A DNA stretch of 64,000 bases from the NCBI GenBank assembly GCA_030550555.1, contig JAUQPD010000037.1:1-64000 (forward strand), written 5' to 3'. The DNA is from Thermodesulfobacteriota bacterium. GTDB taxonomy: Bacteria > Desulfobacterota > Thermodesulfobacteria > Thermodesulfobacteriales > Thermodesulfobacteriaceae. This document shows, piece by piece, positions 1 through 64,000 of this stretch (within the stretch, counting starts at the first letter, position 1; each line of letters begins with the position of its first letter). The position numbers and the translations under genes were made by a program. The notes under the pieces were generated by a model that was given only the letters and a program-made list of their open reading frames with translations, ran no database searches and had not been told where the DNA came from.

Positions 1-13
1 AGGAGGTCTAAAT

Positions 14-283
14 ATGACAGATACAACAGTTGTTATGGTAGCAAAGGAGGCAATTAAATTAAGCCTTGTACTTTCTGCCCCGCTTCTCCTCACTGCCCTT
101 GTTGTGGGACTTGCAATCAGTATCTTTCAGGCAGTTACACAGATCCAGGAAATGACCCTCACCTTCGTGCCTAAAATTCTTGCCATGGTTCTTGTGCTCT
201 TTTTCTCACTTCCCTGGTTGCTCAAAAAACTGGTAACCTATACAGAAAACCTTATCCTTTCAATACCAGGTATAGTGAAATGA
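14..283 (+). CDS. fliQ: Flagellar export gate protein FliQ
   Basis: This is a small inner-membrane subunit of the flagellar type III export gate, which forms a channel with FliP and FliR. The 89 residues hold two long hydrophobic segments (about 14-38 and 50-75) joined by the FQAVTQIQE loop typical of FliQ, and the length is normal for the family. The ATG follows an AGGAGG ribosome site at bases 1-6. Its stop overlaps the fliR start as ATGA. fliP presumably lies just upstream, outside the window. Confidence 0.97.
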   Translation: MTDTTVVMVAKEAIKLSLVLSAPLLLTALVVGLAISIFQAVTQIQEMTLTFVPKILAMVLVLFFSLPWLLKKLVTYTENLILSIPGIVK

Positions 284-1056
284 ATTCTACATTAATTGCC
301 ATTCCTCCTCAAGACTTGATAATTTTTCTATTTCTTTTCTTAAGGACTCTTATTTTTCTCTTTCTTTTTCCCCTCTTTGCTGTAAATTTCTTTCCAACGA
401 AAATTAAGATTCTTTTTTCTATAGCCCTTTCTCTTGCTTTTACACCATTTTTTTCAGGAAAGTTGAACCTACCAACAAGCATTCATCTGCTTATTCCTTT
501 AATCTTTGTAGATTTTTTAATCTTTTTTATGGTGTCTTATTTTTATAGACTTATACTTGGGGGATTACAGCTTGGAGGTGAAGTTGCAGGTCTTCAGATG
601 GGCTTTGGTATTTCCCAGACCTTTGATCCTGCAAGTGGTGTTGCAATGCCAATCATTGCTCAGTTTCTTTATCTCATCTTCCTTCTCCTATTTTTTACCT
701 TTGATATTCATCACTATCTAATCTACTTTTTAATTAAATCATCCTTTCAAGTCACTATAGGAGAATTCACCTTTGGTAGAGAACTATTCGAATATCTCCT
801 TAAAAGAGGCTCCCTTATATTTGAAGTTGCTATTAAGATGTTTTCTGCAGTGCTTGTTTTTCTATTTTTAATAAATATTATTCTTGCAGTAATTGGAAGA
901 CTTCTTCCTCAAATAAATGTACTTTTTGTGAGCTTTCCTTTAACTGTGGGACTTGGACTTTTCATATTTGGAGTTAGTCTCATTTTTATCCCTCGAATTT
1001 TTACTTCCTATAACAAAGAATTCTTAAAGCTCCTAAGTTTCTTCCTTAAGTCCTGA
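280..1056 (+). CDS. fliR: Flagellar export gate protein FliR
   Basis: This is the inner-membrane FliR subunit of the flagellar type III export gate. The 258 residues are almost wholly hydrophobic, with about six membrane segments and the conserved central GEVAGLQMGFG stretch near residue 101. Its start overlaps the fliQ stop, so the two are probably translationally coupled. The order fliQ-fliR-flhB-flhA is the common flagellar export arrangement. Length and composition are normal. Confidence 0.97.
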   Translation: MNSTLIAIPPQDLIIFLFLFLRTLIFLFLFPLFAVNFFPTKIKILFSIALSLAFTPFFSGKLNLPTSIHLLIPLIFVDFLIFFMVSYFYRLILGGLQLGGEVAGLQMGFGISQTFDPASGVAMPIIAQFLYLIFLLLFFTFDIHHYLIYFLIKSSFQVTIGEFTFGRELFEYLLKRGSLIFEVAIKMFSAVLVFLFLINIILAVIGRLLPQINVLFVSFPLTVGLGLFIFGVSLIFIPRIFTSYNKEFLKLLSFFLKS

Positions 1057-1064
1057 GGGGAAAT

Positions 1065-2138
1065 ATGCCTGAAGAACAGGTTCAGGAAAGAACAGAGGAA
1101 GCAACCCCTCGGCGTCGAGAGGAGGCAAGAAAACGGGGGCAGATTGTAAAAAGTAGGGAACTCTCTTCTGTCGTTGTGTTGACAACAGGATTTTTCTCAC
1201 TTGTCTTTTTAAGCGTTCTTTTTCTTCAACAGTTTGTATTATTGATCCGCTTTAGCTATTCTCACTTTTCAAGTGAATTTTCTAGTCCCTCACAGTTAAT
1301 ATATCTTTTACAGAGCATAAATATCTCGGTCCTAAAGTTTTTGTTTCCCTTTTTTGTTCTTCTTGTGATCTCTGCGGTTATGATCTATTTAATTCAGACT
1401 GGTGGAGGAGTTTTTTCTACAGAAACTCTCTCTATCAAATTTGAACGGCTAAATCCCATAGAAGGCTTTAAAAGACTCTTCTCACTGACAGCTCTCTTTG
1501 AATTGGTTAAATCTCTTCTTAAACTTGCAGTGATCACAGGCATATCTTACTGGATAATTAGTCAAAATTTTGACAGAATTGTCAAACTTCTTGGCATGAA
1601 TAGTTTTTATCTGCTTACCGCTGTTAAGGGTATTCTTTTGGAACTTCTTTCAAAACTAATGTTCGTCCTTGCGATTCTTGCAATTCTTGACTGGCTGTAT
1701 GCAAGATGGGATTATGAGAGAAAACTCAGGATGACGAGGCAGGAGTTAAAGGAGGAGCTCAAGCAGACAGAGGGAGATCCTCAGGTAAAGGCAAAGATTA
1801 GGCAAAAACAAAGGGAGTTAAGTAGGCAGAGAATGCTTGCTGAAGTGCCCAAGGCGGATGTAGTTATCACAAACCCTGAGCACTATGCGGTAGCTCTAAA
1901 GTATGAACTTGGAAAGATGCCAGCACCCAAGGTCGTTGCCAAAGGGGTGGACTTCCTTGCTTTGAGGATAAGAGAGTTAGCAAAGACTCATGGAGTGCCC
2001 ATTTATGAAGATCCACCGTTGGCACAAATTTTGTATAAAAAAACAGAGGTAGGTGAGTTTATACCTGAAGAGCTATATCAGGCAGTTGCCAAGGTTCTTG
2101 CGTATGTTTACAAACTCCGAGGAAAGAGATTAGGCTAA
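1065..2138 (+). CDS. flhB: Flagellar export switch protein FlhB
   Basis: FlhB is the export-gate protein that switches substrate specificity from rod/hook to filament proteins. The 357 residues start with the charged EERTEEATPRR region, followed by four membrane segments and a cytoplasmic domain. The self-cleavage motif, normally N-P-T-H, reads N270-P271-E272-H273. The Asn and Pro of the scissile bond are kept, so self-cleavage should remain possible. A GAGGGG ribosome site precedes the ATG. The C-terminal DPPLAQILY segment is typical. Confidence 0.97.
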   Translation: MPEEQVQERTEEATPRRREEARKRGQIVKSRELSSVVVLTTGFFSLVFLSVLFLQQFVLLIRFSYSHFSSEFSSPSQLIYLLQSINISVLKFLFPFFVLLVISAVMIYLIQTGGGVFSTETLSIKFERLNPIEGFKRLFSLTALFELVKSLLKLAVITGISYWIISQNFDRIVKLLGMNSFYLLTAVKGILLELLSKLMFVLAILAILDWLYARWDYERKLRMTRQELKEELKQTEGDPQVKAKIRQKQRELSRQRMLAEVPKADVVITNPEHYAVALKYELGKMPAPKVVAKGVDFLALRIRELAKTHGVPIYEDPPLAQILYKKTEVGEFIPEELYQAVAKVLAYVYKLRGKRLG

Positions 2139-2145
2139 ATTAGCT

Positions 2146-4209
2146 ATGGATCAGACCCTTTCACTTAGACGATTGTTTGATTTTTACAGCATAAGCGCAG
2201 TTGCAGGAATAATTCTCCTCTTTGCTCTAATTATCTTTCCACTCCCTAAGATACTTATTGACCTTGTCCTTTCTTTGAATTTCTCTGTAGGTCTTCTCAT
2301 TCTTGTTATGGCTATGCAGGTAAATAGACCCCTTGATTTTACAGCCTTTCCCTCTCTACTGCTTCTGACAACGCTTTTTCGATTAACCATGAATATTGCA
2401 ACTACAAGGGTGATTCTTCTAAGAGGACATGAAGGGACCGATGCGGCGGGACAGCTAATAAAGAGTTTTGGAGAGTTTGTAGTAGGTGGAAACTTTGTTG
2501 TTGGTTTTATTGTCTTCCTAATTTTGGTATTGATTAATTTTGTAGTGATCACTAAGGGTGCAGGAAGGATAGCAGAGGTTGCTGCAAGATTTACCCTGGA
2601 TGCTATGCCAGGCAAACAGATGGCCATTGATGCGGATCTCAATGCAGGATTAATTGACGAAAAGGAGGCAAAGAGGAGGCGTGCAGAGATTGCCAAGGAA
2701 GCAGAATTTTATGGGGCAATGGATGGTGCCTCAAAATTCATAAGAGGTGAGGCCATCGCTGGACTCATTATAACAGTGGTAAACATAATTGGTGGCATCC
2801 TGATAGGAACCCTTCAGAAAGGACTTGACCTCTCAACTTCAGTCAAGACCTATACTATTCTTACAATTGGAGACGGCTTAGTTTCCCAACTTCCAGCTAT
2901 AGTGGTATCCACCTCAGCAGGTATCATTGTTAGCAGAGCTGCAGCTGAATCTGGACTTGGTAGGGATATTGCAAAGCAGTTTGCCATGAAACCAGAAGCT
3001 CTTTTCCTAGCAAGTGGAGTAGTCTTTGCCCTGGGACTTATTCCTGGTCTACCCTTTCACCCCTTCCTTATCTTTGCGATAATCCTTGCAGGTCTTGGTT
3101 TTCTCTCCCATAGACACGTAAGTAAGGTAGAAGAATTACCTCCTGAGGAACCAATAACAAAACCTCAAGAGGTTGAAGAGCTGAGGCCTGTTGAACTACT
3201 TGCAATCGAGCTTGGTTATGGACTTATCTATTTGGCAGATGAAATGAGAGGGGGAGATCTCTTAGACAAAATAAAGGGGCTCAGGAGACAACTTGCCCAA
3301 GAAATGGGACTTCTAATACCACCTGTTCACGTAAGAGACAATCTCACTTTGAAACCGAGTGAATATCAAATCCTTATAAAGGGAGTAGATGTTGCAAAGG
3401 CAGAACTCCTGCCTAATTACTTTCTTGCCCTTCCACCCTATCCAGATGCGATACCCCCTGAGGGAGCGATACCTACAATAGAACCGACCTTTGGAATGAA
3501 GGCTTATTTTGTTTCTGAGGAGATAAAGGAGTCTGCAGAGATGGCAGGTTTTACTGTTGTGAGTCTCTCAACAGTTATAACTACTCACCTTTCAGAGATA
3601 ATTAAGGCCCATGCTGATGAGTTGCTCACCAAGCAGGAGGTTCAAAAGATAATTGATACAATGAATAGATATTATCCTAAACTGACTGAAGAAACCCTCA
3701 ATACTGTAAATCTAAGTACCATTCAAAAGGTCCTCCAGAATCTTGTCAAAGAGGGGGTTCCACTTAGGGACATGGTCACAATCTTTGAGACAATTAGCGA
3801 TTATGGGGCAACCATCAAGGATCCTGATGTGCTAACTGAATATGTGCGTCAAAGATTGAGTAGGTTGATAGTGAAACCTCACCTGACGAATGGAAGGCTT
3901 CCTGCTATTTTAGTTGGGGAGGACATAGAGGACCTCATGAAGAAGAGTCTTCAAAAGACTGACCAAGGAACATTCCTCATTATTGATCCCAAGATTGGTT
4001 CAAAAATAGTTACCGCCCTAACACAGGCGGTAGAACGTTCCGCCCAGAGGGGATTTATTCCTGCGATATTAGCAAGTCCCACCATCAGGAGACATCTCAG
4101 GAGATTGATTGAAAGATCGCTCAGACATGTGCCTGTGATTTCACAGGCTGAAATTCCTGTAGAGGTTCAAGTGGAGATCCTTGAAGTGGTGAGATTGACA
4201 AGGGAGTAG
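2146..4209 (+). CDS. flhA: Flagellar export protein FlhA
   Basis: FlhA is the largest export-gate subunit; its cytoplasmic ring docks chaperone-substrate complexes. The 687 residues comprise an N-terminal membrane half of about 7-8 segments (to about residue 325) with the conserved LFRLTMNIATTR signature near residue 80, and a large soluble C-terminal domain from about residue 345. Length is normal. It starts 7 bases after flhB and ends 4 bases before flhF, in the same operon. Confidence 0.98.
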   Translation: MDQTLSLRRLFDFYSISAVAGIILLFALIIFPLPKILIDLVLSLNFSVGLLILVMAMQVNRPLDFTAFPSLLLLTTLFRLTMNIATTRVILLRGHEGTDAAGQLIKSFGEFVVGGNFVVGFIVFLILVLINFVVITKGAGRIAEVAARFTLDAMPGKQMAIDADLNAGLIDEKEAKRRRAEIAKEAEFYGAMDGASKFIRGEAIAGLIITVVNIIGGILIGTLQKGLDLSTSVKTYTILTIGDGLVSQLPAIVVSTSAGIIVSRAAAESGLGRDIAKQFAMKPEALFLASGVVFALGLIPGLPFHPFLIFAIILAGLGFLSHRHVSKVEELPPEEPITKPQEVEELRPVELLAIELGYGLIYLADEMRGGDLLDKIKGLRRQLAQEMGLLIPPVHVRDNLTLKPSEYQILIKGVDVAKAELLPNYFLALPPYPDAIPPEGAIPTIEPTFGMKAYFVSEEIKESAEMAGFTVVSLSTVITTHLSEIIKAHADELLTKQEVQKIIDTMNRYYPKLTEETLNTVNLSTIQKVLQNLVKEGVPLRDMVTIFETISDYGATIKDPDVLTEYVRQRLSRLIVKPHLTNGRLPAILVGEDIEDLMKKSLQKTDQGTFLIIDPKIGSKIVTALTQAVERSAQRGFIPAILASPTIRRHLRRLIERSLRHVPVISQAEIPVEVQVEILEVVRLTRE

Positions 4210-4213
4210 AAAA

Positions 4214-5224
4214 ATGCGCATTAAGAAGTTTAGGGCGAAAAGTATGATTGATGCCCTAAGAAAAGTTAAAAGCGAGCTTGGGGAAGAAGCAGTCATCCTT
4301 GACTCTGGAAAAATACGTGAAAATGGTGAGGAGTTCTATGAAGTTGTGGCTGCAGTTGAAGAGAGGGGAGAGGAACTAAAACTGGGTATGGCAGAGGAGG
4401 ATCCTTACCGTTTCGCTCCATGGGAGGAGCTCAAAAGGGAGCTCTGCGAAATAAAGAGTGTTCTCAGAGAGCTTAGAAGAGAGGGGAAAGAGTATTTTTG
4501 GCAGTTGAGGTCTAAGGGTATTCCTGAAGGGGTTGCAAGAGAGATAATGGGGTATAATGGTACTATACAGGACTACATTCGTGAAAGGATTCGGGCAAAG
4601 GGGGTAAGTCCTCCTTCTCGAATCCAAATATTTATTGGTGAGGGAGGAGTTGGTAAAACAACTGGTCTTTTTAAGGTGGCTTTTCAGCTACGTCATCTTC
4701 GCAAAAAGGCTGTTACAGTGCTCTCCCTTGACAACTATAAAGTAGGTGCAAGGGAGGAGGCTCAGAAATTGGCTCAGCTTCTCGAGATACCTTTGGTTGT
4801 GGGTGATCTTGAGGATTTGGGAAGGTTCCTCTCTCTCCTAGAATCGCAGGATTTTCTACTAGTTGACACTCCAAGCCTTGGCAAGAGATTTACTCCTCAA
4901 GAACTTGCTGAGATTTACAAATTAAATCCTTCCATAAGATTTAACTGGGTTGTGAGAGCAACTGATGATGGAGAGGCAAATCTTGCACTCTGGGAAGAAC
5001 TGAAAGGTCTTCCAATAGATGCTCTATTTCTTTCTTTCGTTGATCGTAAGATCAAAGGATCAAAACTTTATTGGATTTTACAAAAGGACCTACCTCCTGT
5101 TGCTTTTATCTCTCGAGGTGAACGAATACCTGAAGATCTAGAAATTGCAGGTGAAGAATCTCTTCTTAGAATTCTTCTAAGAGGTTTTGAGGAAGAAATA
5201 ATACCAAAACGGGGGGACCTATGA
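4214..5224 (+). CDS. flhF: SRP-type GTPase FlhF, divergent
   Basis: FlhF is an SRP-family GTPase that sets the site and number of polar flagella. The 336 residues begin with the typical MRIKKFRAKSM start, then a helical linker and a GTPase domain with P-loop GEGGVGKTT at about 142-150. Two nucleotide motifs differ from the family: the usual DTAGR reads DTPSLGKR, and the usual TKLD guanine motif reads SFVD. GTP specificity or hydrolysis may therefore be altered. The stop overlaps the flhG start (ATGA). Confidence 0.92.
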   Translation: MRIKKFRAKSMIDALRKVKSELGEEAVILDSGKIRENGEEFYEVVAAVEERGEELKLGMAEEDPYRFAPWEELKRELCEIKSVLRELRREGKEYFWQLRSKGIPEGVAREIMGYNGTIQDYIRERIRAKGVSPPSRIQIFIGEGGVGKTTGLFKVAFQLRHLRKKAVTVLSLDNYKVGAREEAQKLAQLLEIPLVVGDLEDLGRFLSLLESQDFLLVDTPSLGKRFTPQELAEIYKLNPSIRFNWVVRATDDGEANLALWEELKGLPIDALFLSFVDRKIKGSKLYWILQKDLPPVAFISRGERIPEDLEIAGEESLLRILLRGFEEEIIPKRGDL

Positions 5225-6015
5225 AGAGTATTTCCGTTGCTAGTGGCAAGGGTGGGGTAGGAAAGACGAGTTTTGTCATTAACCTTGCCCTTGCCCTTGA
5301 GGAACTAAATCAGAGAGTGCTCATATTTGATGCGGATTTGGGACTAGCAAATGTAGATATTATGCTGGGGCTGTCGCCCAAATTTGACATCCGTTATGTC
5401 TTTAGCGGACAGCTAACATTAAGTGATATCGTACTTAAGACAGAGTATGGGTTTTCTTTAATTCCAGCAGGCTCTGGTGTCAACGAGTTAACCCATTTAA
5501 CTACATCGCAAAAGCTTTTGCTTCGTGCCCAAATGGAAGAGGCCTTCAAGCCCTATGATTTTCTTATCTTTGATATCTCAGCAGGTATCTCAGACAATGT
5601 GCTTTTTTTTACCCAACTTGCAGAGGAAAAAATAGTTATTGTAACTCCTGAACCTACCTCTCTTGCAGACGCCTATGCTTACCTCAAGGTAGCCACTAAA
5701 CGGGCAAGACTTAAAGAATTTAATCTTGTAGTTAACATGGTCCGTGATGACCAGGAGGGAAAAAAGATATATCAACAACTTCTCTTTGTCTGTGAAAAGT
5801 TTCTTCCAGACCTTAAATTAGGACTTTTAGGAATACTTCCCTACGATGAGTGTGTAAAAAGGTCTATCAGATCTCAGATTCCCTATCTTAAACTCTGTCC
5901 AGACGCCAAAATTAGTGTTAAAATCAGAGAGATTGCTATGAAAATACTTCAGAGAAGAAATCTACGTAAGGACAAAGAGTTAGAGCAATTTTTAGAGCGT
6001 TTTACAAATTTGTAG
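5221..6015 (+). CDS. flhG: MinD-like ATPase FlhG (FleN/YlxH)
   Basis: FlhG is a MinD/ParA-type ATPase that stimulates FlhF and limits flagellar number. The deviant Walker A, GKGGVGKTS, lies at residues 9-17, with a Walker-A-prime DADLGLANVDIMLG typical of FlhG near residue 38. The 264-residue length is normal. It overlaps flhF by 4 bases and is followed 3 bases later by fliA, which is the standard flhF-flhG-fliA order. Confidence 0.95.
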   Translation: MKSISVASGKGGVGKTSFVINLALALEELNQRVLIFDADLGLANVDIMLGLSPKFDIRYVFSGQLTLSDIVLKTEYGFSLIPAGSGVNELTHLTTSQKLLLRAQMEEAFKPYDFLIFDISAGISDNVLFFTQLAEEKIVIVTPEPTSLADAYAYLKVATKRARLKEFNLVVNMVRDDQEGKKIYQQLLFVCEKFLPDLKLGLLGILPYDECVKRSIRSQIPYLKLCPDAKISVKIREIAMKILQRRNLRKDKELEQFLERFTNL

Positions 6016-6018
6016 GAT

Positions 6019-6762
6019 ATGCCTTTGGCCAATAGATCTAATTTTCGCCCACCTTTAGAACAAGTTATCAAAGAATTTCTTCCGCGTATTAACCAAATTG
6101 CATTTAAGTATGCCTATTTAGGTCAACCAGTTCTCTCAAAAGAGGATCTCGTCTCTGCTGGCATTATAGGGCTTATCGAGGCCTATCATCGTTTTGATCC
6201 CACCAAAAAGGTTAATTTTAGGACCTATGCTGAATTTCGAATTAAAGGTGCTATCCTTGATGAGATCAGGAAAGTAGATATAATACCAAGGAGCGTTAGA
6301 GATAAGATAGACGAACTTGAGGACAAGCTCAAGGAACTAAACAAAAAGTTAGGTAGAATGCCTGAAGAGGAAGAAATTGCAGAGGCTATGGGACTTAGCC
6401 TTGAGGAGTATCACCGTCTTCTTGAAAATATTAGGGGCATAAGTTTCGTTGACATAGAAACTTTCAAACAACTTATGCCAGATCTTGAAGAAGAAGACAT
6501 CTTTGAATTTATTGTGGGGCCAAACACTGGAGAAGAGGTTATTGAAAAGCTCTATCTGAAAGAGCTGTTGGAGAAACTGGAAGAAGCTCTCAGCTATCTT
6601 AACGAAAAAGAGAGACTAGTCCTTGCTCTCTACTATTATGAGGACCTGAACATGAAAGAGATTGCTCAGGTCCTCGGCTACACTGAAGGTCGTATCTCCC
6701 AGATTCACAACCAGGCAATAATGAAACTGCGATCAATTTTGAATGACCAAATAAAACCTTAG
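6019..6762 (+). CDS. fliA: Flagellar sigma factor sigma-28 (FliA)
   Basis: This is the alternative sigma factor for late flagellar and chemotaxis genes. The 247 residues show sigma regions 2, 3 and 4: region 2 with GIIGLIEAYHRFD and the FRTYAEFRIKGAILDEIR stretch, region 3 from about residue 105, and a C-terminal region 4 helix-turn-helix with GYTEGRISQIH. A promoter matching its consensus lies upstream of flaG at 61405-61431 in this window. Confidence 0.97.
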   Translation: MPLANRSNFRPPLEQVIKEFLPRINQIAFKYAYLGQPVLSKEDLVSAGIIGLIEAYHRFDPTKKVNFRTYAEFRIKGAILDEIRKVDIIPRSVRDKIDELEDKLKELNKKLGRMPEEEEIAEAMGLSLEEYHRLLENIRGISFVDIETFKQLMPDLEEEDIFEFIVGPNTGEEVIEKLYLKELLEKLEEALSYLNEKERLVLALYYYEDLNMKEIAQVLGYTEGRISQIHNQAIMKLRSILNDQIKP

Positions 6763-6776
6763 GCAAGGAGGGAGCG

Positions 6777-7160
6777 ATGGCTATTGATCCCAACATCAAA
6801 ATTCTGGTAGTTGATGATTTTTCTACCATGCGCAAGATTATCAAAAACATTCTAACCCAGTTAGGTTTCAAAAATATCATAGAGGCTGACGATGGCACAA
6901 CCGCTCTTGAAATACTAAATAAAGAAAAGGTAGATTTGATTATTTCCGATTGGAACATGCCCAAGATGAGTGGTCTTGAGCTTCTTAAGGCAGTAAGAGC
7001 CAATGAGCAAACAAAGGACATTCCCTTTATAATGGTGACAGCTGAAGCTCAAAAGGAAAATATCTTAGAGGCGATTAAATATAAGGTTAATCAATATATT
7101 GTGAAACCCTTTACTCCTGAGACCCTCAAGGAAAAACTAGAAAAGGTCTTTGGAGGATAG
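6777..7160 (+). CDS. cheY: Chemotaxis response regulator CheY
   Basis: This is a single-domain receiver that binds the flagellar switch when phosphorylated by CheA. All receiver residues are present: acidic pair D13/D14, phospho-acceptor D58 in the SDWNMP context, T88 and K110. The 127 residues closely follow classical CheY, more so than the second receiver at 9546. An AAGGAGGGAG ribosome site precedes the ATG. It follows fliA by 14 bases. Confidence 0.96.
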   Translation: MAIDPNIKILVVDDFSTMRKIIKNILTQLGFKNIIEADDGTTALEILNKEKVDLIISDWNMPKMSGLELLKAVRANEQTKDIPFIMVTAEAQKENILEAIKYKVNQYIVKPFTPETLKEKLEKVFGG

Positions 7161-7162
7161 AT

Positions 7163-7831
7163 TTGAAGGAGGAGTTAAAGAGAGAACTTGAGGACTTTAA
7201 AGAACCCTCTTCCGAGGCTTCAAACGAGCTGATAAAGGATCTTGAGGAAAAACCCCCTTCAAGTCAGCCTCAAGCTAAATCTGGCAAAAGAGATATCAAA
7301 TTTTATCTGACCGTTTTGGGGATTATTTTTAGTGTCTTTGGCCTTGCCCTTGGTAGTTTCTTCATTTGGAAACTTTTGGAGATTTCTAAAAAGGAGTCCC
7401 TTTCACGAGGAAAGGAAATTGCAGGGCCTCCCGAAAGACAGGAAGCGATAAAAGAAGCTGGTAACGAGGCTAAAGAGATTGCAAAGGCAGAGAGTGAGAG
7501 AGTTGAGATAAGTAGATCCCTCCCAGGGCAAGAGGTTCAATTTAGGCTAAAGCTTGCAAACTTTCTCATCCCTCTTGATGAGAGAAGCTTTGTGAAAGTA
7601 GATGTCTATCTTCTATTTTCCGAGAAGGATCGCTATCTCAAAGCACTAGAAAGAGAATTTGAACTAAGAGCCTTTTTTTACTCGGAATTTAAAAGGATAA
7701 AGGCAGAAGCTTTTAGAAATGAGGCAAAGATGAAAGAACTTGAGGAGAGTCTTACTAAGCTCCTTCGACAAAGACACCCCCAATATTCTCCAGACAGAAT
7801 TGAATTTGAAGGCTTGATCCTAAGGGCTTAG
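7163..7831 (+). CDS. FliL-like flagellar basal-body protein
   Basis: The 222 residues consist of an acidic cytoplasmic N-terminus, one membrane helix at about residues 46-70, a charged linker, and a C-terminal domain from about residue 120 that resembles FliL (inner-membrane protein near the stator), with the pattern FLIPLDE...VKVDVYLLF. The start is TTG, preceded by GGAGG at 7152-7156 inside the end of cheY. Similarity is at pattern level only, so a FliL role is inferred from shape and position between cheY and other flagellar genes. Confidence 0.68.
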   Translation: MKEELKRELEDFKEPSSEASNELIKDLEEKPPSSQPQAKSGKRDIKFYLTVLGIIFSVFGLALGSFFIWKLLEISKKESLSRGKEIAGPPERQEAIKEAGNEAKEIAKAESERVEISRSLPGQEVQFRLKLANFLIPLDERSFVKVDVYLLFSEKDRYLKALEREFELRAFFYSEFKRIKAEAFRNEAKMKELEESLTKLLRQRHPQYSPDRIEFEGLILRA

Positions 7832-7836
7832 GGGAG

Positions 7837-8181
7837 ATGATAGAGATCTCTTCTAAAGAAATTTTGATTTTTCTTCTCGTCATTTTAGATATAGTTATAA
7901 TCGTTATTTTGATTTATTTATATTTGAAATTCAAAAAAGTTTTGACTTTTCCTTGGGAGGATTTTGAGCGATCTCTTGAGCGGGCTCAGAGTCTCGTTGA
8001 AAAATTGAGGGAGCTTCGGGCTACTGAGGATAGGGTTAAAGGTAAAGAGCAAGGTGTGAGTATTGAGGAGCGAGTCCTAGAAAGTTTCAGAGAGGGACTG
8101 AGTGTGAAGGAGATTGCAAAGAGGTTAGGTCTTAGTGCAGGTGAGGTTGAGATAATTCTGAAGAAGAAGGGTCTCCTCTAA
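7837..8181 (+). CDS. Membrane-anchored small HTH protein (DUF2802/DUF6115-like)
   Basis: The 114 residues start with one membrane helix (about 8-30), followed by a helical linker and a C-terminal helix-turn-helix-like segment, VKEIAKRLGLSAGEVE, near residue 90. Small proteins of this layout are found in flagellar/chemotaxis clusters of several bacteria, where their role is unknown. Here it sits between the FliL-like and FliK-like genes with gaps of a few bases. Binding to DNA from the membrane is possible but not shown. Confidence 0.6.
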   Translation: MIEISSKEILIFLLVILDIVIIVILIYLYLKFKKVLTFPWEDFERSLERAQSLVEKLRELRATEDRVKGKEQGVSIEERVLESFREGLSVKEIAKRLGLSAGEVEIILKKKGLL

Positions 8182-8183
8182 AG

Positions 8184-8984
8184 ATGCAGATCACAGGACC
8201 TAGTCCAATTTATTATCTTCCTGAAAATCTCTGGTCTCTTTTTTCTAGACCTGGAAGGGAGGTAACAGTTAGGGTTCTTCATATTGAGGGAAAGTTACTC
8301 TATCTTGAGCTTGGAGGGTATAGATTTCAGGCAAGACTTACTGGAAATCTTTTGCCAGAGGAATTTAGACCTGGTGAAGTTATAAGACTAAAGGTTGTGA
8401 ACACAGAAGGGCCAATCATCCTACAAGTCCTTGATCATCCTAAGGTAAGAGGTACGCATCACTTTCTGTATTTGCTTGTCAGTAACAAGAGAAAGATGCA
8501 AACTGAAGAGGGTTCAAAGAGCAAGGAGTGGGTTCTGTTTCGGGAGCTTCTTAAGGGTTTTCAGGGGAGTTCTGAAGCCTCCGAGAGAAGGCTTCCTCAA
8601 AACCTTGAAGACCTACTCGGTAAAGAGATTAAATTCGTTGAGTTTTATGTTGAGGATGACAGGCTTTTTATACCTTTTGTTTTGCGAGATGAAAAGTCTT
8701 GGGGATATCTGGAGATAGCTCCTACTTTAGAGGGTGCTGAAAGGGTGAAAATCTTTATATTGACTCTTTTTCTTCAATATCTTGGCTATTTAAAGGCAGT
8801 TTTTTCTTATACTGAAAATGATTTGGAGGTGGACCTTTTATTCGCAGAGCCTAATACCTATAGACTTGCAAAGGAATATCTTCAAGAGTTGCGAAGTGAG
8901 CTTTCATTTTCTGGAAAATTTGCTAAGATAACACTAGAACAGAGGACACTTACTCCAGGTCACATTTTTGAAATAAGAGGTTAG
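8184..8984 (+). CDS. FliK-like hook-length control protein
   Basis: The 266 residues show an N-terminal beta-rich segment (VTVRVLHIEGKLLYLELGG) followed by ILQVL near residue 80. The C-terminal part, from about residue 165, resembles the FliK C-terminal domain (WGYLEIAP, then alternating beta strands and a helix with AKEYLQELRSEL). FliK measures hook length and triggers the FlhB switch. The usual long Pro/Gln/Ser-rich middle is short, so a shorter ruler or a divergent relative is possible. Location in the flagellar operon supports the call; recognition is from pattern only. Confidence 0.6.
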   Translation: MQITGPSPIYYLPENLWSLFSRPGREVTVRVLHIEGKLLYLELGGYRFQARLTGNLLPEEFRPGEVIRLKVVNTEGPIILQVLDHPKVRGTHHFLYLLVSNKRKMQTEEGSKSKEWVLFRELLKGFQGSSEASERRLPQNLEDLLGKEIKFVEFYVEDDRLFIPFVLRDEKSWGYLEIAPTLEGAERVKIFILTLFLQYLGYLKAVFSYTENDLEVDLLFAEPNTYRLAKEYLQELRSELSFSGKFAKITLEQRTLTPGHIFEIRG

Positions 8985-8988
8985 AAAA

Positions 8989-9546
8989 ATGGGAATATAT
9001 TTTGACAAACCAGGTGCTCAAAATACGCTTGCCTGTCTTGAAATAACGAAGAGAGCTATTGAAGAAAGAGGAATAAAACATGTTGTTGTGGCTTCTACAT
9101 ATGGAGATACTGGGCTAAAGTTTGCTCAGGCTCTTAAGGATACGGATGTGAATCTTGTTGTGGTGACACATAACTATGGATTCAGGGAGCCTGGAGTGAT
9201 TGAGCTTGAGGATTCAAGGAGAGCTGAATTAATTGCTCTCGGCGCGAAGGTCTACTCAGGCACACTAGTCTTCAGGAGTATTGGTTCAGCCATAAGGGCT
9301 CAGTATCATTACTCTGAGGAGGCGCTTATTGCTCAGACTCTGAGGATTTTTGGACAGGGATTAAAGGTCTGCGTAGAGATAGCTCTTATGGCCTGTGATG
9401 CAGGTCTGATTCCTCCAGAGGATGTAATTGCGGTTGCTGGGACCGCAAGAGGGGCAGATACTGTGGCCATCATTAAGGCAATGCCATCAAATATGTTCTT
9501 TCAGCTTAAGGTAAGAGAGATCTTAGCCAAGCCGAGGGATTGGTAA
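8989..9546 (+). CDS. Stand-alone pyruvate kinase C-terminal (alpha/beta) domain protein
   Basis: The 185 residues match the C-terminal allosteric alpha/beta domain of pyruvate kinase. They have no catalytic barrel: YFDKPGAQNT, HVVVASTYGDTGLK, VVVTHNYGF and VIAVAGTARGADT follow its strand order. In pyruvate kinase this domain binds effectors and carries no active site. Such single-domain proteins occur in sulfate reducers and thermophiles, with unknown role. It lies in the chemotaxis operon, 4 bases after the FliK-like gene, and its TAA overlaps the next ATG. Confidence 0.85.
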   Translation: MGIYFDKPGAQNTLACLEITKRAIEERGIKHVVVASTYGDTGLKFAQALKDTDVNLVVVTHNYGFREPGVIELEDSRRAELIALGAKVYSGTLVFRSIGSAIRAQYHYSEEALIAQTLRIFGQGLKVCVEIALMACDAGLIPPEDVIAVAGTARGADTVAIIKAMPSNMFFQLKVREILAKPRDW

Positions 9547-9917
9547 TGAAAAAGGCCCTTGTGGTTGATGATTCGAAAGCAATAAGACAGATTGAAAGGA
9601 AATACTTGGAAGAGCTTGGATATTATGTTCTTGAGGCAAGTAATGGAGAAGAGGCACTTAAAGTTCTTCAGGAAAATCCTGACATTGTGCTTATTCTGCT
9701 TGATTGGCATATGCCTGTAATGAACGGTTATGAGTTTTTAAAGAAGATGAGGTCAATGGACGAGTATTCTCATATAAAGGTCATGATGGTTACCACCGAG
9801 AATCAACAGAAGAGTGTCATAGATGCCCTCATGGCAGGAGCCAATGAGTATCTTATGAAGCCCTTTGATAAAGAGATGCTTGAAACTAAGATTAGATATC
9901 TTTTCGAAGGTATATAG
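9546..9917 (+). CDS. Single-domain response regulator (second CheY)
   Basis: This is a 123-residue receiver with the acidic pair D8/D9, phospho-acceptor D53 in LLDWHMPVMNG, a TTE motif and the conserved Lys in LMKPFD. The ATG at 9546 overlaps the stop of the preceding gene (TAATG); a TTG six bases earlier is less likely. It directly precedes cheB. With the CheY at 6777 this makes two free receivers in the operon; one may be a phosphate sink or have a separate target. Confidence 0.9.
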   Translation: MKKALVVDDSKAIRQIERKYLEELGYYVLEASNGEEALKVLQENPDIVLILLDWHMPVMNGYEFLKKMRSMDEYSHIKVMMVTTENQQKSVIDALMAGANEYLMKPFDKEMLETKIRYLFEGI

Positions 9918-9926
9918 GAATCTAAA

Positions 9927-10958
9927 ATGATTAGGGTTCTTGTGGTAGATGATTCAGCCATTATGCGCAAGTTGATTACTGATATTTTGAAAAAGGATCC
10001 CGATATTGAGGTCGTTGGTCAAGCGGTGAATGGGAAGGAGGCAATTGAAAAAGCAAAACTTTTAAAGCCTGATGTAATTACTTTGGATATCGAGATGCCT
10101 GAGATGGATGGGCTTACAGCGCTCAAGATTCTCAGAAAGGAGGTCCCACAGGCAAAGGTTATAATGTTTTCCTCTCTTACACAGGAGGGAGCAAAAGCTA
10201 CTCTTGAAGCTCTTGCGAATGGGGCCTTCGATTTTGTTCCTAAACCCTCAACAAAATCCTTCCTTGAGAGTGTAAAGCGGATTGAGGAAGATTTAATTCC
10301 TAAGATTAAGGCATCAAAGGGTGGTGGAGCGACTTTACCTAAGACATCGTCCTTTGCCCTGAAACAAAGGCTTAGGCCTGGGATGTATCGAGTTCTTGGA
10401 ATAGGTGTTTCAACTGGAGGGCCTCAAACTCTCATGGAAATTCTCAGGGATATACCTGCAAATTTTCCAGCTCCTATCCTAATTGTTCAGCATATGCCCC
10501 CTCTTTTTACTCGTCAGCTCGCAGATAGGCTTGATAAGGTTTGTCCACTCGCTGTGAAGGAAGCAGAAGACGGAGAACCCATTCGGGAAGGGTCAGTTTA
10601 TATCGCTCCCGGAGATCTTCACATGACTGTTAGTTCAGAGAATAGAGAGCGAAGGATAAAACTCACTACAGATCCTCCTGTCAATAACTGTAGGCCTGCT
10701 GTAGATGTACTCTTTGATTCCCTTGCAGAGGTCTACAATGGCAGTTGTCTGGCCCTTGTATTAACAGGGATGGGAAGAGACGGAACAGAGGGTGCAAGAA
10801 AGATAAAGCAGAGAGGTGGAGCAGTGATTGCTCAAGATGCTGAGAGCTCTATAGTTTTCGGCATGCCAAGATCAGTTATTGAAGCTGGCCTTGCAGATGA
10901 AGTTTTAAATCTTCGTGACATACCGAAACGTCTGAAAGAGCTCTTCCTGGTAAAGTAA
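9927..10958 (+). CDS. cheB: Chemotaxis protein-glutamate methylesterase CheB
   Basis: CheB removes methyl groups from, and deamidates, chemoreceptors during adaptation. The receiver domain (about 1-120) has D54 as phospho-acceptor and K106. The methylesterase domain (about 155-343) has the catalytic triad S162 (GVSTGGP), H189 (VQHMPP) and D285 (GMGRDG), as in enteric CheB. The 343-residue length is normal. cheR follows 1 base later. No chemoreceptor gene is in the window. Confidence 0.97.
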   Translation: MIRVLVVDDSAIMRKLITDILKKDPDIEVVGQAVNGKEAIEKAKLLKPDVITLDIEMPEMDGLTALKILRKEVPQAKVIMFSSLTQEGAKATLEALANGAFDFVPKPSTKSFLESVKRIEEDLIPKIKASKGGGATLPKTSSFALKQRLRPGMYRVLGIGVSTGGPQTLMEILRDIPANFPAPILIVQHMPPLFTRQLADRLDKVCPLAVKEAEDGEPIREGSVYIAPGDLHMTVSSENRERRIKLTTDPPVNNCRPAVDVLFDSLAEVYNGSCLALVLTGMGRDGTEGARKIKQRGGAVIAQDAESSIVFGMPRSVIEAGLADEVLNLRDIPKRLKELFLVK

Positions 10959-10959
10959 G

Positions 10960-11778
10960 ATGGAGAGGGAGATTTTTAATTTTTTTACTACCCTTGTGGA
11001 AAAAGTAAGTGGAATCTCCTATCAAGCAGGAAAGGAATATCTTCTTGAAAATAGACTCAACGAACTTGCGTTGAGTCTCGGATATAAGGGTATAAAAGAC
11101 TTCTACGAGGCAGTAAGGAAGAATCTCACTCCCAGACTCTTGAATCAAATTATTGACACCTTGACTACAAATGAGACCTATTTTTTCAGGGATCAACATC
11201 CGTTTGAAGCTTTAAAGAAACATATCTTTCCTGAGCTCTTTAAGAAGAGAGAGCAGGAGAAAAGGATTGACATTTGGTCATCTGCCTGTTCAACAGGCCA
11301 AGAACCATATAGCATAGCTATGCTATTAAAGGAGTATTTTTCTGCTTACTTAACTCAATATAAAGTAAATATCTATGCTACAGATATATCGGAGTCTGCA
11401 ATAAAAAAGGCTAAGGAGGGTATTTATAATCAAATTGAAGTAAACAGAGGTCTTCCTATAACTTTTCTTGTAAAATATTTTAAACAGGAAGGAGGAAATT
11501 GGCGTATTGATGAAAGTCTAAAAGGTATGGTACGTTTTGAAATTCTCAATCTACTTGATGTACCCAAAAAAGTAAAAGATAAGTTTGACCTAATTCTTTG
11601 TAGATATGTGCTTATATATTTTAACAAAGAAGTAAAGAAAAATGTCTTTTTAGCGTTATGGAAATGTCTTAAGAGTGGAGGATATCTCCTACTTGGAGCA
11701 ACAGAACTACCACCAATAACACCTCCTGATATGGAGAAAAAAATATTAGGTAATACTACTGTGTTCTACAAGAAATAG
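10960..11778 (+). CDS. cheR: Chemotaxis protein methyltransferase CheR
   Basis: CheR transfers methyl groups from S-adenosylmethionine to glutamates of chemoreceptors. The 272 residues include the N-terminal helical domain with TTNETYFFRD near residue 68 and the Rossmann domain with WSSACSTGQEPYSIA near residue 107, IYATDIS, and LILCRYVLIYF. All are hallmark CheR segments and the length is normal. It sits between cheB and cheA. Confidence 0.97.
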   Translation: MEREIFNFFTTLVEKVSGISYQAGKEYLLENRLNELALSLGYKGIKDFYEAVRKNLTPRLLNQIIDTLTTNETYFFRDQHPFEALKKHIFPELFKKREQEKRIDIWSSACSTGQEPYSIAMLLKEYFSAYLTQYKVNIYATDISESAIKKAKEGIYNQIEVNRGLPITFLVKYFKQEGGNWRIDESLKGMVRFEILNLLDVPKKVKDKFDLILCRYVLIYFNKEVKKNVFLALWKCLKSGGYLLLGATELPPITPPDMEKKILGNTTVFYKK

Positions 11779-11788
11779 GGGGAGAGAT

Positions 11789-14449
11789 ATGATTGATGAG
11801 GATATACTTAAAGATTTTTTAGTTGAGGCAAAGGATGGAATAGCTAAGATGGAGGAAGAGTTTATAGAACTTGAAAAGGATAAGCACAATGTGGAGATAT
11901 TGAAGAGTCTATTTAGGACAATGCATTCGCTAAAAGGTGCTGCAGGGTTTTTTGGATTTAAAACTCTTGAAGGTATTGCTCACTTTGCAGAGGATATCCT
12001 CTCAAAACTCAGGGATGGACTTGTTGAGCCAGATGAAGAAATAATTGACATTTTGCTCAAATGTTTGGATGAAATTAAATACATAGTTGCCTATCTTGAG
12101 GAGAAAAAGACAGAGCCTATTGAGGACAGAATCTTAGATTTTTTAGTTATCCTTTCTAATTTTAGTGAACGCCTAAAGAAGAGAGCAGGGAAGGGTGAGG
12201 ATGTGGTTAAGGAGCCACCTAAAGCAGAGGCGGTAGAGCATGCAATTCAAGAAGAGGGGCTTTCACCGTCACAAGAGGTATCTGCGGAAGCTCAAGTAGA
12301 AAAGGAGCAAGTAAAACAGGTGCAAGAAGAGGAAGAAAAAGGTCAAGCTCAGATTGAAAGGAAAGAACAACCTAAGGAAGACAAGGGGATACCTACTTCT
12401 CAGATTCAATTAACTGAAACCCATGTCAAAGTTGATGTCAAACTTCTTGATACCCTTATGAACCTTGCAGGGGAACTTGTTTTAGCAAGAAACAGAGTAG
12501 TTCAGTTGGTTGCAAGATATACAGACCCTGAGCTTTTGAGAAGTGTTCAATCCCTCTCAATGGTTACCACTGCTCTTCAAGAGACTATAATGAAGACCAG
12601 AATGCAACCTATTGGAGTAGTCTTTAACAAATTCCCACGGATTGTAAGAGATTTAGCAAGATCTCTGAATAAGCGAGTAAACTTACACATCGAAGGTGCT
12701 GAGACTGAGCTTGATAGATCAATCATTGAGGCAATAAAAGATCCCTTAACCCATCTAGTTCGCAACTCTATTGATCATGGTATTGAGCTTCCTGAGGCAA
12801 GGGAGAAGTCAGGGAAGCCTCCTGAGGGTAATCTCATACTCAGGGCCTATCACGAGGGTGGGCAGGTAATAATTGAAATTGAGGATGATGGAAAGGGAAT
12901 AGACCTTGAAAAAGTGAAGAGAAAGGCAATTGAGAAGGGATTTGTTACCGCAGAAGAGGCAGAGAGGCTTTCCGAAAAAGAAATACTCTCCTTCATATTC
13001 AAGTCGGGATTTTCTACTGCAGAAAAGGTCACCCAGGTCTCTGGAAGAGGCGTGGGGATGGATGTAGTTAAGACAAACATTGAGAAACTTGGAGGATCAA
13101 TTGAAATTAATACCCTTCTTGGTAAGGGCACCACTGTTCGCATAAAAATACCTCTCACACTTGCAATTATTCCAGCCCTGATAGTTACTTCAAGAGAGCA
13201 GAGATATGCGATTCCTCAGGTAAGTTTGAGGGAGCTTGTAAACATTGATCCAGAAAAGGATATATTACGCATGGGTGATACCGAATTTTATCGCTTAAGG
13301 GGGGAGATAATTCCTGTTGTCAGATTGGCTAGAGCTCTAGGGTATTCCAATGGTCACTCCAAGGAAAGGAGTATGGTAATCCTCACTACAGGGGAAAAAC
13401 ATATAGGACTTCTTGTTGATCAGATCTATGACTCAGAAGAGATAGTAGTTAAACCTCTTGGAAAATGGTTTAAAAACATACCCCTCTATAGCGGAGCAAC
13501 CATAATGGGAGATGGAAAGCTCGCACTCATTCTGGATGTAGTTGGTTTGAGTCAGTTTGCAGGACTGAAGACTGAGGAAATCGAGAGATCCTTTGAAGAG
13601 AAAAAACACAGGGCAACTGCTGAGGAGACCCAGTTTATACTGATATTTGATGTTGGAGAGGATTCCTTTGCCCTTCCTCTTGCTTTAATTTCTAGATTAG
13701 ACAAAGTTAGGGCAGACTCCATTGAAATCATTGGAGGCAAAGAAGTAATAATTTACAAGAACAAGGTTATACCAATAATTAGACTTGAAAATTATCTACC
13801 GATCAAAGGGCTTCCTCCTCAAGAGGAATACAATCTTTTATTTTTCTCAGAGCGAGAAAAGACTTGTGCTATTCTTTGTTCTCGCATTGTGGATACCCTT
13901 GAGACCACCCTCGATGTAGAGACAGAGCTCTATAAACAGCCTGGAATCTTGGGGCATCGCATAATAAATCAGAAAACTGTTCTATTTCTTGATATCTATA
14001 AGATAATTGAAATGTTTGATCCCGAATGGTTTATAATTAAGAGGGAGGAAGAGGAGAGCCAGGTTGCCATACTTCTTGCTGAAGATTCTCCTTTCTTCCA
14101 GAATCTCATTACAAGCTACCTAACACAGGCTGGTTTTCATGTTGAGGTTGCAGGAAATGGAGATGAGGCTTTAAAGAAACTGAAAAGTGGGTTTAGGCCA
14201 GATCTCATCATAAGTGATATCGAGATGCCAGTCATGGATGGCCTTGAATTCATTAAAAATCTGAGAGTCATGCCAGAGTTTAAAGATATACCAGTTTTAG
14301 TTTTAACATCTCTTACAGGTGAAGATGTGAAGAGGAAAGTTTTTGAAGTGGGGGCCAATGCTTATGAAGTTAAGCTTGAAAGGGAGCGTGTTCTCTCTGC
14401 AATAGAGGAACTTCTTAAGAAATCTACTAGGTCAGCAGGGACTCTTTAG
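11789..14449 (+). CDS. cheA: Hybrid chemotaxis kinase CheA with extra CheW and receiver domains
   Basis: The 886-residue sensor kinase has these domains in order: Hpt (about 1-105) with phospho-acceptor H46 in MHSLKGAAGFF; a Glu/Gln-rich linker (about 140-205) with no clear P2; dimerisation helices from about 210; an ATPase domain with HLVRNSIDHG and GRGVGMDVV; a CheW-like domain (about 455-590); a second CheW-like domain (about 620-750); and a C-terminal receiver (about 765-880) with SDIEMPVMDG and the Lys of YEVKLE. The extra domains suggest an internal phosphate sink or additional array contacts. A GGGGAGAG ribosome site precedes the ATG. Confidence 0.95.
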   Translation: MIDEDILKDFLVEAKDGIAKMEEEFIELEKDKHNVEILKSLFRTMHSLKGAAGFFGFKTLEGIAHFAEDILSKLRDGLVEPDEEIIDILLKCLDEIKYIVAYLEEKKTEPIEDRILDFLVILSNFSERLKKRAGKGEDVVKEPPKAEAVEHAIQEEGLSPSQEVSAEAQVEKEQVKQVQEEEEKGQAQIERKEQPKEDKGIPTSQIQLTETHVKVDVKLLDTLMNLAGELVLARNRVVQLVARYTDPELLRSVQSLSMVTTALQETIMKTRMQPIGVVFNKFPRIVRDLARSLNKRVNLHIEGAETELDRSIIEAIKDPLTHLVRNSIDHGIELPEAREKSGKPPEGNLILRAYHEGGQVIIEIEDDGKGIDLEKVKRKAIEKGFVTAEEAERLSEKEILSFIFKSGFSTAEKVTQVSGRGVGMDVVKTNIEKLGGSIEINTLLGKGTTVRIKIPLTLAIIPALIVTSREQRYAIPQVSLRELVNIDPEKDILRMGDTEFYRLRGEIIPVVRLARALGYSNGHSKERSMVILTTGEKHIGLLVDQIYDSEEIVVKPLGKWFKNIPLYSGATIMGDGKLALILDVVGLSQFAGLKTEEIERSFEEKKHRATAEETQFILIFDVGEDSFALPLALISRLDKVRADSIEIIGGKEVIIYKNKVIPIIRLENYLPIKGLPPQEEYNLLFFSEREKTCAILCSRIVDTLETTLDVETELYKQPGILGHRIINQKTVLFLDIYKIIEMFDPEWFIIKREEEESQVAILLAEDSPFFQNLITSYLTQAGFHVEVAGNGDEALKKLKSGFRPDLIISDIEMPVMDGLEFIKNLRVMPEFKDIPVLVLTSLTGEDVKRKVFEVGANAYEVKLERERVLSAIEELLKKSTRSAGTL

Positions 14450-14457
14450 GAGGGCTA

Positions 14458-15375
14458 TTGTTTACAACAAAGGAAGAGCTGAAAAGGTTTTTCAGAGAAA
14501 AGGTCAAAGAACTCCATCCTGATAGGGGTGGAGATAGGGAAAACTTTTTGAGATTTCTAGATTGGTATCAGAAAAAACTCTCAACTATTCCAGAGCAGGT
14601 TGAGGTAACGATCGTTCACAATCCAATTCCATCGCAGAACGCTATTTACAAGATGGAAGAATTTACTATTAAAGAGTTAGCTCTTGCTCTTCCCAAGAAA
14701 ATTAGACTTCCTGTTGATGAAAGACGCTGTCAGATTTGTGATGGCACTGGGGCAACAGTTGCTCAGGAAAAGCGTATCTGTAAGACCTGCAGTGGAAGCG
14801 GAGTTTTGAGAATGGAAAATGGTTTGCAGGAGCTTATCGAGTTGAGGTGCCCTAATTGTCAAGGAAGAGGTTATACTCTAACTGAACTCTGTCCTTCATG
14901 CTTTGGAAAAGGTCGTATAAGGGAGGAGAGGGAAATTTTGATCTCTATACCTCCTGGCCTTAGAGAAGGGGATACCCTTTTTATCTCTGGAAGTCCCTTT
15001 GGTCTTAAGTATAACATTTACATAGAAGTTATTGTTAAGCCCCATCCTTTTCTCAGATTGACAAAGGATTCGTTAATCTACACACTTACCTTGCCCTTTT
15101 ACGAGCTTCTGCTGAAAGAGACAATTCCTATAGAGACCCTAGAGGGGGTTGAGGAGGTCCCTACTGAGAGACTGAGGAGGGGAGGACCTGTGATTTTTCC
15201 CAGAAGAGGTCCCTTTCTTGCTGGATCTGATTCCTTAGAAAGAGGTGATCTCATTGTTGAGTTAAGGATAACCTTTCCTGAAAGGATAAACGATAAGGCG
15301 AAGGATTGCCTACAGAGATTTTTAGAAATACTGGAGGGCGAAGAGACATGGCGGAAAGAACCTTACCAGTCTTAA
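14458..15375 (+). CDS. DnaJ-like zinc-finger co-chaperone in chemotaxis operon
   Basis: The 305 residues begin with a short J-domain remnant containing the HPDRGGD loop (about residues 18-24), lacking the usual first helix. Four zinc-binding repeats follow: CQICDGTG, CKTCSGSG, CPNCQGRG and CPSCFGKG (about 90-155). The C-terminal substrate-binding domain follows. The Gly/Phe region is absent. The start is TTG behind a strong TAGGAGGG site. It may be a specialised DnaJ paralog; its placement between cheA and cheW suggests a role in chemosensory array or flagellar protein folding, which is inference. Confidence 0.85.
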   Translation: MFTTKEELKRFFREKVKELHPDRGGDRENFLRFLDWYQKKLSTIPEQVEVTIVHNPIPSQNAIYKMEEFTIKELALALPKKIRLPVDERRCQICDGTGATVAQEKRICKTCSGSGVLRMENGLQELIELRCPNCQGRGYTLTELCPSCFGKGRIREEREILISIPPGLREGDTLFISGSPFGLKYNIYIEVIVKPHPFLRLTKDSLIYTLTLPFYELLLKETIPIETLEGVEEVPTERLRRGGPVIFPRRGPFLAGSDSLERGDLIVELRITFPERINDKAKDCLQRFLEILEGEETWRKEPYQS

Positions 15376-15815
15376 AAGAGAAAAAGACTCTGACTCGTCA
15401 AGAGACAATGCCTGTTGTTACTTTTTACTTGGGTGATTTTCTTTTTGGAGTTCCTGCGGAGAAGGTCATGGAGATAAATAAAGACCTTGATCTGACTCCT
15501 GTTCCCCTTGCTCCATCTTATATACTTGGAATTATGAATCTCAGAGGACAGATTCTCACTGTTATGGACTTGGCAAAGCGAATTAGTCTCAAGGTTGAGA
15601 CAAAACCACGCCTGAATTTGATTGTCCGAGCTGATGAAGATGTGGTCTCTTTTCTTATAGAGAGGATAGGAGATATTATGGAGATTCCTCTATCTAAATT
15701 AGAGGAGCCTCCACCAAAAATAGAAGGTTTTGACCGCATTTATATAGACAGGATCTATCAGCTTCCTGATCGCCTGTTGACTATTCTGAGTGTAGAAAAA
15801 CTTCTTGAGAGTTAG
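15348..15815 (+). CDS. cheW: Chemotaxis coupling protein CheW
   Basis: CheW links CheA to chemoreceptors. The 155 residues form a single CheW domain with VVTFYLGDFLFGVPAEKV near the start and GIMNLRGQILTVMDL in the middle. I chose the ATG at 15348, which has GGAGG ten bases upstream; a TTG 42 bases earlier would overlap the DnaJ-like gene more. The stop shares TTAG with the stop of the convergent HNH gene. Confidence 0.93.
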   Translation: MAERTLPVLKEKKTLTRQETMPVVTFYLGDFLFGVPAEKVMEINKDLDLTPVPLAPSYILGIMNLRGQILTVMDLAKRISLKVETKPRLNLIVRADEDVVSFLIERIGDIMEIPLSKLEEPPPKIEGFDRIYIDRIYQLPDRLLTILSVEKLLES

Positions 15816-16432
15816 GGTTCTTCTTCTGAAAAGAGCCCTGCAAAGTTGAGAAAGGGTTTCCATCTTTCTTTTTTGTGTTTGGGAAACTCTTCAAGAATTA
15901 GGGCTTGCCAGCGGGGAGCTCTTGGGGTTTTAAGGAGCTTGAGCCCTGCTTCTTCCGGAGTCCTGTTGCCCTTCTTTAGATTACATTTTTTACAACAGAG
16001 CACAACATTAGTCCAAACTGTCTTACCACCTCTACTCTTGGGAATGACATGATCAATTGTTCTCTCTTTCGGGTTCTTAAGTAGTTTACCACAGTATTGA
16101 CAGGTGAACTGGTCTCTTAGGAAAAGATTTTGTCTTGAGAAAATTACCTCACTTTGCGGAAGGGATTCATAGTAGGGTAGATAGATAGCATCAGGCACAA
16201 GAAGGGTAATCGAAGGGCTTCTTATAAATTTTAAATCCTGAGATGAACCATTTTCATAGAATTTACTGATCTTGATCCATTCCTCGAAGGTATGGGTAGT
16301 CCAGTCTGGAGTAATGACCTTTGCGGTACCTTTTACGAGGTGGCAGATAGCCCGTTGCAGGGTGGTTATTTGAATTGCCTGATAGTATTTATTGAGAACT
16401 AGGACCTTTTCTTGAAGACTTGTCTTACTCAC
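15812..16432 (-). CDS. HNH endonuclease family protein
   Basis: The 206 residues contain a classical HNH core in the C-terminal half: CQYCGK, TIDHVIPKSRGG and the CCKKCNLKKGNRTPEEAG tail, with two CxxC zinc knuckles. An N-terminal domain of about 95 residues precedes it (VLNKYYQAIQ). Proteins of this layout are widespread chromosomal HNH nucleases of unknown target. The start is GTG behind AGGGAGGT. It lies 23 bases after the Lrp-domain gene, in the same operon. Confidence 0.88.
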   Translation of the reverse strand: MSKTSLQEKVLVLNKYYQAIQITTLQRAICHLVKGTAKVITPDWTTHTFEEWIKISKFYENGSSQDLKFIRSPSITLLVPDAIYLPYYESLPQSEVIFSRQNLFLRDQFTCQYCGKLLKNPKERTIDHVIPKSRGGKTVWTNVVLCCKKCNLKKGNRTPEEAGLKLLKTPRAPRWQALILEEFPKHKKERWKPFLNFAGLFSEEEP

Positions 16433-16455
16433 CTCCCTCTAATTTTGCGATTTGG

Positions 16456-16689
16456 CTAAGCTACAACAGGACATGTCATTGTGTGATTAATGGCTGAAAT
16501 CTTCTGAAACTTCTCAAGAAGTAGCTTTGAGATATCTTCATAATTTGGCACCTCAATCTCAACTATTATGTCATAAGGTCCCATAATCACATCTAGACGC
16601 TTTACTTCTTCGATTTTTTTGAGCTCTTCAACAACCTTTTGAGTCTGTCCAATTTGGGTATTGATCAGAACATAGGCTCTAATTGGCAT
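16456..16689 (-). CDS. Stand-alone Lrp/AsnC ligand-binding domain protein
   Basis: The 77 residues form only the RAM (ligand-binding, oligomerisation) domain of Lrp/AsnC regulators, without the DNA-binding helix-turn-helix: AYVLINTQIGQ..., VMGPYDIIVEIEV and a C-terminal INHTMTCPVV. Such small proteins are common in thermophiles and archaea and probably bind amino acids or partner regulators. An AGGAGG site precedes the ATG, with a candidate promoter at 16724-16751. Confidence 0.9.
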   Translation of the reverse strand: MPIRAYVLINTQIGQTQKVVEELKKIEEVKRLDVIMGPYDIIVEIEVPNYEDISKLLLEKFQKISAINHTMTCPVVA

Positions 16690-16723
16690 TTCTATTCCTC
16701 CTTTTTAATTTTTATTGTTTAAA

Positions 16724-16751
16724 AGTTTAATCACCTTTCCTTCAAAGACAA
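16724..16751 (-). promoter_or_regulatory. Candidate sigma-70 promoter for the Lrp-domain/HNH operon
   Basis: On the minus strand TTGTCT (16746-16751) and TAAACT (16724-16729) are separated by 16 bases. The predicted start is about 30 bases before the gene. Confidence 0.5.
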
Positions 16752-16755
16752 CCCT

Positions 16756-17799
16756 CTATGAGAAAAAGACTAAACGAAGTTTTTCCAATAGCTGTATAAC
16801 TCTCTCAACCTCGTCTTCATTAAGACTTCCCATTCCACAAGACGGAGTTAGAAGTGATCTCTTGAGGATTTCTTCTTCGGAAATAGCCAGTCTCTTAGAG
16901 AGGGCCCTAAGCTGAGAGGAGAATTTTTCCACCAACTCTTCATCTCTGAGAACAGATAAATGCTGAGAGTCTGTTGGGACGACTCCCCAGGCAAGATAAC
17001 CACTTTCGGTTCTCAAAAATTTCTCAAGCTCTTCTCCATAGATAAGAAGTTTCTCAAAATAGGAGAAGCTATCAAAGCTAATAATATCTATCCCTGCCTC
17101 TAAAGGTATGTCCCAGGAGGTGTTAGCACAGATGTGGATTCCTGTGATAATACCCTTAGACTTTAGAATAGAAATCATCTCCCTCAACATTTCTAAAATC
17201 AGATCCTTTGAAAGGGTGATGTAGGCACTGCTTCCAAATCCTGCAAGACCTGGTTCATCGATGAATAAAATGGTCTTTTCAGCAATTTTAGAAAGGTATC
17301 TTGTCTGCGCAAGAGAGAGAAGAGTTAAATATTTCACAAGGAGATCGCGCAGATCATCTCTAAATATTATTGCCTCTCCAAGGTCTGTAGAAATTGCAGT
17401 ACCGAGTGTAAAGGGACCAGTAATTTGTCCCTTGAGAATTCTCTTTTCCCTTTTTTTGGCTATTTCAAGAAAGGGAAAGAAAGTTTTAGAAAAATTTTGA
17501 TCAAGGAGAGTGTCAAGTAGGTCTTCTTGCCCTTCATCAATGGTTGCTACATAAATTTCATATACCTTAAGCATTTTCTCTTCAAAGGAAGAAGAATTGG
17601 TATAAACCTTTTCTGTATCGAGATCAAATCCAGGAAAGGTCCTCATAAATTGCCAAAGCATGCCTTCTTCTTTGAATTTGGGAAGTTGAGGCCAAGCTGG
17701 AATATCAAACCTAAAGGCATATTCAAGGGCTCTTTCTAAATCAGTGAAAGGAAGACTTCCAATGTGGGTTGTAACTAGCCTCCTCTCAGGGTAGAACAC
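16756..17799 (-). CDS. Core-MetE-like methyltransferase (cobalamin-independent methionine synthase C-terminal fold)
   Basis: The 347 residues correspond to the catalytic barrel of MetE without its N-terminal half: TTHIGSLPF at the start, FIDEPGLAGFG in the middle, and zinc ligands as H-x-C (GIHICANTSW) and a C-terminal Cys (TPSCGMGSL). Short MetE proteins of archaea and anaerobes methylate homocysteine from corrinoid or other methyl donors rather than methyl-folate. The donor here is unknown. The GTG start overlaps the VKOR gene by 14 bases. A related UroD-fold methyltransferase is an alternative. Confidence 0.8.
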   Translation of the reverse strand: MFYPERRLVTTHIGSLPFTDLERALEYAFRFDIPAWPQLPKFKEEGMLWQFMRTFPGFDLDTEKVYTNSSSFEEKMLKVYEIYVATIDEGQEDLLDTLLDQNFSKTFFPFLEIAKKREKRILKGQITGPFTLGTAISTDLGEAIIFRDDLRDLLVKYLTLLSLAQTRYLSKIAEKTILFIDEPGLAGFGSSAYITLSKDLILEMLREMISILKSKGIITGIHICANTSWDIPLEAGIDIISFDSFSYFEKLLIYGEELEKFLRTESGYLAWGVVPTDSQHLSVLRDEELVEKFSSQLRALSKRLAISEEEILKRSLLTPSCGMGSLNEDEVERVIQLLEKLRLVFFS

Positions 17800-18556
17800 A
17801 GAGACCTCCTTGAGGTAGTGGTTGACAGGAACTTTCCTCTAATCTTTTTTCTTTAGGCACAAAAATCCTAACATCCTCCTCTCTTTTTTCAATGATAACA
17901 GGTAAAGAATCTATTCCAACTATCTTCAGAAAAGAATAGACACTGGCAACAGGTATTTTGGGAAGATTTCTGAAGTTTGGATCCTGCAGAAGCTCTTCAC
18001 ATCTTGAGCAACCCTTTGCATAGACTATGAGAATCTTCTCTCCTATAGTATCCAGTCTATCCGCAGGAGGTGTCGTAATCACAAAAGCACCTAGAAGTCC
18101 AAGTAGACTCCCAAGTAGAAGATTTAGTAGTCCGGGATAGCTAACTCTGTCACGACTAAGCATGTAAACTCCACTAAAGGCAGTTGCGGTAACAAGTCCC
18201 GCAATTGTCAAACAGAAATAACACTTGACATTATATTCCCAAATTAGTTTGAAGACTAAAAACCAGTCACCTGTAAAACCGACTCCAATGAATATGAGGA
18301 GAAGAAACTTAAATAGCTGTCCCTTAGATGATCTGTAAAAAAGGCCAAGGAGAAGAAGGCTGATGAAGTAGATGATAGCTATGATGAGCATGTACTGTTT
18401 AGGAATAAGAAGAAGGTTTTCTGCAATTTTACAGCCCTCAGATGGACATATACTTCTATTTGTGAAGGAAAGGAGCAACTCGATGGCTACAAGAAAAATT
18501 CCAAGAATAAGGGAGGCAAGATAGACTTTATAGGCTTTAGATCCTTCATTTCTCAT
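17786..18556 (-). CDS. VKOR-family disulfide-forming membrane protein with thioredoxin-like domain
   Basis: The 256-residue protein resembles vitamin K epoxide reductase homologs, which oxidise periplasmic thiol partners using quinone. About five membrane segments carry the loop cysteines C37 and C42 and the active CYFC (C112/C115). After the last helix (to about 160) a short thioredoxin-like domain carries CSRC (C183/C186), so partner and oxidase are fused. It likely serves disulfide formation in the envelope, possibly for cytochromes or Lpt proteins. It starts with ATG at 18556, divergent from lptA. Confidence 0.88.
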   Translation of the reverse strand: MRNEGSKAYKVYLASLILGIFLVAIELLLSFTNRSICPSEGCKIAENLLLIPKQYMLIIAIIYFISLLLLGLFYRSSKGQLFKFLLLIFIGVGFTGDWFLVFKLIWEYNVKCYFCLTIAGLVTATAFSGVYMLSRDRVSYPGLLNLLLGSLLGLLGAFVITTPPADRLDTIGEKILIVYAKGCSRCEELLQDPNFRNLPKIPVASVYSFLKIVGIDSLPVIIEKREEDVRIFVPKEKRLEESSCQPLPQGGLCVLP

Positions 18557-18661
18557 ATCTGTTTTATTTTAGACAAACTTGTAAAAATTTAAAGAACCCA
18601 AAATAGGTGAAGGTAGGATTAGGGAATAATTAGCTCATAGATCTTGTGGAGGTTAGAAGCC

Positions 18662-18689
18662 TTGTTTTCCCATCCTTTTGGATTATACT
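18662..18689 (+). promoter_or_regulatory. Candidate sigma-70 promoter of lptA, predicted start at the ATG
   Basis: TTGTTT (18662-18667) and TATACT (18684-18689) are 16 bases apart. The predicted transcription start, about seven bases after the -10, falls on the ATG at 18697, which would make the lptA message leaderless. Confidence 0.45.
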
Positions 18690-18696
18690 TAATTTG

Positions 18697-19170
18697 ATGA
18701 AAGATCAGAGAAATTACCTTATATTCTTTATTTTAACCCTTATTGCGATACTCTTTTTTCCGAGGGACCTCTTTGGAAGAGAGATAGAGATAAGTGCTGA
18801 TAGGATGGAAGTCTTTGAGGATGAAGGCCTTGCGATATTTACAGGGAAAGTCTTTGCTAAGAGTAGGGACCTAAGACTTTGGACTGAGAAACTCTACATC
18901 TACTACACAAGAGGGGAGAAGAGGAGGGAGATTCAAAAATTGATTGCCTTAGGAGCGGTTCGCATAGAGCGAGATAAATGGCGTTCAGTTGCAGGAAAGG
19001 CAACTTATTTTAGAGATCAAGAGAAACTCGTTTTAGAAGATTCTCCTAAGGTCTGGTATGAGGATAATTTAGTTGAAGGAGACCTAATTGTGGTCTATTT
19101 CAAGGAGGAAAGAAGTGAGGTCTTTTCAAAAGAGGGGGGTAGAGTTAGGTTAAAGATCTATGAAAGATGA
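18697..19170 (+). CDS. lptA: LptA-like lipopolysaccharide transport protein
   Basis: This OstA/LptA-family periplasmic protein bridges LPS from the inner to the outer membrane. From the ATG at 18697 it has 157 residues: a signal peptide (basic start, then a hydrophobic stretch to about residue 27) followed by beta-rich repeats such as ISADRMEVFEDEGLAIFTGKV and VEGDLIVVYF. A GTG at 18646 would extend the N-terminus by 17 residues and bury the signal, so the ATG is preferred, although no good ribosome site precedes it. No lptC is seen upstream. It overlaps lptB by 11 bases. Confidence 0.88.
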   Translation: MKDQRNYLIFFILTLIAILFFPRDLFGREIEISADRMEVFEDEGLAIFTGKVFAKSRDLRLWTEKLYIYYTRGEKRREIQKLIALGAVRIERDKWRSVAGKATYFRDQEKLVLEDSPKVWYEDNLVEGDLIVVYFKEERSEVFSKEGGRVRLKIYER

Positions 19171-19894
19171 AGTGAGGGGTCTTAGAGCGGAAAATCTGAG
19201 GAAAAGGATCAAGAAGAGAGAGATTGTGCGTGGAATAACTCTTGAAGTGGGATCTGGAGAAATTGTTGGGCTTTTAGGTCCAAATGGTGCAGGAAAAACT
19301 ACCTCTTTTTATATCCTTGCAGGTTTCCTAAGACCTGATGAGGGAAGGATTAGTTTTAAAGGAGAAGAAATAACCAATAAGGATGTCTCAGAAAGGGCTT
19401 CCTTAGGCATTATTTATCTACCACAAGAGACTTCTGTTTTTAGAGGACTCAGTGTCAGAGAAAATTTTCAGGTTGTGGTAGAGAAATGGAAAAAGCGTGT
19501 AAGTGATCTTGAGGAGAAGATTGAAAAATATCTTGACCTTTTTAATTTGAGAGAGGTTTTAAATACCAAGGCAGAATATCTCTCTGGAGGACAAAAGAGG
19601 AAGGTCGAGATCCTTAGGGCTCTCCTTATTGAGCCTGCAATCATTCTCCTTGATGAGCCCTTTGCTGGAATTGACCCTATTGGTATTAGCCAACTCAAAG
19701 AGATCTTTCTCACCCTTCGTAATCAAGGCATAGGGCTTCTCATTTCTGACCATAATGTAAGAGAGGCCTTACAAATTTGTGATAGAGCCTATGTTATAGC
19801 AGAGGGAGTAATAATTGGAGAGGGAACTCCTGAGAAGCTTATAGGAGAGGACCTTGTTAGGCAAAAATATCTGGGAAGCGATTTCCGAATATAG
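19160..19894 (+). CDS. lptB: LPS export ABC transporter ATPase LptB
   Basis: LptB powers extraction of LPS from the inner membrane with LptF/G. The 244 residues contain Walker A GPNGAGKTT, the Q-loop YLPQETSVFRGL, signature LSGGQKRKVEI, Walker B IILLDEPFAGIDP and the switch His in ISDHNV. The order lptA-lptB-rpoN is widespread in Gram-negative bacteria. The gene overlaps lptA and is 2 bases from rpoN. Confidence 0.96.
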   Translation: MKDEVRGLRAENLRKRIKKREIVRGITLEVGSGEIVGLLGPNGAGKTTSFYILAGFLRPDEGRISFKGEEITNKDVSERASLGIIYLPQETSVFRGLSVRENFQVVVEKWKKRVSDLEEKIEKYLDLFNLREVLNTKAEYLSGGQKRKVEILRALLIEPAIILLDEPFAGIDPIGISQLKEIFLTLRNQGIGLLISDHNVREALQICDRAYVIAEGVIIGEGTPEKLIGEDLVRQKYLGSDFRI

Positions 19895-19896
19895 CC

Positions 19897-21306
19897 ATGA
19901 TTGAGGTAAAAAATAAGCTACAGCTAACGCCTCAACTTATTCTGACTCCACAGCTAAAACTTATCCTTAAGGTCATGCAACTAAATGTGCATGAATTAAA
20001 TGAATATCTACTTCAGGAGACCCAGTCTAATCCTTTTTTAGAGATTGAATTTAATGACTTACCAAGTGACTTGCCAGAGATTGTTTCCTCTGACAAAAAA
20101 GAAATAGAGCTAACTGACGAGTACGACTGGAGTGAGCAAAATCTACTTGAAAGACCTCAGCTTTCCTTTACTTATGAAACACCTGAAGAGGAAGAAAATC
20201 TCATTGAAAAGACTTTACGAGCAGAAGAGAGTTTAAGTGATCACATAAAATGGCAACTTGGCTTCATTGAACTTACACCTCTTGAGAGAGATATTGCAGA
20301 ATATCTAATTGGGAATCTTGATGAAAGGGGATATCTTAGAATTTCACCTGAAATAGTGGCAAGAGACCTTGGGGTCTCCAAAGAAAAGGTGGAAGTGGTT
20401 AGGGAGAAGATTAAAAAACTTGATCCTGTAGGAATTGCCTCCTTAGATCTACGGGAATGTCTCCTTGCTCAGCTTGAAGTTTTAGGGTACAGTTCCAAGG
20501 ATTTACCTTGGATTCTTGTTGACAGATATCTTCCAGAGCTTGCAAAGGACTTGGATTCTCTCTCCAAGTTGATAAATCGTCCTCTTGAAGAGATTAAAAA
20601 TGCCATGGTTGCGATTAGAAGTCTTGAGCCCTATCCTGCACGTAATTTCTTTACCCCTAAGAATGTCTATGTTGAACCTGATTTGAGGTTTTATAAGGAA
20701 GATGATGAGTGGAAAGTTGAAGTTTTGAAGGATAGATACTTTCAGATTAGGCTGAGTAATCTTTACTATAAATTTATTAATCAGAGACGAATTCAAGGGA
20801 ACGCAAAGAGTAGAGAGTTTTTGAAGGAGAAATTGAGAGATGCTGAGAATCTTCTTAAGGCCCTTGATAGCAGATATAGCACCTTATACAAAGTAGGTTA
20901 TGCAATACTTCATGCTCAAAGAGATTTCTTTGAGAAGGGTTTTCAGTATTTGAAGCCCCTTACACTTAAAGACCTTTCTCAGGTCACAAATCTGCATGAA
21001 TCAACCATAAGTCGGGTAATAAGTCATAAATATGTTGACACACCTCTTGGAATTTTTCCTTTAAAATTTTTCTTCTCTACAGGGTATCAAACCAAAATAG
21101 GCGAAAGCTTATCTGCAACTGCAATAAAGAGCTATATTAAGGAGATTGTTTCTAGTGAGAACCCAGAAAAACCACTTAGTGATAGTCAGATAAGCAAGAT
21201 TTTACAGGAAAGGTATGGCATAAAGATAGCAAGGCGGACAATTACCAAATATAGAGAAGAACTAAATATTCCTTCAATAAGAGAGAGAAAAAGAAGAAAT
21301 ATTTAA
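19897..21306 (+). CDS. rpoN: RNA polymerase sigma-54 factor
   Basis: Sigma-54 works with enhancer-binding activators. The 469 residues comprise the Gln/Leu-rich activator-interacting region I (LTPQLILTPQLKLI near the start), an acidic linker, the core-binding domain and the C-terminal RpoN box, read as ARRTITKYRE near residue 450. Length is normal. No convincing sigma-54 promoter (TGGCAC-N5-TTGC) was noticed in this window. Confidence 0.97.
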   Translation: MIEVKNKLQLTPQLILTPQLKLILKVMQLNVHELNEYLLQETQSNPFLEIEFNDLPSDLPEIVSSDKKEIELTDEYDWSEQNLLERPQLSFTYETPEEEENLIEKTLRAEESLSDHIKWQLGFIELTPLERDIAEYLIGNLDERGYLRISPEIVARDLGVSKEKVEVVREKIKKLDPVGIASLDLRECLLAQLEVLGYSSKDLPWILVDRYLPELAKDLDSLSKLINRPLEEIKNAMVAIRSLEPYPARNFFTPKNVYVEPDLRFYKEDDEWKVEVLKDRYFQIRLSNLYYKFINQRRIQGNAKSREFLKEKLRDAENLLKALDSRYSTLYKVGYAILHAQRDFFEKGFQYLKPLTLKDLSQVTNLHESTISRVISHKYVDTPLGIFPLKFFFSTGYQTKIGESLSATAIKSYIKEIVSSENPEKPLSDSQISKILQERYGIKIARRTITKYREELNIPSIRERKRRNI

Positions 21307-21323
21307 AAAATGGAGGGTGAAAG

Positions 21324-21833
21324 ATGGAATTCAATTTCACATTCAAGGGGATGGATTCATCACCAGCAATAGCTCAGTATGCGGAGAAGAAATTATCAAA
21401 ACTTGAGAGGTATTTTTATGGGCCTGTTCATGCTCAGGTTATACTTCGTCGAGAGAAGTTTAGAGAAATAGCAGAGGTTATCTTGAAGGGTGACGGAGAA
21501 ACCCTGGTTGTGAGAGAGGAAACTGATGATATTTATTCTTCTATAGACTTTGCCTATGAATCTTTGGAGAAACAGGTAAAGAAACTTAAGGAAAAACGTC
21601 AGGAACACAGGCCAGCAAGAGTGGTCACTCAAGGCATGAGTGCTGAAACACCTCGGGAGGGAGTAATTGTGAGAACTCAAAAGGTATCTCCTCTTCCAAC
21701 CCAGGATGCAGTTGAGCTCTTCAGGAAGGGCAAAGACGAATTCTTACTCTTCTATAACACCGATTATGATAAAATATGTTGTCTTTACAGGGATGGCGAT
21801 GAAATTGTGCTACTTGTTCCAGAATTAACCTAA
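21324..21833 (+). CDS. hpf: Long-form ribosome hibernation promoting factor
   Basis: HPF binds the small ribosomal subunit and inactivates ribosomes as dimers in slow growth. The 169 residues hold the N-terminal S30AE domain (about 1-100) and a C-terminal dimerisation domain (about 115-169, with FLLFYNTDYDKICCLYR). The C-terminal part makes this the long form; in many Proteobacteria the hpf beside rpoN is short. ptsN, often next, is absent. The stop and rapZ start overlap by one base (TAATG). Confidence 0.94.
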   Translation: MEFNFTFKGMDSSPAIAQYAEKKLSKLERYFYGPVHAQVILRREKFREIAEVILKGDGETLVVREETDDIYSSIDFAYESLEKQVKKLKEKRQEHRPARVVTQGMSAETPREGVIVRTQKVSPLPTQDAVELFRKGKDEFLLFYNTDYDKICCLYRDGDEIVLLVPELT

Positions 21834-22702
21834 TGAGTCTTCACATTGTCATAATCACAGGTGAGTCAGGGGCAGGGAAGAGCTCAGTCCTTAAGGCATT
21901 GGAAGATCTTGCCTACTTAGCAATTGAGAATTTCCCTGTCCGGCTTCTTCTTCCCTTCTTAAGAGAAATCAGTGCAATTGGCACTGTTGATAAGATCGCT
22001 CTCGTCATGGATATCCGAGATCCCAATTTTCTAAGTGAATTCCCACAGACATTAGACCTTATAAAAAAAGAGGGATACTATTTAGATGTAATTTATCTTT
22101 CAGCAGATACAGAAGTCCTTATCTCTCGTTTTAGTCAAACAAGAAGACCTCATCCTCTTCTTAGAGAATTCAAAGATTTGAGGGAAGCCATTCTTAAAGA
22201 GAAAGAACGATTAGCTTCAATAAGGGATTATGCCAATATTTTCCTAAATACCTCGCAATACAACGTCCATCAGCTTCGTCACCAGATTTTTACTCTTTTT
22301 GGGAGGGAAGACTCAGCAAATAGGCCCTTTCTTCATCTTATTGCCTTTGGCTACAAATATGGAATTCCCTCAGAGTGTAACTATATTTTTGATGTGCGAA
22401 TTCTCCCCAATCCCTACTTTGTACCCTCTCTAAAACCTAAATCTGGAGAGTCACAGGAGATTAGACATTTCTTGATGAGCTTTCCAGTGACTGAGGAATT
22501 ATTGAATTTTTTAGTTAATTATATAAAATGGGTATTGCCGAAACATTTAGAAGAGGGGAGGAAATTTGTTGTCGTGGGAATAGGTTGCACAGGAGGTAGA
22601 CACAGGAGTCCAGCTATTGCCCTTATGGTTGCAGAAAAATTAAGAGAGGTTATTCCTGATCTTGATGTAGTTGTAACCTTGAGAGATGTTGAGCGGGGTT
22701 GA
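21833..22702 (+). CDS. rapZ: RNase adapter / nucleotide-binding protein RapZ
   Basis: The 289 residues carry the P-loop GESGAGKS near residue 10, ENFPVRLL, and the C-terminal GIGCTGGRHRSPA signature of the RapZ/YvcJ family. In E. coli RapZ senses glucosamine-6-phosphate and targets the small RNA that controls glmS. glmS lies about 9 kb downstream in the same gene run, which may be coincidence. Length is normal. Confidence 0.95.
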   Translation: MSLHIVIITGESGAGKSSVLKALEDLAYLAIENFPVRLLLPFLREISAIGTVDKIALVMDIRDPNFLSEFPQTLDLIKKEGYYLDVIYLSADTEVLISRFSQTRRPHPLLREFKDLREAILKEKERLASIRDYANIFLNTSQYNVHQLRHQIFTLFGREDSANRPFLHLIAFGYKYGIPSECNYIFDVRILPNPYFVPSLKPKSGESQEIRHFLMSFPVTEELLNFLVNYIKWVLPKHLEEGRKFVVVGIGCTGGRHRSPAIALMVAEKLREVIPDLDVVVTLRDVERG

Positions 22703-23141
22703 AGTTAGGCCCCTACATGATGAGGCAGAACTTAGCTTCATTGTAGGAATTGAAAGGGAGGTCTTTGGTGAACTTGCCTGGACACAAGATATGCTAATTA
22801 AGGAATATGAATCTCCAGGAAGCCAGATAATGGTGTTAAGATACGGAGACAGAGTAATTGGATATCTCATCTTTAGAAAATTTATTGATGAAGTAGAAGT
22901 TTTAAGATTTGCTGTTTCTCCTAACTATCAAGGAAGAGGATATGGAAGATTACTGTTTAAAAAGTTTTTAGAAGAGATGAAAAAAAGCGAAATTAAAAAT
23001 ATATATCTTGAAGTATCTCCAACAAATTTTAGGGCAATTAGAATATATGAAAGTGAGGGTTTTAAAAAGATAGGTAGGAGAAAAAACTATTATAGTAATG
23101 GAGAAGATGCCTTAGTATTAAATTTAAAAATAGGAGGTTAG
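22686..23141 (+). CDS. rimI: GNAT acetyltransferase, RimI-like
   Basis: The 151 residues have the GNAT fold with the acetyl-CoA loop QGRGYGR preceded by FAVSPNY, and the C-terminal LEVSPTNFRAIRIYESEGF typical of RimI, which acetylates the N-terminus of ribosomal protein S18. The ATG overlaps rapZ by 17 bases. Other GNAT substrates are possible, since RimI is a common default name for such proteins. Confidence 0.82.
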   Translation: MLSGVEVRPLHDEAELSFIVGIEREVFGELAWTQDMLIKEYESPGSQIMVLRYGDRVIGYLIFRKFIDEVEVLRFAVSPNYQGRGYGRLLFKKFLEEMKKSEIKNIYLEVSPTNFRAIRIYESEGFKKIGRRKNYYSNGEDALVLNLKIGG

Positions 23142-23143
23142 AT

Positions 23144-24148
23144 ATGATTCGTGTAGCAATTAATGGATTTGGTAGAATAGGAAGGGCAGTTTTAAGAGCC
23201 CGTTTTAAATATCCTGAATTTAATCAAATAGAGATTGTTGCAATAAATGATCTTTCATCACCAGAGATGCTTGCTCATCTTTTTAAATATGATTCTGTAT
23301 TCGGAAAATTGCCATATGAAGTATATGTAGATGGAGATTATATAATTGTTAATGAAAAGCGTATAAGGATTTTTCAGGAGAGGGATCCAGAGAAAATACC
23401 TTGGAGAGAGGCTCAGGTTGATTATGTGCTTGAATGTACAGGACTTTTTACTGATGCAGATCTTGCAAGGAAGCATCTCAAAGCAGGTGCAAAAAGAGTC
23501 ATTATTTCTGCACCTGCAAAGAATGAAGATATAACAATTGTTATGGGAGTAAATGAGGAAATGTATGATCCAACAAAACATTTTGTAGTATCTAATGCTT
23601 CTTGCACAACTAACTGTCTTGCACCTATTCTTGCACTTTTATCGAGGTTTTATGAAATTGAAAGTGGGTTCATGACAACAGTTCATGCCTATACGAATGA
23701 TCAGAGATTGCTTGATATGGTTCATCCTAAAGATTTTCGAAGGGCAAGAGCAGCAGGCCTAAACATGATTCCTACATCTACAGGAGTTATAAAAGCCTTA
23801 AAGAAGGTGCTTCCATATCTTGCGGACAAGATTGATGGAATGGCAATAAGAGTTCCAACCTGTGATGTCTCTATCTTAGACCTTGTAATTAGAATCAAAG
23901 GAGAGACTACACCTGTAGAGGTAAATAGGATATTTAAGGAAAATACAAGTAGATATATATCCTACACTGAGGAACCTCTTGTATCTATGGATTTTATTGG
24001 AGATCCCCATAGTGCTATCATAGATGGACTTTCAACTAAAGTAATTCGTGGGAATCTAATCAAAATTATCGCTTGGTATGACAATGAATGGGGCTATTCG
24101 GTGAGACTACTTGATTTGACTAATTATATGATATCTAAGGAATACTAA
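23144..24148 (+). CDS. gap: Glyceraldehyde-3-phosphate dehydrogenase, type I
   Basis: This enzyme oxidises glyceraldehyde-3-phosphate to 1,3-bisphosphoglycerate with NAD(P). The 334 residues have GFGRIGRAVLR at the N-terminus, an Asp after strand 2 (AINDLS) that favours NAD, catalytic C154 in NASCTTNC, the general-base His in TVHAYTNDQ, and WYDNEWGYS at the end. All are canonical. It is the orthodox copy; a divergent paralog lies at 28280 beyond the PPDK-like gene. Confidence 0.97.
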   Translation: MIRVAINGFGRIGRAVLRARFKYPEFNQIEIVAINDLSSPEMLAHLFKYDSVFGKLPYEVYVDGDYIIVNEKRIRIFQERDPEKIPWREAQVDYVLECTGLFTDADLARKHLKAGAKRVIISAPAKNEDITIVMGVNEEMYDPTKHFVVSNASCTTNCLAPILALLSRFYEIESGFMTTVHAYTNDQRLLDMVHPKDFRRARAAGLNMIPTSTGVIKALKKVLPYLADKIDGMAIRVPTCDVSILDLVIRIKGETTPVEVNRIFKENTSRYISYTEEPLVSMDFIGDPHSAIIDGLSTKVIRGNLIKIIAWYDNEWGYSVRLLDLTNYMISKEY

Positions 24149-24173
24149 GTGTTAAAAATTTAGAAATTTTAAA

Positions 24174-27100
24174 ATGGAACAAATCTCTCCGTCAACAAGA
24201 TTTACCTCTAAGGCCCTGCTTGCTAATCTTGCTCAGACTCAGGTAGGTGAAGTCGTCTATGACCCCAAATATGAGATCCTTGCTGAGGTATTTGATGACT
24301 TCCCTGCTTTGAAAAAACAGGCAACCTTTTTGCTAAAAGAGATCTTTCATCCCTATAGGAACAACTCTCTTGTTCTTGAGGAGTTTCGTAACTTTTATTT
24401 AAAAAACCTCTCCCTTTTACTCAAATCTTCTAGGAGAAGTGAGGCTCTATACAGACTTTTTGAGCTCCTTTTCATGTTCTTTGGAGAGGATCGCAATCTC
24501 AACATAAGGGCATCTGAAGCCTATTATGCGATTATAGATAAGACATTGAATCTCTTAAGTGAGAAGGATTTCTGGGAAGTTTCTCCTGTGATAACAGTAA
24601 TTCTTAGAGCTGGCCAGGAATTACCAGAGGAAATCTTTTCTTCATTTTTAGAAAACTACTATTCTTTCAAACGGCTTGCTAAAAAATTCTTAAAATTTGG
24701 TCTTGATAGAGAACTTGAGACTGCTCTTGAAGGAATTCTTAAGAAATACTATCAGATGGTTTCTGCGATCTGGCGTAAACAGAAATTTCCAGGTCTTGAT
24801 CAATTGATGACTGGATATGAGAGGGTGTCTGATGAGATTCTGACTTTTGATTTTTTACTTTCTCTTCCTGATCATCTAGATCTTCTCAGAGAAATAAAGA
24901 ATTATATCAAGACTTTAAGTTTGGATGAGAGTTTATTATCTGAGGAAGAAAGGCTTTCATTATTATTACAATTAATTGAAAATCCTGTATTACTTTTACT
25001 TCATGAAGAGTTGATAAGAGAAGTTAATACAATCCTTATAAAACTTATTGATAGGAAGCCTTCAGAGAAACTTGAAGACTTTTTAGTCAAATTTTTTGCA
25101 ATTCTCAAAGAGAAATCTAATTTATATCCTTGGACTGCTTTTGAGTGTATTAAGAATATAGGAATATCTATAATAAATAAGAGAGTTGTTTATTTAGCAG
25201 AGGTTTTAATTAATGAGATTATAAAGTATGGATTTTTTGCACCAGAGATAAGTGGAATAGATGAGAATTGGAGGATTAAGCAGAATCCGAATCATCTTTT
25301 GAATATAAAAACCTGGTTAGAAATATTCAAAGCAAATCCTGAGTGGTGTAGTGGCTTACTATCAGCTTTATTAATTAATCTAAAATTATATGGTGTTTCT
25401 ATTAAAGATACTGATTTATTTCAGAGAGAGATAACAGCTCTTTTGAATGCAAACATTAGGCCTGTCTATAATTTAGTGAAGCAATTTTGTAAAGTATTTC
25501 CTGTATATTTTAATGAAATTGGAGCTGAAGGACTAATTCGTGATTTATCCACAGAAATTGACGAGTTGTTTCAACGTAAAGATACACTAATTCATTTTTT
25601 GAGAAAATTTATTCATATCGAGAATTCAAGTTTAGCAATAGACTTTATCAGAGATATTTTTAATTTTTGGTATACATTAGATGGTAATTTCATTAAAAAG
25701 TATCTGCCAGAGAATATTTTTAGACACATTTATTATAGTGAAATACACTTTCATATAGAAATGCAGAAAATTTTGCTAGACTTGTTGAGAAGATTATCAA
25801 CCTACGATATTGATGAATTTCTTGATATAGATCTTGAATATATCAAAAAACAGATAGATCAAATTAACGAAAAAGAAGAATACAAAAAGAAATTATTTTG
25901 GATGATTCATCTTTATAAACTTGAAAAACAGAAATACTTTGGATATATTACTGACATTCATAGTTTTGTAGAGCAGTATAAAAATTTGGGTTTTTATTTT
26001 GTAGAGGAATTAAAAGAGTTACTATTTGAGAAAGATCTAATTAAAAAACTTAATAAATATCTTTCTTGGTTGAGACTTCTTAAAACAGAATATATTTTAT
26101 CCAAGGAGAAATTTACACCGATTGAGGAAATTTTTTTGAAAAGACATGTAGCTGTAGATATTCCTTCAATGTATGGTAGATATCGTGAAAAAAAGTTTGA
26201 TGCCCTCGGGTTATCTTATCGAATAGAGTATCTAGTTGAAAATACCTTTAATGAACTTGTTGATAAATTCAATCTTGAATTCCTATCTAAAGAAAAATTC
26301 TATCTGATATTAGAAATATTGAAACTTTTTAAGGAGGCTTTAGAGATTGATGGAATTGCATCTCATAAATTCAACGTTTATTTAACGTTACTTGAGGATT
26401 CATTAAAGAGTTATCCTCTTACTTTTAGTCAGTATTTAGATATATTTAAAGGTTTAATTGATGGTGTCCAACATATCATTAAATCATATTACATAAATCC
26501 CTACTTAAAAGTTTTTCCACTTGTTTTTGAAACTTTAAATTATCATGCATTAAAAGAAAAATATCATAAATATATTACTAATAAAGACAGAGAAGAAAGC
26601 TATTATGCATTAAGCGAAGTCATTATACGAGAACTTATTTCATCAAGTTTTGTAATCAGATCTCTTGATAGGTTTATTAAGAATATATATACAACACTTA
26701 TTAAAATTCAAAATAAAGTCAAAAAAGAAGATCTCAGTTTGCTTTTGAGTTTGGATTTTAGACGAACGATTTGTGATCTTTCAGCACCGAATCCCCTTGC
26801 CTTTGATCTAATTTATCTCGGAAGTAAGGCCTATAATCTCGTTCAATTAAAGCAATTAAATAGAATCCATGTAAAGGTTCCAACGGGTTTCATACTCACA
26901 ACAGAAGTATTTAGGTGTTATCAGTTATTTAAGAAGTATGAAAATCTCTGGAAAGAGTTTGAGAATCAAGTAAAGGAGGCTGTTAGAACTGTTGAGGAGC
27001 GAGTGGGTAAGAGGTTTGGAGATGCAAAGAAGCCCTTAGTCTTTAGTATAAGAAGTGGCTCTGCGATCTCTATGCCTGGTATGATGAGTTCTCTTCTAAA

Positions 27101-28283
27101 TGTTGGGCTTAATCCAGAGATCGTAGAGGGGCTTGCTCAGTCTTCTGGTAATCCCTGGTTTGCTTGGGATACATACAGGAGGTTTATTCAGAGTTGGGCC
27201 ATGGCTCAAGGTGTATCCAGGGATTTTTTCAATCGGCTAATGAGGGAGCACAAGAGGCGATATAGAGTGAAGTTTAAGAGAGAATTTAGTGGGGATGCCA
27301 TGCAAGAGCTTGCTATGACCTATAGAAAAGAGGTTGAAAAGCTTGGTATCCCCGTAATTGATGATCCCTGGGAACAGCTTTTTAAGGGAATAGAACTTAT
27401 TCTCAATTCATGGTATCACCAAAAAGCAGTTTATTATCGGGAAATAATGGGAATAGCAGATGAGTGGGGAACTGCAATCATTCTTCAGGAGATGGTCTTT
27501 GGAAATAAGGATGCTAAATCTGGAACAGGGGTTGCTTTTACAACATCCCCATTAGGAAAATTTCCTCGCATCCTTCTTTGGGGTGATTACACTCCTTATA
27601 ATCAAGGCGAGGATATTGTCTCAGGCCTTGTTAATGCCTATCCAATATCTCTTGAGCAGAAGAAGCTTGAGGGTAGAGATGGGCCCTCTTTAGAGGAGGC
27701 TTTTCCTGAGATCTACGAGGCATTAAGGGAGTTTGCCTATCAGCTCGTTTACGAGGAGGGTTGGGATCATCAGGAAATTGAATTTACCTTTGAGAGTGAG
27801 AAGGCTGAGGATCTTTATGTCCTTCAAGTTAGGGATATCATTTTGAGGGAAGAAAAGATTCTTCCTACCTTTCAAAAAACAGCTATCGAAAAATTAGTAA
27901 GAATTGGACGGGGTATAGGAGTTTCTGGTAGCATAGTATCAGGCAGAGTTGTCTTTACATATGACGATATAGTCAGGTTTTGTGAGACAGGAGATCCGCT
28001 TATTTTACTTCGCTATGACACAGTTCCCGACAACATAAAGGAGATATCTCTTGTTCAGGGATTACTTACAGCCCGTGGAGGACAAACTTCACATGCAGCA
28101 ATCGTTGCAGGGCGACTTGGCAAGGTCTGTGTAGTTGGCTGTGAAGACCTAAGAATTGATGAAATTCAAAAATCAGCTAAATTAGGAGAAGAAATACTCG
28201 TCTTGGGGGACTGGATTACTTTAAATGGGATAACAGGAGATATCTATAAAGGAAAATTAGACCTAAAAAGGAGGGTCCTATGA
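24174..28283 (+). CDS. Large PPDK-like phosphotransfer protein lacking the PEP/pyruvate barrel
   Basis: The 1369-residue protein has two parts. Residues 1 to about 865 are helical, charged and unlike any family I recognise. From about 872 it has the pyruvate phosphate dikinase ATP-grasp domain (IRSGSAISMPGMMSS; ILQEMVFGN; GTGVAFTTSP) and the swivelling phospho-His domain with H1307 in GGQTSHAA. It ends about 60 residues after that His, so the C-terminal TIM barrel that binds PEP/pyruvate is missing. Some dikinases, such as rifampin phosphotransferase, also lack it and phosphorylate another substrate. The acceptor here is unknown. Part of the N-terminal coding region (about 24.9-26.75 kb) is visibly more AT-rich than its neighbours. 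Confidence 0.85.
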   Translation: MEQISPSTRFTSKALLANLAQTQVGEVVYDPKYEILAEVFDDFPALKKQATFLLKEIFHPYRNNSLVLEEFRNFYLKNLSLLLKSSRRSEALYRLFELLFMFFGEDRNLNIRASEAYYAIIDKTLNLLSEKDFWEVSPVITVILRAGQELPEEIFSSFLENYYSFKRLAKKFLKFGLDRELETALEGILKKYYQMVSAIWRKQKFPGLDQLMTGYERVSDEILTFDFLLSLPDHLDLLREIKNYIKTLSLDESLLSEEERLSLLLQLIENPVLLLLHEELIREVNTILIKLIDRKPSEKLEDFLVKFFAILKEKSNLYPWTAFECIKNIGISIINKRVVYLAEVLINEIIKYGFFAPEISGIDENWRIKQNPNHLLNIKTWLEIFKANPEWCSGLLSALLINLKLYGVSIKDTDLFQREITALLNANIRPVYNLVKQFCKVFPVYFNEIGAEGLIRDLSTEIDELFQRKDTLIHFLRKFIHIENSSLAIDFIRDIFNFWYTLDGNFIKKYLPENIFRHIYYSEIHFHIEMQKILLDLLRRLSTYDIDEFLDIDLEYIKKQIDQINEKEEYKKKLFWMIHLYKLEKQKYFGYITDIHSFVEQYKNLGFYFVEELKELLFEKDLIKKLNKYLSWLRLLKTEYILSKEKFTPIEEIFLKRHVAVDIPSMYGRYREKKFDALGLSYRIEYLVENTFNELVDKFNLEFLSKEKFYLILEILKLFKEALEIDGIASHKFNVYLTLLEDSLKSYPLTFSQYLDIFKGLIDGVQHIIKSYYINPYLKVFPLVFETLNYHALKEKYHKYITNKDREESYYALSEVIIRELISSSFVIRSLDRFIKNIYTTLIKIQNKVKKEDLSLLLSLDFRRTICDLSAPNPLAFDLIYLGSKAYNLVQLKQLNRIHVKVPTGFILTTEVFRCYQLFKKYENLWKEFENQVKEAVRTVEERVGKRFGDAKKPLVFSIRSGSAISMPGMMSSLLNVGLNPEIVEGLAQSSGNPWFAWDTYRRFIQSWAMAQGVSRDFFNRLMREHKRRYRVKFKREFSGDAMQELAMTYRKEVEKLGIPVIDDPWEQLFKGIELILNSWYHQKAVYYREIMGIADEWGTAIILQEMVFGNKDAKSGTGVAFTTSPLGKFPRILLWGDYTPYNQGEDIVSGLVNAYPISLEQKKLEGRDGPSLEEAFPEIYEALREFAYQLVYEEGWDHQEIEFTFESEKAEDLYVLQVRDIILREEKILPTFQKTAIEKLVRIGRGIGVSGSIVSGRVVFTYDDIVRFCETGDPLILLRYDTVPDNIKEISLVQGLLTARGGQTSHAAIVAGRLGKVCVVGCEDLRIDEIQKSAKLGEEILVLGDWITLNGITGDIYKGKLDLKRRVL

Positions 28284-29524
28284 AACTTGGGATCAATGGT
28301 CTTGGAAGAATCGGTAAATTGACTTTATGGCATCATGTTGCAAGAAAACATTTTAATGAGATTGTAGTGAATCTCGGGCGAACAGTAGGCACTTCTTTCA
28401 CAGATCTTGCTGAATATATAGAAAAAGATAGCACCTATGGATGGCTACAAGTCTGGCTCTACGGACATCGCGCAAAGAGAGTCATTGAAAATCTTGATGA
28501 AAAAGAAGGAACGATGTATATCGATGGAGTCAAGGTCAAATTCCTTATGACTGATAGAAATCCAAAGGATATAAAGTGGAGAGAAGAGGGAGTAAGAATA
28601 GTAGTTGATTGTACTGGTAAATTTAGGGATCCTACAGTTGGTGGAGAAGATCCTAAGGGAGCCCTAAGAGGACATCTTCTTGCTGGTGCAGAGAAAGTAA
28701 TTCTCTCTGCTCCTTTTAAGATAAAAAATAAGGAAAAATCAATGCCGGAGGATGCGGTTACTCTTGTATATGGGATAAATGAGGAGACCTATCAACCAGA
28801 GAAACACCATCTAATTTCATCTGCTTCTTGCACTACTACCTGTCTTGCCTATATGATGAAACCTCTTATTGAGTATTTTGGAGCAGAGCGAATTTTATCT
28901 GCCTCCATGGTTACAGTTCATGCTACCACCGCATCTCAATCAATCCTTGATAGAGTGCCAAAGGAAGGTGAAAAGGACCTCAGAAGAGCAAGAAGTGTTT
29001 TTAATAATATAATATTAACCTCTACAGGAGCAGCAGATGCTCTTGCACTTGTAATTCCAGAGATGAAAAAGATAGGTTTTATGGCAGAAAGTGTAAGGGT
29101 TCCTCTTACAACAGGAAGTCTTATTATTCTTACAGTGAACATTCAGGATGAAAGTATAGAAAACCACATTAATAGAGACCTTATAAATCAGATCTATAAG
29201 GAGGCAGCAGAGACTAAATATAAGGGTTACTTACTCTTTTCTATGGAACAGAATGTCTCTACTGACATTATAGGATATCCAAAGGCTGCAGCTATTATTG
29301 AAGGAAGGGAGACTCATACCAGAACCGCTACAGCTCGTGTTGATTTAAACAAGGTCTGTGGTGTAAGTGCTGAAGGAGGAGGCTCATCCTCAAACTCAGG
29401 AAGTGCCTATGTAGAGATACCTATAACACAAGTTGTTGTCTATGGCTGGTATGACAATGAGTTGGCATCTTACACCCATTTAATGGGAGATCTAACAGTT
29501 TATATAGCTGAGAAGATGATTTAG
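28280..29524 (+). CDS. Divergent glyceraldehyde-3-phosphate dehydrogenase paralog
   Basis: The 414 residues are a type I GAPDH fold about 80 longer than the usual enzyme. GLGRIGKL begins the Rossmann domain; the usual Asp after strand 2 is absent (VNLGRTVG), so cofactor choice may differ. Catalytic C184 lies in SASCTTTC and the His in TVHATTASQ. A Ser/Gly-rich insertion precedes the C-terminal WYDNELASY, where the usual Trp is Leu. The start overlaps the PPDK-like stop (ATGA), so both are probably co-translated. Activity as GAPDH is likely but not certain. Confidence 0.87.
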   Translation: MKLGINGLGRIGKLTLWHHVARKHFNEIVVNLGRTVGTSFTDLAEYIEKDSTYGWLQVWLYGHRAKRVIENLDEKEGTMYIDGVKVKFLMTDRNPKDIKWREEGVRIVVDCTGKFRDPTVGGEDPKGALRGHLLAGAEKVILSAPFKIKNKEKSMPEDAVTLVYGINEETYQPEKHHLISSASCTTTCLAYMMKPLIEYFGAERILSASMVTVHATTASQSILDRVPKEGEKDLRRARSVFNNIILTSTGAADALALVIPEMKKIGFMAESVRVPLTTGSLIILTVNIQDESIENHINRDLINQIYKEAAETKYKGYLLFSMEQNVSTDIIGYPKAAAIIEGRETHTRTATARVDLNKVCGVSAEGGGSSSNSGSAYVEIPITQVVVYGWYDNELASYTHLMGDLTVYIAEKMI

Positions 29525-29532
29525 TTTTGAAG

Positions 29533-29970
29533 ATGACGCGGAGAAAGGGAAGAGAGATAGCACTTCAAGTGCTTTATCAAATTGACATAACAGGGCAGGA
29601 TCCAGAGCGAGCACTTGAGACCTATTATAAACATCTAAATATTGAAGATGAAAATGCCTTTTCCTTTGGAAAGGAGTTGGTGAGGGGTGTAGTAGCTCAT
29701 AGAGAAGAGCTTGATAGAATTATTCAGAAATACACCCCTCACTGGCCTTTAGAAAGGATGAATCTCACTGATAAAAATATTCTTAGGATTGCCCTTTATG
29801 AATTCCTATATCGTCCCGACATTCCTCCAGTTGTGAGCATAAATGAGGCAATAGAGTTGGCAAAGATCTTTGGCACAGATGAGTCACCTGGTTTTGTAAA
29901 CGGAGTCTTAGATCAGATCTATAAGAATGAGATTCAAAAGAGAGAGAAGTTTCTTAAAGCATCTTTTTGA
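29533..29970 (+). CDS. nusB: Transcription antitermination factor NusB
   Basis: NusB joins the rRNA antitermination complex with NusE. The 145 residues show RRKGREIALQVLYQID at the start and SINEAIELAKIFGTDESPGFVNGVLDQI at the end, both diagnostic. I chose ATG at 29533 over a TTG six bases upstream. The next gene begins 44 bases before its stop. Confidence 0.95.
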   Translation: MTRRKGREIALQVLYQIDITGQDPERALETYYKHLNIEDENAFSFGKELVRGVVAHREELDRIIQKYTPHWPLERMNLTDKNILRIALYEFLYRPDIPPVVSINEAIELAKIFGTDESPGFVNGVLDQIYKNEIQKREKFLKASF

Positions 29971-30805
29971 TCCAGAGTTTTGGCTTGCCCTTTCAGAGAG
30001 GGGACAAAGAGGTGAAAAAGCCTATTTAAAAAAGGATTTTTGGGAGCTGATTTCAGAGGATTATGATGAGTTGGAGGAAGATAATTTCTATAGGAGCCTG
30101 CAGGAGGATATCTTACAAGAGATGGAGAGACGTGGTGCCCTTAGAAGTGACTTTACCTTTTTTGATGTGTGTTGTGGCACTGGTGCCTACACTGTAAGAG
30201 TTGCCCCAAAGGTCTCTAAAGTATACGCTCTTGACATTTCTCCCTCAATGCTAAGGATCCTAAGCAAAAAGGCCGAAGAGGCAGGAATAAGGAATATTAC
30301 CATTATAGAGGCAGACTGGAGAGAATTTAGACCGCAAGAGAAATACGATACTGTTTTTGTTTCTATGACACCAATCCTTAGGGATCTTAAAGAGGTTGAG
30401 AGAATCCTTGCCATGACTAAGAGATATTTTATAGCTGTCCAATGGGCTGGTCTAAGAAGAAATTATCTCCTCGAAGAGATTGAGAAAAAGTTTTTCAAAA
30501 CCTACAGAGAAGAAAAATACCCCGGAATTTTTTTGCTTTTTAACTATCTCTATACAAAGGGAACACCAGGTGATATAAAGTTTTACCATGGAGTTCTTGA
30601 GAGGAGGACAGCCTTAGAGAAGTTTTACCAGAGGCTCAAATTTCGCTTATCAGCTAAAGGGTATAAAATAGGTCCAAGGAAAGAAAAGGCAATCCTTGAT
30701 TTTCTAAAGGAGAGGGCAAAAGAAGGAATTCTTCGGGTAAGGACTGGGGTCAGAATTGGAGCCCTATTTCTCAAAAAAGAAGATGAGAACTTGGGGACTA
30801 AATAA
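29927..30805 (+). CDS. Class I SAM-dependent methyltransferase
   Basis: The 292 residues contain a Rossmann methyltransferase core: FFDVCCGTGAYTV (motif I, about residue 75), VYALDISPSML (motif II) and YDTVFVSMTPIL (motif IV). Substrate is unknown. The long overlap with nusB rests on the only nearby in-frame start (ATG at 29927); the reading frame beyond the nusB stop clearly belongs to this gene. It could act on RNA, protein or a small molecule. Confidence 0.75.
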   Translation: MRFKRERSFLKHLFDPEFWLALSERGQRGEKAYLKKDFWELISEDYDELEEDNFYRSLQEDILQEMERRGALRSDFTFFDVCCGTGAYTVRVAPKVSKVYALDISPSMLRILSKKAEEAGIRNITIIEADWREFRPQEKYDTVFVSMTPILRDLKEVERILAMTKRYFIAVQWAGLRRNYLLEEIEKKFFKTYREEKYPGIFLLFNYLYTKGTPGDIKFYHGVLERRTALEKFYQRLKFRLSAKGYKIGPRKEKAILDFLKERAKEGILRVRTGVRIGALFLKKEDENLGTK

Positions 30806-30806
30806 T

Positions 30807-31499
30807 ATGGCAGATGAGTTTGTAGTGACTATTGATGGACCTGCAGGCTCAGGAAAGACTACCACTGCAAGGGAGATTGCAAGGAGATTGAATTTTGTAC
30901 TGCTTGAGTCAGGTGCCTTCTATCGATTTGTTACATGGGCTCTTTTAAAGCAGGGTGTATTGCCAGGAAAATTCCCTCATTATGAGGGCCTTAGGAGCTT
31001 AATAAGTTCTCTTCTCAAAGAGGTAAGAGTAAAACTTAGTCCTGAGGGGACGGTCTTAATCCTCAATGATCAGCCCCTAAAAGAGGAACTAAGAAGTAAG
31101 GAAGTAGAGAATTGGGTCTCATTTGTTTCTGCCCATCCTGTTGTGCGGGAGACAATCACAAGTTTTTTGAGAGATCTTGTGAAAGGAAGAGAGGTGGTTA
31201 CTGAGGGCAGGGACATGGGGACAGTTGTCTTCCCTAAAGCCAATCTTAAGGTCTTCCTAACTGCAGATATTGAAGTAAGAGCAAAGAGACGAGCAAATGA
31301 CGTTGAAGATAGAAATTTAGAAGAGATTAAAAGAAACCTCTTAGAGAGAGATAAATTAGACAGCGAAAGAGAGTTAGCCCCTTTAAAAAAGCCCGAGGGA
31401 GCCTTAGAGATTGACACAACAAATTTGAGTATTGAGAAAGTGGTTGAAAGGATTATTTCCGAGATTGAGAGACGTAAAGTTTCTAGGATGAAAACTTAG
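30807..31499 (+). CDS. cmk: Cytidylate kinase
   Basis: Cytidylate kinase phosphorylates CMP and dCMP. From ATG 30807 it has 230 residues: P-loop DGPAGSGKTTT near residue 10, ESGAFYRFV (usually DTGAMYR), TEGRDMGTVVFP and the lid Arg-rich AKRRANDV. A start 51 bases upstream would overlap the methyltransferase and add an unmatched leader, so ATG 30807 is preferred. The changes in the CMP-binding start region suggest a divergent member, but the fold is clear. Confidence 0.92.
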   Translation: MADEFVVTIDGPAGSGKTTTAREIARRLNFVLLESGAFYRFVTWALLKQGVLPGKFPHYEGLRSLISSLLKEVRVKLSPEGTVLILNDQPLKEELRSKEVENWVSFVSAHPVVRETITSFLRDLVKGREVVTEGRDMGTVVFPKANLKVFLTADIEVRAKRRANDVEDRNLEEIKRNLLERDKLDSERELAPLKKPEGALEIDTTNLSIEKVVERIISEIERRKVSRMKT

Positions 31500-31506
31500 G
31501 GACATT

Positions 31507-31851
31507 ATGGCTGGGCGCAGTCAGGAGAAGGCAATCACACTTGAAGAGTGGATTAAAAGAGAGAAGGCGAAAGCAAAGAAATTAAAGAGAACTCGCTGGT
31601 GGCGAAGACAGCTTGAGCGAGGTATCTGTTATTATTGTGGAAGGAGGTTTTCTCCCTCAGAGCTTACAATGGATCATCGAATTCCTCTAAGTCAGGGTGG
31701 AAGCTCTGACAGAGATAACATTGTGCCTGCCTGTAGAGAGTGTAATACAAAGAAAAAATTCTACAAGCCTTGGGAATGGGAGGAGTACTTGAGGAAGTTA
31801 AGAGGAGAAGAAATGGGAAAAGAAAGAGGAGAGGAAAGATGTGCGGAATAG
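31507..31851 (+). CDS. Small HNH endonuclease
   Basis: The 114 residues consist of a Lys/Arg-rich N-terminus (about 1-40) and an HNH core with CYYCGRRF, TMDHRIPLSQGG, DNIVPACRECNTKK and the WEWEEYL tail. It is the second HNH gene in the window and is not closely similar to the one at 15812. Its 3' end overlaps glmS by 13 bases. Target and role are unknown. Confidence 0.88.
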   Translation: MAGRSQEKAITLEEWIKREKAKAKKLKRTRWWRRQLERGICYYCGRRFSPSELTMDHRIPLSQGGSSDRDNIVPACRECNTKKKFYKPWEWEEYLRKLRGEEMGKERGEERCAE

Positions 31852-33680
31852 TAGGATACATAGGAGAGAGACCACCTCTACCAGTTCTTTTAGAAGGTCT
31901 TAGAAGGCTTGAATATAGAGGCTATGACTCTGCAGGAGTAGTTTTTTTTGCAGGAGGAGAGCTCAGAATATGTAAGGTCAAGGGCCGTGTTTATGATTTG
32001 GAAGAGAAGATCTTTTCTACTGCGATAACACAGGCAGAAGTTCCCTGCCTTGGACATACGCGATGGGCAACCCATGGAGAGCCCTCTGATGAGAATGCCC
32101 ATCCCCATTTTGATTGTGAAAAGAGACTTGCAGTAGTTCACAATGGTATTATTGAGAATTACTATTCCCTAAGAGAGGAACTTATACAGAGGGGACATCG
32201 GTTTTTTTCAGCAACTGATACTGAAGTTATTGTTCATCTTATTGAGGAGTATCTGAGAGAAGGAGAGGAACTTTTTTCTGCCTTTGTCAAGAGTATCAAA
32301 AGATTGAAAGGAGCTTTTGCGGTTGCCCTTATCTCTAAGGATGAGCCAGATAAAATCCTCTGTGCCCGCTATCAAAGCCCCCTAATAATCGGAGTTGGGA
32401 AAGGTGAAAACTTTTTGGCATCTGACATTCCAGCTCTTCTTCCTTTCACCAGGGAGGTTATTCCTCTAGAAGAGGGCGAGATCGCAATTCTAACTCGTAA
32501 GAAAGTAAAGATCTATGATTTCAATGGTCAAGCTCGTGAGAAAACTTCCATTCTTATTTATTGGGATCTCTCTCAGGCTGAAAAGGGTGGATATCCCCAT
32601 TTTATGCTCAAGGAAGTATTTGAGCAACCAGAGGTTATTAAGAATACCTTACTTGGTCGTTTAAATCTTGAAGAAAAAAAGGTTGATTTTTCCCAAGAGG
32701 GCCTTAATAAGGAATTTTTCGAAGGGCTTGATAGAATATATATTATTGCATGTGGAACATCTTTTCATGCAGGTCTTGTAGGAAAGTATCTTCTTGAGCC
32801 TGTCATCGATATTCCAATTGAGGTTGAATATGCATCGGAGTTCCGCTACAGGTCTCCTAAGATATCGGAGAAGACCCTTTTTATTGGTGTTTCCCAATCA
32901 GGTGAAACCGCAGATACTTTAGCAAGTCTAAGGCTTGCCAAAGAGAAGGGAGCAAAGGTTCTCTCTATATGCAATGTCCTTGGAAGTAGTATGACTAGGG
33001 AGAGTGATCTAATTCTCTATACTCAGGCAGGTCCAGAAATTAGCGTTGCCTCTACAAAGGCCTTTACCGCACAGGTGCTTATTTTTATACTTCTTAGGTT
33101 ATATTTACAGTCTCTCAGAGGCCATACCTACGATGGGGAGGTCCTTGAAAGATTGATAGAACTTCCGAGTCTTGTGAGAGATCTCTTAGAAAGAAGCTAT
33201 CCCAAGATAAAGGAAATTGCAAGGAAATGGTATCAGGCAAAGGATTTTCTCTATCTTGGAAGAGGAATTCTTTATCCGCTTGCCCTTGAGGGGGCTTTAA
33301 AGTTAAAAGAAATCTCCTATATTCATGCTGAGGGTTATCCTGCAGGAGAGATGAAACATGGTCCGATTGCCCTGATTGAAGAGACAGTCCCGACAGTAGT
33401 ACTCTCTGCAAAAGAACAAGGTATTCTATACGAAAAAACCCTTTCCAACGCTGAAGAGGTTAAATCAAGAAGAGGTCCTGTTATTGGAATAGTCTCTGAA
33501 GATGCTTGGGAGTTTAAAAGACTTTGTGACGATCTTATTGAGATTCCCTTGACCCAATATGAACTCCTTCCTATATTATACGTAGTTCCCTTACAATTGC
33601 TTGCTTATGAGATAGCAGTTTTGAGGGGCTGTGATGTAGATAGACCCCGCAATTTAGCAAAAAGTGTAACTGTTGAATAG
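31839..33680 (+). CDS. glmS: Glutamine--fructose-6-phosphate aminotransferase (isomerizing)
   Basis: GlmS makes glucosamine-6-phosphate for peptidoglycan and LPS. The ATG at 31839 is required because the catalytic Cys must be residue 2 (MCGIVGYIG). The glutaminase domain (about 1-220) has HTRWATHG and HNGIIENY; two SIS sugar-isomerase domains follow, with GTSFHAG, SQSGETADT and AEGYPAGEMKHGPIAL, ending in LAKSVTVE. The 613-residue length is normal. No glmS ribozyme is possible upstream because the gene overlaps HNH. Confidence 0.98.
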   Translation: MCGIVGYIGERPPLPVLLEGLRRLEYRGYDSAGVVFFAGGELRICKVKGRVYDLEEKIFSTAITQAEVPCLGHTRWATHGEPSDENAHPHFDCEKRLAVVHNGIIENYYSLREELIQRGHRFFSATDTEVIVHLIEEYLREGEELFSAFVKSIKRLKGAFAVALISKDEPDKILCARYQSPLIIGVGKGENFLASDIPALLPFTREVIPLEEGEIAILTRKKVKIYDFNGQAREKTSILIYWDLSQAEKGGYPHFMLKEVFEQPEVIKNTLLGRLNLEEKKVDFSQEGLNKEFFEGLDRIYIIACGTSFHAGLVGKYLLEPVIDIPIEVEYASEFRYRSPKISEKTLFIGVSQSGETADTLASLRLAKEKGAKVLSICNVLGSSMTRESDLILYTQAGPEISVASTKAFTAQVLIFILLRLYLQSLRGHTYDGEVLERLIELPSLVRDLLERSYPKIKEIARKWYQAKDFLYLGRGILYPLALEGALKLKEISYIHAEGYPAGEMKHGPIALIEETVPTVVLSAKEQGILYEKTLSNAEEVKSRRGPVIGIVSEDAWEFKRLCDDLIEIPLTQYELLPILYVVPLQLLAYEIAVLRGCDVDRPRNLAKSVTVE

Positions 33681-33692
33681 GGAGGTGTGGAG

Positions 33693-33896
33693 ATGGAGTG
33701 TAAAAGGGAGAAAAATCTGAGAAGATGTACCTGTAGTTATGAGCCTTGTTCAAAGAAGGGAATCTGCTGTGAGTGCCTACATTATCATTTGAGGATGAGA
33801 CAGCTACCAGGCTGTGTCTTCCCGAAGGAAGCAGAGGTTACCTATGACAGAAGCTTTGAGCACTTTGCAAGACTCGTTGTGGAGGGGAGAATATAG
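33693..33896 (+). CDS. Small cysteine-rich DUF6485 family protein
   Basis: The 67-residue protein has a dense Cys pattern (CTCSYEPCSKKGICCECLHYH) followed by QLPGCVFPKEAE and TYDRSFEHF, matching the uncharacterised DUF6485 family found mostly in anaerobes. The cysteines suggest metal or cluster binding. The ATG at 33693 has GGAGG at 33681-33685; a GTG two codons earlier is less well placed. It sits between glmS and rsfS. Confidence 0.85.
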   Translation: MECKREKNLRRCTCSYEPCSKKGICCECLHYHLRMRQLPGCVFPKEAEVTYDRSFEHFARLVVEGRI

Positions 33897-33897
33897 G

Positions 33898-34269
33898 ATG
33901 GTTGAAGAGATTGTAAAACTCCTTGAAGACAAGAAGGCAGAAGATATAGTTGTCCTTGATATGAAATCTAAAGTTGATTATACAGATTATTTTATCATCT
34001 GTAGTGCTCACTCAACAAAACATGCTCAGGGTCTGAGTGATTATCTCTTGACAGAACTAGAAAAGAGGGGTATTCAACCCCTCAATGTTGAGGGATGGGA
34101 AACTGGAAATTGGATAATTCTTGACTATGACACGATTATTGTGCATATCTTTTATGAGCCTATAAGGAGGCTCTATGCTCTTGAGGAATTGTGGGGAGAC
34201 TTTCCTCAGGTGGAAAAGAGGAGGGTTTTTCTTGCTCAGGAAAGAGAATCTCTTCCACAAGAGCTATAA
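33898..34269 (+). CDS. rsfS: Ribosomal silencing factor RsfS
   Basis: RsfS binds ribosomal protein L14 and blocks subunit joining under starvation. From ATG 33898 it has 123 residues with AEDIVVLDMKSKVDYTDYFIICSA, the VEGWETGNWIILDY core and the IVHIFYEPIRRLYALEELWGD end. The last 110 bases overlap the convergent hflX, and the overlapping tail (after WGD) is beyond the conserved domain. The ATG is 1 base after the previous stop. Confidence 0.95.
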   Translation: MVEEIVKLLEDKKAEDIVVLDMKSKVDYTDYFIICSAHSTKHAQGLSDYLLTELEKRGIQPLNVEGWETGNWIILDYDTIIVHIFYEPIRRLYALEELWGDFPQVEKRRVFLAQERESLPQEL

Positions 34270-35920
34270 GAGTGCTTAAATTTTCTCCGCTTTTAGCGGA
34301 AATTGCAATTCCTCCATATTGTCTAGTCAATCTCTTAACATAATTCAAAACAAAAGGATCATCTCTGTTTAGGAGATCAACTTTATTAAACACAATAAGT
34401 CTTGGCGTCTTAAGGAGGTCCATTTCTTCCAAGATGGTTTCTACTGATTGTAGATGGTTTTCCCAATCAGGATGGCTAATGTCTACAAGATGGAGAAGTA
34501 GATCTGCGTTATATAACTCTTCAAGGGTTGCTTTGAAGGCTTTTTTTAGCTCTTCAGGTAAATCACGGATGAAACCTACTGTATCTGTTAGGAGAAAGGT
34601 ATTTCTCCTGGGGGTAGTAATACGTTTAGTCACAGGATCTAAGGTAGCAAATAATTTGTCTTCAGCAAGAAAAGAGGTTTTTGCGAGTTGGTTGAGGAGA
34701 GTTGTTTTACCTGCATTAGTATAACCAATGAGGGAAACGACTTTATAATCAAGTCGCTTTCTTCTGATTCTTCTTAATTCTCTGTCAGACGATATCTTTT
34801 CTAGTTCTTTTTCAAGTTTGTGAATTCTCTCTTTGATGCGTCTTCTGTCTATTTCGAGTTTGGTTTCTCCAGGTCCACGACCTCCGATTCCACCAGTTAG
34901 TCTTGAGAAGGCATCATCTTTTGCTCTGAGTCTAGGAAGAGTATAACGCAGTTGTGCCATTTCCACTTGAATCTTACCTTCCTTTGATTTTGCTCTCTGA
35001 GCAAAGATGTCTAAGATTAGTTGGGTCCGATCAATGACTCTTAAATCAGTTGCCTCTGTAAGAGCCCGAACCTGAGAGGGAGTTAGTTCCCTGTCAAAGA
35101 TAAGAAGGTTTGCCCTTGTCCTCATAGCTTGAATCATCACTTCAAGCAATTTTCCTTTTCCAATCACATATCTTGGATCTATGGCAGATCGTCTCTGCAC
35201 TATCTCTCCTACAACGGTAACGCCAGCAGTGTGAGCAAGCTCTCTAAGCTCTGTTAGGCGTTCCTCCCAATCATGCATGTGGGGTTCTCTTACCATTATG
35301 ATAAGGGCCCTATCCTTGTCATCATTTACTCCCTTAAGGGGCCTTGTTTTCTCAAGTTCATCTTCAAGATTCTTTATAAGCTCTAAGAAATTTTCACGCA
35401 AATCCCATACATAGCGAGGTTTGAAGAAATAAAAGAATTGTGTTTCCTCTCCTTTATCAAGAGAAGAATTCAAGAAGTCCTGATGGGGAAGGATGTGAGC
35501 TAGATAGATTCTACCAGGTGAACCTTCCTCACTAACCTCTAATGCTCCCACCAAATCAAGGCGAAGGAAGGCCAGATCAATAAGATCTTCCTGATCAAGC
35601 CCAGAACTATCACGATTACGAAGAAAATGAGTATGAATAAGCCTTAGACCTTTTAGCCTTGCACTATGGTCTCTATAACCTCTTAGCTCAGGAATCTCAA
35701 TGCGATTTGAGGTACCTACAATGACAAAATCAATCTCCCCTTTACGATTTATAAGAATTCCAATCTGTCTCCCAATTAAATGAGAAAGCTCCGCAAGCTC
35801 CCAAGCAAGCTCAGATGTTATGATAGCTTGAGGAGGAACTTTTCTTACGTAGAGTTTTTCAAGCCTTCTAAGCTCACTTGGCTTTAATCCCTGAAGATTT
35901 CCGAAAACAGTCCTACTCAA
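34160..35920 (-). CDS. hflX: Ribosome-associated GTPase HflX, long form
   Basis: HflX splits stalled ribosomes in stress. The 586 residues exceed the usual roughly 430: an extra N-terminal domain (about 1-190) precedes the HflX domain (KGKLLE, GGIGGRGPGETKLE) and the G domain with GYTNAGKTTLLN, DTVGF and NKVD. A short Pro/Glu-rich tail overlaps rsfS in antisense. The start is TTG at 35920, about 30 bases from the predicted promoter start. Such N-terminally extended HflX proteins occur in several phyla. Confidence 0.95.
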   Translation of the reverse strand: MSRTVFGNLQGLKPSELRRLEKLYVRKVPPQAIITSELAWELAELSHLIGRQIGILINRKGEIDFVIVGTSNRIEIPELRGYRDHSARLKGLRLIHTHFLRNRDSSGLDQEDLIDLAFLRLDLVGALEVSEEGSPGRIYLAHILPHQDFLNSSLDKGEETQFFYFFKPRYVWDLRENFLELIKNLEDELEKTRPLKGVNDDKDRALIIMVREPHMHDWEERLTELRELAHTAGVTVVGEIVQRRSAIDPRYVIGKGKLLEVMIQAMRTRANLLIFDRELTPSQVRALTEATDLRVIDRTQLILDIFAQRAKSKEGKIQVEMAQLRYTLPRLRAKDDAFSRLTGGIGGRGPGETKLEIDRRRIKERIHKLEKELEKISSDRELRRIRRKRLDYKVVSLIGYTNAGKTTLLNQLAKTSFLAEDKLFATLDPVTKRITTPRRNTFLLTDTVGFIRDLPEELKKAFKATLEELYNADLLLHLVDISHPDWENHLQSVETILEEMDLLKTPRLIVFNKVDLLNRDDPFVLNYVKRLTRQYGGIAISAKSGENLSTLIALVEEILFPEQEKPSSFPPEESLPTIPQEHRASL

Positions 35921-35956
35921 TTCTTTTTAAGGTAGTAAAGTATCTCTTTTAGCTAT

Positions 35957-35985
35957 ATAATAACTCAACATTCCTCTTAGGTCAA
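35957..35985 (-). promoter_or_regulatory. Candidate sigma-70 promoter of hflX
   Basis: On the minus strand TTGACC (35980-35985) and TATTAT (35957-35962) are separated by exactly 17 bases. The predicted start lies about 30 bases upstream of the hflX TTG. Confidence 0.6.
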
Positions 35986-36019
35986 CCATAACAGGTTTTG
36001 CTCATTCCTAAAAAGATTT

Positions 36020-36049
36020 CAAAATTTCCTCGAAAAAAGTGAAATTTTG
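36020..36049. repeat. Perfect 9-bp inverted repeat upstream of the cbiX-cbiC gene
   Basis: The arms CAAAATTTC (36020-36028) and GAAATTTTG (36041-36049) are exact reverse complements with a 12-base spacer, about 85 bases upstream of the first cobalamin gene. It may be an operator or an RNA hairpin; there is no T-run right after it to make a terminator. Confidence 0.5.
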
Positions 36050-36132
36050 TGCAAAGAGTAGTCTTTTATCTCACTATGTTGCAATATTGAACTTTTGACA
36101 AAGGAATTCATAGGTATCTAAGGGAGGTTGCT

Positions 36133-37116
36133 GTGGAGAAGGTCATTTTAGTTGTTCATGGAAGTCCCAGGAAAGAGGCAAATAGGTGGGAGTACTTTCT
36201 TGGAGTTCTTGCTCATAAACTGGGTAGACCACTTGATCTCCTATCAATAGCATATCTTCAATTTGGATCTCCTAGCTTAGAAGAGGCCCTTGAAGAGGCA
36301 GTGAAAAGAGGCTTTACAAAAATTTTCGTTCACCCTTTCTTTCTAAGTGCAGGAAATCATGTAAAGGAGGATATACCTGAGATACTTAACAGGTTTCAAC
36401 AAAATAACCCAAATTTAGAAATTATTTACACTGCACCTCTTGGTTTTCATGAAAAACTTGCAGACATCGTAAGAGACCGCCTTGAGGAAGTCGGTTTTCT
36501 CAAAGCACAAGAGATTGAGAGAAGAAGTATGGAAATTATCAATAAAGAATTTGATTTATCGAAGTTTTCTCCTTTAGAAAGGAAAATTATTGAGAGAGTA
36601 CTACATGCAACAGCTGATCCCGAGTATTTGGAGACAATGGTATTTCATCCCCAGGCTATTGAGATGGCGATTAATAGTTTAAGGGGAGGAAGGGATATTC
36701 TTGTTGATGTGGAGATGGTTAAAGCAGGAGTAATAAAAAGATTTAACAGAAATAAGGTCCTTTGCTATTTATCCCATGTAGATGAAGAGGGAGAAGGAAC
36801 AAGGACAGAGAGGGCTATAGAGATGGCCCTTTCCAAGGAAACGAATATTGGTCTTGTTGCTATTGGGAATGCGCCAACTGCACTCCTAAAGGCTATAGAA
36901 ATTCTAAAAACTCAGGGAAGGCAAGATATAGTTGTTATTGGAATGCCTGTTGGCTTTGTCAGAGCCCTTGAGGCAAAACTTTTACTTTCAACTCAAGATT
37001 TTCCCTTTATTACCAATCTGAGTCGAAAAGGGGGAAGCCCAGCAACAGTAGCAGTAGTGAATGCCCTATTAAAGTTGGCTCATGAGCAAGAAGAATGGTC
37101 AAAAAACTTTACCTAA
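36133..37116 (+). CDS. CbiX-CbiC fusion: cobaltochelatase and cobalt-precorrin-8 methylmutase
   Basis: The first part (about 1-125) is a short CbiX-type sirohydrochlorin cobaltochelatase with VVHGSPRKEAN and HPFFLSAGNHV metal-site histidines. The second (about 135-327) is CbiC with the catalytic His in RVLHATADPEY and GNAPTALLKAIE, which moves a methyl group to give cobyrinate. Joined here are an early and a late step of one pathway. The start is GTG behind AAGGGAGG. Use of CbiX implies the anaerobic, early-cobalt route. It overlaps the next gene by 22 bases. Confidence 0.92.
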   Translation: MEKVILVVHGSPRKEANRWEYFLGVLAHKLGRPLDLLSIAYLQFGSPSLEEALEEAVKRGFTKIFVHPFFLSAGNHVKEDIPEILNRFQQNNPNLEIIYTAPLGFHEKLADIVRDRLEEVGFLKAQEIERRSMEIINKEFDLSKFSPLERKIIERVLHATADPEYLETMVFHPQAIEMAINSLRGGRDILVDVEMVKAGVIKRFNRNKVLCYLSHVDEEGEGTRTERAIEMALSKETNIGLVAIGNAPTALLKAIEILKTQGRQDIVVIGMPVGFVRALEAKLLLSTQDFPFITNLSRKGGSPATVAVVNALLKLAHEQEEWSKNFT

Positions 37117-37868
37117 TTGGAATAGGACCTGGTGATCCCAAATATTTAACTCTTGAAGCTTATGAACTGATTAAAAGATTAAAACTTTTTTTAGTTCCTG
37201 ACAAGCGAGAAGACAAAATAGGCCTTACTGAAATTAGACTAAAGGTTATTAATTTTGTCAAGGAGGGAAGTCCTTTTGAAGTTATATTCCTTAATTTTCC
37301 TGAAAGGAAAAAGGGGACTCATTATAGAGCTAAGGTTGAAGAGTGGAGGAAAGAAAAGGCCAAAATCCTCATTGATACCTTAAGAGAGCTTAATGAAGAG
37401 GAAGTTGGATTTCTCGTTATCGGAGATCCAGCTATATATGATGGCCATATTGAGATCTTTCACGAAGTTGAAAAGGTTCTCTCTCTTGAGTGGGAAGTTA
37501 TACCTGGGCTATCCTCATATCAGGTCCTTGCATCAAGAGAAAAACTGTCCCTCACCGAAATTGCCACTCCACTTCATTTCCATACCCCTCGCACCTTAAG
37601 GTCCTTAGAAACAATCACAGTGCCAACTGTTGTTTTTCTTGATAACTATGAAACCTTTAAAAAATTTAAAGAGGACACTTCCTTAAGCATCCATTGGGGT
37701 GCCTTTGTGGGATCTGAAAAAGAGGTCACCATCAGTGGAAAACTATCATCGGTATCTGACAAAATTTCCGGACTCAGACGAAGACTTAAAAAGGATCAAG
37801 GCTATCTTCTCGAGATCTACTACCTAAAACCCCAAAAAACTAATTTTTCCGATGAAAACAAAGCCTAA
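37095..37868 (+). CDS. cobF: CobF-family precorrin C-1 methyltransferase
   Basis: The 257 residues follow CobF (precorrin-6A synthase, deacetylating; C-1 methylation in the aerobic pathway) rather than CbiL or CbiF: GIGPGDPKYLTLEAYELI, VPDKREDKIGL, FLVIGDPAIYD, VIPGLSSYQVLA, then the CobF-type HWGAFVGSEKEVTISGKL and LLEIYYLKP end. The anaerobic pathway usually uses CbiD for this methylation, and no cbiD is visible here, so this protein may take its place. The substrate is inferred. It overlaps both neighbours. Confidence 0.82.
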   Translation: MVKKLYLIGIGPGDPKYLTLEAYELIKRLKLFLVPDKREDKIGLTEIRLKVINFVKEGSPFEVIFLNFPERKKGTHYRAKVEEWRKEKAKILIDTLRELNEEEVGFLVIGDPAIYDGHIEIFHEVEKVLSLEWEVIPGLSSYQVLASREKLSLTEIATPLHFHTPRTLRSLETITVPTVVFLDNYETFKKFKEDTSLSIHWGAFVGSEKEVTISGKLSSVSDKISGLRRRLKKDQGYLLEIYYLKPQKTNFSDENKA

Positions 37869-39090
37869 AATACATGTCTTTGGATTTGGTTTTAAACCTT
37901 TCAGACCTGATGAAATCACTCTATTGAAAAAACTTAGCCACATCATTCTCTTCAAAGGAGCATTTAAAGGTCTCTCCTCAAAGGAGATGTATCAGGATAT
38001 ACTGAGGGATATTAGTGAGAAAATCAGAGTTGTCGAAAATAAGACAGAATTTTTTAAAGAGCTGGAAAAGGTCTTATATGAGATGGGAGAAGGTGAGGTT
38101 GGAGTTCTTGCAACTGGCGATCCCTTAGTCTTTGGAATTGCAGTGGAGCTAAAAAAGTCCTTTTCGGAGGCAGAATTAGACATCCATCCTGATCTCTCTT
38201 CACTGCAGGTTCTCTGTGCAAAACTGGGGATTCCTTTTACAGAGGTCAAAGTTCTCTCTTTTCATGGAAGACCCAAAGTAAGAACTGTTCTTTTAGGAGA
38301 GGTCAGAGATAACCGATATTTAGCAATTTTTACAGATTATAGAAATACACCTAACCAAATAATAGAAACTCTTTTAGAAGCTAATTTAAAAGAAGTGAAG
38401 ATCTATGTAGGGGAGTGTCTTGGAACATTAGAAGAGAAGCTCCATCAGGGGTCTCCAGAAGTCATGATAGAGAGAACCTACAAGTATCCTAATTTAGTCC
38501 TGATTGAAAACCCCAATTGGGGTGAGAGGGCTATCTTGGGAAGAAGAGTTGAGGAATTTGAACATAGAGCTAACCTCATTACAAAGGATGAGGTGAGAGG
38601 GATTGTTTTACACAAGTTAGCACCTCCAATAAGGGGTGTTATTTGGGACATTGGAGCTGGATCAGGCTCAATTTCAGTAGAACTTGCCTCTCTTTCAAAG
38701 GACCTTCAGGTTTATGCAGTGGAAAAAAATTTAGAGCTTGTGCAGGTAATTGAGAAAAATAAAGAGAGATTTGCAGTTCCTAATTTAGAGATCCTTCATG
38801 GTGAGGCCCCTTTAGCTCTAAAAGAGCTTCCTAAGCCCGATAGAATTTTTATAGGTGGAAGCGGGGGAAAATTATTAGATATTCTTAAATATGTTTATGA
38901 AAAGGCATGTCCCAAAATTCTTGTAGCTACATTTGTAATTTTTAACCATCTACAACTTGCTGTGAAATATCTTGAAGATAAAAGTGAGCTTGAGCTCATT
39001 CAAGTCCAGGTAAATAGGGCAAGAGCTCTATCAAGGGACCTCTATTTTAAGGCAGAAAATCCTATTTTCATCCTAAAGGCAACCTTTTAA
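37852..39090 (+). CDS. cbiET: CbiE-CbiT fusion, cobalt-precorrin C5/C15 methyltransferase and decarboxylase
   Basis: The 412 residues combine CbiE (about 1-200; a tetrapyrrole methylase with GEVGVLATGDPLVFG and VLSFHGRP) and CbiT (about 230-412; a Rossmann methyltransferase with IWDIGAGSGSISVELA and RIFIGGSGG). The fusion equals CobL of the aerobic route and methylates C5 and C15 with decarboxylation at C12. It starts 17 bases before the cobF-like stop. Confidence 0.95.
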   Translation: MKTKPKIHVFGFGFKPFRPDEITLLKKLSHIILFKGAFKGLSSKEMYQDILRDISEKIRVVENKTEFFKELEKVLYEMGEGEVGVLATGDPLVFGIAVELKKSFSEAELDIHPDLSSLQVLCAKLGIPFTEVKVLSFHGRPKVRTVLLGEVRDNRYLAIFTDYRNTPNQIIETLLEANLKEVKIYVGECLGTLEEKLHQGSPEVMIERTYKYPNLVLIENPNWGERAILGRRVEEFEHRANLITKDEVRGIVLHKLAPPIRGVIWDIGAGSGSISVELASLSKDLQVYAVEKNLELVQVIEKNKERFAVPNLEILHGEAPLALKELPKPDRIFIGGSGGKLLDILKYVYEKACPKILVATFVIFNHLQLAVKYLEDKSELELIQVQVNRARALSRDLYFKAENPIFILKATF

Positions 39091-39114
39091 AGAAGCATTC
39101 TGAGTATAAAGCTC

Positions 39115-40428
39115 CTATATACTTAGTTCGTTACGACTCTCATCTTCATCAAGGTCAAAGGAAATTAGATGTATATATGTTCCTAAGGCTCGGTTTATGA
39201 GATAACCCTCTCTGTAAGATCTACCATAGAGATCTCTTACTTGATAGCATGTCGGAACATTTGAATCCTTATTCACAAGTGTTGTATAGTGAAATTCATG
39301 TCCTTTAAAGGTTGTCATACATTCAAAAAGGGGGAGATTTGTAGCTGGTTTTACTGCTCTATAGCCTAAGTTAAGTGAACCTTTTGCTACAGTGAAAGGA
39401 AATGTTCCAACCAGTTTAAAATTTTGGTGATTCCAACTTAGGGCATCACAGAGGTAGACAAAACCTCCACATTCAGCATACAGGGGCATCTTTGATTCAA
39501 CCCAATTTTTTATAGCCCGCAACATCTTTTTATTTTTCGCTAAGACTTCTCCAAAGAGTTCTGGATAGCCACCTCCAATGTAGAGAACCTCTGCCTCTTG
39601 TGGAAGCTCTTCATCCTCAAGAGGACTAAAAAAGATAAGTTTATATTTCTCTCTAAATTCATCTAAAATATGCTGGTAGTAAAAATTGAAGGCCCTATCA
39701 AAGGCAATAGCTATACTTTTGTAGGGAACATCAGGGAGAAACCTTGGTTTGGTGCCACCTTCAAACTCCTTTAGCCTAAGGTTTTCAAGTTGTTCATAGT
39801 TGAGATTTTCTTCTAACTTTTCTGCTACATAGTCGATGATCCTATTTGTTTCCGCAAGGTCCTGAGGTAAGAGGAGCCCCAAATGGCGAGACCCAATTTT
39901 TATTTTTTCATCTCGCATAAGGTATCCAAGAATTGGATATCCTCTCAGGGCCTTTTCAACTCTGAGGAGATGTCTTTTTGAAGAAATACGATTCAACATG
40001 ATGGCAAAAGGGAGCTCAGCTCTCTTTAAACGTTCAACTGTCCCCCTGATTAGAGGTCTTATACTCTCTGCAAGTCCGTAGGTATCAATAACAAGAACAA
40101 TCGGTATCTTCAAATACTTGGCAATAAGATAAGTAGAATATTTCCCATCAAAAAGCCCCATAACTCCTTCAACTATTACCAGCTCCTTCGCAGAACTCTT
40201 TGTGTAGAATAGCCTTTTTAACCTGTCTTTACCCATGGCAAAAAGGTCGAGATTGTAAGAAGGAACACCACCTGCAACTTGATGCCACATCGGATCAATA
40301 TAGTCAGGACCAATTTTAAAAGGTTGGACCCTTAAACCCTTTTTCTGAAAAAGTCGGAGAAGCCCAAGGGTGATTAAAGTTTTTCCCTCACCACTTCTTA
40401 AAGCAGACACTAAAAAGGCCTTAGCCAT
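39115..40428 (-). CDS. cbiA: Cobyrinate a,c-diamide synthase
   Basis: CbiA amidates the a and c side chains of cobyrinate using glutamine and ATP. The 437 residues have the N-terminal ATPase part (SALRSGEGKTLITLGLL, KIGPDYIDP, VEGVMGLFDG) and a C-terminal glutaminase with the nucleophile Cys in LYAECGGFVYL and a downstream HEFHYT. It overlaps the upstream cobD-like gene by 19 bases and ends the minus-strand cob run. Confidence 0.96.
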   Translation of the reverse strand: MAKAFLVSALRSGEGKTLITLGLLRLFQKKGLRVQPFKIGPDYIDPMWHQVAGGVPSYNLDLFAMGKDRLKRLFYTKSSAKELVIVEGVMGLFDGKYSTYLIAKYLKIPIVLVIDTYGLAESIRPLIRGTVERLKRAELPFAIMLNRISSKRHLLRVEKALRGYPILGYLMRDEKIKIGSRHLGLLLPQDLAETNRIIDYVAEKLEENLNYEQLENLRLKEFEGGTKPRFLPDVPYKSIAIAFDRAFNFYYQHILDEFREKYKLIFFSPLEDEELPQEAEVLYIGGGYPELFGEVLAKNKKMLRAIKNWVESKMPLYAECGGFVYLCDALSWNHQNFKLVGTFPFTVAKGSLNLGYRAVKPATNLPLFECMTTFKGHEFHYTTLVNKDSNVPTCYQVRDLYGRSYREGYLINRALGTYIHLISFDLDEDESRNELSI

Positions 40429-41477
40429 CGCACAAGAGCAGTCAAAAATCTATCATTAGCTTCACTTTCCTTGACTGAAACCCTCAAATAGTCTCCATTG
40501 AGCCCCTCAAAATTGGAACATGTACGTATGAGAATTCGCTCCTCTCTCAATAACCACTGCCAAAATTCTTCTCCCCTCTCAAGCCTAAAGAAAACAAAAT
40601 TCACAACTCCTATTCTATGCCAAATTCCTAAATCCTTAAAGGTCCTCTCAAATTTCTTTAACTCTTTTGAGAAAAAATCTAGTGAAATTTTTTTAAATAA
40701 CTGATTTTTCAGTAAAAAACTTGCAAAAACTTGAGAAAGGGTATTGACTTGCCAGGTAGTTTGGAACCTTTTTAATTTATGGATAATGTCTTCATTGGCG
40801 ATAAGGTAACCTATTCTTGTGCCTGCAAGTCCATAGAATTTGGTGAGGGATCTGAAAACAATGAGATTTGGAAGGGTAGGTGCGAGATGGGCAAGACTTT
40901 CTTCTTCACAGAAATCAATAAAGGCTTCATCAATCAGAAATAGCGTATGATGATTTTGATTTATTCTTTGGAGTAGATCAGACTTCTTTATGGTCCAGCA
41001 GGTAGGATTGTTGGGATTGCAGAGGATGACCACTTTGTTGGGATAATTTTTTTCAAGAAACTGATCAACCAAGTCCAATAGGTAAGAGGGATTAAGAGTG
41101 TATGGAGCTAAGACGAGGAGATCCTTTCTAAGGTTGAGAAATTTCCTATAGGCAGTGAAGGTTGGTTGGGGGAGAAGCACGGTTGCTCCTTTTGGCAAAA
41201 ACCAAAGTATCGCGTCTTTTATCAGTTCCATAGAGCCGTTAGCAAAGAGAATAGAGTTTCCCTCTGTCTGTAATTTTTCACAAAGAAGCTTCCTTAGTTC
41301 AGAACAATCAGGATCTGGATAGAACTGAATATAGAAATAGGGATCAGAGATAGCCTCTTTGAGAAAGTCCTTAGTGAGGGGGTTTACAGAGGCACTCATG
41401 TCAATAATTTCAAAGGGTTGAACATCGAGCCTATTTGCAAAGTAATAGATGTTTCCTCCGTGTTCTGGATAACTCAT
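40410..41477 (-). CDS. Threonine-phosphate decarboxylase-like PLP enzyme (CobD/CobC)
   Basis: The 355 residues are a fold type I PLP aminotransferase with PEHGGNIYYFA and MSASVNPL near the start, FANGSMELI, VILCNPNNPTCW, DEAFIDF and the PLP Lys in SLTKFYGLAGTRIGY. Between cbiA and cbiB it most likely makes (R)-1-aminopropan-2-ol phosphate for the nucleotide-loop linker. Histidinol-phosphate aminotransferase is the main alternative; gene context favours the cobalamin role. Confidence 0.85.
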   Translation of the reverse strand: MSYPEHGGNIYYFANRLDVQPFEIIDMSASVNPLTKDFLKEAISDPYFYIQFYPDPDCSELRKLLCEKLQTEGNSILFANGSMELIKDAILWFLPKGATVLLPQPTFTAYRKFLNLRKDLLVLAPYTLNPSYLLDLVDQFLEKNYPNKVVILCNPNNPTCWTIKKSDLLQRINQNHHTLFLIDEAFIDFCEEESLAHLAPTLPNLIVFRSLTKFYGLAGTRIGYLIANEDIIHKLKRFQTTWQVNTLSQVFASFLLKNQLFKKISLDFFSKELKKFERTFKDLGIWHRIGVVNFVFFRLERGEEFWQWLLREERILIRTCSNFEGLNGDYLRVSVKESEANDRFLTALVRWLRPF

Positions 41478-41486
41478 CTCTATTTC

Positions 41487-42482
41487 TTAAAATCCAAAAG
41501 TAAATAGCTTAAGCTTTAGTGAATTGACAATTGAGAGTATTATTACTCCTAGGAGACCGGCAAGAAAGAGGAGCTTGCGGGAGAAAGAGATAGCCATCTG
41601 AAGATCTGTACCTAAGTCCTCTCCGATGTAGGGTTTTATTATGAGTTTTCCTTCATAGTAGGCAGGACCAAGGAGCCTCACACCTAAGGCTCCAGCAAGG
41701 GCAGATTCAGGATAACCAGCATTTGGAGAGGGATGCTTGGGTGCGTAAGAGAGGATCCACTTTATAGCTCTTTTGGCAGAGGTTGCCCCAAGAAGAAGGA
41801 AAGTGGCAAGGACAATTAGAAGAGCTGAAAATCTTGCTGGTATGAGATTGAGAAGATCGTCCATCTTTGCAGAAAACCAACCAAAATGGAGATATTTTTC
41901 ATTCTTATAGCCAACCATAGAGTCAAGGGTATTTACAGTTTTATAGAATACAAGACCAGGGAAGCCGAAAAGGACAGCCCAAAATAGTGGTGCAATAAAG
42001 GCATCACTAAAATTTTCAGCATAACTCTCAAGAACACTTCTTTGAATATCTCTCTTGGAGAGAAGATCTCTATCTCGTCCAACAAGGGCAATTAGAGCTT
42101 CCCTTGCTGATTCTATATCACCACTTAGAAGTAATTTTTCAACCTCTTTCCCTGCGTCAAAAAGACCTTTTAGGGCTAAAAAGAGAGAGGTCAAGAAAAT
42201 CATCAAAACTTCACTGACCAAGGGTAAAGGAAACCATACCATAAATAGGTAGGTTACTACAAGTGCACAACAGGTAGTTACAGAAGTAACTCCAAAGAAG
42301 AAGAGTATTCCCTTAACTCTTTCAGAGATAGCTGGAAGGTTTCTAAATGGGGCCTCAAATGAAGAGATAATTAGGCCTATTCCTCTTATGGGGTGAGGTA
42401 ACCACACAGGATCTCCTAAAAGCTTATCAACAATAACCGCAAATATCAATATTAAGGTTGGAAGATGAAATAGTTTATCCAT
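41487..42482 (-). CDS. cbiB: Adenosylcobinamide-phosphate synthase CbiB
   Basis: CbiB joins aminopropanol (phosphate) to adenosylcobyric acid. The 331-residue membrane protein has five or so hydrophobic segments and the diagnostic KLLGDPVWLPHPIRGIG, SYAENFSDAFIAPLFW and HPSPNAGYPESALAGALGV motifs. It lies 6 bases after cbiP and 9 before the cobD-like gene on the minus strand. Confidence 0.96.
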   Translation of the reverse strand: MDKLFHLPTLILIFAVIVDKLLGDPVWLPHPIRGIGLIISSFEAPFRNLPAISERVKGILFFFGVTSVTTCCALVVTYLFMVWFPLPLVSEVLMIFLTSLFLALKGLFDAGKEVEKLLLSGDIESAREALIALVGRDRDLLSKRDIQRSVLESYAENFSDAFIAPLFWAVLFGFPGLVFYKTVNTLDSMVGYKNEKYLHFGWFSAKMDDLLNLIPARFSALLIVLATFLLLGATSAKRAIKWILSYAPKHPSPNAGYPESALAGALGVRLLGPAYYEGKLIIKPYIGEDLGTDLQMAISFSRKLLFLAGLLGVIILSIVNSLKLKLFTFGF

Positions 42483-42488
42483 AGAGCT

Positions 42489-43997
42489 TTATAGGTCGAG
42501 AATCTTCTCAATCCTCTTCATGTCAATATATTCCTCTAATTTTTGCGACAGTTTTTCTATGTTTCTGTCTAATCTTTTCCAATAGTTTTCAATAATAGGA
42601 AGTGGTTTTAGTCCTTTTCTCTCTCTCAAATAGTTGAGATAACTTCTTCTAAAGGCATCATTTGTAAAGAGTCCGTGAATATAGGTACCCCAGACTGGCC
42701 CCTTTCTCTGACCATCAAGAAGAATTTCTCCAGTTGAATATCTCCAAATTTCAAAAAGGTTCTTTGGAGAGAGAGTTATGCCTTTGTGAATTTCGTATCC
42801 CCAGAGTCTCTCTTTCTCAGAGCCTAAAACACCTTGTGAAAGAGGTCTTGCAAGTACCTGAGAGGTAATCTTTTCTGGAGAGAAGAGCGTTTCCCCCTCA
42901 AGAAGCCCCATGCCCTGAATCTCCCTGTCATGTCCCTCAATCCCTAAGGGATTCTTGAGTACTTCACCGAGCATTTGGTAACCCCCGCATATGCCCAAGA
43001 CTTCTGCTCCCTTTTTTATAGCTTCTTTTAAGACTTCAATTAAGCCTATGCTTTTCAACCACTTTAGGTCAGAAATTGTATTCTTACTTCCAGGAATTAT
43101 TATGAGGTCAGAGGAGATAAGGTCCTCTTTTCTAAAACTGAAGAGAATTTCAACATCCTCTTCCAGATAAAGAGGATCTATGTCTGCAAAATTAGAAATG
43201 TGCCTTAGAGGAAGAACAGCTATTCGGAGTTCTCCTTTTGCGTGCATCCTTTTAGTAATTTTGCCAAAAAAAGAAAAGCCATCCTCATCGGATATATAAA
43301 TGTCGTCCAAGTAGGGTAGGACTCCGAGACACTCTAAACCAGTAAGTTGCGATATATCTCTTATGCCTGGTTTAAGAATCTCAAGATCTCCCCTGAATTT
43401 ATTTATTACAAATCCTTTAAAAAGTTTTACGTAATTGGGAAGATAGTGTTCGAGAAGTTTAACTGTCCCATAGATACTGGCAAAGACCCCTCCTTTGTCA
43501 ATATCAGCAATTAAGATAATTGGACATTTCAAATGTAGAGCAGGAAGAATATTTACGAGATCTACTTTAAGGAGATTTATTTCTGCAGGACTTCCAGCAC
43601 CTTCACATATGAGAAGTTCAAAACGCTTACATAGATCCTCAAGGACTGTTCTAACCTCTTCCCAGAGAAGTTTTTTTTCCTTGTAATAGTCCTTTGCAGA
43701 GAGAGATTTGTAAAGTCTTCCTTTTAAAATTACTTGACATTTAGCATTTCCCTCAGGCTTAAGAAGTATAGGATTAAAACTACTCTCTGGTTCAATCTTA
43801 CAGGCAAAGGCCTGAAGAGCCTGAGCAAGACCAATCTCACTCCCATCTTTACAAACGAAACTCTGGAGACTCATATTCTGAGCCTTAAAAGGAGCTACCC
43901 TTATCCCCTTTTTGGTAAAGTATCTACATAAAGCAGTAACAAAAAGAGACTTACCTGCTGAAGAGGAAGTTCCTGTTACCAGAAGAGCCCTTGTCAT
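42489..43997 (-). CDS. cbiP: Cobyric acid synthase CbiP
   Basis: CbiP amidates side chains b, d, e and g of adenosylcobyrinate diamide. The 502 residues have GTSSSAGKSLFVTALCR, PFKAQNMSLQSFV, the IADIDKGGVFASI segment and a glutaminase half with the Cys in VLGICGGYQMLG and a closing YIHGLFTND. The ATG at 43997 overlaps the cobS stop (ATGA); a TTG five codons earlier is less likely. Length is normal. Confidence 0.97.
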   Translation of the reverse strand: MTRALLVTGTSSSAGKSLFVTALCRYFTKKGIRVAPFKAQNMSLQSFVCKDGSEIGLAQALQAFACKIEPESSFNPILLKPEGNAKCQVILKGRLYKSLSAKDYYKEKKLLWEEVRTVLEDLCKRFELLICEGAGSPAEINLLKVDLVNILPALHLKCPIILIADIDKGGVFASIYGTVKLLEHYLPNYVKLFKGFVINKFRGDLEILKPGIRDISQLTGLECLGVLPYLDDIYISDEDGFSFFGKITKRMHAKGELRIAVLPLRHISNFADIDPLYLEEDVEILFSFRKEDLISSDLIIIPGSKNTISDLKWLKSIGLIEVLKEAIKKGAEVLGICGGYQMLGEVLKNPLGIEGHDREIQGMGLLEGETLFSPEKITSQVLARPLSQGVLGSEKERLWGYEIHKGITLSPKNLFEIWRYSTGEILLDGQRKGPVWGTYIHGLFTNDAFRRSYLNYLRERKGLKPLPIIENYWKRLDRNIEKLSQKLEEYIDMKRIEKILDL

Positions 43998-44767
43998 ATA
44001 ATTGCCAAGCAAATAAGAGTTGTAAGCTCACTTATCTCAACAAGTGCCCCAAGGTTGTCCCCTGTTAACCCTCCAAAAGCGCGTTTAAAAAGTAAAGAGA
44101 AGTAGATCAATATAATAGAGTTTACACAAAGAAATAGAAAAATCTGCTTTGAGTTTAATAAATATAAATTGTTAAGGAAGTAACTCAAAAAAAGGATTGT
44201 GCTGATAAGGACGTGGAAAATAAGGATTTTTCTATCAAAGAGGGTAATCATTAGAAAACCAAGGCCCTCTTTACGAGCAGGTGTTGCAAGAAAAAGGACA
44301 AATCCGAGCAGAAATCGGGAAAGAAAAAAGGGGAGTACTAAGAGCTGTGGCTGATTTTTAGAGAGAATCTCTAAAAATAGGATGAATTTTGCAATTAAAA
44401 GAGTAGTAACAGCTGAAACTCCAGCAACACCAACAGTTGGATCTTTCATAATAGCAAGTCTCTTTTCCCTATCTGCTATGGAATCTCCTTTGCCTCTGTA
44501 AGAGAGGGCATCAAAGGTATCTGAGAGACCATCGAGATGAAAGATCCCACGCAGAAAAAAAAGGACTAAGAGGACAAAAAGGGCAATGACCTGAGGATTT
44601 ATCACTGAAAGTAAGAGTGAGCCCAGGGCACTAACAATTAGGCCCTCAAGAAAACCAACAAGAGAGAGGAAGGCTAAGGCATAACGAATCTCACCTTCTT
44701 CTTTTGGATATATACCAATTGGTAATCGCCAGAAGAAACTGAGGGCAAGCAGTGGATAACGCCACAT
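43994..44767 (-). CDS. cobS: Adenosylcobinamide-GDP ribazoletransferase
   Basis: CobS joins adenosylcobinamide-GDP with alpha-ribazole(-phosphate) to complete cobalamin. The 257-residue membrane protein has about six hydrophobic segments and the catalytic-site stretch FHLDGLSDTFDALSYRGKGD near residue 95, followed by MKDPTVGVAG. It starts directly after the cobT stop and overlaps cbiP by 4 bases. Confidence 0.95.
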   Translation of the reverse strand: MWRYPLLALSFFWRLPIGIYPKEEGEIRYALAFLSLVGFLEGLIVSALGSLLLSVINPQVIALFVLLVLFFLRGIFHLDGLSDTFDALSYRGKGDSIADREKRLAIMKDPTVGVAGVSAVTTLLIAKFILFLEILSKNQPQLLVLPFFLSRFLLGFVLFLATPARKEGLGFLMITLFDRKILIFHVLISTILFLSYFLNNLYLLNSKQIFLFLCVNSIILIYFSLLFKRAFGGLTGDNLGALVEISELTTLICLAII

Positions 44768-45832
44768 CTATTTATAGCGAGACTCAGATACACCAGCAGA
44801 TTCAAAGGTTGCCATCTCTTTGTAGATCTTTAAAGAAGCTTCAACAAGTAGCATAGCAAGGGCAGAGCCTGTCCCTTCACCAAGTCTTAGATTTAAATCA
44901 AGTAAGGGCCTCAGACCAAGATATCGAAGCTGTGCCCTATGGCCTATTTCCTCTGATCTATGAGAGGCAAAGACATAATGCCTGATCTCTGGATTAATCT
45001 GATAGGCGATGAGAACTCCTGCGGTAGTGATGAAGCCATCAGTGATCACAGGAATTCGTGCTTCTGCACAGGCAAGGACCACTCCTGCACAGGCGCCAAT
45101 TTCGGTTCCTCCAACTTTTGAAAGAACATCTATAGGATCCTTGGGGTCTGGATTGTGAAGTGCTAAGGCTTTCTTAATAACTGCAATTTTCCTTTTAAGG
45201 TCCTCTTCAGTAAGACCTGTCCCTCTACCAGTTACCTCTTCTACAGGTCGTCCTGTTATAACTGCAGTTATTGCAGAAGATGGGGTAGTATTTCCGATAC
45301 CCATATCCCCTATGCCAATAAGGTTGTATCCTTCTGAAATCGCAGATTTTGCACATTCATATCCAACTTCTATACTCCTTATCGCTTCTTCCCTAGTCAT
45401 TGCTGGTTCCTTGGCAAGATTTTTCGTCCCCCAACAGACTTTTTTACTTATGAGTCCAGGAAGATTTCCAAAATCATAATCAACTCCCACATCAACTACA
45501 CGAACATCCGCACCTGCATGTCTTGCTAATACATTTATCCCTGCACCACCTCTGAGAAAATTGAAAACCATCTGAGCAGTTACTTCCTTTGGATAGGCAG
45601 AAACTCCCTCTTCGACAACTCCGTGATCCCCTGCAAAGACAAAGATAAGCTTTCCTTTGATCTCTGGCATAGAGTTCTCATAAATAGCAACCAGTCTACT
45701 TGCAATTTCTTCAAGAATTCCAAGACTTCCAATAGGCTTTGTAAGACTATCAAGCCTCTTTTTTGCAATATCAAAGAAAACTTCGTTTAGTGGTTTAATA
45801 GTGAACTTACTTAGATCAAAGACAGTATTCAT
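44768..45832 (-). CDS. cobT: Nicotinate-nucleotide--dimethylbenzimidazole phosphoribosyltransferase
   Basis: CobT activates the lower-ligand base (such as dimethylbenzimidazole) as alpha-ribazole phosphate. The 354 residues show [49 protein letters not shown] and the C-terminal [13 protein letters not shown]. It is the first gene of the minus-strand cob run. GAGGGGG lies before its ATG, with a candidate promoter at 45871-45897. No genes for making the base are visible. Confidence 0.97.
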
Positions 45833-45870
45833 CTTTTCTTACCCCCTCATATGTGAAACTCAATGGTAAA

Positions 45871-45897
45871 ATTTTAACAGCACCTTAGAGAAAACAA
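45871..45897 (-). promoter_or_regulatory. Candidate promoter of the cobT-cobS-cbiP run
   Basis: On the minus strand TTGTTT (45892-45897) and TAAAAT (45871-45876) are 15 bases apart, with a TGT extended -10. The -35 overlaps the left arm of an inverted repeat. Confidence 0.4.
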
Positions 45898-45928
45898 GGC
45901 CTTTTGCGAAAAAAATAATTTTCTCTAA
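45885..45928. repeat. Perfect 10-bp inverted repeat between divergent cobT and topA-cbi promoters
   Basis: The arms TTAGAGAAAA (45885-45894) and TTTTCTCTAA (45919-45928) are exact reverse complements with a 24-base spacer that itself holds the palindrome AAGGCCTT (45896-45903). The left arm overlaps the predicted cobT -35. It is a candidate operator for joint control of the divergent genes, or a hairpin. Confidence 0.5.
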
Positions 45929-45963
45929 TAATTTGTCTCGTAAAACAATGTATCATATAGCCC

Positions 45964-45992
45964 TTGGTAATCCTTTAGAACTGTGCTATTAT
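45964..45992 (+). promoter_or_regulatory. Candidate extended -10 promoter of topA-cbi genes
   Basis: TTGGTA (45964-45969) and TATTAT (45987-45992) are separated by 17 bases, with TGC before the -10. The predicted start, about 45999-46001, coincides with the GTG at 46001. The asd promoter shares the string TGTGCTATTAT. Confidence 0.55.
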
Positions 45993-46000
45993 CTTCATCT

Positions 46001-47662
46001 GTGAAAAAGAAACTCCTCATTGTTGAGTCCCCAACAAAGATTACTACCATTAAAAGGCTTCTCAAAAATAGGGATGGAGAATTTATTTTTATGGCAACTC
46101 TTGGTCACATTATGGATCTCCCAGAAAAGTCCTTAGGCATTGACCTTAAGACCTTTGAACCAAATCTCCAGGTTCTTCCAAAAAAAAGAGGGCTTTTAAA
46201 AAAAGCGGAAGAACTTTTAAAGGTCGCAAAAGAGGTCTATCTTGCTACAGATCCAGATAGAGAAGGAGAAGCAATAAGTTTTCATCTGAAACAATATCTC
46301 TCAAGATACAATAGAGGCGTTCGTTTTATAAGACTTGCTCTTCTTGAAATCACCGAGCATGGCCTCAAAGAAGCCCTAAAAAGCCGAAGAGATGTAGATG
46401 AAATGCTATATCGATCTTGGAAGGCAAGAAGAGTTCTTGATAGGCTCATTGGGTACAGCCTCTCCCCTTATCTTTCTAAACTCTTTCAAAAACCACTTTC
46501 TGCTGGAAGAGTGCAAACACCTGCTCTGAGACTTATAGTAGAGAGAGAAGAGGAGATAGAAAATTTTATTCCCCAAGTATCTTACTCCCTTGCAGTCAAA
46601 GCCAAAACAAAAGATGGGAACTTAATTGTTTTGGATCTCTATAAGAAAAATAAGCTATTTAAGACGAGTAATAAAGAAAGTTTATTAGAATTTTATAATA
46701 AGTATTTGATCAAACGGAATATTTTGTTAAAAGATGTTTTTAGGAAGCTTCGCAAGAGACAGCCTCCTTTACCGCTAAAGACAAGTTCTATGATTGAGAT
46801 TTCTGGACGCATTCTTGGTCTTAGTCCTAAGCAGACGATGCGGATTGCACAAGACCTCTATGAGGAGGGATATATAACCTATATGAGGACTGATTCTGTT
46901 CGGGTGAGTGAGTTTGCGAAAAAAAGTGCGAAGGCTTATATTGAAAAAAACTTTGGAAAAGAATACTTGGGAAGGGAAAGAAGAAGGAGAGAGGGAAAGT
47001 TAGTGCAGGGTGCTCATGAATGTATTCGACCAACTTCAGTTGAAAGAGAAGTTGTAGGAATTTCTCCTCTTCATCAGAGGCTTTACAGCCTTATAAGAAC
47101 CTATTTTCTTACTTCTTTTATGAGTGACGCTGAGTTTCTAGAACAAAGCTTTAGATTTACCACTGAAGGTCTTCCTGAAGAGTATTTCCTACAGACAAAG
47201 GAAAAAAGACTTGTTTTTGATGGATTTTTGCGTTTAATGGGTCTTGCAGAAGAAGAGGAAGAAGAAGAGGATCTTAAAACATTTATAACACCTGATGAGC
47301 CCTTGAGAATTGAGGATTTTCAGGTGGTTGAACATCGCACAAATCCCCCTGAGAGATATACTCCACATAGCCTTATTAAAAAACTTGAATCCTTGGGAAT
47401 TGGAAGACCCTCAACGTTCCCGCAAATAGTGGAAAATCTCTTAAAAAGAGGGTATGTTGTGATGGAGGGTAAATATCTCAAGCCAACTGATCTTGGAAGA
47501 GAGGTTTGTAAAGAGCTCTTAAAGAAGGCTCCACTCTTTTTAGACTACTCCTTTACATCTCAAATGGAAAGAGCTCTTGATGAGATTGTGGAAGCACAGA
47601 GAGACTACTTTAAGACAATAGAGGACTATTATAAAGTTCTTAAGCAGGTGCTTTCTTCATGA
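46001..47662 (+). CDS. topA: DNA topoisomerase I, short form without zinc fingers
   Basis: This type IA topoisomerase relaxes negative supercoils. From GTG 46001 it has 553 residues: the TOPRIM domain with LIVESPTK and ATDPDREGEAIS, and the catalytic Tyr Y294 in GYITYMRTDS, then SYTS-type core motifs (GIGRPSTFPQIV). The C-terminal zinc-finger domains of typical TopA are absent. A GTG at 45983 lies inside the predicted -10 and is unlikely. The stop overlaps the cbiL start (ATGA), tying topA to the cobalamin genes. Confidence 0.95.
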   Translation: MKKKLLIVESPTKITTIKRLLKNRDGEFIFMATLGHIMDLPEKSLGIDLKTFEPNLQVLPKKRGLLKKAEELLKVAKEVYLATDPDREGEAISFHLKQYLSRYNRGVRFIRLALLEITEHGLKEALKSRRDVDEMLYRSWKARRVLDRLIGYSLSPYLSKLFQKPLSAGRVQTPALRLIVEREEEIENFIPQVSYSLAVKAKTKDGNLIVLDLYKKNKLFKTSNKESLLEFYNKYLIKRNILLKDVFRKLRKRQPPLPLKTSSMIEISGRILGLSPKQTMRIAQDLYEEGYITYMRTDSVRVSEFAKKSAKAYIEKNFGKEYLGRERRRREGKLVQGAHECIRPTSVEREVVGISPLHQRLYSLIRTYFLTSFMSDAEFLEQSFRFTTEGLPEEYFLQTKEKRLVFDGFLRLMGLAEEEEEEEDLKTFITPDEPLRIEDFQVVEHRTNPPERYTPHSLIKKLESLGIGRPSTFPQIVENLLKRGYVVMEGKYLKPTDLGREVCKELLKKAPLFLDYSFTSQMERALDEIVEAQRDYFKTIEDYYKVLKQVLSS

Positions 47663-48345
47663 GACTTAGAGTAATTGGGGTTGGCCCTGGTGACCCTGGT
47701 CTCATAACCTTAAAAGGTTATCAACTGATAAATAGCTCAAGGCTTGTCTTTTATCCAACTGGAGGTAAGGATGCCCTTGCCCTATCTATTGTCAAGAGAC
47801 TACTCCCTCTTGATGATAAGGAATTAGTGGAGCTACACTTTCCTATGAAAAAGGGCTCATTAAAGGAGCACTGGACAGGTCTTGTCTCCTTGATAATTGA
47901 ATACCTCCAGAAATATGTAGAGGGAGTTTTTATCACCTTAGGAGATCCTGCTTACTATTGCACTTTTTACTATCTGTTTCCCTATCTCGTTGAAAGAGGT
48001 GTAGAGATAAAATTTATACCTGGAATTAGCTCCTTCTCTGCTGGCTCTTCTCTTTTTTCCATCCCCTTAGCATTGGGCGAAGATATAGTGGCAGTTGTTC
48101 CTGGAGAACGCTTTAAAAGAGAGTGGGAGAGATTACAATTCTTTGATACCATAGTTGTTTTAAAGGCAAAAAACTATCTCAGAGAGATTGTTGATACCGC
48201 AAAGCTCAAAGGATTCAAGGTCTATGTGGGATATCGTATAACCCAAGAGGATGAAGTGTTACTCTCAGACATTGAAAATTTCTCAGTTGATGAGAAAGTA
48301 GAGCACTTTGACTATTTTACTCTTACAATACTTAGAAGAGGTTAA
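47659..48345 (+). CDS. cbiL: Cobalt-factor II / precorrin-2 C20-methyltransferase
   Basis: The 228-residue tetrapyrrole methylase has GVGPGDPGLITLKGYQLI, VFYPTGGKDALA, the HWTG segment and ITLGDPAYYCTFYYL, as in CbiL/CobI, which methylates C20. It overlaps the topA stop by 4 bases. It is distinct from the cobF-like and cbiF genes in the same cluster, which all share the methylase fold. Confidence 0.92.
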   Translation: MRLRVIGVGPGDPGLITLKGYQLINSSRLVFYPTGGKDALALSIVKRLLPLDDKELVELHFPMKKGSLKEHWTGLVSLIIEYLQKYVEGVFITLGDPAYYCTFYYLFPYLVERGVEIKFIPGISSFSAGSSLFSIPLALGEDIVAVVPGERFKREWERLQFFDTIVVLKAKNYLREIVDTAKLKGFKVYVGYRITQEDEVLLSDIENFSVDEKVEHFDYFTLTILRRG

Positions 48346-48349
48346 AAGG

Positions 48350-49093
48350 ATGCAGAAGGTATATTTTGTAGGTATAGGCCCTGGGGATCCTGAATTTCTC
48401 ACACTCAAGGCTCTAAAAGTGATAAAGGAAGCTGATGTCATTATCTATCCAGGAAGTCTTATTAGTGATGAAATGCTTGTTTTTCTAAAAGGGGAAAATC
48501 GTCACGCAGAGTTTTTAGATGCCTACGGAAGGAAACTTGAGGATATCACTGGTTGGATTGAACAAGCCCTAATTCAGGGCAAAAAAACAGTGAGGCTCTT
48601 TAGTGGAGATCCCTCTATCTTTTCGTCTCTTATGGAACATATAGAGGTTTTCAGAGAAAAGGGTATAAGTTATGAAGTTATTCCTGGTGTCTCTTCTGCC
48701 TTTGCTGGAGCATCAAGACTTGCTCTTGAATTTACCTATCCAGATCTCTCAAATGCAGTTATTCTTACAAGAATTGAGGGTAAAACTGGTGGCGCAAGTG
48801 AAGAAGAAATTCTTGCCTACGCTAAGACCAATTCTACTCTCGTCTTCTTTCTCTCAGCCCAATACGGTGAAAAGCTCTCAACTATACTGAGGAAAGCCCT
48901 TCCAAAAGATACAAAAGTTGCCATTCTCTCGAACCTAACAAGAAAGAACGAACAAATTTTTCTCACCACCCTTGAAGAACTATCTCAAAAACTTAAAGAG
49001 GAAAAAATAACAAAGACCGCATTAATAGTCGTAGGAAAGGTATTAGACCTTTTAGAAAAAAATTTTTACAAAAGATCAATACTTTATGGCTAA
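48350..49093 (+). CDS. cbiF: Cobalt-precorrin-4 C11-methyltransferase
   Basis: CbiF/CobM methylates C11. From ATG 48350, 4 bases after cbiL and behind AAGAGG, it has 247 residues with GIGPGDPEFLTLKALKVI, VIYPGSLI, VRLFSGDPSIFSSL and VIPGVSSAFAGAS. These are the standard CbiF segments. A start 42 bases upstream is less likely. It overlaps the next gene by 8 bases. Confidence 0.95.
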   Translation: MQKVYFVGIGPGDPEFLTLKALKVIKEADVIIYPGSLISDEMLVFLKGENRHAEFLDAYGRKLEDITGWIEQALIQGKKTVRLFSGDPSIFSSLMEHIEVFREKGISYEVIPGVSSAFAGASRLALEFTYPDLSNAVILTRIEGKTGGASEEEILAYAKTNSTLVFFLSAQYGEKLSTILRKALPKDTKVAILSNLTRKNEQIFLTTLEELSQKLKEEKITKTALIVVGKVLDLLEKNFYKRSILYG

Positions 49094-50843
49094 ATATAAA
49101 GAAATTGTCATATTTTATTTATCAGAAGAGGCAAGGGATCTTATAAAAAGGATTAGTGCATATTATGGAAGGGCCAAAGTTGAGTGTTTACGGGGAGAGG
49201 TAGCTACTCAAAGGATTATGCCATATTGGCAGGAGGGGAATTTGCTCATTTTTGTCATGGCTCTTGGAGTGGTTGTTAGAGTGTGTGCTCCTCTTGTCTC
49301 AACAAAGGAGAGGGATCCTGGTGTTTTGGTTATTGATGAAATAGGAAGGAATATAATTCCTTTTCTTGGTGGACACTATGCAGAAGTCAATTGCACAGCA
49401 AGAGAGCTTGCTCAAGTTTTGGGAGCAAATCCAGTGATAACTACTTCTTCTGATCTAAGAGGACTTCCAGGTCTTGATCTTTGGATCAAAAAGAGAAGGT
49501 TTGTGCTAAAAGATAGGGCTCTTCTTCCCTCACTTATGGCAAGGATCAATAGGGGTGAAACTTTAACTGTTTTTGCAGAAAAGGACCTAAATGTCTCTAT
49601 ACCACATTTTCTAAAACCTGTTGATAACCCAAATGAGGCTGATATTGTCATAACTTACAAAAAAAGAGAAGCCCCAAATGGACTCTTGTTAATACCGAGA
49701 AAGATCTGGCTTGGAGTCGGGTTCCATGAGAATCTGAAAGAGGAGGACTTTGAAAATACCCTCTTAGCCTTCGTAGAAAGCCAACAACTAGAGTGGTCAT
49801 CAATAAAGGGGATAGCAACTTTAAAGAAAAAAACTAACTATACACCTCTTATAAATTTCTGTTTAAAACATAAACTCAAATTGATAGGGTTTGATCACTA
49901 TGAGCTTTCAAAAATAGAAACCTTTAGTTGTTCAGAAATTGTAAAAAAATTATTTAATGTAGGAAGTATTTGTGAGGGATCAGCTCTACTTGCAAGTAGG
50001 GGTGGAAGGTTACTTATTCCGAAAACTGTTTTTAGGGATATGACTGTTGCGGTAGCGATTGAAGGGGAAGAGCCTGGCAAGGTTTATGTTGTGGGGATTG
50101 GACCAGGACATCATAAATTACTAACCTTGAGAGCTATTGAGGTCCTTCAAGAGGTAGATGTAATTGTAGGCTATAAGAGTTATCTTAGACGCATTGAACC
50201 CTTCCTTATTGGAAAAGAGGTTTATGCCTATTCAATGAGAGAGGAACTTGATAGGGTGAAGAAAGCCATTGAAAGTGCCCTTCAGGGGAAGGATACTGCA
50301 CTTGTAAGTGGAGGAGATCCAGGGATCTATGGCATGGCAGGGCTCCTCATAGAGGTTCTTGCCCATAATAATCTCTATCTCGATATTGAGATTGTTCCTG
50401 GTGTTTCTGCTTTAAATGCTTGTAATGCCCTTCTTGGAGCACCCTTAGCAAATGACTTTGTAGTGATCAGCCTTTCAGATAGATTAACACCTTGGGAAAT
50501 TATAGAGAGAAGACTTGAGGAGATTGCAAGGACTGATTTGCCACTTGTTCTTTTCAATCCCCGAAGTTCTGGTAGAAAATGGCAGTTTAAAAGAGCCCTT
50601 GAAATTATTAGAAAACATAGATCATCATCAACCCCTGTTGGCATTGTAACTTCTGCCTATCAAGAGGGAGAAAGAGTTATGGTTGTAACTCTTGGAGTTT
50701 TACCAGAAGAGATGGTGAATATGCAAAGTCTTGTAATAATTGGCTCAGAAGCAACTTCAAAATGGGGACCCTACATTTTTTCCAGAAGAGGATATGACAA
50801 AAAATATCCAGAAAATTATGAAATCAGCCTTACTTCTAACTGA
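49086..50843 (+). CDS. CbiG-CbiH fusion: cobalt-precorrin-5A hydrolase and C17-methyltransferase
   Basis: The 585 residues join CbiG (about 1-325), which opens the ring lactone and releases acetaldehyde, with CbiH (about 332-575), which methylates C17 and contracts the ring. CbiG shows ALGVVVRVCAPLVSTKERDPGVLVID and GGHYAEVN; CbiH shows VVGIGPGHHKLLTLRA, VSGGDPGIYGMAG and LFNPRSSGRKWQ. CbiG is specific to the anaerobic pathway. The end overlaps the GATase-like gene. Confidence 0.93.
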   Translation: MAKYKEIVIFYLSEEARDLIKRISAYYGRAKVECLRGEVATQRIMPYWQEGNLLIFVMALGVVVRVCAPLVSTKERDPGVLVIDEIGRNIIPFLGGHYAEVNCTARELAQVLGANPVITTSSDLRGLPGLDLWIKKRRFVLKDRALLPSLMARINRGETLTVFAEKDLNVSIPHFLKPVDNPNEADIVITYKKREAPNGLLLIPRKIWLGVGFHENLKEEDFENTLLAFVESQQLEWSSIKGIATLKKKTNYTPLINFCLKHKLKLIGFDHYELSKIETFSCSEIVKKLFNVGSICEGSALLASRGGRLLIPKTVFRDMTVAVAIEGEEPGKVYVVGIGPGHHKLLTLRAIEVLQEVDVIVGYKSYLRRIEPFLIGKEVYAYSMREELDRVKKAIESALQGKDTALVSGGDPGIYGMAGLLIEVLAHNNLYLDIEIVPGVSALNACNALLGAPLANDFVVISLSDRLTPWEIIERRLEEIARTDLPLVLFNPRSSGRKWQFKRALEIIRKHRSSSTPVGIVTSAYQEGERVMVVTLGVLPEEMVNMQSLVIIGSEATSKWGPYIFSRRGYDKKYPENYEISLTSN

Positions 50844-52026
50844 TTCACATCTATGGGGAATTTGGTGTTATCGAGCTCTTAAAAGGGTAGGTCTCTTTTT
50901 TGAGCCTGTTCTTGCTAAAGAGTTGAGTGAAGAATACCTAGGGAGTTTTAAGGCTCTATTTGTCCCTGGAGGCTGGTCTAGAAACAAGTTAGAGTCGCTT
51001 GGCGATGAGGGAAAGAGAGTAATCAGAGCCTTTGTGGAAAATGGAGGAATTTATATAGGAATCTGCGGTGGTGCAAGCCTTGCAGGCCTTGATGGGCTCT
51101 CAATAAGTCCGGTTCGGAGAAAAAAAGATAGAGTTCCAAGCTATAGTGGTCCTTGTAGAGTTAAATTTCTCTCAAAGGAAGCCCTTCTAAAAGGAATAGC
51201 TCAACCGATTTTTTATCTCTGGTTTCCTCCAGAAATTGAGATTGTAGATGGTAATGCACAAAATAGTGCTGACATAATTGCCATTTTTGAAGCACCTCTT
51301 AAAGAAGCCTACACCTCTGATCTATGTCTGGAAGACTACGAGTGTGACTTAGCACACATTGAAAAGCTCTATAATTTACCCCTTGATCCAAACAGAATGC
51401 AGGCTAAACCCTTAATATTCGAGTCTCTTTTTGGAAAAGGGAAGGCCTTTATCTCGCTAATCCACTTTGATACACCTAATTGCCCTGCAGGACTTAAGTT
51501 TCTTGAAAACCTTGCAGAGCTATATGAGCTTCCTAGACAGACTTATAGTGAGCCTAAGATCTTTTCCCTGCCTCAAAGGTCTATTAACCTCATAGAAAAA
51601 GCAGTTTCTCACATGAAACAAATGGTAGACTCTCTTCTTGAGTTTGGTATGAGAAATTTTCTTTTTCATAGAAGATATCCCTTTTTTATACAGTGGAAAA
51701 GAGGAATAAGAGGTCTTGAACTTTTAAACCTGCAATACGCTTTTGAGGAGTTGGAATCTCTTATTTGCTCAGGGAGAGCATCCTCTGAAACTCTACAAAG
51801 AGTAGGGGAGCAAATCTTAGAATTAGAGGAAGACCTAATGCAGGTCCTTAAGACTTTAAAAAAAAGTTATATTTTAAAACGTTTTAATGTAGATGATCCT
51901 CTTTACTCTGAGGAAGAAACGAGGATTTTTGGCGAGAACTTAAAGAGTTATGGAGGACTCTATAGAGAATTAATAAATAAACTTGAGAGGATTCTCTGCT
52001 ATCTTTGGAGAGAGGAGAAATGTTGA
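50794..52026 (+). CDS. Uncharacterised glutamine-amidotransferase-like protein in cobalamin cluster
   Basis: The N-terminal part (to about residue 230) resembles the biotin-protein-ligase N-terminal/class I GATase-like fold: FVPGGWSRNKLESL and the nucleophile elbow IYIGICGGASLAG with its Cys. The rest (about 270-410) is helical and unknown. The start may be ATG 50794 or ATG 50818, both within the cbiG-cbiH end. It lies between cbiG-cbiH and cobU, so a cobalamin link (amidation, or a missing step) is possible but not shown. No catalytic His/Glu partners were identified. Confidence 0.65.
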   Translation: MTKNIQKIMKSALLLTDSHLWGIWCYRALKRVGLFFEPVLAKELSEEYLGSFKALFVPGGWSRNKLESLGDEGKRVIRAFVENGGIYIGICGGASLAGLDGLSISPVRRKKDRVPSYSGPCRVKFLSKEALLKGIAQPIFYLWFPPEIEIVDGNAQNSADIIAIFEAPLKEAYTSDLCLEDYECDLAHIEKLYNLPLDPNRMQAKPLIFESLFGKGKAFISLIHFDTPNCPAGLKFLENLAELYELPRQTYSEPKIFSLPQRSINLIEKAVSHMKQMVDSLLEFGMRNFLFHRRYPFFIQWKRGIRGLELLNLQYAFEELESLICSGRASSETLQRVGEQILELEEDLMQVLKTLKKSYILKRFNVDDPLYSEEETRIFGENLKSYGGLYRELINKLERILCYLWREEKC

Positions 52027-52568
52027 CCCTTGTCATAGGTGGCACTAGGAGTGGCAAAAGTAGGTGGGCTCTCAGTTATGCAGAGGGCCTTAATAACTTT
52101 AGTAAATACTATTACATTGCAACTGCAATACCCTTTGATGAGGAAATGAAGGATCGAATTGAAAGACATAGAAAAGACAGAAATCCCAAATGGTTAGTTA
52201 TCGAAGAGCCCACAAACTTGCCTGAGAGACTTTCAAAGATTGATGCCAACAATTGTGTCATTCTAATTGATTGTCTTACCCTTTGGCTCTCTAATCTAAT
52301 TTACTATAAAAAATCAGTTGAGACCTATAGAGAACTGCTGTTACAAAAGCTTGAAATTTTTCGCGAACATGAAAGATCCTGGTTAATCATAGTTACAAAT
52401 GAAGTTGGACTAGGAATAGTTCCAGAAAGCCAAATCGGACGCTACTTTAGAGATGAAGCTGGAATCTTAAATCAGAGTATTGCTGAGATAGCTGATGAAG
52501 TCTTCTTTATTATAGCAGGACTACCTCTTCAACTAAAGGGTAGACCAGTTGAACCTTATCTCAGCTAA
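52020..52568 (+). CDS. cobU: Adenosylcobinamide kinase / guanylyltransferase
   Basis: CobU/CobP phosphorylates adenosylcobinamide and transfers GMP to it. The 182 residues have the P-loop IGGTRSGKSRWAL near residue 5, the ERHRKDRNPKW guanylyl site with the reacting His, LIDCLTLWLSNL and VTNEVGLGIVPE. The ATG at 52020 has GGAGAGAGGAG upstream and overlaps the preceding stop. It overlaps the SfsA gene by 20 bases. Confidence 0.96.
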   Translation: MLTLVIGGTRSGKSRWALSYAEGLNNFSKYYYIATAIPFDEEMKDRIERHRKDRNPKWLVIEEPTNLPERLSKIDANNCVILIDCLTLWLSNLIYYKKSVETYRELLLQKLEIFREHERSWLIIVTNEVGLGIVPESQIGRYFRDEAGILNQSIAEIADEVFFIIAGLPLQLKGRPVEPYLS

Positions 52569-53715
52569 GTTTATTGAAAGAGTCAACCGGTTTGTCGTAA
52601 AAGCAAAAATAAATGGAAATATTACTTATGCCTATCTTGCCAACCCTGGAAGACTATGGGAACTACTATTTCCGGAAAGAGAATTACTTCTTGTAGAAAA
52701 TAAGAAAAGTAAGATTAAATACGTAGTTATGGCAGTTATAAAAGAAAATCTTCCGGTATTATTACATACTCATTATACAAATTATCTTGTTAAAATGTTA
52801 CTTCTTGAAAAACAAATACCTTGGCTCAAGGAATATGAATTAATTGATGAAGAATCAAGTATAGGAAGAAGCAGAATAGATTTCAAATTGGTTAACATTT
52901 TTACAAATAGAAAATATTATCTTGAAATTAAGACATGTACACTTTTTGGAAGTAAATTAGCAATGTTTCCTGATGCTGAGACAGAGAGAGGAACAAGGCA
53001 TATATATGAACTTGGAGAAATTGTGAAGAGGGGTGAAGAGGCTGGGGTCCTCTATGTGGTTATGAGTCCATATGTAGAGTTTTTTCTTCCTGCTTATCAT
53101 ATTGACTTCTCCTTTACCAAGGCCTTTTTAGAAACCTATGAAGCTATTCAACACAGAGCTATTGCGGTAGAACTTAGTCCAGATCTGTCAACGATAAAGA
53201 CTTTTAGAGAGCTAAAAATTCCCATTCAGTTTCTTAGGAAAGAGTTTGAAGAAAGAGGGGTCTATCTTCTCATTCTTGAAATGAAGGAGGATAAAATTAT
53301 TGAGGTTGGTTCTCTGAGAAAACAATTTTTCAAAAAGGGATATTACGTCTATGTAGGTTCTGCTAAAAGGTATCTTCAAAAAAGACTATCTAGGCATTCA
53401 AGACAGACAAAGAAAAAGCACTGGCATATTGATTATCTACTTTCTGGAGATGCAAAACTTTTAAAAAAATTACCTATAATAACCTCAGAAGATATTGAGT
53501 GTGAGGTCGCCGAAAATCTAAAAGAGATTGCTGATGGGAGGATATCAGGTTTTGGTGCTTCTGATTGTCAGTGCGAAAGCCACCTCTTTTATTTCTTTGA
53601 AAATCCGATACGGAATCAAGCTTTTATAGATGTCCTAAACTATTTTAGGCTTGAAAGACCTCTTCAATACATTTGTCAAGAACTCTCTCAAAGACATCAA
53701 AATGTTCCTGTGTAA
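52549..53715 (+). CDS. SfsA-DUF123 fusion, putative DNA/RNA nuclease
   Basis: Residues 1 to about 230 are SfsA (sugar fermentation stimulation protein, a reported nuclease family): YLANPGRLWELL, IGRSRIDF, EIKTCTL, MFPDAETERGTRH. Residues about 237-375 are a DUF123 domain related to GIY-YIG nucleases: YYVYVGSAKRYL, KKHWHIDYLL, FGASDCQCESHLFYF. DUF123 is known alone or joined to other DNA enzymes. The start is TTG at 52549, inside cobU. The last 71 bases overlap the convergent macro-domain gene. Confidence 0.9.
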   Translation: MNLISAKFIERVNRFVVKAKINGNITYAYLANPGRLWELLFPERELLLVENKKSKIKYVVMAVIKENLPVLLHTHYTNYLVKMLLLEKQIPWLKEYELIDEESSIGRSRIDFKLVNIFTNRKYYLEIKTCTLFGSKLAMFPDAETERGTRHIYELGEIVKRGEEAGVLYVVMSPYVEFFLPAYHIDFSFTKAFLETYEAIQHRAIAVELSPDLSTIKTFRELKIPIQFLRKEFEERGVYLLILEMKEDKIIEVGSLRKQFFKKGYYVYVGSAKRYLQKRLSRHSRQTKKKHWHIDYLLSGDAKLLKKLPIITSEDIECEVAENLKEIADGRISGFGASDCQCESHLFYFFENPIRNQAFIDVLNYFRLERPLQYICQELSQRHQNVPV

Positions 53716-54202
53716 ATAGGACGAATCTAACGAGTTGAGGTCTCTGATTTTCTCTTAAGAAATTAATTACTGTTTTGAGGGCAATTTCTCCTGCTGAATC
53801 TATGGGATAGCCATAGGCACCTGTGCTAATGGCAGGAAAGGCAATGGAATTAATATTGTTTTTTACTGCAAGTTCTAGGGCACTTCTATAGGCACTTGCA
53901 AGGATCTCAGCTTCGCCAGATTTTCCATCTTTGTAAATAGGCCCTACCGCATGGATGACATACTTTGCCTTGAGATTTCCACCTCCAGTTATTACCGCAG
54001 ATCCCGGAGGACAATTGGTATACTTGCTTCTTAGCTCCTCAAGAATAGACGGCCCTCCTTTCCTATGGATAGCTCCATCAACACCTCCACCAGGAACTAA
54101 TCTCTCATTTGCTGCATTAACTATAGCATCAACATCCTCTTCAGTTATATCACCCTTAACTATTTCCAAGACTGCGCCTCCAATCTCAACCTGCTTCCTC
54201 AT
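53645..54202 (-). CDS. Macro-domain ADP-ribose hydrolase
   Basis: The 185 residues form one macro domain with VKGDITEEDVDAIVNAANERLVPGGGVDGAIH, then ITGGGNLKAKYVIHAVGP and PAISTGAYGYP, all ADP-ribose contact regions. Family members remove ADP-ribose or acetyl groups from proteins or O-acetyl-ADP-ribose. The ATG is behind AGAGGTGGGG. The 3' end is antisense to the SfsA-DUF123 3' end. It has its own candidate promoter at 54248-54275. Confidence 0.94.
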   Translation of the reverse strand: MRKQVEIGGAVLEIVKGDITEEDVDAIVNAANERLVPGGGVDGAIHRKGGPSILEELRSKYTNCPPGSAVITGGGNLKAKYVIHAVGPIYKDGKSGEAEILASAYRSALELAVKNNINSIAFPAISTGAYGYPIDSAGEIALKTVINFLRENQRPQLVRFVLFTQEHFDVFERVLDKCIEEVFQA

Positions 54203-54247
54203 ACCCCACCTCTAGCTAATGTTAGTAAAAAGTATATGTCCATAAAT

Positions 54248-54275
54248 AATATACCATAACAACAGGTCGTGGCAA
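54248..54275 (-). promoter_or_regulatory. Candidate sigma-70 promoter of the macro-domain gene
   Basis: On the minus strand TTGCCA (54270-54275) and TATATT (54248-54253) are 16 bases apart; TATTAT two bases further gives an 18-base spacer. The predicted start is about 40 bases before the ATG. Confidence 0.5.
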
Positions 54276-54393
54276 TTTCATTATAAAAATACCTATTTCT
54301 TTAAAAAGATATTTTTTTCACATAGGCTACAATTCAGGGATAAGTGAATTATAATTAGATAAGTAAGATAACTTTAACTACTTGGAGGAAAGG

Positions 54394-54747
54394 ATGGAAA
54401 GAGAAAAGCTAATTATCAACAAGGTAAGAGCTTTTTATTTCATTGCTGGATTATTGAAACTTCAAGGAACTGATCCAAAGTGTAGTGCTTGTAAGTCTAG
54501 AAAAGAGGTAGCTGAAGAAGTGTTGTATGAATTTGAACGTTTTAAGTCAGAAATAAATAAAGAGGAAATCCCTGAACTCTTTAGGCCAAAATTTGAGGCG
54601 GTTGAGGAGATTTTACAAAACCTCAAATTACCTGAAAAGCCAATACCTCAGAGAAAAGAAGGCGGATGTCATTTTCCAGATAAGGAGTGCTTAGTAAAGG
54701 AATGCTTTGAAATCTTTGAGGATCTCATAGAGGAAGAAGAAGACTAA
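54394..54747 (+). CDS. Hypothetical protein with Cys motifs
   Basis: I do not recognise this 117-residue protein. It is largely helical and acidic, with CSACK near residue 28 and a later Cys cluster (GGCHFPDKECLVKECFE), and ends in an acidic run. The cysteines could bind a metal. The ATG at 54394 has GGAGG at 54384-54388. A TATAAT box lies at 54350-54355, without a good -35. It begins a short run with the two genes after it. Confidence 0.65.
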   Translation: MEREKLIINKVRAFYFIAGLLKLQGTDPKCSACKSRKEVAEEVLYEFERFKSEINKEEIPELFRPKFEAVEEILQNLKLPEKPIPQRKEGGCHFPDKECLVKECFEIFEDLIEEEED

Positions 54748-54754
54748 AAGGTAA

Positions 54755-55459
54755 GTGTTTCTCCCTAAGTTTCCAATCACTCCAATTAAAAGAGTTATTC
54801 TGATCTCGCCTCTTCCTGAGTGGAACTTCTTCTCAAAACAATTTTCCTCTAAGGGAACGTATAGATGGCTAAATTTCACTGTTAAGAGACTTAATGAAGA
54901 GACTTCTCTTTTGGGCCCCCTCTTTGGAGCACCCCAACTTGCCTTTACTCTTGAAGTCTTGCTGTCTCATGGATTAAAAGAGGTTCTATTCATTGGTTGG
55001 GCAGGAAAAACTCCTTACTCCCCTCTATCTGTCGGGACTCTCTTCCTTCCCATAAGATCAATTAGCCTTACTGGCTCTACCTGGTTTTATTACAAACATA
55101 AAAAAATTTTCACGTTAAATCAAAAAATTAAAAAACAAATTGAAGAAAAATTGCAGAAATATTCTATAACATACCAAAGTGGTGTAATTTTAAGTGTTGA
55201 TTCACCAAACAAGGTTGAAAGTGATCTTGAAAGATATAACTTTTATCTGTGTGAGGTTGATGCGGTGGATATGGAGACTTCAACTCTCTTTGCCCTAGCT
55301 AATTATTATAATTTTTGGGCTAGTGCTCTTGTGATGCTAACAGATGAAGTTGGCATTAAAATTAATAAAAGACCAGAACACACATTAAAGGAGCTTAGAA
55401 TAGCCCTTCTTCCCCTGCTTGAGGAATTTCTTAAAGAAGGGTTGGCTGATAAACTATGA
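54755..55459 (+). CDS. Nucleoside phosphorylase-like protein
   Basis: The 234 residues resemble the PNP/uridine phosphorylase superfamily: FGAPQLAFTLEVLLSHGLKEVLFIGWAG and VDAVDMETSTLFALANYY, with the conserved Glu in the MET motif. Members cleave nucleosides or nucleoside-like compounds. The substrate is unknown. The start is GTG. The stop overlaps the next ATG (ATGA). Confidence 0.8.
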   Translation: MFLPKFPITPIKRVILISPLPEWNFFSKQFSSKGTYRWLNFTVKRLNEETSLLGPLFGAPQLAFTLEVLLSHGLKEVLFIGWAGKTPYSPLSVGTLFLPIRSISLTGSTWFYYKHKKIFTLNQKIKKQIEEKLQKYSITYQSGVILSVDSPNKVESDLERYNFYLCEVDAVDMETSTLFALANYYNFWASALVMLTDEVGIKINKRPEHTLKELRIALLPLLEEFLKEGLADKL

Positions 55460-56376
55460 GGAAATTTAGAGTTAATCCCTTTGAGATTTTTGGACTTACG
55501 CCCCAAATGGTTAAGGAACTTGATGATGAAACTCTTTTTAAATTGATTAAAAAACTTTATCATACCCTTCAGCTCCACTTTCATCCTGATAGAGGTGGTG
55601 ACCCTAAGAAGGCTCTTGAACTGAATCTTGCATATGATGCACTAAATTTAGAAAAAAACCCCCAAAGTTTTCACTATTACAAAAAAAATTACCTCTTAAA
55701 GCTATCAAGAAAGACTCTACGAACTGAGCTTGAAAATCTAAAGAACACTCTTAGAAGACAGACCTATTTACAGGAAGTATTGAAGGAGAGATTTTGGCAC
55801 TATTTAGAAAGAAATGGCCATTTTGCCTTCTGGGGATCTGAACCGGGTTTTGTGTTAAAACTAAATCTTCTCGACGTAATAGCCAACCTAAACCTTTCTG
55901 ACCTTGTTGGTTTTAAGAAAAGGGCAGAAATTTTCAAGGAGATTATCCTTGGTCCAGGACTTGTATTGAAAAAAAGGGCAAAGGCCCAAAAATTCCAGGT
56001 CTTAAGAAATTATAAATACCTAGGCTCTGTCAAGAGAGAACATCTCAGTCCCTGGGAACTTGTTGAGAGAGATCTCAAGGAGGAGAGATTTCATCTCAAA
56101 GAATTTATAAATAGAGACACCTTTATAAGAGAAGTTCTCTATTACCTTACACCAGAGATAAAGCTCAATAGCTATGTGTTTTTCTACAGCCCTATAGATA
56201 GAGAAAGGGTCTATCTTGAGGGGCTTGTTGTGAAAATTGATGAAATCACTCAGTTAGAATTCTTAGAAATTCTCAAAAAGGATTCCATTGAGAAGGATTT
56301 TCAACAATTAGAAGAGTCAATTAAGGATCTTTGTCCTCTCTCAGGCCCTGAGGAGCCTAAGGAACAGTCCTTTTAG
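55456..56376 (+). CDS. J-domain protein of unknown role
   Basis: The 306 residues start with a J-domain (about 8-75) containing the HPDRGGD loop and the helix LNLAYDALN, so it should stimulate an Hsp70. The remaining 230 residues are helical, charged, and have no zinc fingers or DnaJ C-terminal domain; I do not recognise them. Its 3' end overlaps the convergent rlmI-like gene by 36 bases. Confidence 0.8.
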   Translation: MRKFRVNPFEIFGLTPQMVKELDDETLFKLIKKLYHTLQLHFHPDRGGDPKKALELNLAYDALNLEKNPQSFHYYKKNYLLKLSRKTLRTELENLKNTLRRQTYLQEVLKERFWHYLERNGHFAFWGSEPGFVLKLNLLDVIANLNLSDLVGFKKRAEIFKEIILGPGLVLKKRAKAQKFQVLRNYKYLGSVKREHLSPWELVERDLKEERFHLKEFINRDTFIREVLYYLTPEIKLNSYVFFYSPIDRERVYLEGLVVKIDEITQLEFLEILKKDSIEKDFQQLEESIKDLCPLSGPEEPKEQSF

Positions 56377-57540
56377 ATATTTTGTCTCTTCAACAAAGGG
56401 ATTAATTGGATGATCCTCAGCTTGAGAAAAATATTTCAAGAACTGTCCTGAAATTCCCTCTTTGAATAAGGTCTCCCTACAGAGATTTTCTAGCTCTTCA
56501 AGACTTAAAAAATGGGAGCAGGAGAAGATACTTAAAAATCCCTCCTTTCTTTGAAAAAGGCCCATTCCTAAGGCTATAAGTTCCCTATATTTTGAGAGTC
56601 CCTGTTCCTTATCTTCTCTACTTTTTATAAAGGCAGGTGGGTCCAAGATGAGAAGGTCAGCTCTATCACTAAGGCCCTTTAAAACCTTAAAAAGGTCTCC
56701 CTCAACTGGTATTACGCGGTCCCTAAAACGGTTGAGTTGAGCAATTTCAAGGGCAAGATCTAGTGCCCGTGAAGAACGATCTACAAGGAAGACTCTCTTT
56801 GCTCCACCCTTAAGGGCATACATGCCAAAGGCTCCTATATAGCAAAATCCGTCAATTACAATAAGGTCTCTGCAGAGAGCTCCAATAAATCTTCTGTTTA
56901 CTCTTTGATCAAGAAAAAATCCAGTCTTTTGCCCCTGACGCAGAGGAATTAAAAACTTAAGCCCATCCATTTCAATTTCAAAGGGATCAGGAATAGAGTC
57001 AGGTTCTGCACGGGTATAAAGTGGCAAATCTTCTTCTTTGCGTCGCTCAAAATCGTTTTTTATAAAAATAAATCTGGGATTTAAAAGGCTCCTTAAGGCT
57101 TCTTCCACACTCGGAAGAAGTCTTTCCATTCCAAGAGTATGACATTGAATAACAACAAGGTCTCCATAAACATCCACTATTAACCCAGGAAGATAGTCTC
57201 CCTCAGCATGTATTAGTCGAAAAACCCTTGAGTCAGGAAAGAGTTTTGTTCTTAAATTAAGGGCTTTCTTAATTTGTCTTTTAAAAAAGGTTTGATCAAT
57301 AAATTCTCTCTCTCTTGTGAGAATCTTTATTGCATAAAAGGCTTTTGGATTGCAATAGGCCTGGGCAAGAAAATCTCCAGTCTCAGAAACAAGAGTTACT
57401 AAGGACCCAGGAATGATTTCCTCAAGTAAATAGTTCCTACTTTCTGAACAGTCATCCAGTGTAAGCCATAGTCTTCCTTGGAGAACTTTCTTAACTCCTC
57501 TTTTATTTATTCTTATTTGTGGATAAAGGTTTGTCCTCAT
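56341..57540 (-). CDS. Class I SAM-dependent rRNA methyltransferase, RlmI-like
   Basis: The 399 residues have an N-terminal PUA domain (about 8-75), then a Rossmann methyltransferase with VIDGFCYIGAFGMYALKGGAKRV and the LILDPPAFIKSREDKEQG active site, followed by the Cys of IFSCSHFL. This is the RlmI/RlmK pattern for 5-methylcytosine in 23S rRNA. The start overlaps the cytochrome stop (ATGA), so it ends the asd-led operon. Confidence 0.9.
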   Translation of the reverse strand: MRTNLYPQIRINKRGVKKVLQGRLWLTLDDCSESRNYLLEEIIPGSLVTLVSETGDFLAQAYCNPKAFYAIKILTREREFIDQTFFKRQIKKALNLRTKLFPDSRVFRLIHAEGDYLPGLIVDVYGDLVVIQCHTLGMERLLPSVEEALRSLLNPRFIFIKNDFERRKEEDLPLYTRAEPDSIPDPFEIEMDGLKFLIPLRQGQKTGFFLDQRVNRRFIGALCRDLIVIDGFCYIGAFGMYALKGGAKRVFLVDRSSRALDLALEIAQLNRFRDRVIPVEGDLFKVLKGLSDRADLLILDPPAFIKSREDKEQGLSKYRELIALGMGLFQRKEGFLSIFSCSHFLSLEELENLCRETLFKEGISGQFLKYFSQAEDHPINPFVEETKYLKGLFLRLLRA

Positions 57541-58799
57541 CTCACAGATTTGAGAAGACGTAAGGACCTATTTAGGTCTCCTCTTCCAATAGTGTGGGGA
57601 ACTTTACAGGTTTCAAAAATCCCAATAACTGTCGCGTTCACTTTCAGATTATCTGCCTTTAACTCAATCTTTTCTCTTCTTACAAGACATAGTCTACCGT
57701 CCCTATCTTTGCCAATATCTATTTTATTAAAAGTACGATTTGCTAATGTGCATAGCCATATGCCAGGAAGTTCTTTTCCACTAAATTTGTCTCTCATAGA
57801 GATCTCGACTTGATTTCCATGAAGTAGAGCAGTTAATTTTTCTTCAACTTCACTAGATTCCTGGACAACGAGGCCCTCCCATTCATCAAGGTCAATGTCG
57901 TAGCTCAGATAGCAGATTTTGACTTCGTCCTGAGCAATATAACGGGCATGACATACTTCACATCTAATCCGCTTTAAAACCTCATTTCTATGAAACAATT
58001 GATTTTTTAAATCCTGATGACAGCTTTTGCAGGTCTTCCCCTTTTTACCAAACATTATCTCTTCTTTTTGATGGCAATCTGAACAGTTAAGACCTCTTTT
58101 CCTATGTATATCCTCTTCTAATTTATAAGCCTCAATTCCATAAGGCCTATCTGGAAGTTTACCATTGATGAAAGGCGATCTATAATCCCAATACCAGTTG
58201 TGTGGGAAAAATCCATAGTAATCCCAACCAATTCGTATGCTGTAATGACAAGAAAGACAGGTCTCATCATTAGGCTTAGAGTAGGAATGTGGAGGATGAC
58301 AACTTAGACAAGATAAACTTCGTCTTGTCTTGGAATAATTCTCTCCCATTGAATATATATGACAACTAAGACACCTCCTCTTAAGGAAGTCAAAAATTAG
58401 GCCCTCACGAGTAGAAGTATTTTGCTCAGTCTGAACAAGCTCGATCATTGTAATGGTAGGAGATTTTAAGTTGAAGCCATAAAGAATAGTTTTTAGTTTC
58501 CTTTTGTAAGTATAGTGAAGTGAATTTTTAAATTTTTCTGTCTCATAGTTATGACATTGCATACAGACTGACTCAACTCTAAGGAAATCAGGATAAATAG
58601 ATAGATTTTTATGGGCATCAGTCTTACTCCGAGCAGGCTCCTTTCCCCCATGACATGAATGACAGGATAGCTCAGCATGGACACTTTTTTTAGATATAAG
58701 TCCTCTGTGACAATCAAGACAGCTATATTGTTTATAACTATCACCAATTTTTGAACAGCTAACAATCAAAAAAGAACAAAGAATAATTACAAAAAACAT
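57537..58799 (-). CDS. Nine-heme c-type cytochrome lipoprotein
   Basis: The 420 residues carry nine CxxCH heme-binding motifs: CLDCH, CHSCH, CMQCH, three CLSCH, CSDCH, CKSCH and CEVCH. The N-terminus has a short hydrophobic stretch ending at a lipobox-like IVSC with C15, so a lipoprotein is likely. The spacing is unlike a single well-known family, and the C-terminal 130 residues have no heme motif. It would move electrons in the periplasm, partner unknown. It overlaps the SplB-like gene by 13 bases. Confidence 0.88.
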   Translation of the reverse strand: MFFVIILCSFLIVSCSKIGDSYKQYSCLDCHRGLISKKSVHAELSCHSCHGGKEPARSKTDAHKNLSIYPDFLRVESVCMQCHNYETEKFKNSLHYTYKRKLKTILYGFNLKSPTITMIELVQTEQNTSTREGLIFDFLKRRCLSCHIYSMGENYSKTRRSLSCLSCHPPHSYSKPNDETCLSCHYSIRIGWDYYGFFPHNWYWDYRSPFINGKLPDRPYGIEAYKLEEDIHRKRGLNCSDCHQKEEIMFGKKGKTCKSCHQDLKNQLFHRNEVLKRIRCEVCHARYIAQDEVKICYLSYDIDLDEWEGLVVQESSEVEEKLTALLHGNQVEISMRDKFSGKELPGIWLCTLANRTFNKIDIGKDRDGRLCLVRREKIELKADNLKVNATVIGIFETCKVPHTIGRGDLNRSLRLLKSVR

Positions 58800-59887
58800 A
58801 ATTTTTTAACAACTCTATCTAATCTACTAATAAGTTCTTCATTTTTAGTAATATTTGCGTTTAAAATTTCTTTCCATATGCGCTCACTTTCCATACAATA
58901 ATAGTAAGTGATTTCATTCATAGTTTCTCTTATAAGTTTACTAAAAGCTTTATAGAGTTTTTTTCTAATTTCTATGAAATAACGTTTTTTCTTATCAAGG
59001 CCTTCAATAAATTCACTTGAGTAGATTTTGGTTTGAGGAAATCTCTTTTCTGCGATATCTTTAAGGGCCTTGGGATAGCGGAGAGTGCCGAAACTTATCC
59101 AGGCAATGGAATGAAAAGGTATCCTTCTAAGGAGTGTCTCAAGTAGGGCAGGGTATTCCTCTTCAGCTTCAGGATAAAGAACGATGGGGTCAAAGTGAAA
59201 GGCAACACTGAAGCCTTTTTTTATAGCAAGTTCAGCGCTCTTTATGCGAGCTTCAAGAGAGGCAGTTCCTCTCTCTTCATTTCTTATTATTCTATCAGTA
59301 TTCACTGACCAGGCAAAGATGACTCTTCTATCGCCTACAATGTCGCTAAAAAAGTTTTCTGAAAGAGAAATCTTGGTCTTCAACTCTAAGAGTGCAAAGG
59401 GGTCAAAGTTTTTCCAAAGGTCAATGAGACTCTTTGAGATTCCAGTTATTGCTTCAAGGGCTAAACTATCTGTAAATTCACCTGTTCCAACTCTAAGAGG
59501 TAAATTTTTTCTTTTGCTCTCTTCTAGATATCTCTCCAGAAAAGGTAGCCCATCCTCCAAGAGATTAGCCCAAATTTTCAATCCTGGTCTATTGAGGTAG
59601 ATCTGCAAAATACAGTAACTGCAATCGAGGGGACATCCCTCTCCAATGTGGAATATCTTGTAGCCACAACAGATATAGTTCTTTGTGCCAGGACAGGGCT
59701 TTAGAAAATCTCCCAGGTAGTGAATCAAAAAAAGTTTTCTTTTACCGAGGGTAATTAGTTCTTCTTCTGGGAGATTTTCCCACTTGTATTCTTCATAATT
59801 GCTAATGATAGTATAGTTTGGAAATTTTTTGAGGATATTTTGGGTGAGGGTGTATTTAAGAGCCCGCTCTTCTACGAAGAGTTCCAA
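58787..59887 (-). CDS. Spore photoproduct lyase-like radical SAM protein
   Basis: The 366 residues contain the radical SAM cluster as C85, C89 and C92 (GCPLDCSYC) followed by ILQIYLN, the SPL-family context. SPL repairs the thymine dimer of spores, but no sporulation genes are visible here and such homologs occur in non-spore-formers, where the function is unclear. The start is TTG, 3 bases after the asd stop. The radical SAM call is firm; the substrate is not. Confidence 0.82.
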   Translation of the reverse strand: MELFVEERALKYTLTQNILKKFPNYTIISNYEEYKWENLPEEELITLGKRKLFLIHYLGDFLKPCPGTKNYICCGYKIFHIGEGCPLDCSYCILQIYLNRPGLKIWANLLEDGLPFLERYLEESKRKNLPLRVGTGEFTDSLALEAITGISKSLIDLWKNFDPFALLELKTKISLSENFFSDIVGDRRVIFAWSVNTDRIIRNEERGTASLEARIKSAELAIKKGFSVAFHFDPIVLYPEAEEEYPALLETLLRRIPFHSIAWISFGTLRYPKALKDIAEKRFPQTKIYSSEFIEGLDKKKRYFIEIRKKLYKAFSKLIRETMNEITYYYCMESERIWKEILNANITKNEELISRLDRVVKKLCFL

Positions 59888-59890
59888 GGT

Positions 59891-60913
59891 CTACAGGTAG
59901 TTTTTAATAAGAAGTTCTGCGATTTGGACAGCGTTTGTGGCAGCACCTTTTCTAAGGTTATCAGCAACAACCCACATATTGAGCCCGGTTTCGCAGGACA
60001 CATCTTCTCGAATTCTCCCCACAAAGACTTCATCTCGACCTGCGACATCAATCTGAAGAGGATAGAGTTTTTTCTCAGGCTCATCAATAACGATCACCCC
60101 AGGAGCCTTCTTAAGAATCTCTCTTGCCTCCTCTGCAGAAATTTTCTTTTCAGTTTCAATGTTAATTGCTTCTGCATGGCCATAAAAGACTGGGACTCTT
60201 ACGGTTGTTGCAGTCACCCTAATGTTAGGGTCTTCCAGAATCTTCTTTGTCTCTTCCACCATTTTCATTTCCTCTTTGGTGTAACCATTTGGAAGAAAGA
60301 CATCTATATGGGGGATACAGTTAAAGGCTATGGTTTGGGGCAGATTTTTTGCGGAAGGTAAAGGCTCTCCACTACACCAGGCCTTAACCTGCTCAATAAG
60401 CTCATTGATGGCCTTCTGCCCAGCACCAGAAACAGATTGATAGGTTGCCACAACTACCCTTTTTATTCTTGCAACATCATGGATTGGCTTTAAAACTACA
60501 ACCATCTGGATTGTAGAACAATTTGGATTAGCTATAATTCCTTTTTTCTTAAAGTACTTGACCGCATGAGGATTAACTTCAGGAACGACAAGGGGAACTT
60601 CAGGGTCCATCCTCCAGGCACTTGAGTTATCTATTACAACAGCACCATCCTTTGCAAAGAGAGGAGCATATTCAAGGCTCTTTGCCCCTCCAGCAGAAAA
60701 AAGAGCTATATCAATCCCTTTAAAAGACTTCGTCTCCTCAAGAACCTCAACTTCGATTTCCTCGCCTTTAAAAGGGATCCTTACTCCCTTTGATTTGGGT
60801 GAGGCAAAAAGACGCAATTCCTTTACAGGGAAATTCCTCTCCTCAAGAACGCTAATCATCATTCTTCCAACAGCACCTGTTGCTCCAACAACTGCAACAG
60901 TATACTCTTTCAT
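59891..60913 (-). CDS. asd: Aspartate-semialdehyde dehydrogenase
   Basis: The enzyme makes aspartate semialdehyde for lysine, threonine and methionine. From ATG 60913, behind AAAGGAGGAAT, it has 340 residues: VAVVGATGAVGRMM, the catalytic Cys in IANPNCSTIQ, and the His-containing RVPVFYGHAEAINIE. An upstream in-frame start would lengthen it by 16 residues and pass over the ribosome site. It leads the operon with splB-like, cytochrome and rlmI-like genes. Confidence 0.97.
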   Translation of the reverse strand: MKEYTVAVVGATGAVGRMMISVLEERNFPVKELRLFASPKSKGVRIPFKGEEIEVEVLEETKSFKGIDIALFSAGGAKSLEYAPLFAKDGAVVIDNSSAWRMDPEVPLVVPEVNPHAVKYFKKKGIIANPNCSTIQMVVVLKPIHDVARIKRVVVATYQSVSGAGQKAINELIEQVKAWCSGEPLPSAKNLPQTIAFNCIPHIDVFLPNGYTKEEMKMVEETKKILEDPNIRVTATTVRVPVFYGHAEAINIETEKKISAEEAREILKKAPGVIVIDEPEKKLYPLQIDVAGRDEVFVGRIREDVSCETGLNMWVVADNLRKGAATNAVQIAELLIKNYL

Positions 60914-60949
60914 GATTCCTCCTTTGTAGTTTAGACCTCTTCCTCCGAA

Positions 60950-60977
60950 ATAATAGCACAAGTGAGACCAAAAACAA
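60950..60977 (-). promoter_or_regulatory. Candidate sigma-70 promoter of the asd operon
   Basis: On the minus strand TTGTTT (60972-60977) and TATTAT (60950-60955) are 16 bases apart, with TGC before the -10 (TGTGCTATTAT). The start would be about 30 bases before the asd ATG, which has its own ribosome site. Confidence 0.55.
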
Positions 60978-61004
60978 GTTCTTCGTTGATTTTTGATTAG
61001 TTTT

Positions 61005-61367
61005 TTACGACTTATAGCTCAGGAGAATACCTACCAATTCCTGGAGTCTTCTTGATATCTCAAGCAATTCTTCAGGAGGGATCTGTTTAATAAGTTCTCC
61101 AGTGTCTTTTCTTAAGACCTGAACAACTAAGGTTTCATATTTTTTATCATAGACAACTTTGGCCTCTAGATCGAATTGTCTCAAAAATTTTCTCAAACTT
61201 TCAGCTAATTCATTGAGTCTCTCTTTGTCTAATAGCTTTGTTGAGGACCTGTCTTCATGCTCAGGAATTATCTCTTTTGGTTTTTGTCTAGAGATTTGGG
61301 CTTGGGTGTTTTGTGACTGAATAAGAGTTGAATCAGCTAAAATTCCTCTAAAGAGTTCCACCTTCAT
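61005..61367 (-). CDS. flaG: Flagellar protein FlaG
   Basis: The 120 residues match FlaG: a variable polar N-terminus (1-50) and a conserved C-terminal part with VVQVLRKDTGELIKQIPPEE near residue 85. FlaG affects flagellar filament length. It is far from the main flagellar operon and stands alone between asd and the divergent mrp. A sigma-28 promoter lies just upstream. Confidence 0.92.
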   Translation of the reverse strand: MKVELFRGILADSTLIQSQNTQAQISRQKPKEIIPEHEDRSSTKLLDKERLNELAESLRKFLRQFDLEAKVVYDKKYETLVVQVLRKDTGELIKQIPPEELLEISRRLQELVGILLSYKS

Positions 61368-61404
61368 AGGGGCCCCCTTTTATGACCTATTTTGTCTATT
61401 ATTG

Positions 61405-61431
61405 GTATCGGATGAGAAAAGAAAAACTTTA
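61405..61431 (-). promoter_or_regulatory. Sigma-28 (FliA) promoter of flaG
   Basis: On the minus strand TAAAGTTT (61424-61431), an 11-base spacer and TCCGATAC (61405-61412) match the FliA consensus TAAAGTTT-N11-GCCGATAA at 14 of 16 positions. The predicted start is about 30 bases before the flaG ATG. Confidence 0.82.
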
Positions 61432-61438
61432 ACCTTAT

Positions 61439-61466
61439 TTGACAAAGCCTCAGCGATGATTAAAAT
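61439..61466 (+). promoter_or_regulatory. Candidate sigma-70 promoter of mrp
   Basis: TTGACA (61439-61444) and TAAAAT (61461-61466) are 16 bases apart. The leader to mrp would be about 110 bases. It lies back-to-back with the flaG promoter. Confidence 0.5.
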
Positions 61467-61509
61467 GAGATTAAACTTAAACAGTCCCCATTAAAGGAGC
61501 CCAGAAAAA

Positions 61510-61548
61510 ATGGAGTCCTTGTCCCTCTCTTTTTTAGAGCCAAGATAG
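61510..61548 (+). other. Possible 12-codon leader ORF upstream of mrp
   Basis: An ATG at 61510 reads 12 codons to TAG at 61546, preceded by AAAGGAG ending 10 bases before. The peptide would be MESLSLSFLEPR. It lies in the predicted mrp leader. An ORF this short is common by chance, so support is weak. Confidence 0.2.
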
Positions 61549-61581
61549 CTATATTATAAACTAAAAAATTGCAGGAGGCCT

Positions 61582-62751
61582 ATGATGCAGGTAGGGAAGG
61601 GAAAAAGTGCCATTTTAGATCAGCAAGATAAAAGAGTCAGAGAACAGCTCTCTAAGATCAAGCACAAGATCATGGTGATGTCTGGTAAGGGAGGTGTTGG
61701 GAAAAGCACCATTGCTGTAAACATTGCGGTAGGGCTTTCCCTTCAAGATTTTATGGTTGGCCTTTTGGACCTTGATCTCCACGGTCCAAGTATACCTCAG
61801 ATGCTTGGAGCTAGAGACCTTAAACTATCAAGGAGACCTGATGGTAGATTGGGAGCCATTAAATACTCCCCAAATCTAAAATTTCTCTCTATTGAACCAC
61901 TTTTACCTTCTGAGGACTCTGCAGTAATTTGGAGAGGACCTATTAAGATCTCTGCAATAAAACAATTCATTGGTGATATTGATTGGGGAGAGCTTGACTA
62001 CCTTGTAATTGATGCCCCTCCAGGGACAGGAGATGAACCCCTTACAATTGCAAAAACTATACCTGATGCATATGCTCTCATTGTAACAACCCCTCAAGAG
62101 GTTTCCCTCATTGATGTCAAAAAGTCCATAAGGTTTTGCCAGAAAGTAAAGATGAGGATCTTGGGAATTGTTGAGAATATGAGTGGTTTCATCTGTCCTC
62201 ATTGTGGAAAACCAGTTGATCTGTTTAAAAGGGGAGGAGGGCAGAGACTTGCAGAGGAGATGGGAATCAGGTTCCTAGGAAAGATTCCTGTTGATCCAAG
62301 AATAGTTGACACTGGAGATAGAGGAAAACCCCTTGTTGGTGCCTACCCTGAGAGTATCACTGCTGAAGCCTTTGATAATCTAATTAGAAACATCATTACA
62401 GCAACTCAAGAAATGGTAAAAGAGGTTGAGGAAGAAAAGTATATGAGAGTTGCTATCCCTGTTTCGTCACCCAATAAATTTCAACCAGAAGTTGAAAAAG
62501 CAGAGCTTTATGCCCTATACGATGTTGAGAATGGTAAAGTCCTTGTAAAAGATGTTGTCAAAAAAGTCCAAGATCAGGACCTTGTTGACTTTTTGAAAGA
62601 ACAGGTTGCAACCCATGTCTGTCTCTCAGAAGGACTTGCCTCCCTAAAAGAAAAGCTTATGCAAGAGGGTATAAAGGTTATCACAATAAGTGGGAATGAG
62701 CATAATCCAGATAACATAATTCAGGATATACTGAGTAAGAAGAATGGATAA
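61582..62751 (+). CDS. mrp: Mrp/NBP35-type iron-sulfur carrier with NifX-like C-terminal domain
   Basis: The 389 residues start with an Mrp/ApbC P-loop ATPase (about 25-275): SGKGGVGKSTIA, DLHGPSIPQMLG, DAPPGTGDEP and the CPHC cluster site. From about residue 288 a second domain resembles dinitrogenase iron-molybdenum cofactor (NifX/NifB C-terminal) proteins: MRVAIPVSSPNKF and ATHVCLSEGLASL. The fusion suggests Fe-S cluster carriage. It starts behind AGGAGG. Its last bases overlap the zinc-ribbon ORF. Confidence 0.93.
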   Translation: MMQVGKGKSAILDQQDKRVREQLSKIKHKIMVMSGKGGVGKSTIAVNIAVGLSLQDFMVGLLDLDLHGPSIPQMLGARDLKLSRRPDGRLGAIKYSPNLKFLSIEPLLPSEDSAVIWRGPIKISAIKQFIGDIDWGELDYLVIDAPPGTGDEPLTIAKTIPDAYALIVTTPQEVSLIDVKKSIRFCQKVKMRILGIVENMSGFICPHCGKPVDLFKRGGGQRLAEEMGIRFLGKIPVDPRIVDTGDRGKPLVGAYPESITAEAFDNLIRNIITATQEMVKEVEEEKYMRVAIPVSSPNKFQPEVEKAELYALYDVENGKVLVKDVVKKVQDQDLVDFLKEQVATHVCLSEGLASLKEKLMQEGIKVITISGNEHNPDNIIQDILSKKNG

Positions 62752-63013
62752 AGCTTGTTTTGAAGAATTGAAAATTCTATGCCCCTATTGCGGAAAAGAA
62801 GCCCAAATAGAGGGAACCTGAGTAAAGGCAAAGATCCGATGCCTTGACTGTGGAGTTGAGGTCAGCGGTAGGGATTGTTTTGAACTGTTAGAGTCCTCTA
62901 AGGAGGAACTTTGGCAGAGATTTTGTAAAACCCTTGAGGAGGATAAAGGGCATGCTGGAAATTCAAAAACTACTAAAGAAGGAGAAGACAAAAATAGTTC
63001 TTGTAGTGCTTGA
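62744..63013 (+). pseudogene. Zinc-ribbon ORF interrupted by an in-frame TGA
   Basis: An ATG at 62744, overlapping the mrp stop, opens a frame of 89 codons to TGA at 63011-63013, with one internal TGA at 62819-62821 (codon 26). CPYCGKEA lies before it and RCLDCGVEVSG after it, in the same frame, so together they make one zinc ribbon. The TGA follows EGT. A hairpin (62821-62849) starts at that codon. It may be a nonsense mutation, a sequencing error (TGG to TGA) or recoding. Selenocysteine is not well supported. The last 62 bases overlap apgM. Confidence 0.6.
62821..62849 (+). repeat. Hairpin directly after the in-frame TGA
   Basis: AAGGCA (62825-62830) and TGCCTT (62840-62845) pair with a 9-base loop; AGT (62821-62823) and ACT (62847-62849) add three pairs beyond one A-G mismatch. 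The loop begins about nine bases after the TGA, closer than described for bacterial SECIS elements. Confidence 0.4.
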
Positions 63014-64000
63014 TGGAATAGGGGACTTACCAGTAAAGGACGGAAAAACTCCTTTAGAACTTGCCCAAACTCCTAATCTTGATTCTCTTGCAAAAGATTC
63101 AGCAACAGGTCTGCAGATTCCAGTAGATTATGGCATAACACCTGGTAGTGGTCCAGGACACTTAGGAATTTTCGGCTACGATCCCTTAAGGTATGAAATA
63201 GGGAGAGGAATTCTTGAAGCTCTTGGGCTTGGATTAGATGTCCGAGAGAGTGATGTTGCTATACGAGGTAATTTTGCTACAGTAAAATATGAAGATTCCC
63301 AGCCAATAGTAGTTGATAGACGTGCTGGAAGAATTTCAACTGACGAAAATAGACGTCTTATAGAAAAGTTATCACAAAAAATTAAACGTATTGATGATGT
63401 AGAGATAATCTTATGTTCGGGAAGAGAACATCGCTTCTCGCTCATTTTAAGATTTCCCCATCCTTTGCCTTCATCTGCTGAGCAGGTTAATGATACAGAT
63501 CCTCAGGCGGTTAATAGGGCTCCACTCATACCAAGAGGCCAAAGCCCCGAGGCAGAGCCTATAGCTGAGGTAGCAAGGAAATTTATTGATCTTGCTGGAG
63601 AAATCCTTAGAGATGAGGAGAAGGCCAATTATGTGCTTTTGAGAGGGTTTTCGGTCAAACCTGCTCTTGAGCCATTCCCTCGGAGGTTTGGATTAAATAG
63701 TTGCTGTATAGCGGTTTATCCTATGTATAAGGGCCTTGCAAGGCTTGTTGGAATGGATGTTATCACTTTTGAGGGAGAGGATATTGAGGATGAAATTCAG
63801 GCCCTAAGGCAGTGGTGGGATGCTTACGATTTCTTTTTTATCCACATTAAAAAAACAGACTCCTATGGCGAGGATGGAAATTTTGAAGGAAAAGTCAAAG
63901 TGATTGAGGCCTTTGATAGAGCCCTTCCAGAAGTTCTTAAGCTAAATCCAGATGTCCTTGCTATAACTGGTGATCACTCAACTCCCTGTAAGATGAAATC
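62952..64000 (+). CDS. apgM: 2,3-bisphosphoglycerate-independent phosphoglycerate mutase, archaeal type (partial)
   Basis: This enzyme interconverts 3- and 2-phosphoglycerate. About 349 codons are present and the gene runs off the window without a stop. Seen are VVLDGIGDLPV near the start, the PGSGPGHLGIFGYDP segment, HIKKTDSYGEDG with metal ligands, and AITGDHSTP at the very end. This is the alkaline-phosphatase-fold ApgM family of archaea and some bacteria. The ATG at 62952 has GAGGAGG upstream and lies inside the end of the zinc-ribbon ORF. Confidence 0.95.
   Translation, partial: MLEIQKLLKKEKTKIVLVVLDGIGDLPVKDGKTPLELAQTPNLDSLAKDSATGLQIPVDYGITPGSGPGHLGIFGYDPLRYEIGRGILEALGLGLDVRESDVAIRGNFATVKYEDSQPIVVDRRAGRISTDENRRLIEKLSQKIKRIDDVEIILCSGREHRFSLILRFPHPLPSSAEQVNDTDPQAVNRAPLIPRGQSPEAEPIAEVARKFIDLAGEILRDEEKANYVLLRGFSVKPALEPFPRRFGLNSCCIAVYPMYKGLARLVGMDVITFEGEDIEDEIQALRQWWDAYDFFFIHIKKTDSYGEDGNFEGKVKVIEAFDRALPEVLKLNPDVLAITGDHSTPCKMK

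Follow-up and report, generated by a model that had tools for sequence, protein, structure and literature searches.

Two routes of B12 synthesis are distinguished in textbooks: an aerobic route with CobF and an anaerobic route with CbiD and CbiG, and genome surveys take these proteins as markers. To our knowledge, CobF is known only from the oxygen-using pathway. There, methylation of C-1 by CobF is accompanied by loss of the extruded carbon, and in the anaerobic pathway CbiG frees acetaldehyde from cobalt-precorrin-5A, after which CbiD methylates C-1 (PMC7242693). For the delta-proteobacteria, CbiD and CbiG have been stated to stand in place of CobG and CobF (PMC545781). The two pathways were described by Shelton and co-workers as not separable by gene content (PMC6461909), and the reverse exchange, CbiD for CobF in aerobic gene sets, has been suggested for Streptomyces and for the Methylobacterium plasmid pCMU01 (PMC3621897). 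A paper on SeepSRB2 and Eth-SRB1 mentions an anaerobic corrin pathway, and its main text does not name the C-1 enzyme (PMC10553843). In the open-access literature, no paper was found that describes CobF in place of CbiD in an anaerobic cluster.

Here, a cobF gene is described that resides in a cobalt-early B12 cluster of Caldimicrobium (Thermodesulfobacteriaceae). The genome (G000) comprises 1.71 Mb in 58 contigs and is rated 100% complete; the stretch of 64,000 nucleotides that was analysed is called the window, and its features are collected in Table 1. The entire cobalt-early set of CbiX/K, CbiL, CbiH, CbiF, CbiG, CbiE, CbiT and CbiC was found, and the only corrin-ring steps of that pathway for which there is no gene here are those of CbiD and CbiJ. 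The cobF gene overlaps the upstream cbiX-cbiC gene by 22 nt and the downstream cbiE-cbiT gene by 17 nt, and it shares the cluster with CbiG, CbiET, CbiF and CbiH, as expected for a protein with the function of CbiD. The initial annotation had placed CbiX, CbiG and CbiH in the cluster; all three are there, CbiX not as a stand-alone protein, but as the N-terminal half of a fusion with CbiC. The GC content of cobF is 37.9% and that of its neighbours 38–39%, so that base composition is uninformative on recent transfer. A search of the window for a B12 riboswitch gave no Rfam match at the gathering threshold. The ORF at 50740 (BPL_N-like) was considered as a CobF-specific partner and dropped, as it is also found 3' of CbiGH in CbiD operons (L188, L189).

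Table 1. Features of the B12 cluster in the window, with positions counted from the first nucleotide of the window.
Feature	Position	Strand	Basis
cbiX-cbiC fusion: early cobalt chelatase + cobalt-precorrin-8 methylmutase	36133..37116	+	Pfam PF01903 residues 9-114, PF02570 residues 127-314
cobF (anaerobic clade), proposed cobalt-precorrin-5B C-1 methyltransferase in place of CbiD	37095..37868	+	TIGR02434, AF2 model, tree
codons of G117-H118, clade-diagnostic motif GDPxxYD-GH	37443..37448	+	motif comparison with aerobic CobF
cbiE-cbiT fusion: cobalt-precorrin-7 C-5 + precorrin-6B C-15 methyltransferases	37852..39090	+	TIGR02467 122 bits, TIGR02469 114 bits
cbiA/cobB: cobyrinic acid a,c-diamide synthase	39115..40428	-	NF002204 402 bits
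cobD/cobC-type aminotransferase (threonine-phosphate decarboxylase)	40410..41477	-	PF00155; function from context
cbiB: adenosylcobinamide-phosphate synthase	41487..42482	-	PF03186 307 bits
cbiP/cobQ: cobyric acid synthase	42489..44012	-	NF001989 559 bits
cobS: cobalamin-5-phosphate synthase	43994..44767	-	PF02654
cobT: DMB phosphoribosyltransferase	44768..45832	-	PF02277 471 bits
cbiL: cobalt-factor II C-20 methyltransferase, distinct from cobF	47659..48345	+	best NCBIfam match TIGR01467 163.1 bits, cut-off 163.25
cbiF: cobalt-precorrin-4 C-11 methyltransferase	48308..49093	+	best NCBIfam match TIGR01465 216.8 bits, below cut-off 259.65
cbiG-cbiH fusion: cobalt-precorrin-5A hydrolase (acetaldehyde release) + C-17 methyltransferase	49086..50843	+	PF11760, PF01890; TIGR01466 292 bits
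cobU: cobinamide kinase / guanylyltransferase	52005..52568	+	PF02283 189 bits

The cobF open reading frame starts with ATG and encodes 257 amino acids. Its product is a genuine member of the CobF family, as the initial annotation had read it; the curated HMM, a sequence search of the PDB, the fold and the tree concur. Its best match is TIGR02434 (the NCBIfam model of CobF) with 196.5 bits, which is only 0.7 bit above the cut-off of 195.8. Scores with this model range from 208 to 315 bits in the rest of its clade, and the small margin of the window protein reflects the divergence of the Caldimicrobium branch. The second-best family, cobI_cbiL (TIGR01467), follows with 76 bits against a cut-off of 163. 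In a phmmer search against the PDB, CobF of C. diphtheriae (2npn, E 4e-33) and of R. capsulatus (3nd1, E 1e-27) were found, with CbiL far behind (E 9e-7). An AlphaFold2 model (pLDDT 90.9) resembles 3nd1 most closely (TM 0.85, E 2e-22), then 2npn, with CbiL at a TM of 0.67. Phylogeny agrees with structure prediction, both of which the initial annotation had proposed for placing the protein: 48 CobF rows are split from two CbiL rows with a support of 100/100, and the window protein is on the CobF side. Membership in another methylase family such as CbiL, raised there as the opposing case, is contradicted by the HMM, the fold, the tree and the presence of a separate cbiL gene; a misassigned CbiE is ruled out by the same three analyses.

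The absence of cbiD, which had been noticed within the window, holds for the whole assembly: a search with PF01888, the CbiD family, gave no match in the genome, the CobF protein included. The same search recovers CbiD at >300 bits in family-mates, with up to 326 bits in genera g3, g4 and g5. No CbiD was found in the CobF genomes of Caldimicrobium (genus g1) or in three g6 genomes, which include Thermodesulfobacterium hydrogeniphilum (L061). The fragmentation of the assembly into 58 contigs could favour the view that a CbiD is present and was missed, owing to a gap or to extreme divergence, and that CobF has some other role. However, the closed, single-contig genome of the same genus (G001) has the same cluster with CobF and likewise no CbiD, so that the missing gene is not explained by a gap in the assembly. 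A cbiD elsewhere in the genome was found in neither. Together with the completeness rating, the sensitivity of the search in family-mates, the lack of CbiD from every CobF genome of a second phylum and the location of CobF in the cbiD slot (both below), this makes a missed CbiD extremely improbable.

Since CobF is present, an oxygen-type (late cobalt) pathway in which it does its ordinary job has to be weighed. A CobN-like protein is encoded on contig C28, with scores of 373 and 312 bits where the cut-off is 822, and T. hydrogeniphilum has a CobN over the cut-off beside its cluster, together with a CbiC that lacks the CbiX fusion. CobN homologues, however, also occur in anaerobic controls such as Methanocaldococcus. 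The context of an aerobic precorrin-6A synthase, that is CobG and late cobalt insertion, is missing: no CobG over the cut-off was found in the window genome or in any anaerobe with CobF and CbiG, the two aerobic controls being positive, and CbiX and CbiG lie in the cluster itself. A late-cobalt pathway is therefore very unlikely. The genome search for cbiJ/cobK that the initial annotation called for showed that the CbiJ reductase (PF02571) is missing from the window genome and is over the cut-off in only 2 of 119 relatives. This lineage-wide absence has no bearing on the exchange of CobF and CbiD. Most delta-proteobacteria are known to lack cbiJ (PMC545781), and hence its absence is not decisive for the pathway type.

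Comparison of operons places CobF where CbiD is otherwise found. Thermodesulfobacteriaceae with CbiD (L055, L056) have the order CbiC-CbiD-CbiET-CbiF-CbiGH, and those with CobF have CbiXC-CobF-CbiET-CbiL-CbiF-CbiGH (L053, L054) or, in T. hydrogeniphilum (L052), CbiC-CobF-CbiET-CbiL-CbiF-CbiGH. The same layout, with CobF for CbiD, is seen again in Nitrospirota, where the clearest natural comparison of the exchange is provided by two genomes, G127 with CobF (L108, L175) and G235 with CbiD (L189). Here, the gene order is identical (methyltransferase-CbiET-CbiL-CbiF-CbiGH-next ORF), and between L108 and L189 the neighbours are 89% (CbiH), 86% (CbiF), 81% (CbiG) and 78% (CbiT) identical, while the C-1 enzyme differs. 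A putative relic of the exchange is present in a single MAG, a Guaymas deltaproteobacterium (L074). Its sole CbiD match is an 81-codon ORF at 5070–5315 (39 bits) that covers positions 1–54 of the 254 in PF01888, is without the cysteine of the TTGxCA motif and lies directly upstream of cobF (5528), approximately 210 nt away. No later part of CbiD was found on that contig fragment, and the piece appears to be the broken 5' end of a former cbiD.

In two phyla, CobF and CbiD are mutually exclusive. Among the relatives of the window genome (itself included), CbiG is present in 11/11 genomes with CobF, and of the genomes with CbiG, CbiD is present in 1/11 of those with CobF versus 46/49 of the others. 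In the single exception (G054), the B12 cluster is complete with CbiD, and a CobF is encoded at a site away from it; this CobF is not a member of the anaerobic clade described below. A sample of 246 genomes from Nitrospirota, the phylum of G127, includes 12 with CobF; of these, CbiG is present in 12/12 and CbiD in 0/12, the latter versus 87/94 for the other CbiG genomes (Fisher p 2.3e-11, a value that is only indicative, as the genomes are related rather than independent and significance is overstated). In ten further genomes (from Nitrospirota, SeepSRB2, Eth-SRB1 and others), CobF is part of a cluster of the anaerobic type; nine of these genomes are without any CbiD, and the tenth is L074. 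In the phylum of Eth-SRB1, CobF is rare (6/394 genomes).

Counting against the replacement proposed below are 10 CbiG genomes, from both samples, that have neither CobF nor CbiD, for which incomplete assembly or a further alternative are both conceivable.

The CobF proteins of anaerobic clusters form a group of their own. In the tree, all 20 fall into one clade (100/100), apart from 27 CobF proteins of aerobic lineages. On a pathway tree built from concatenated CbiF, CbiG, CbiH and CbiT of 57 loci, the CobF/CbiD state needs eight changes, at least six of which are forced by supported branches. A single anaerobic clade combined with this many changes points to horizontal spread of cobF as a single gene into existing clusters. 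Such transfer would also explain the scattered states and the contrast between L074 and L067 (Thermodesulfovibrionia), whose CobF proteins are 86% identical while the other four proteins are 39–48% identical. In the tree, the anaerobic clade is placed inside aerobic CobF, but monophyly of aerobic CobF is not rejected by an AU test (p 0.265), and no claim of an aerobic origin or of a direction of change is made.

The clade is also marked by a motif. In aerobic CobF, the GDP loop is directly followed by YDST or YDGT (in one case YDSA), and in the anaerobic clade by YDGH. In a scan of a collection of 80 loci, GH was found in 12/13 anaerobic-cluster loci, the remaining one having GQ, and in 0/67 others; it is also present in 8/8 additional Nitrospirota CobF sequences. 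The GDP loop lines the substrate trough in this enzyme family, which makes an altered substrate contact in the YDGH clade plausible. Most residues that are invariant in aerobic CobF are retained. These residues bear on the view that CobF is a relic, with the cell making 1-desmethyl corrinoids or using another enzyme at C-1. Such corrinoids were obtained from engineered E. coli without CbiD (Roessner 2005, as cited in PMC7242693 and PMC3621897), but a relic is hardly to be expected to keep the conserved family residues and to persist as an intact, conserved gene overlapping its neighbours in several lineages, and this view has very little probability.

What is observed here is that the protein belongs to the CobF family, that CbiD and CobG are missing, and that CobF stands in the position of CbiD, excludes it and has been swapped with it repeatedly. 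On these grounds, we propose with high confidence that a distinct anaerobic clade of CobF has replaced CbiD in the cobalt-early B12 pathway, where it would methylate C-1 of cobalt-precorrin-5B after CbiG has acted. The pathway would proceed as follows. CbiX would insert cobalt, and CbiL, CbiH and CbiF would build cobalt-precorrin-5A with its ring-A lactone. CbiG would then open the lactone and release acetaldehyde. Finally, CobF would methylate C-1 of cobalt-precorrin-5B with S-adenosylmethionine as the donor, producing cobalt-precorrin-6A, a step that is normally the task of CbiD. With acetaldehyde already freed in this scheme, CobF would no longer need the half of its classical reaction that removes the acetyl group. 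The initial annotation had suggested that CobF replaces CbiD after CbiG. The replacement is borne out by the slot, the mutual exclusion, the repeated swaps and the cbiD remnant of L074; we infer the reaction and its position after CbiG, on cobalt-precorrin-5B.

The state of CbiG is relevant to the order of these steps. Residues R75, K84, D87, H107, N112, E307 and K323 are unchanged in 24/24 CobF-partnered CbiG proteins. In Thermodesulfobacteriaceae, the SGHxGGAN residues, which are conserved elsewhere, have been lost, so that the CbiG reaction may differ there. This change, and the retention in the anaerobic clade of most aerobic-invariant residues, would suit a CobF that keeps its whole classical reaction, removing the two-carbon unit and methylating C-1 of cobalt-precorrin-5A or of an opened, still acylated intermediate, with CbiG being only a lactone opener or partly redundant. 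Such a role is unlikely, since CbiG accompanies CobF in every CobF genome of both samples, the charged and polar residues that are best conserved in CbiG being intact, and in the established chemistry acetaldehyde leaves via CbiG before C-1 is methylated (PMC7242693). Moreover, sister operons pair the same CbiG-CbiH with either CobF or CbiD, and the substrate that is handed over should thus be the same.

For the replacement of CbiD by CobF, a more specific form is favoured on balance. The YDGH clade would be a single-function cobalt-precorrin-5B C-1 methyltransferase of one origin that lost its dependence on an acetyl leaving group; its gene would have spread on its own among anaerobic bacteria from at least two phyla, displacing CbiD several times. 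The Gly-His of the clade, next to the GDP loop, would fit the pocket to a substrate that contains cobalt but no acetyl group.

If correct, a CobF clade that works without oxygen and after CbiG breaks the rule that CobF is aerobic and CbiD anaerobic, and two unrelated C-1 methyltransferases would be interchangeable modules. With this system, it could further be asked directly whether CobF requires an acetyl leaving group or a metal-free ring. Annotation that demands CbiD, or that reads CobF as a marker of oxygen, may mis-score these anaerobes as B12 non-makers or as aerobic producers, and the pattern covers a heat-loving anaerobe together with several unrelated ones. The idea of a mixed pathway with a non-orthologous enzyme, put forward in the initial annotation, gains support from CobF in the place of CbiD within a cobalt-early cluster, its activity there being the presumed one.

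The window protein can be compared to three known systems. With aerobic CobF (TIGR02434; 3nd1 and 2npn), it shares the family, the fold (TM 0.85 to 3nd1), the core residues and C-1 as the presumed target. Unlike aerobic CobF, it belongs to a separate, fully supported clade with GDPxxYDGH instead of YDST/YDGT; this clade is found in clusters of the cobalt-early type, which have CbiX and CbiG but no CobG, and its proposed substrate holds cobalt and has already lost the two-carbon unit. With CbiD (PF01888), it shares the proposed step, the operon slot and the partner genes, although CbiD belongs to a protein family unrelated to CobF and the two are mutually exclusive. Finally, the use of CbiD for CobF in aerobic clusters (PMC3621897) is likewise a non-orthologous exchange at the same step. 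That exchange runs in the opposite direction and is a suggestion in which CbiD operates within an oxygen-dependent gene set, whereas here CobF occupies the position of CbiD in an anaerobic one.

A search with PF02571 for CbiJ/CobK found none in the source genome of the window. Almost every one of 119 relatives lacks the family too, although roughly half of these relatives have the rest of the B12 pathway. From this absence it follows that the precorrin-6A reductase of the phylum is a protein other than CbiJ/CobK. The ORF type lying directly 3' of the cbiG-cbiH fusion is conserved in the CobF as well as the CbiD operons of two phyla; an NCBIfam search with the window's copy (50740-52026) returned no match, and its product is a candidate for an unassigned step in the B12 pathway.

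Features located in the analysis
Feature	Location	Locus	Basis
Lone CobF, YDGT type	G054:C1:1940896-1941639	L049	outside any B12 cluster
Altered CbiG motif	window 49086-50843	also L051-L054, L058, L059, L166, L168	SGHxGGAN to GGHxxxxN
CobN upstream of the cluster, Thermodesulfobacterium hydrogeniphilum (G017)	C7 147172-150846	L052	CobN match over cut-off
CobN-like protein, 1327 aa	source genome, C28 8842-12168		match well below CobN cut-off
ORF	window 50740-52026		short PF09825 (biotin-ligase N-terminal-like) match

Neither CbiD nor CobF was found in ten genomes with CbiG (G078, G045, G116, G134, G135, G145, G301, G330, G347 and G372), which are either incomplete assemblies or carriers of a third C-1 methyltransferase. 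Genome G054 has a full CbiD cluster besides its lone CobF.

In T. hydrogeniphilum, CobN is closely upstream of the cluster, CbiC is not fused to CbiX and no CbiX was found in the stretch around the cluster, which together hint at a different cobalt chelatase. The CobN-like protein of the source genome is probably a different chelatase-like protein, of the metal or tetrapyrrole kind.

The CbiG of Thermodesulfobacteriaceae carries GGHxxxxN where SGHxGGAN stood, retaining the His and Asn, and this change is partial in the CbiG of two Nitrospirota with related clusters.
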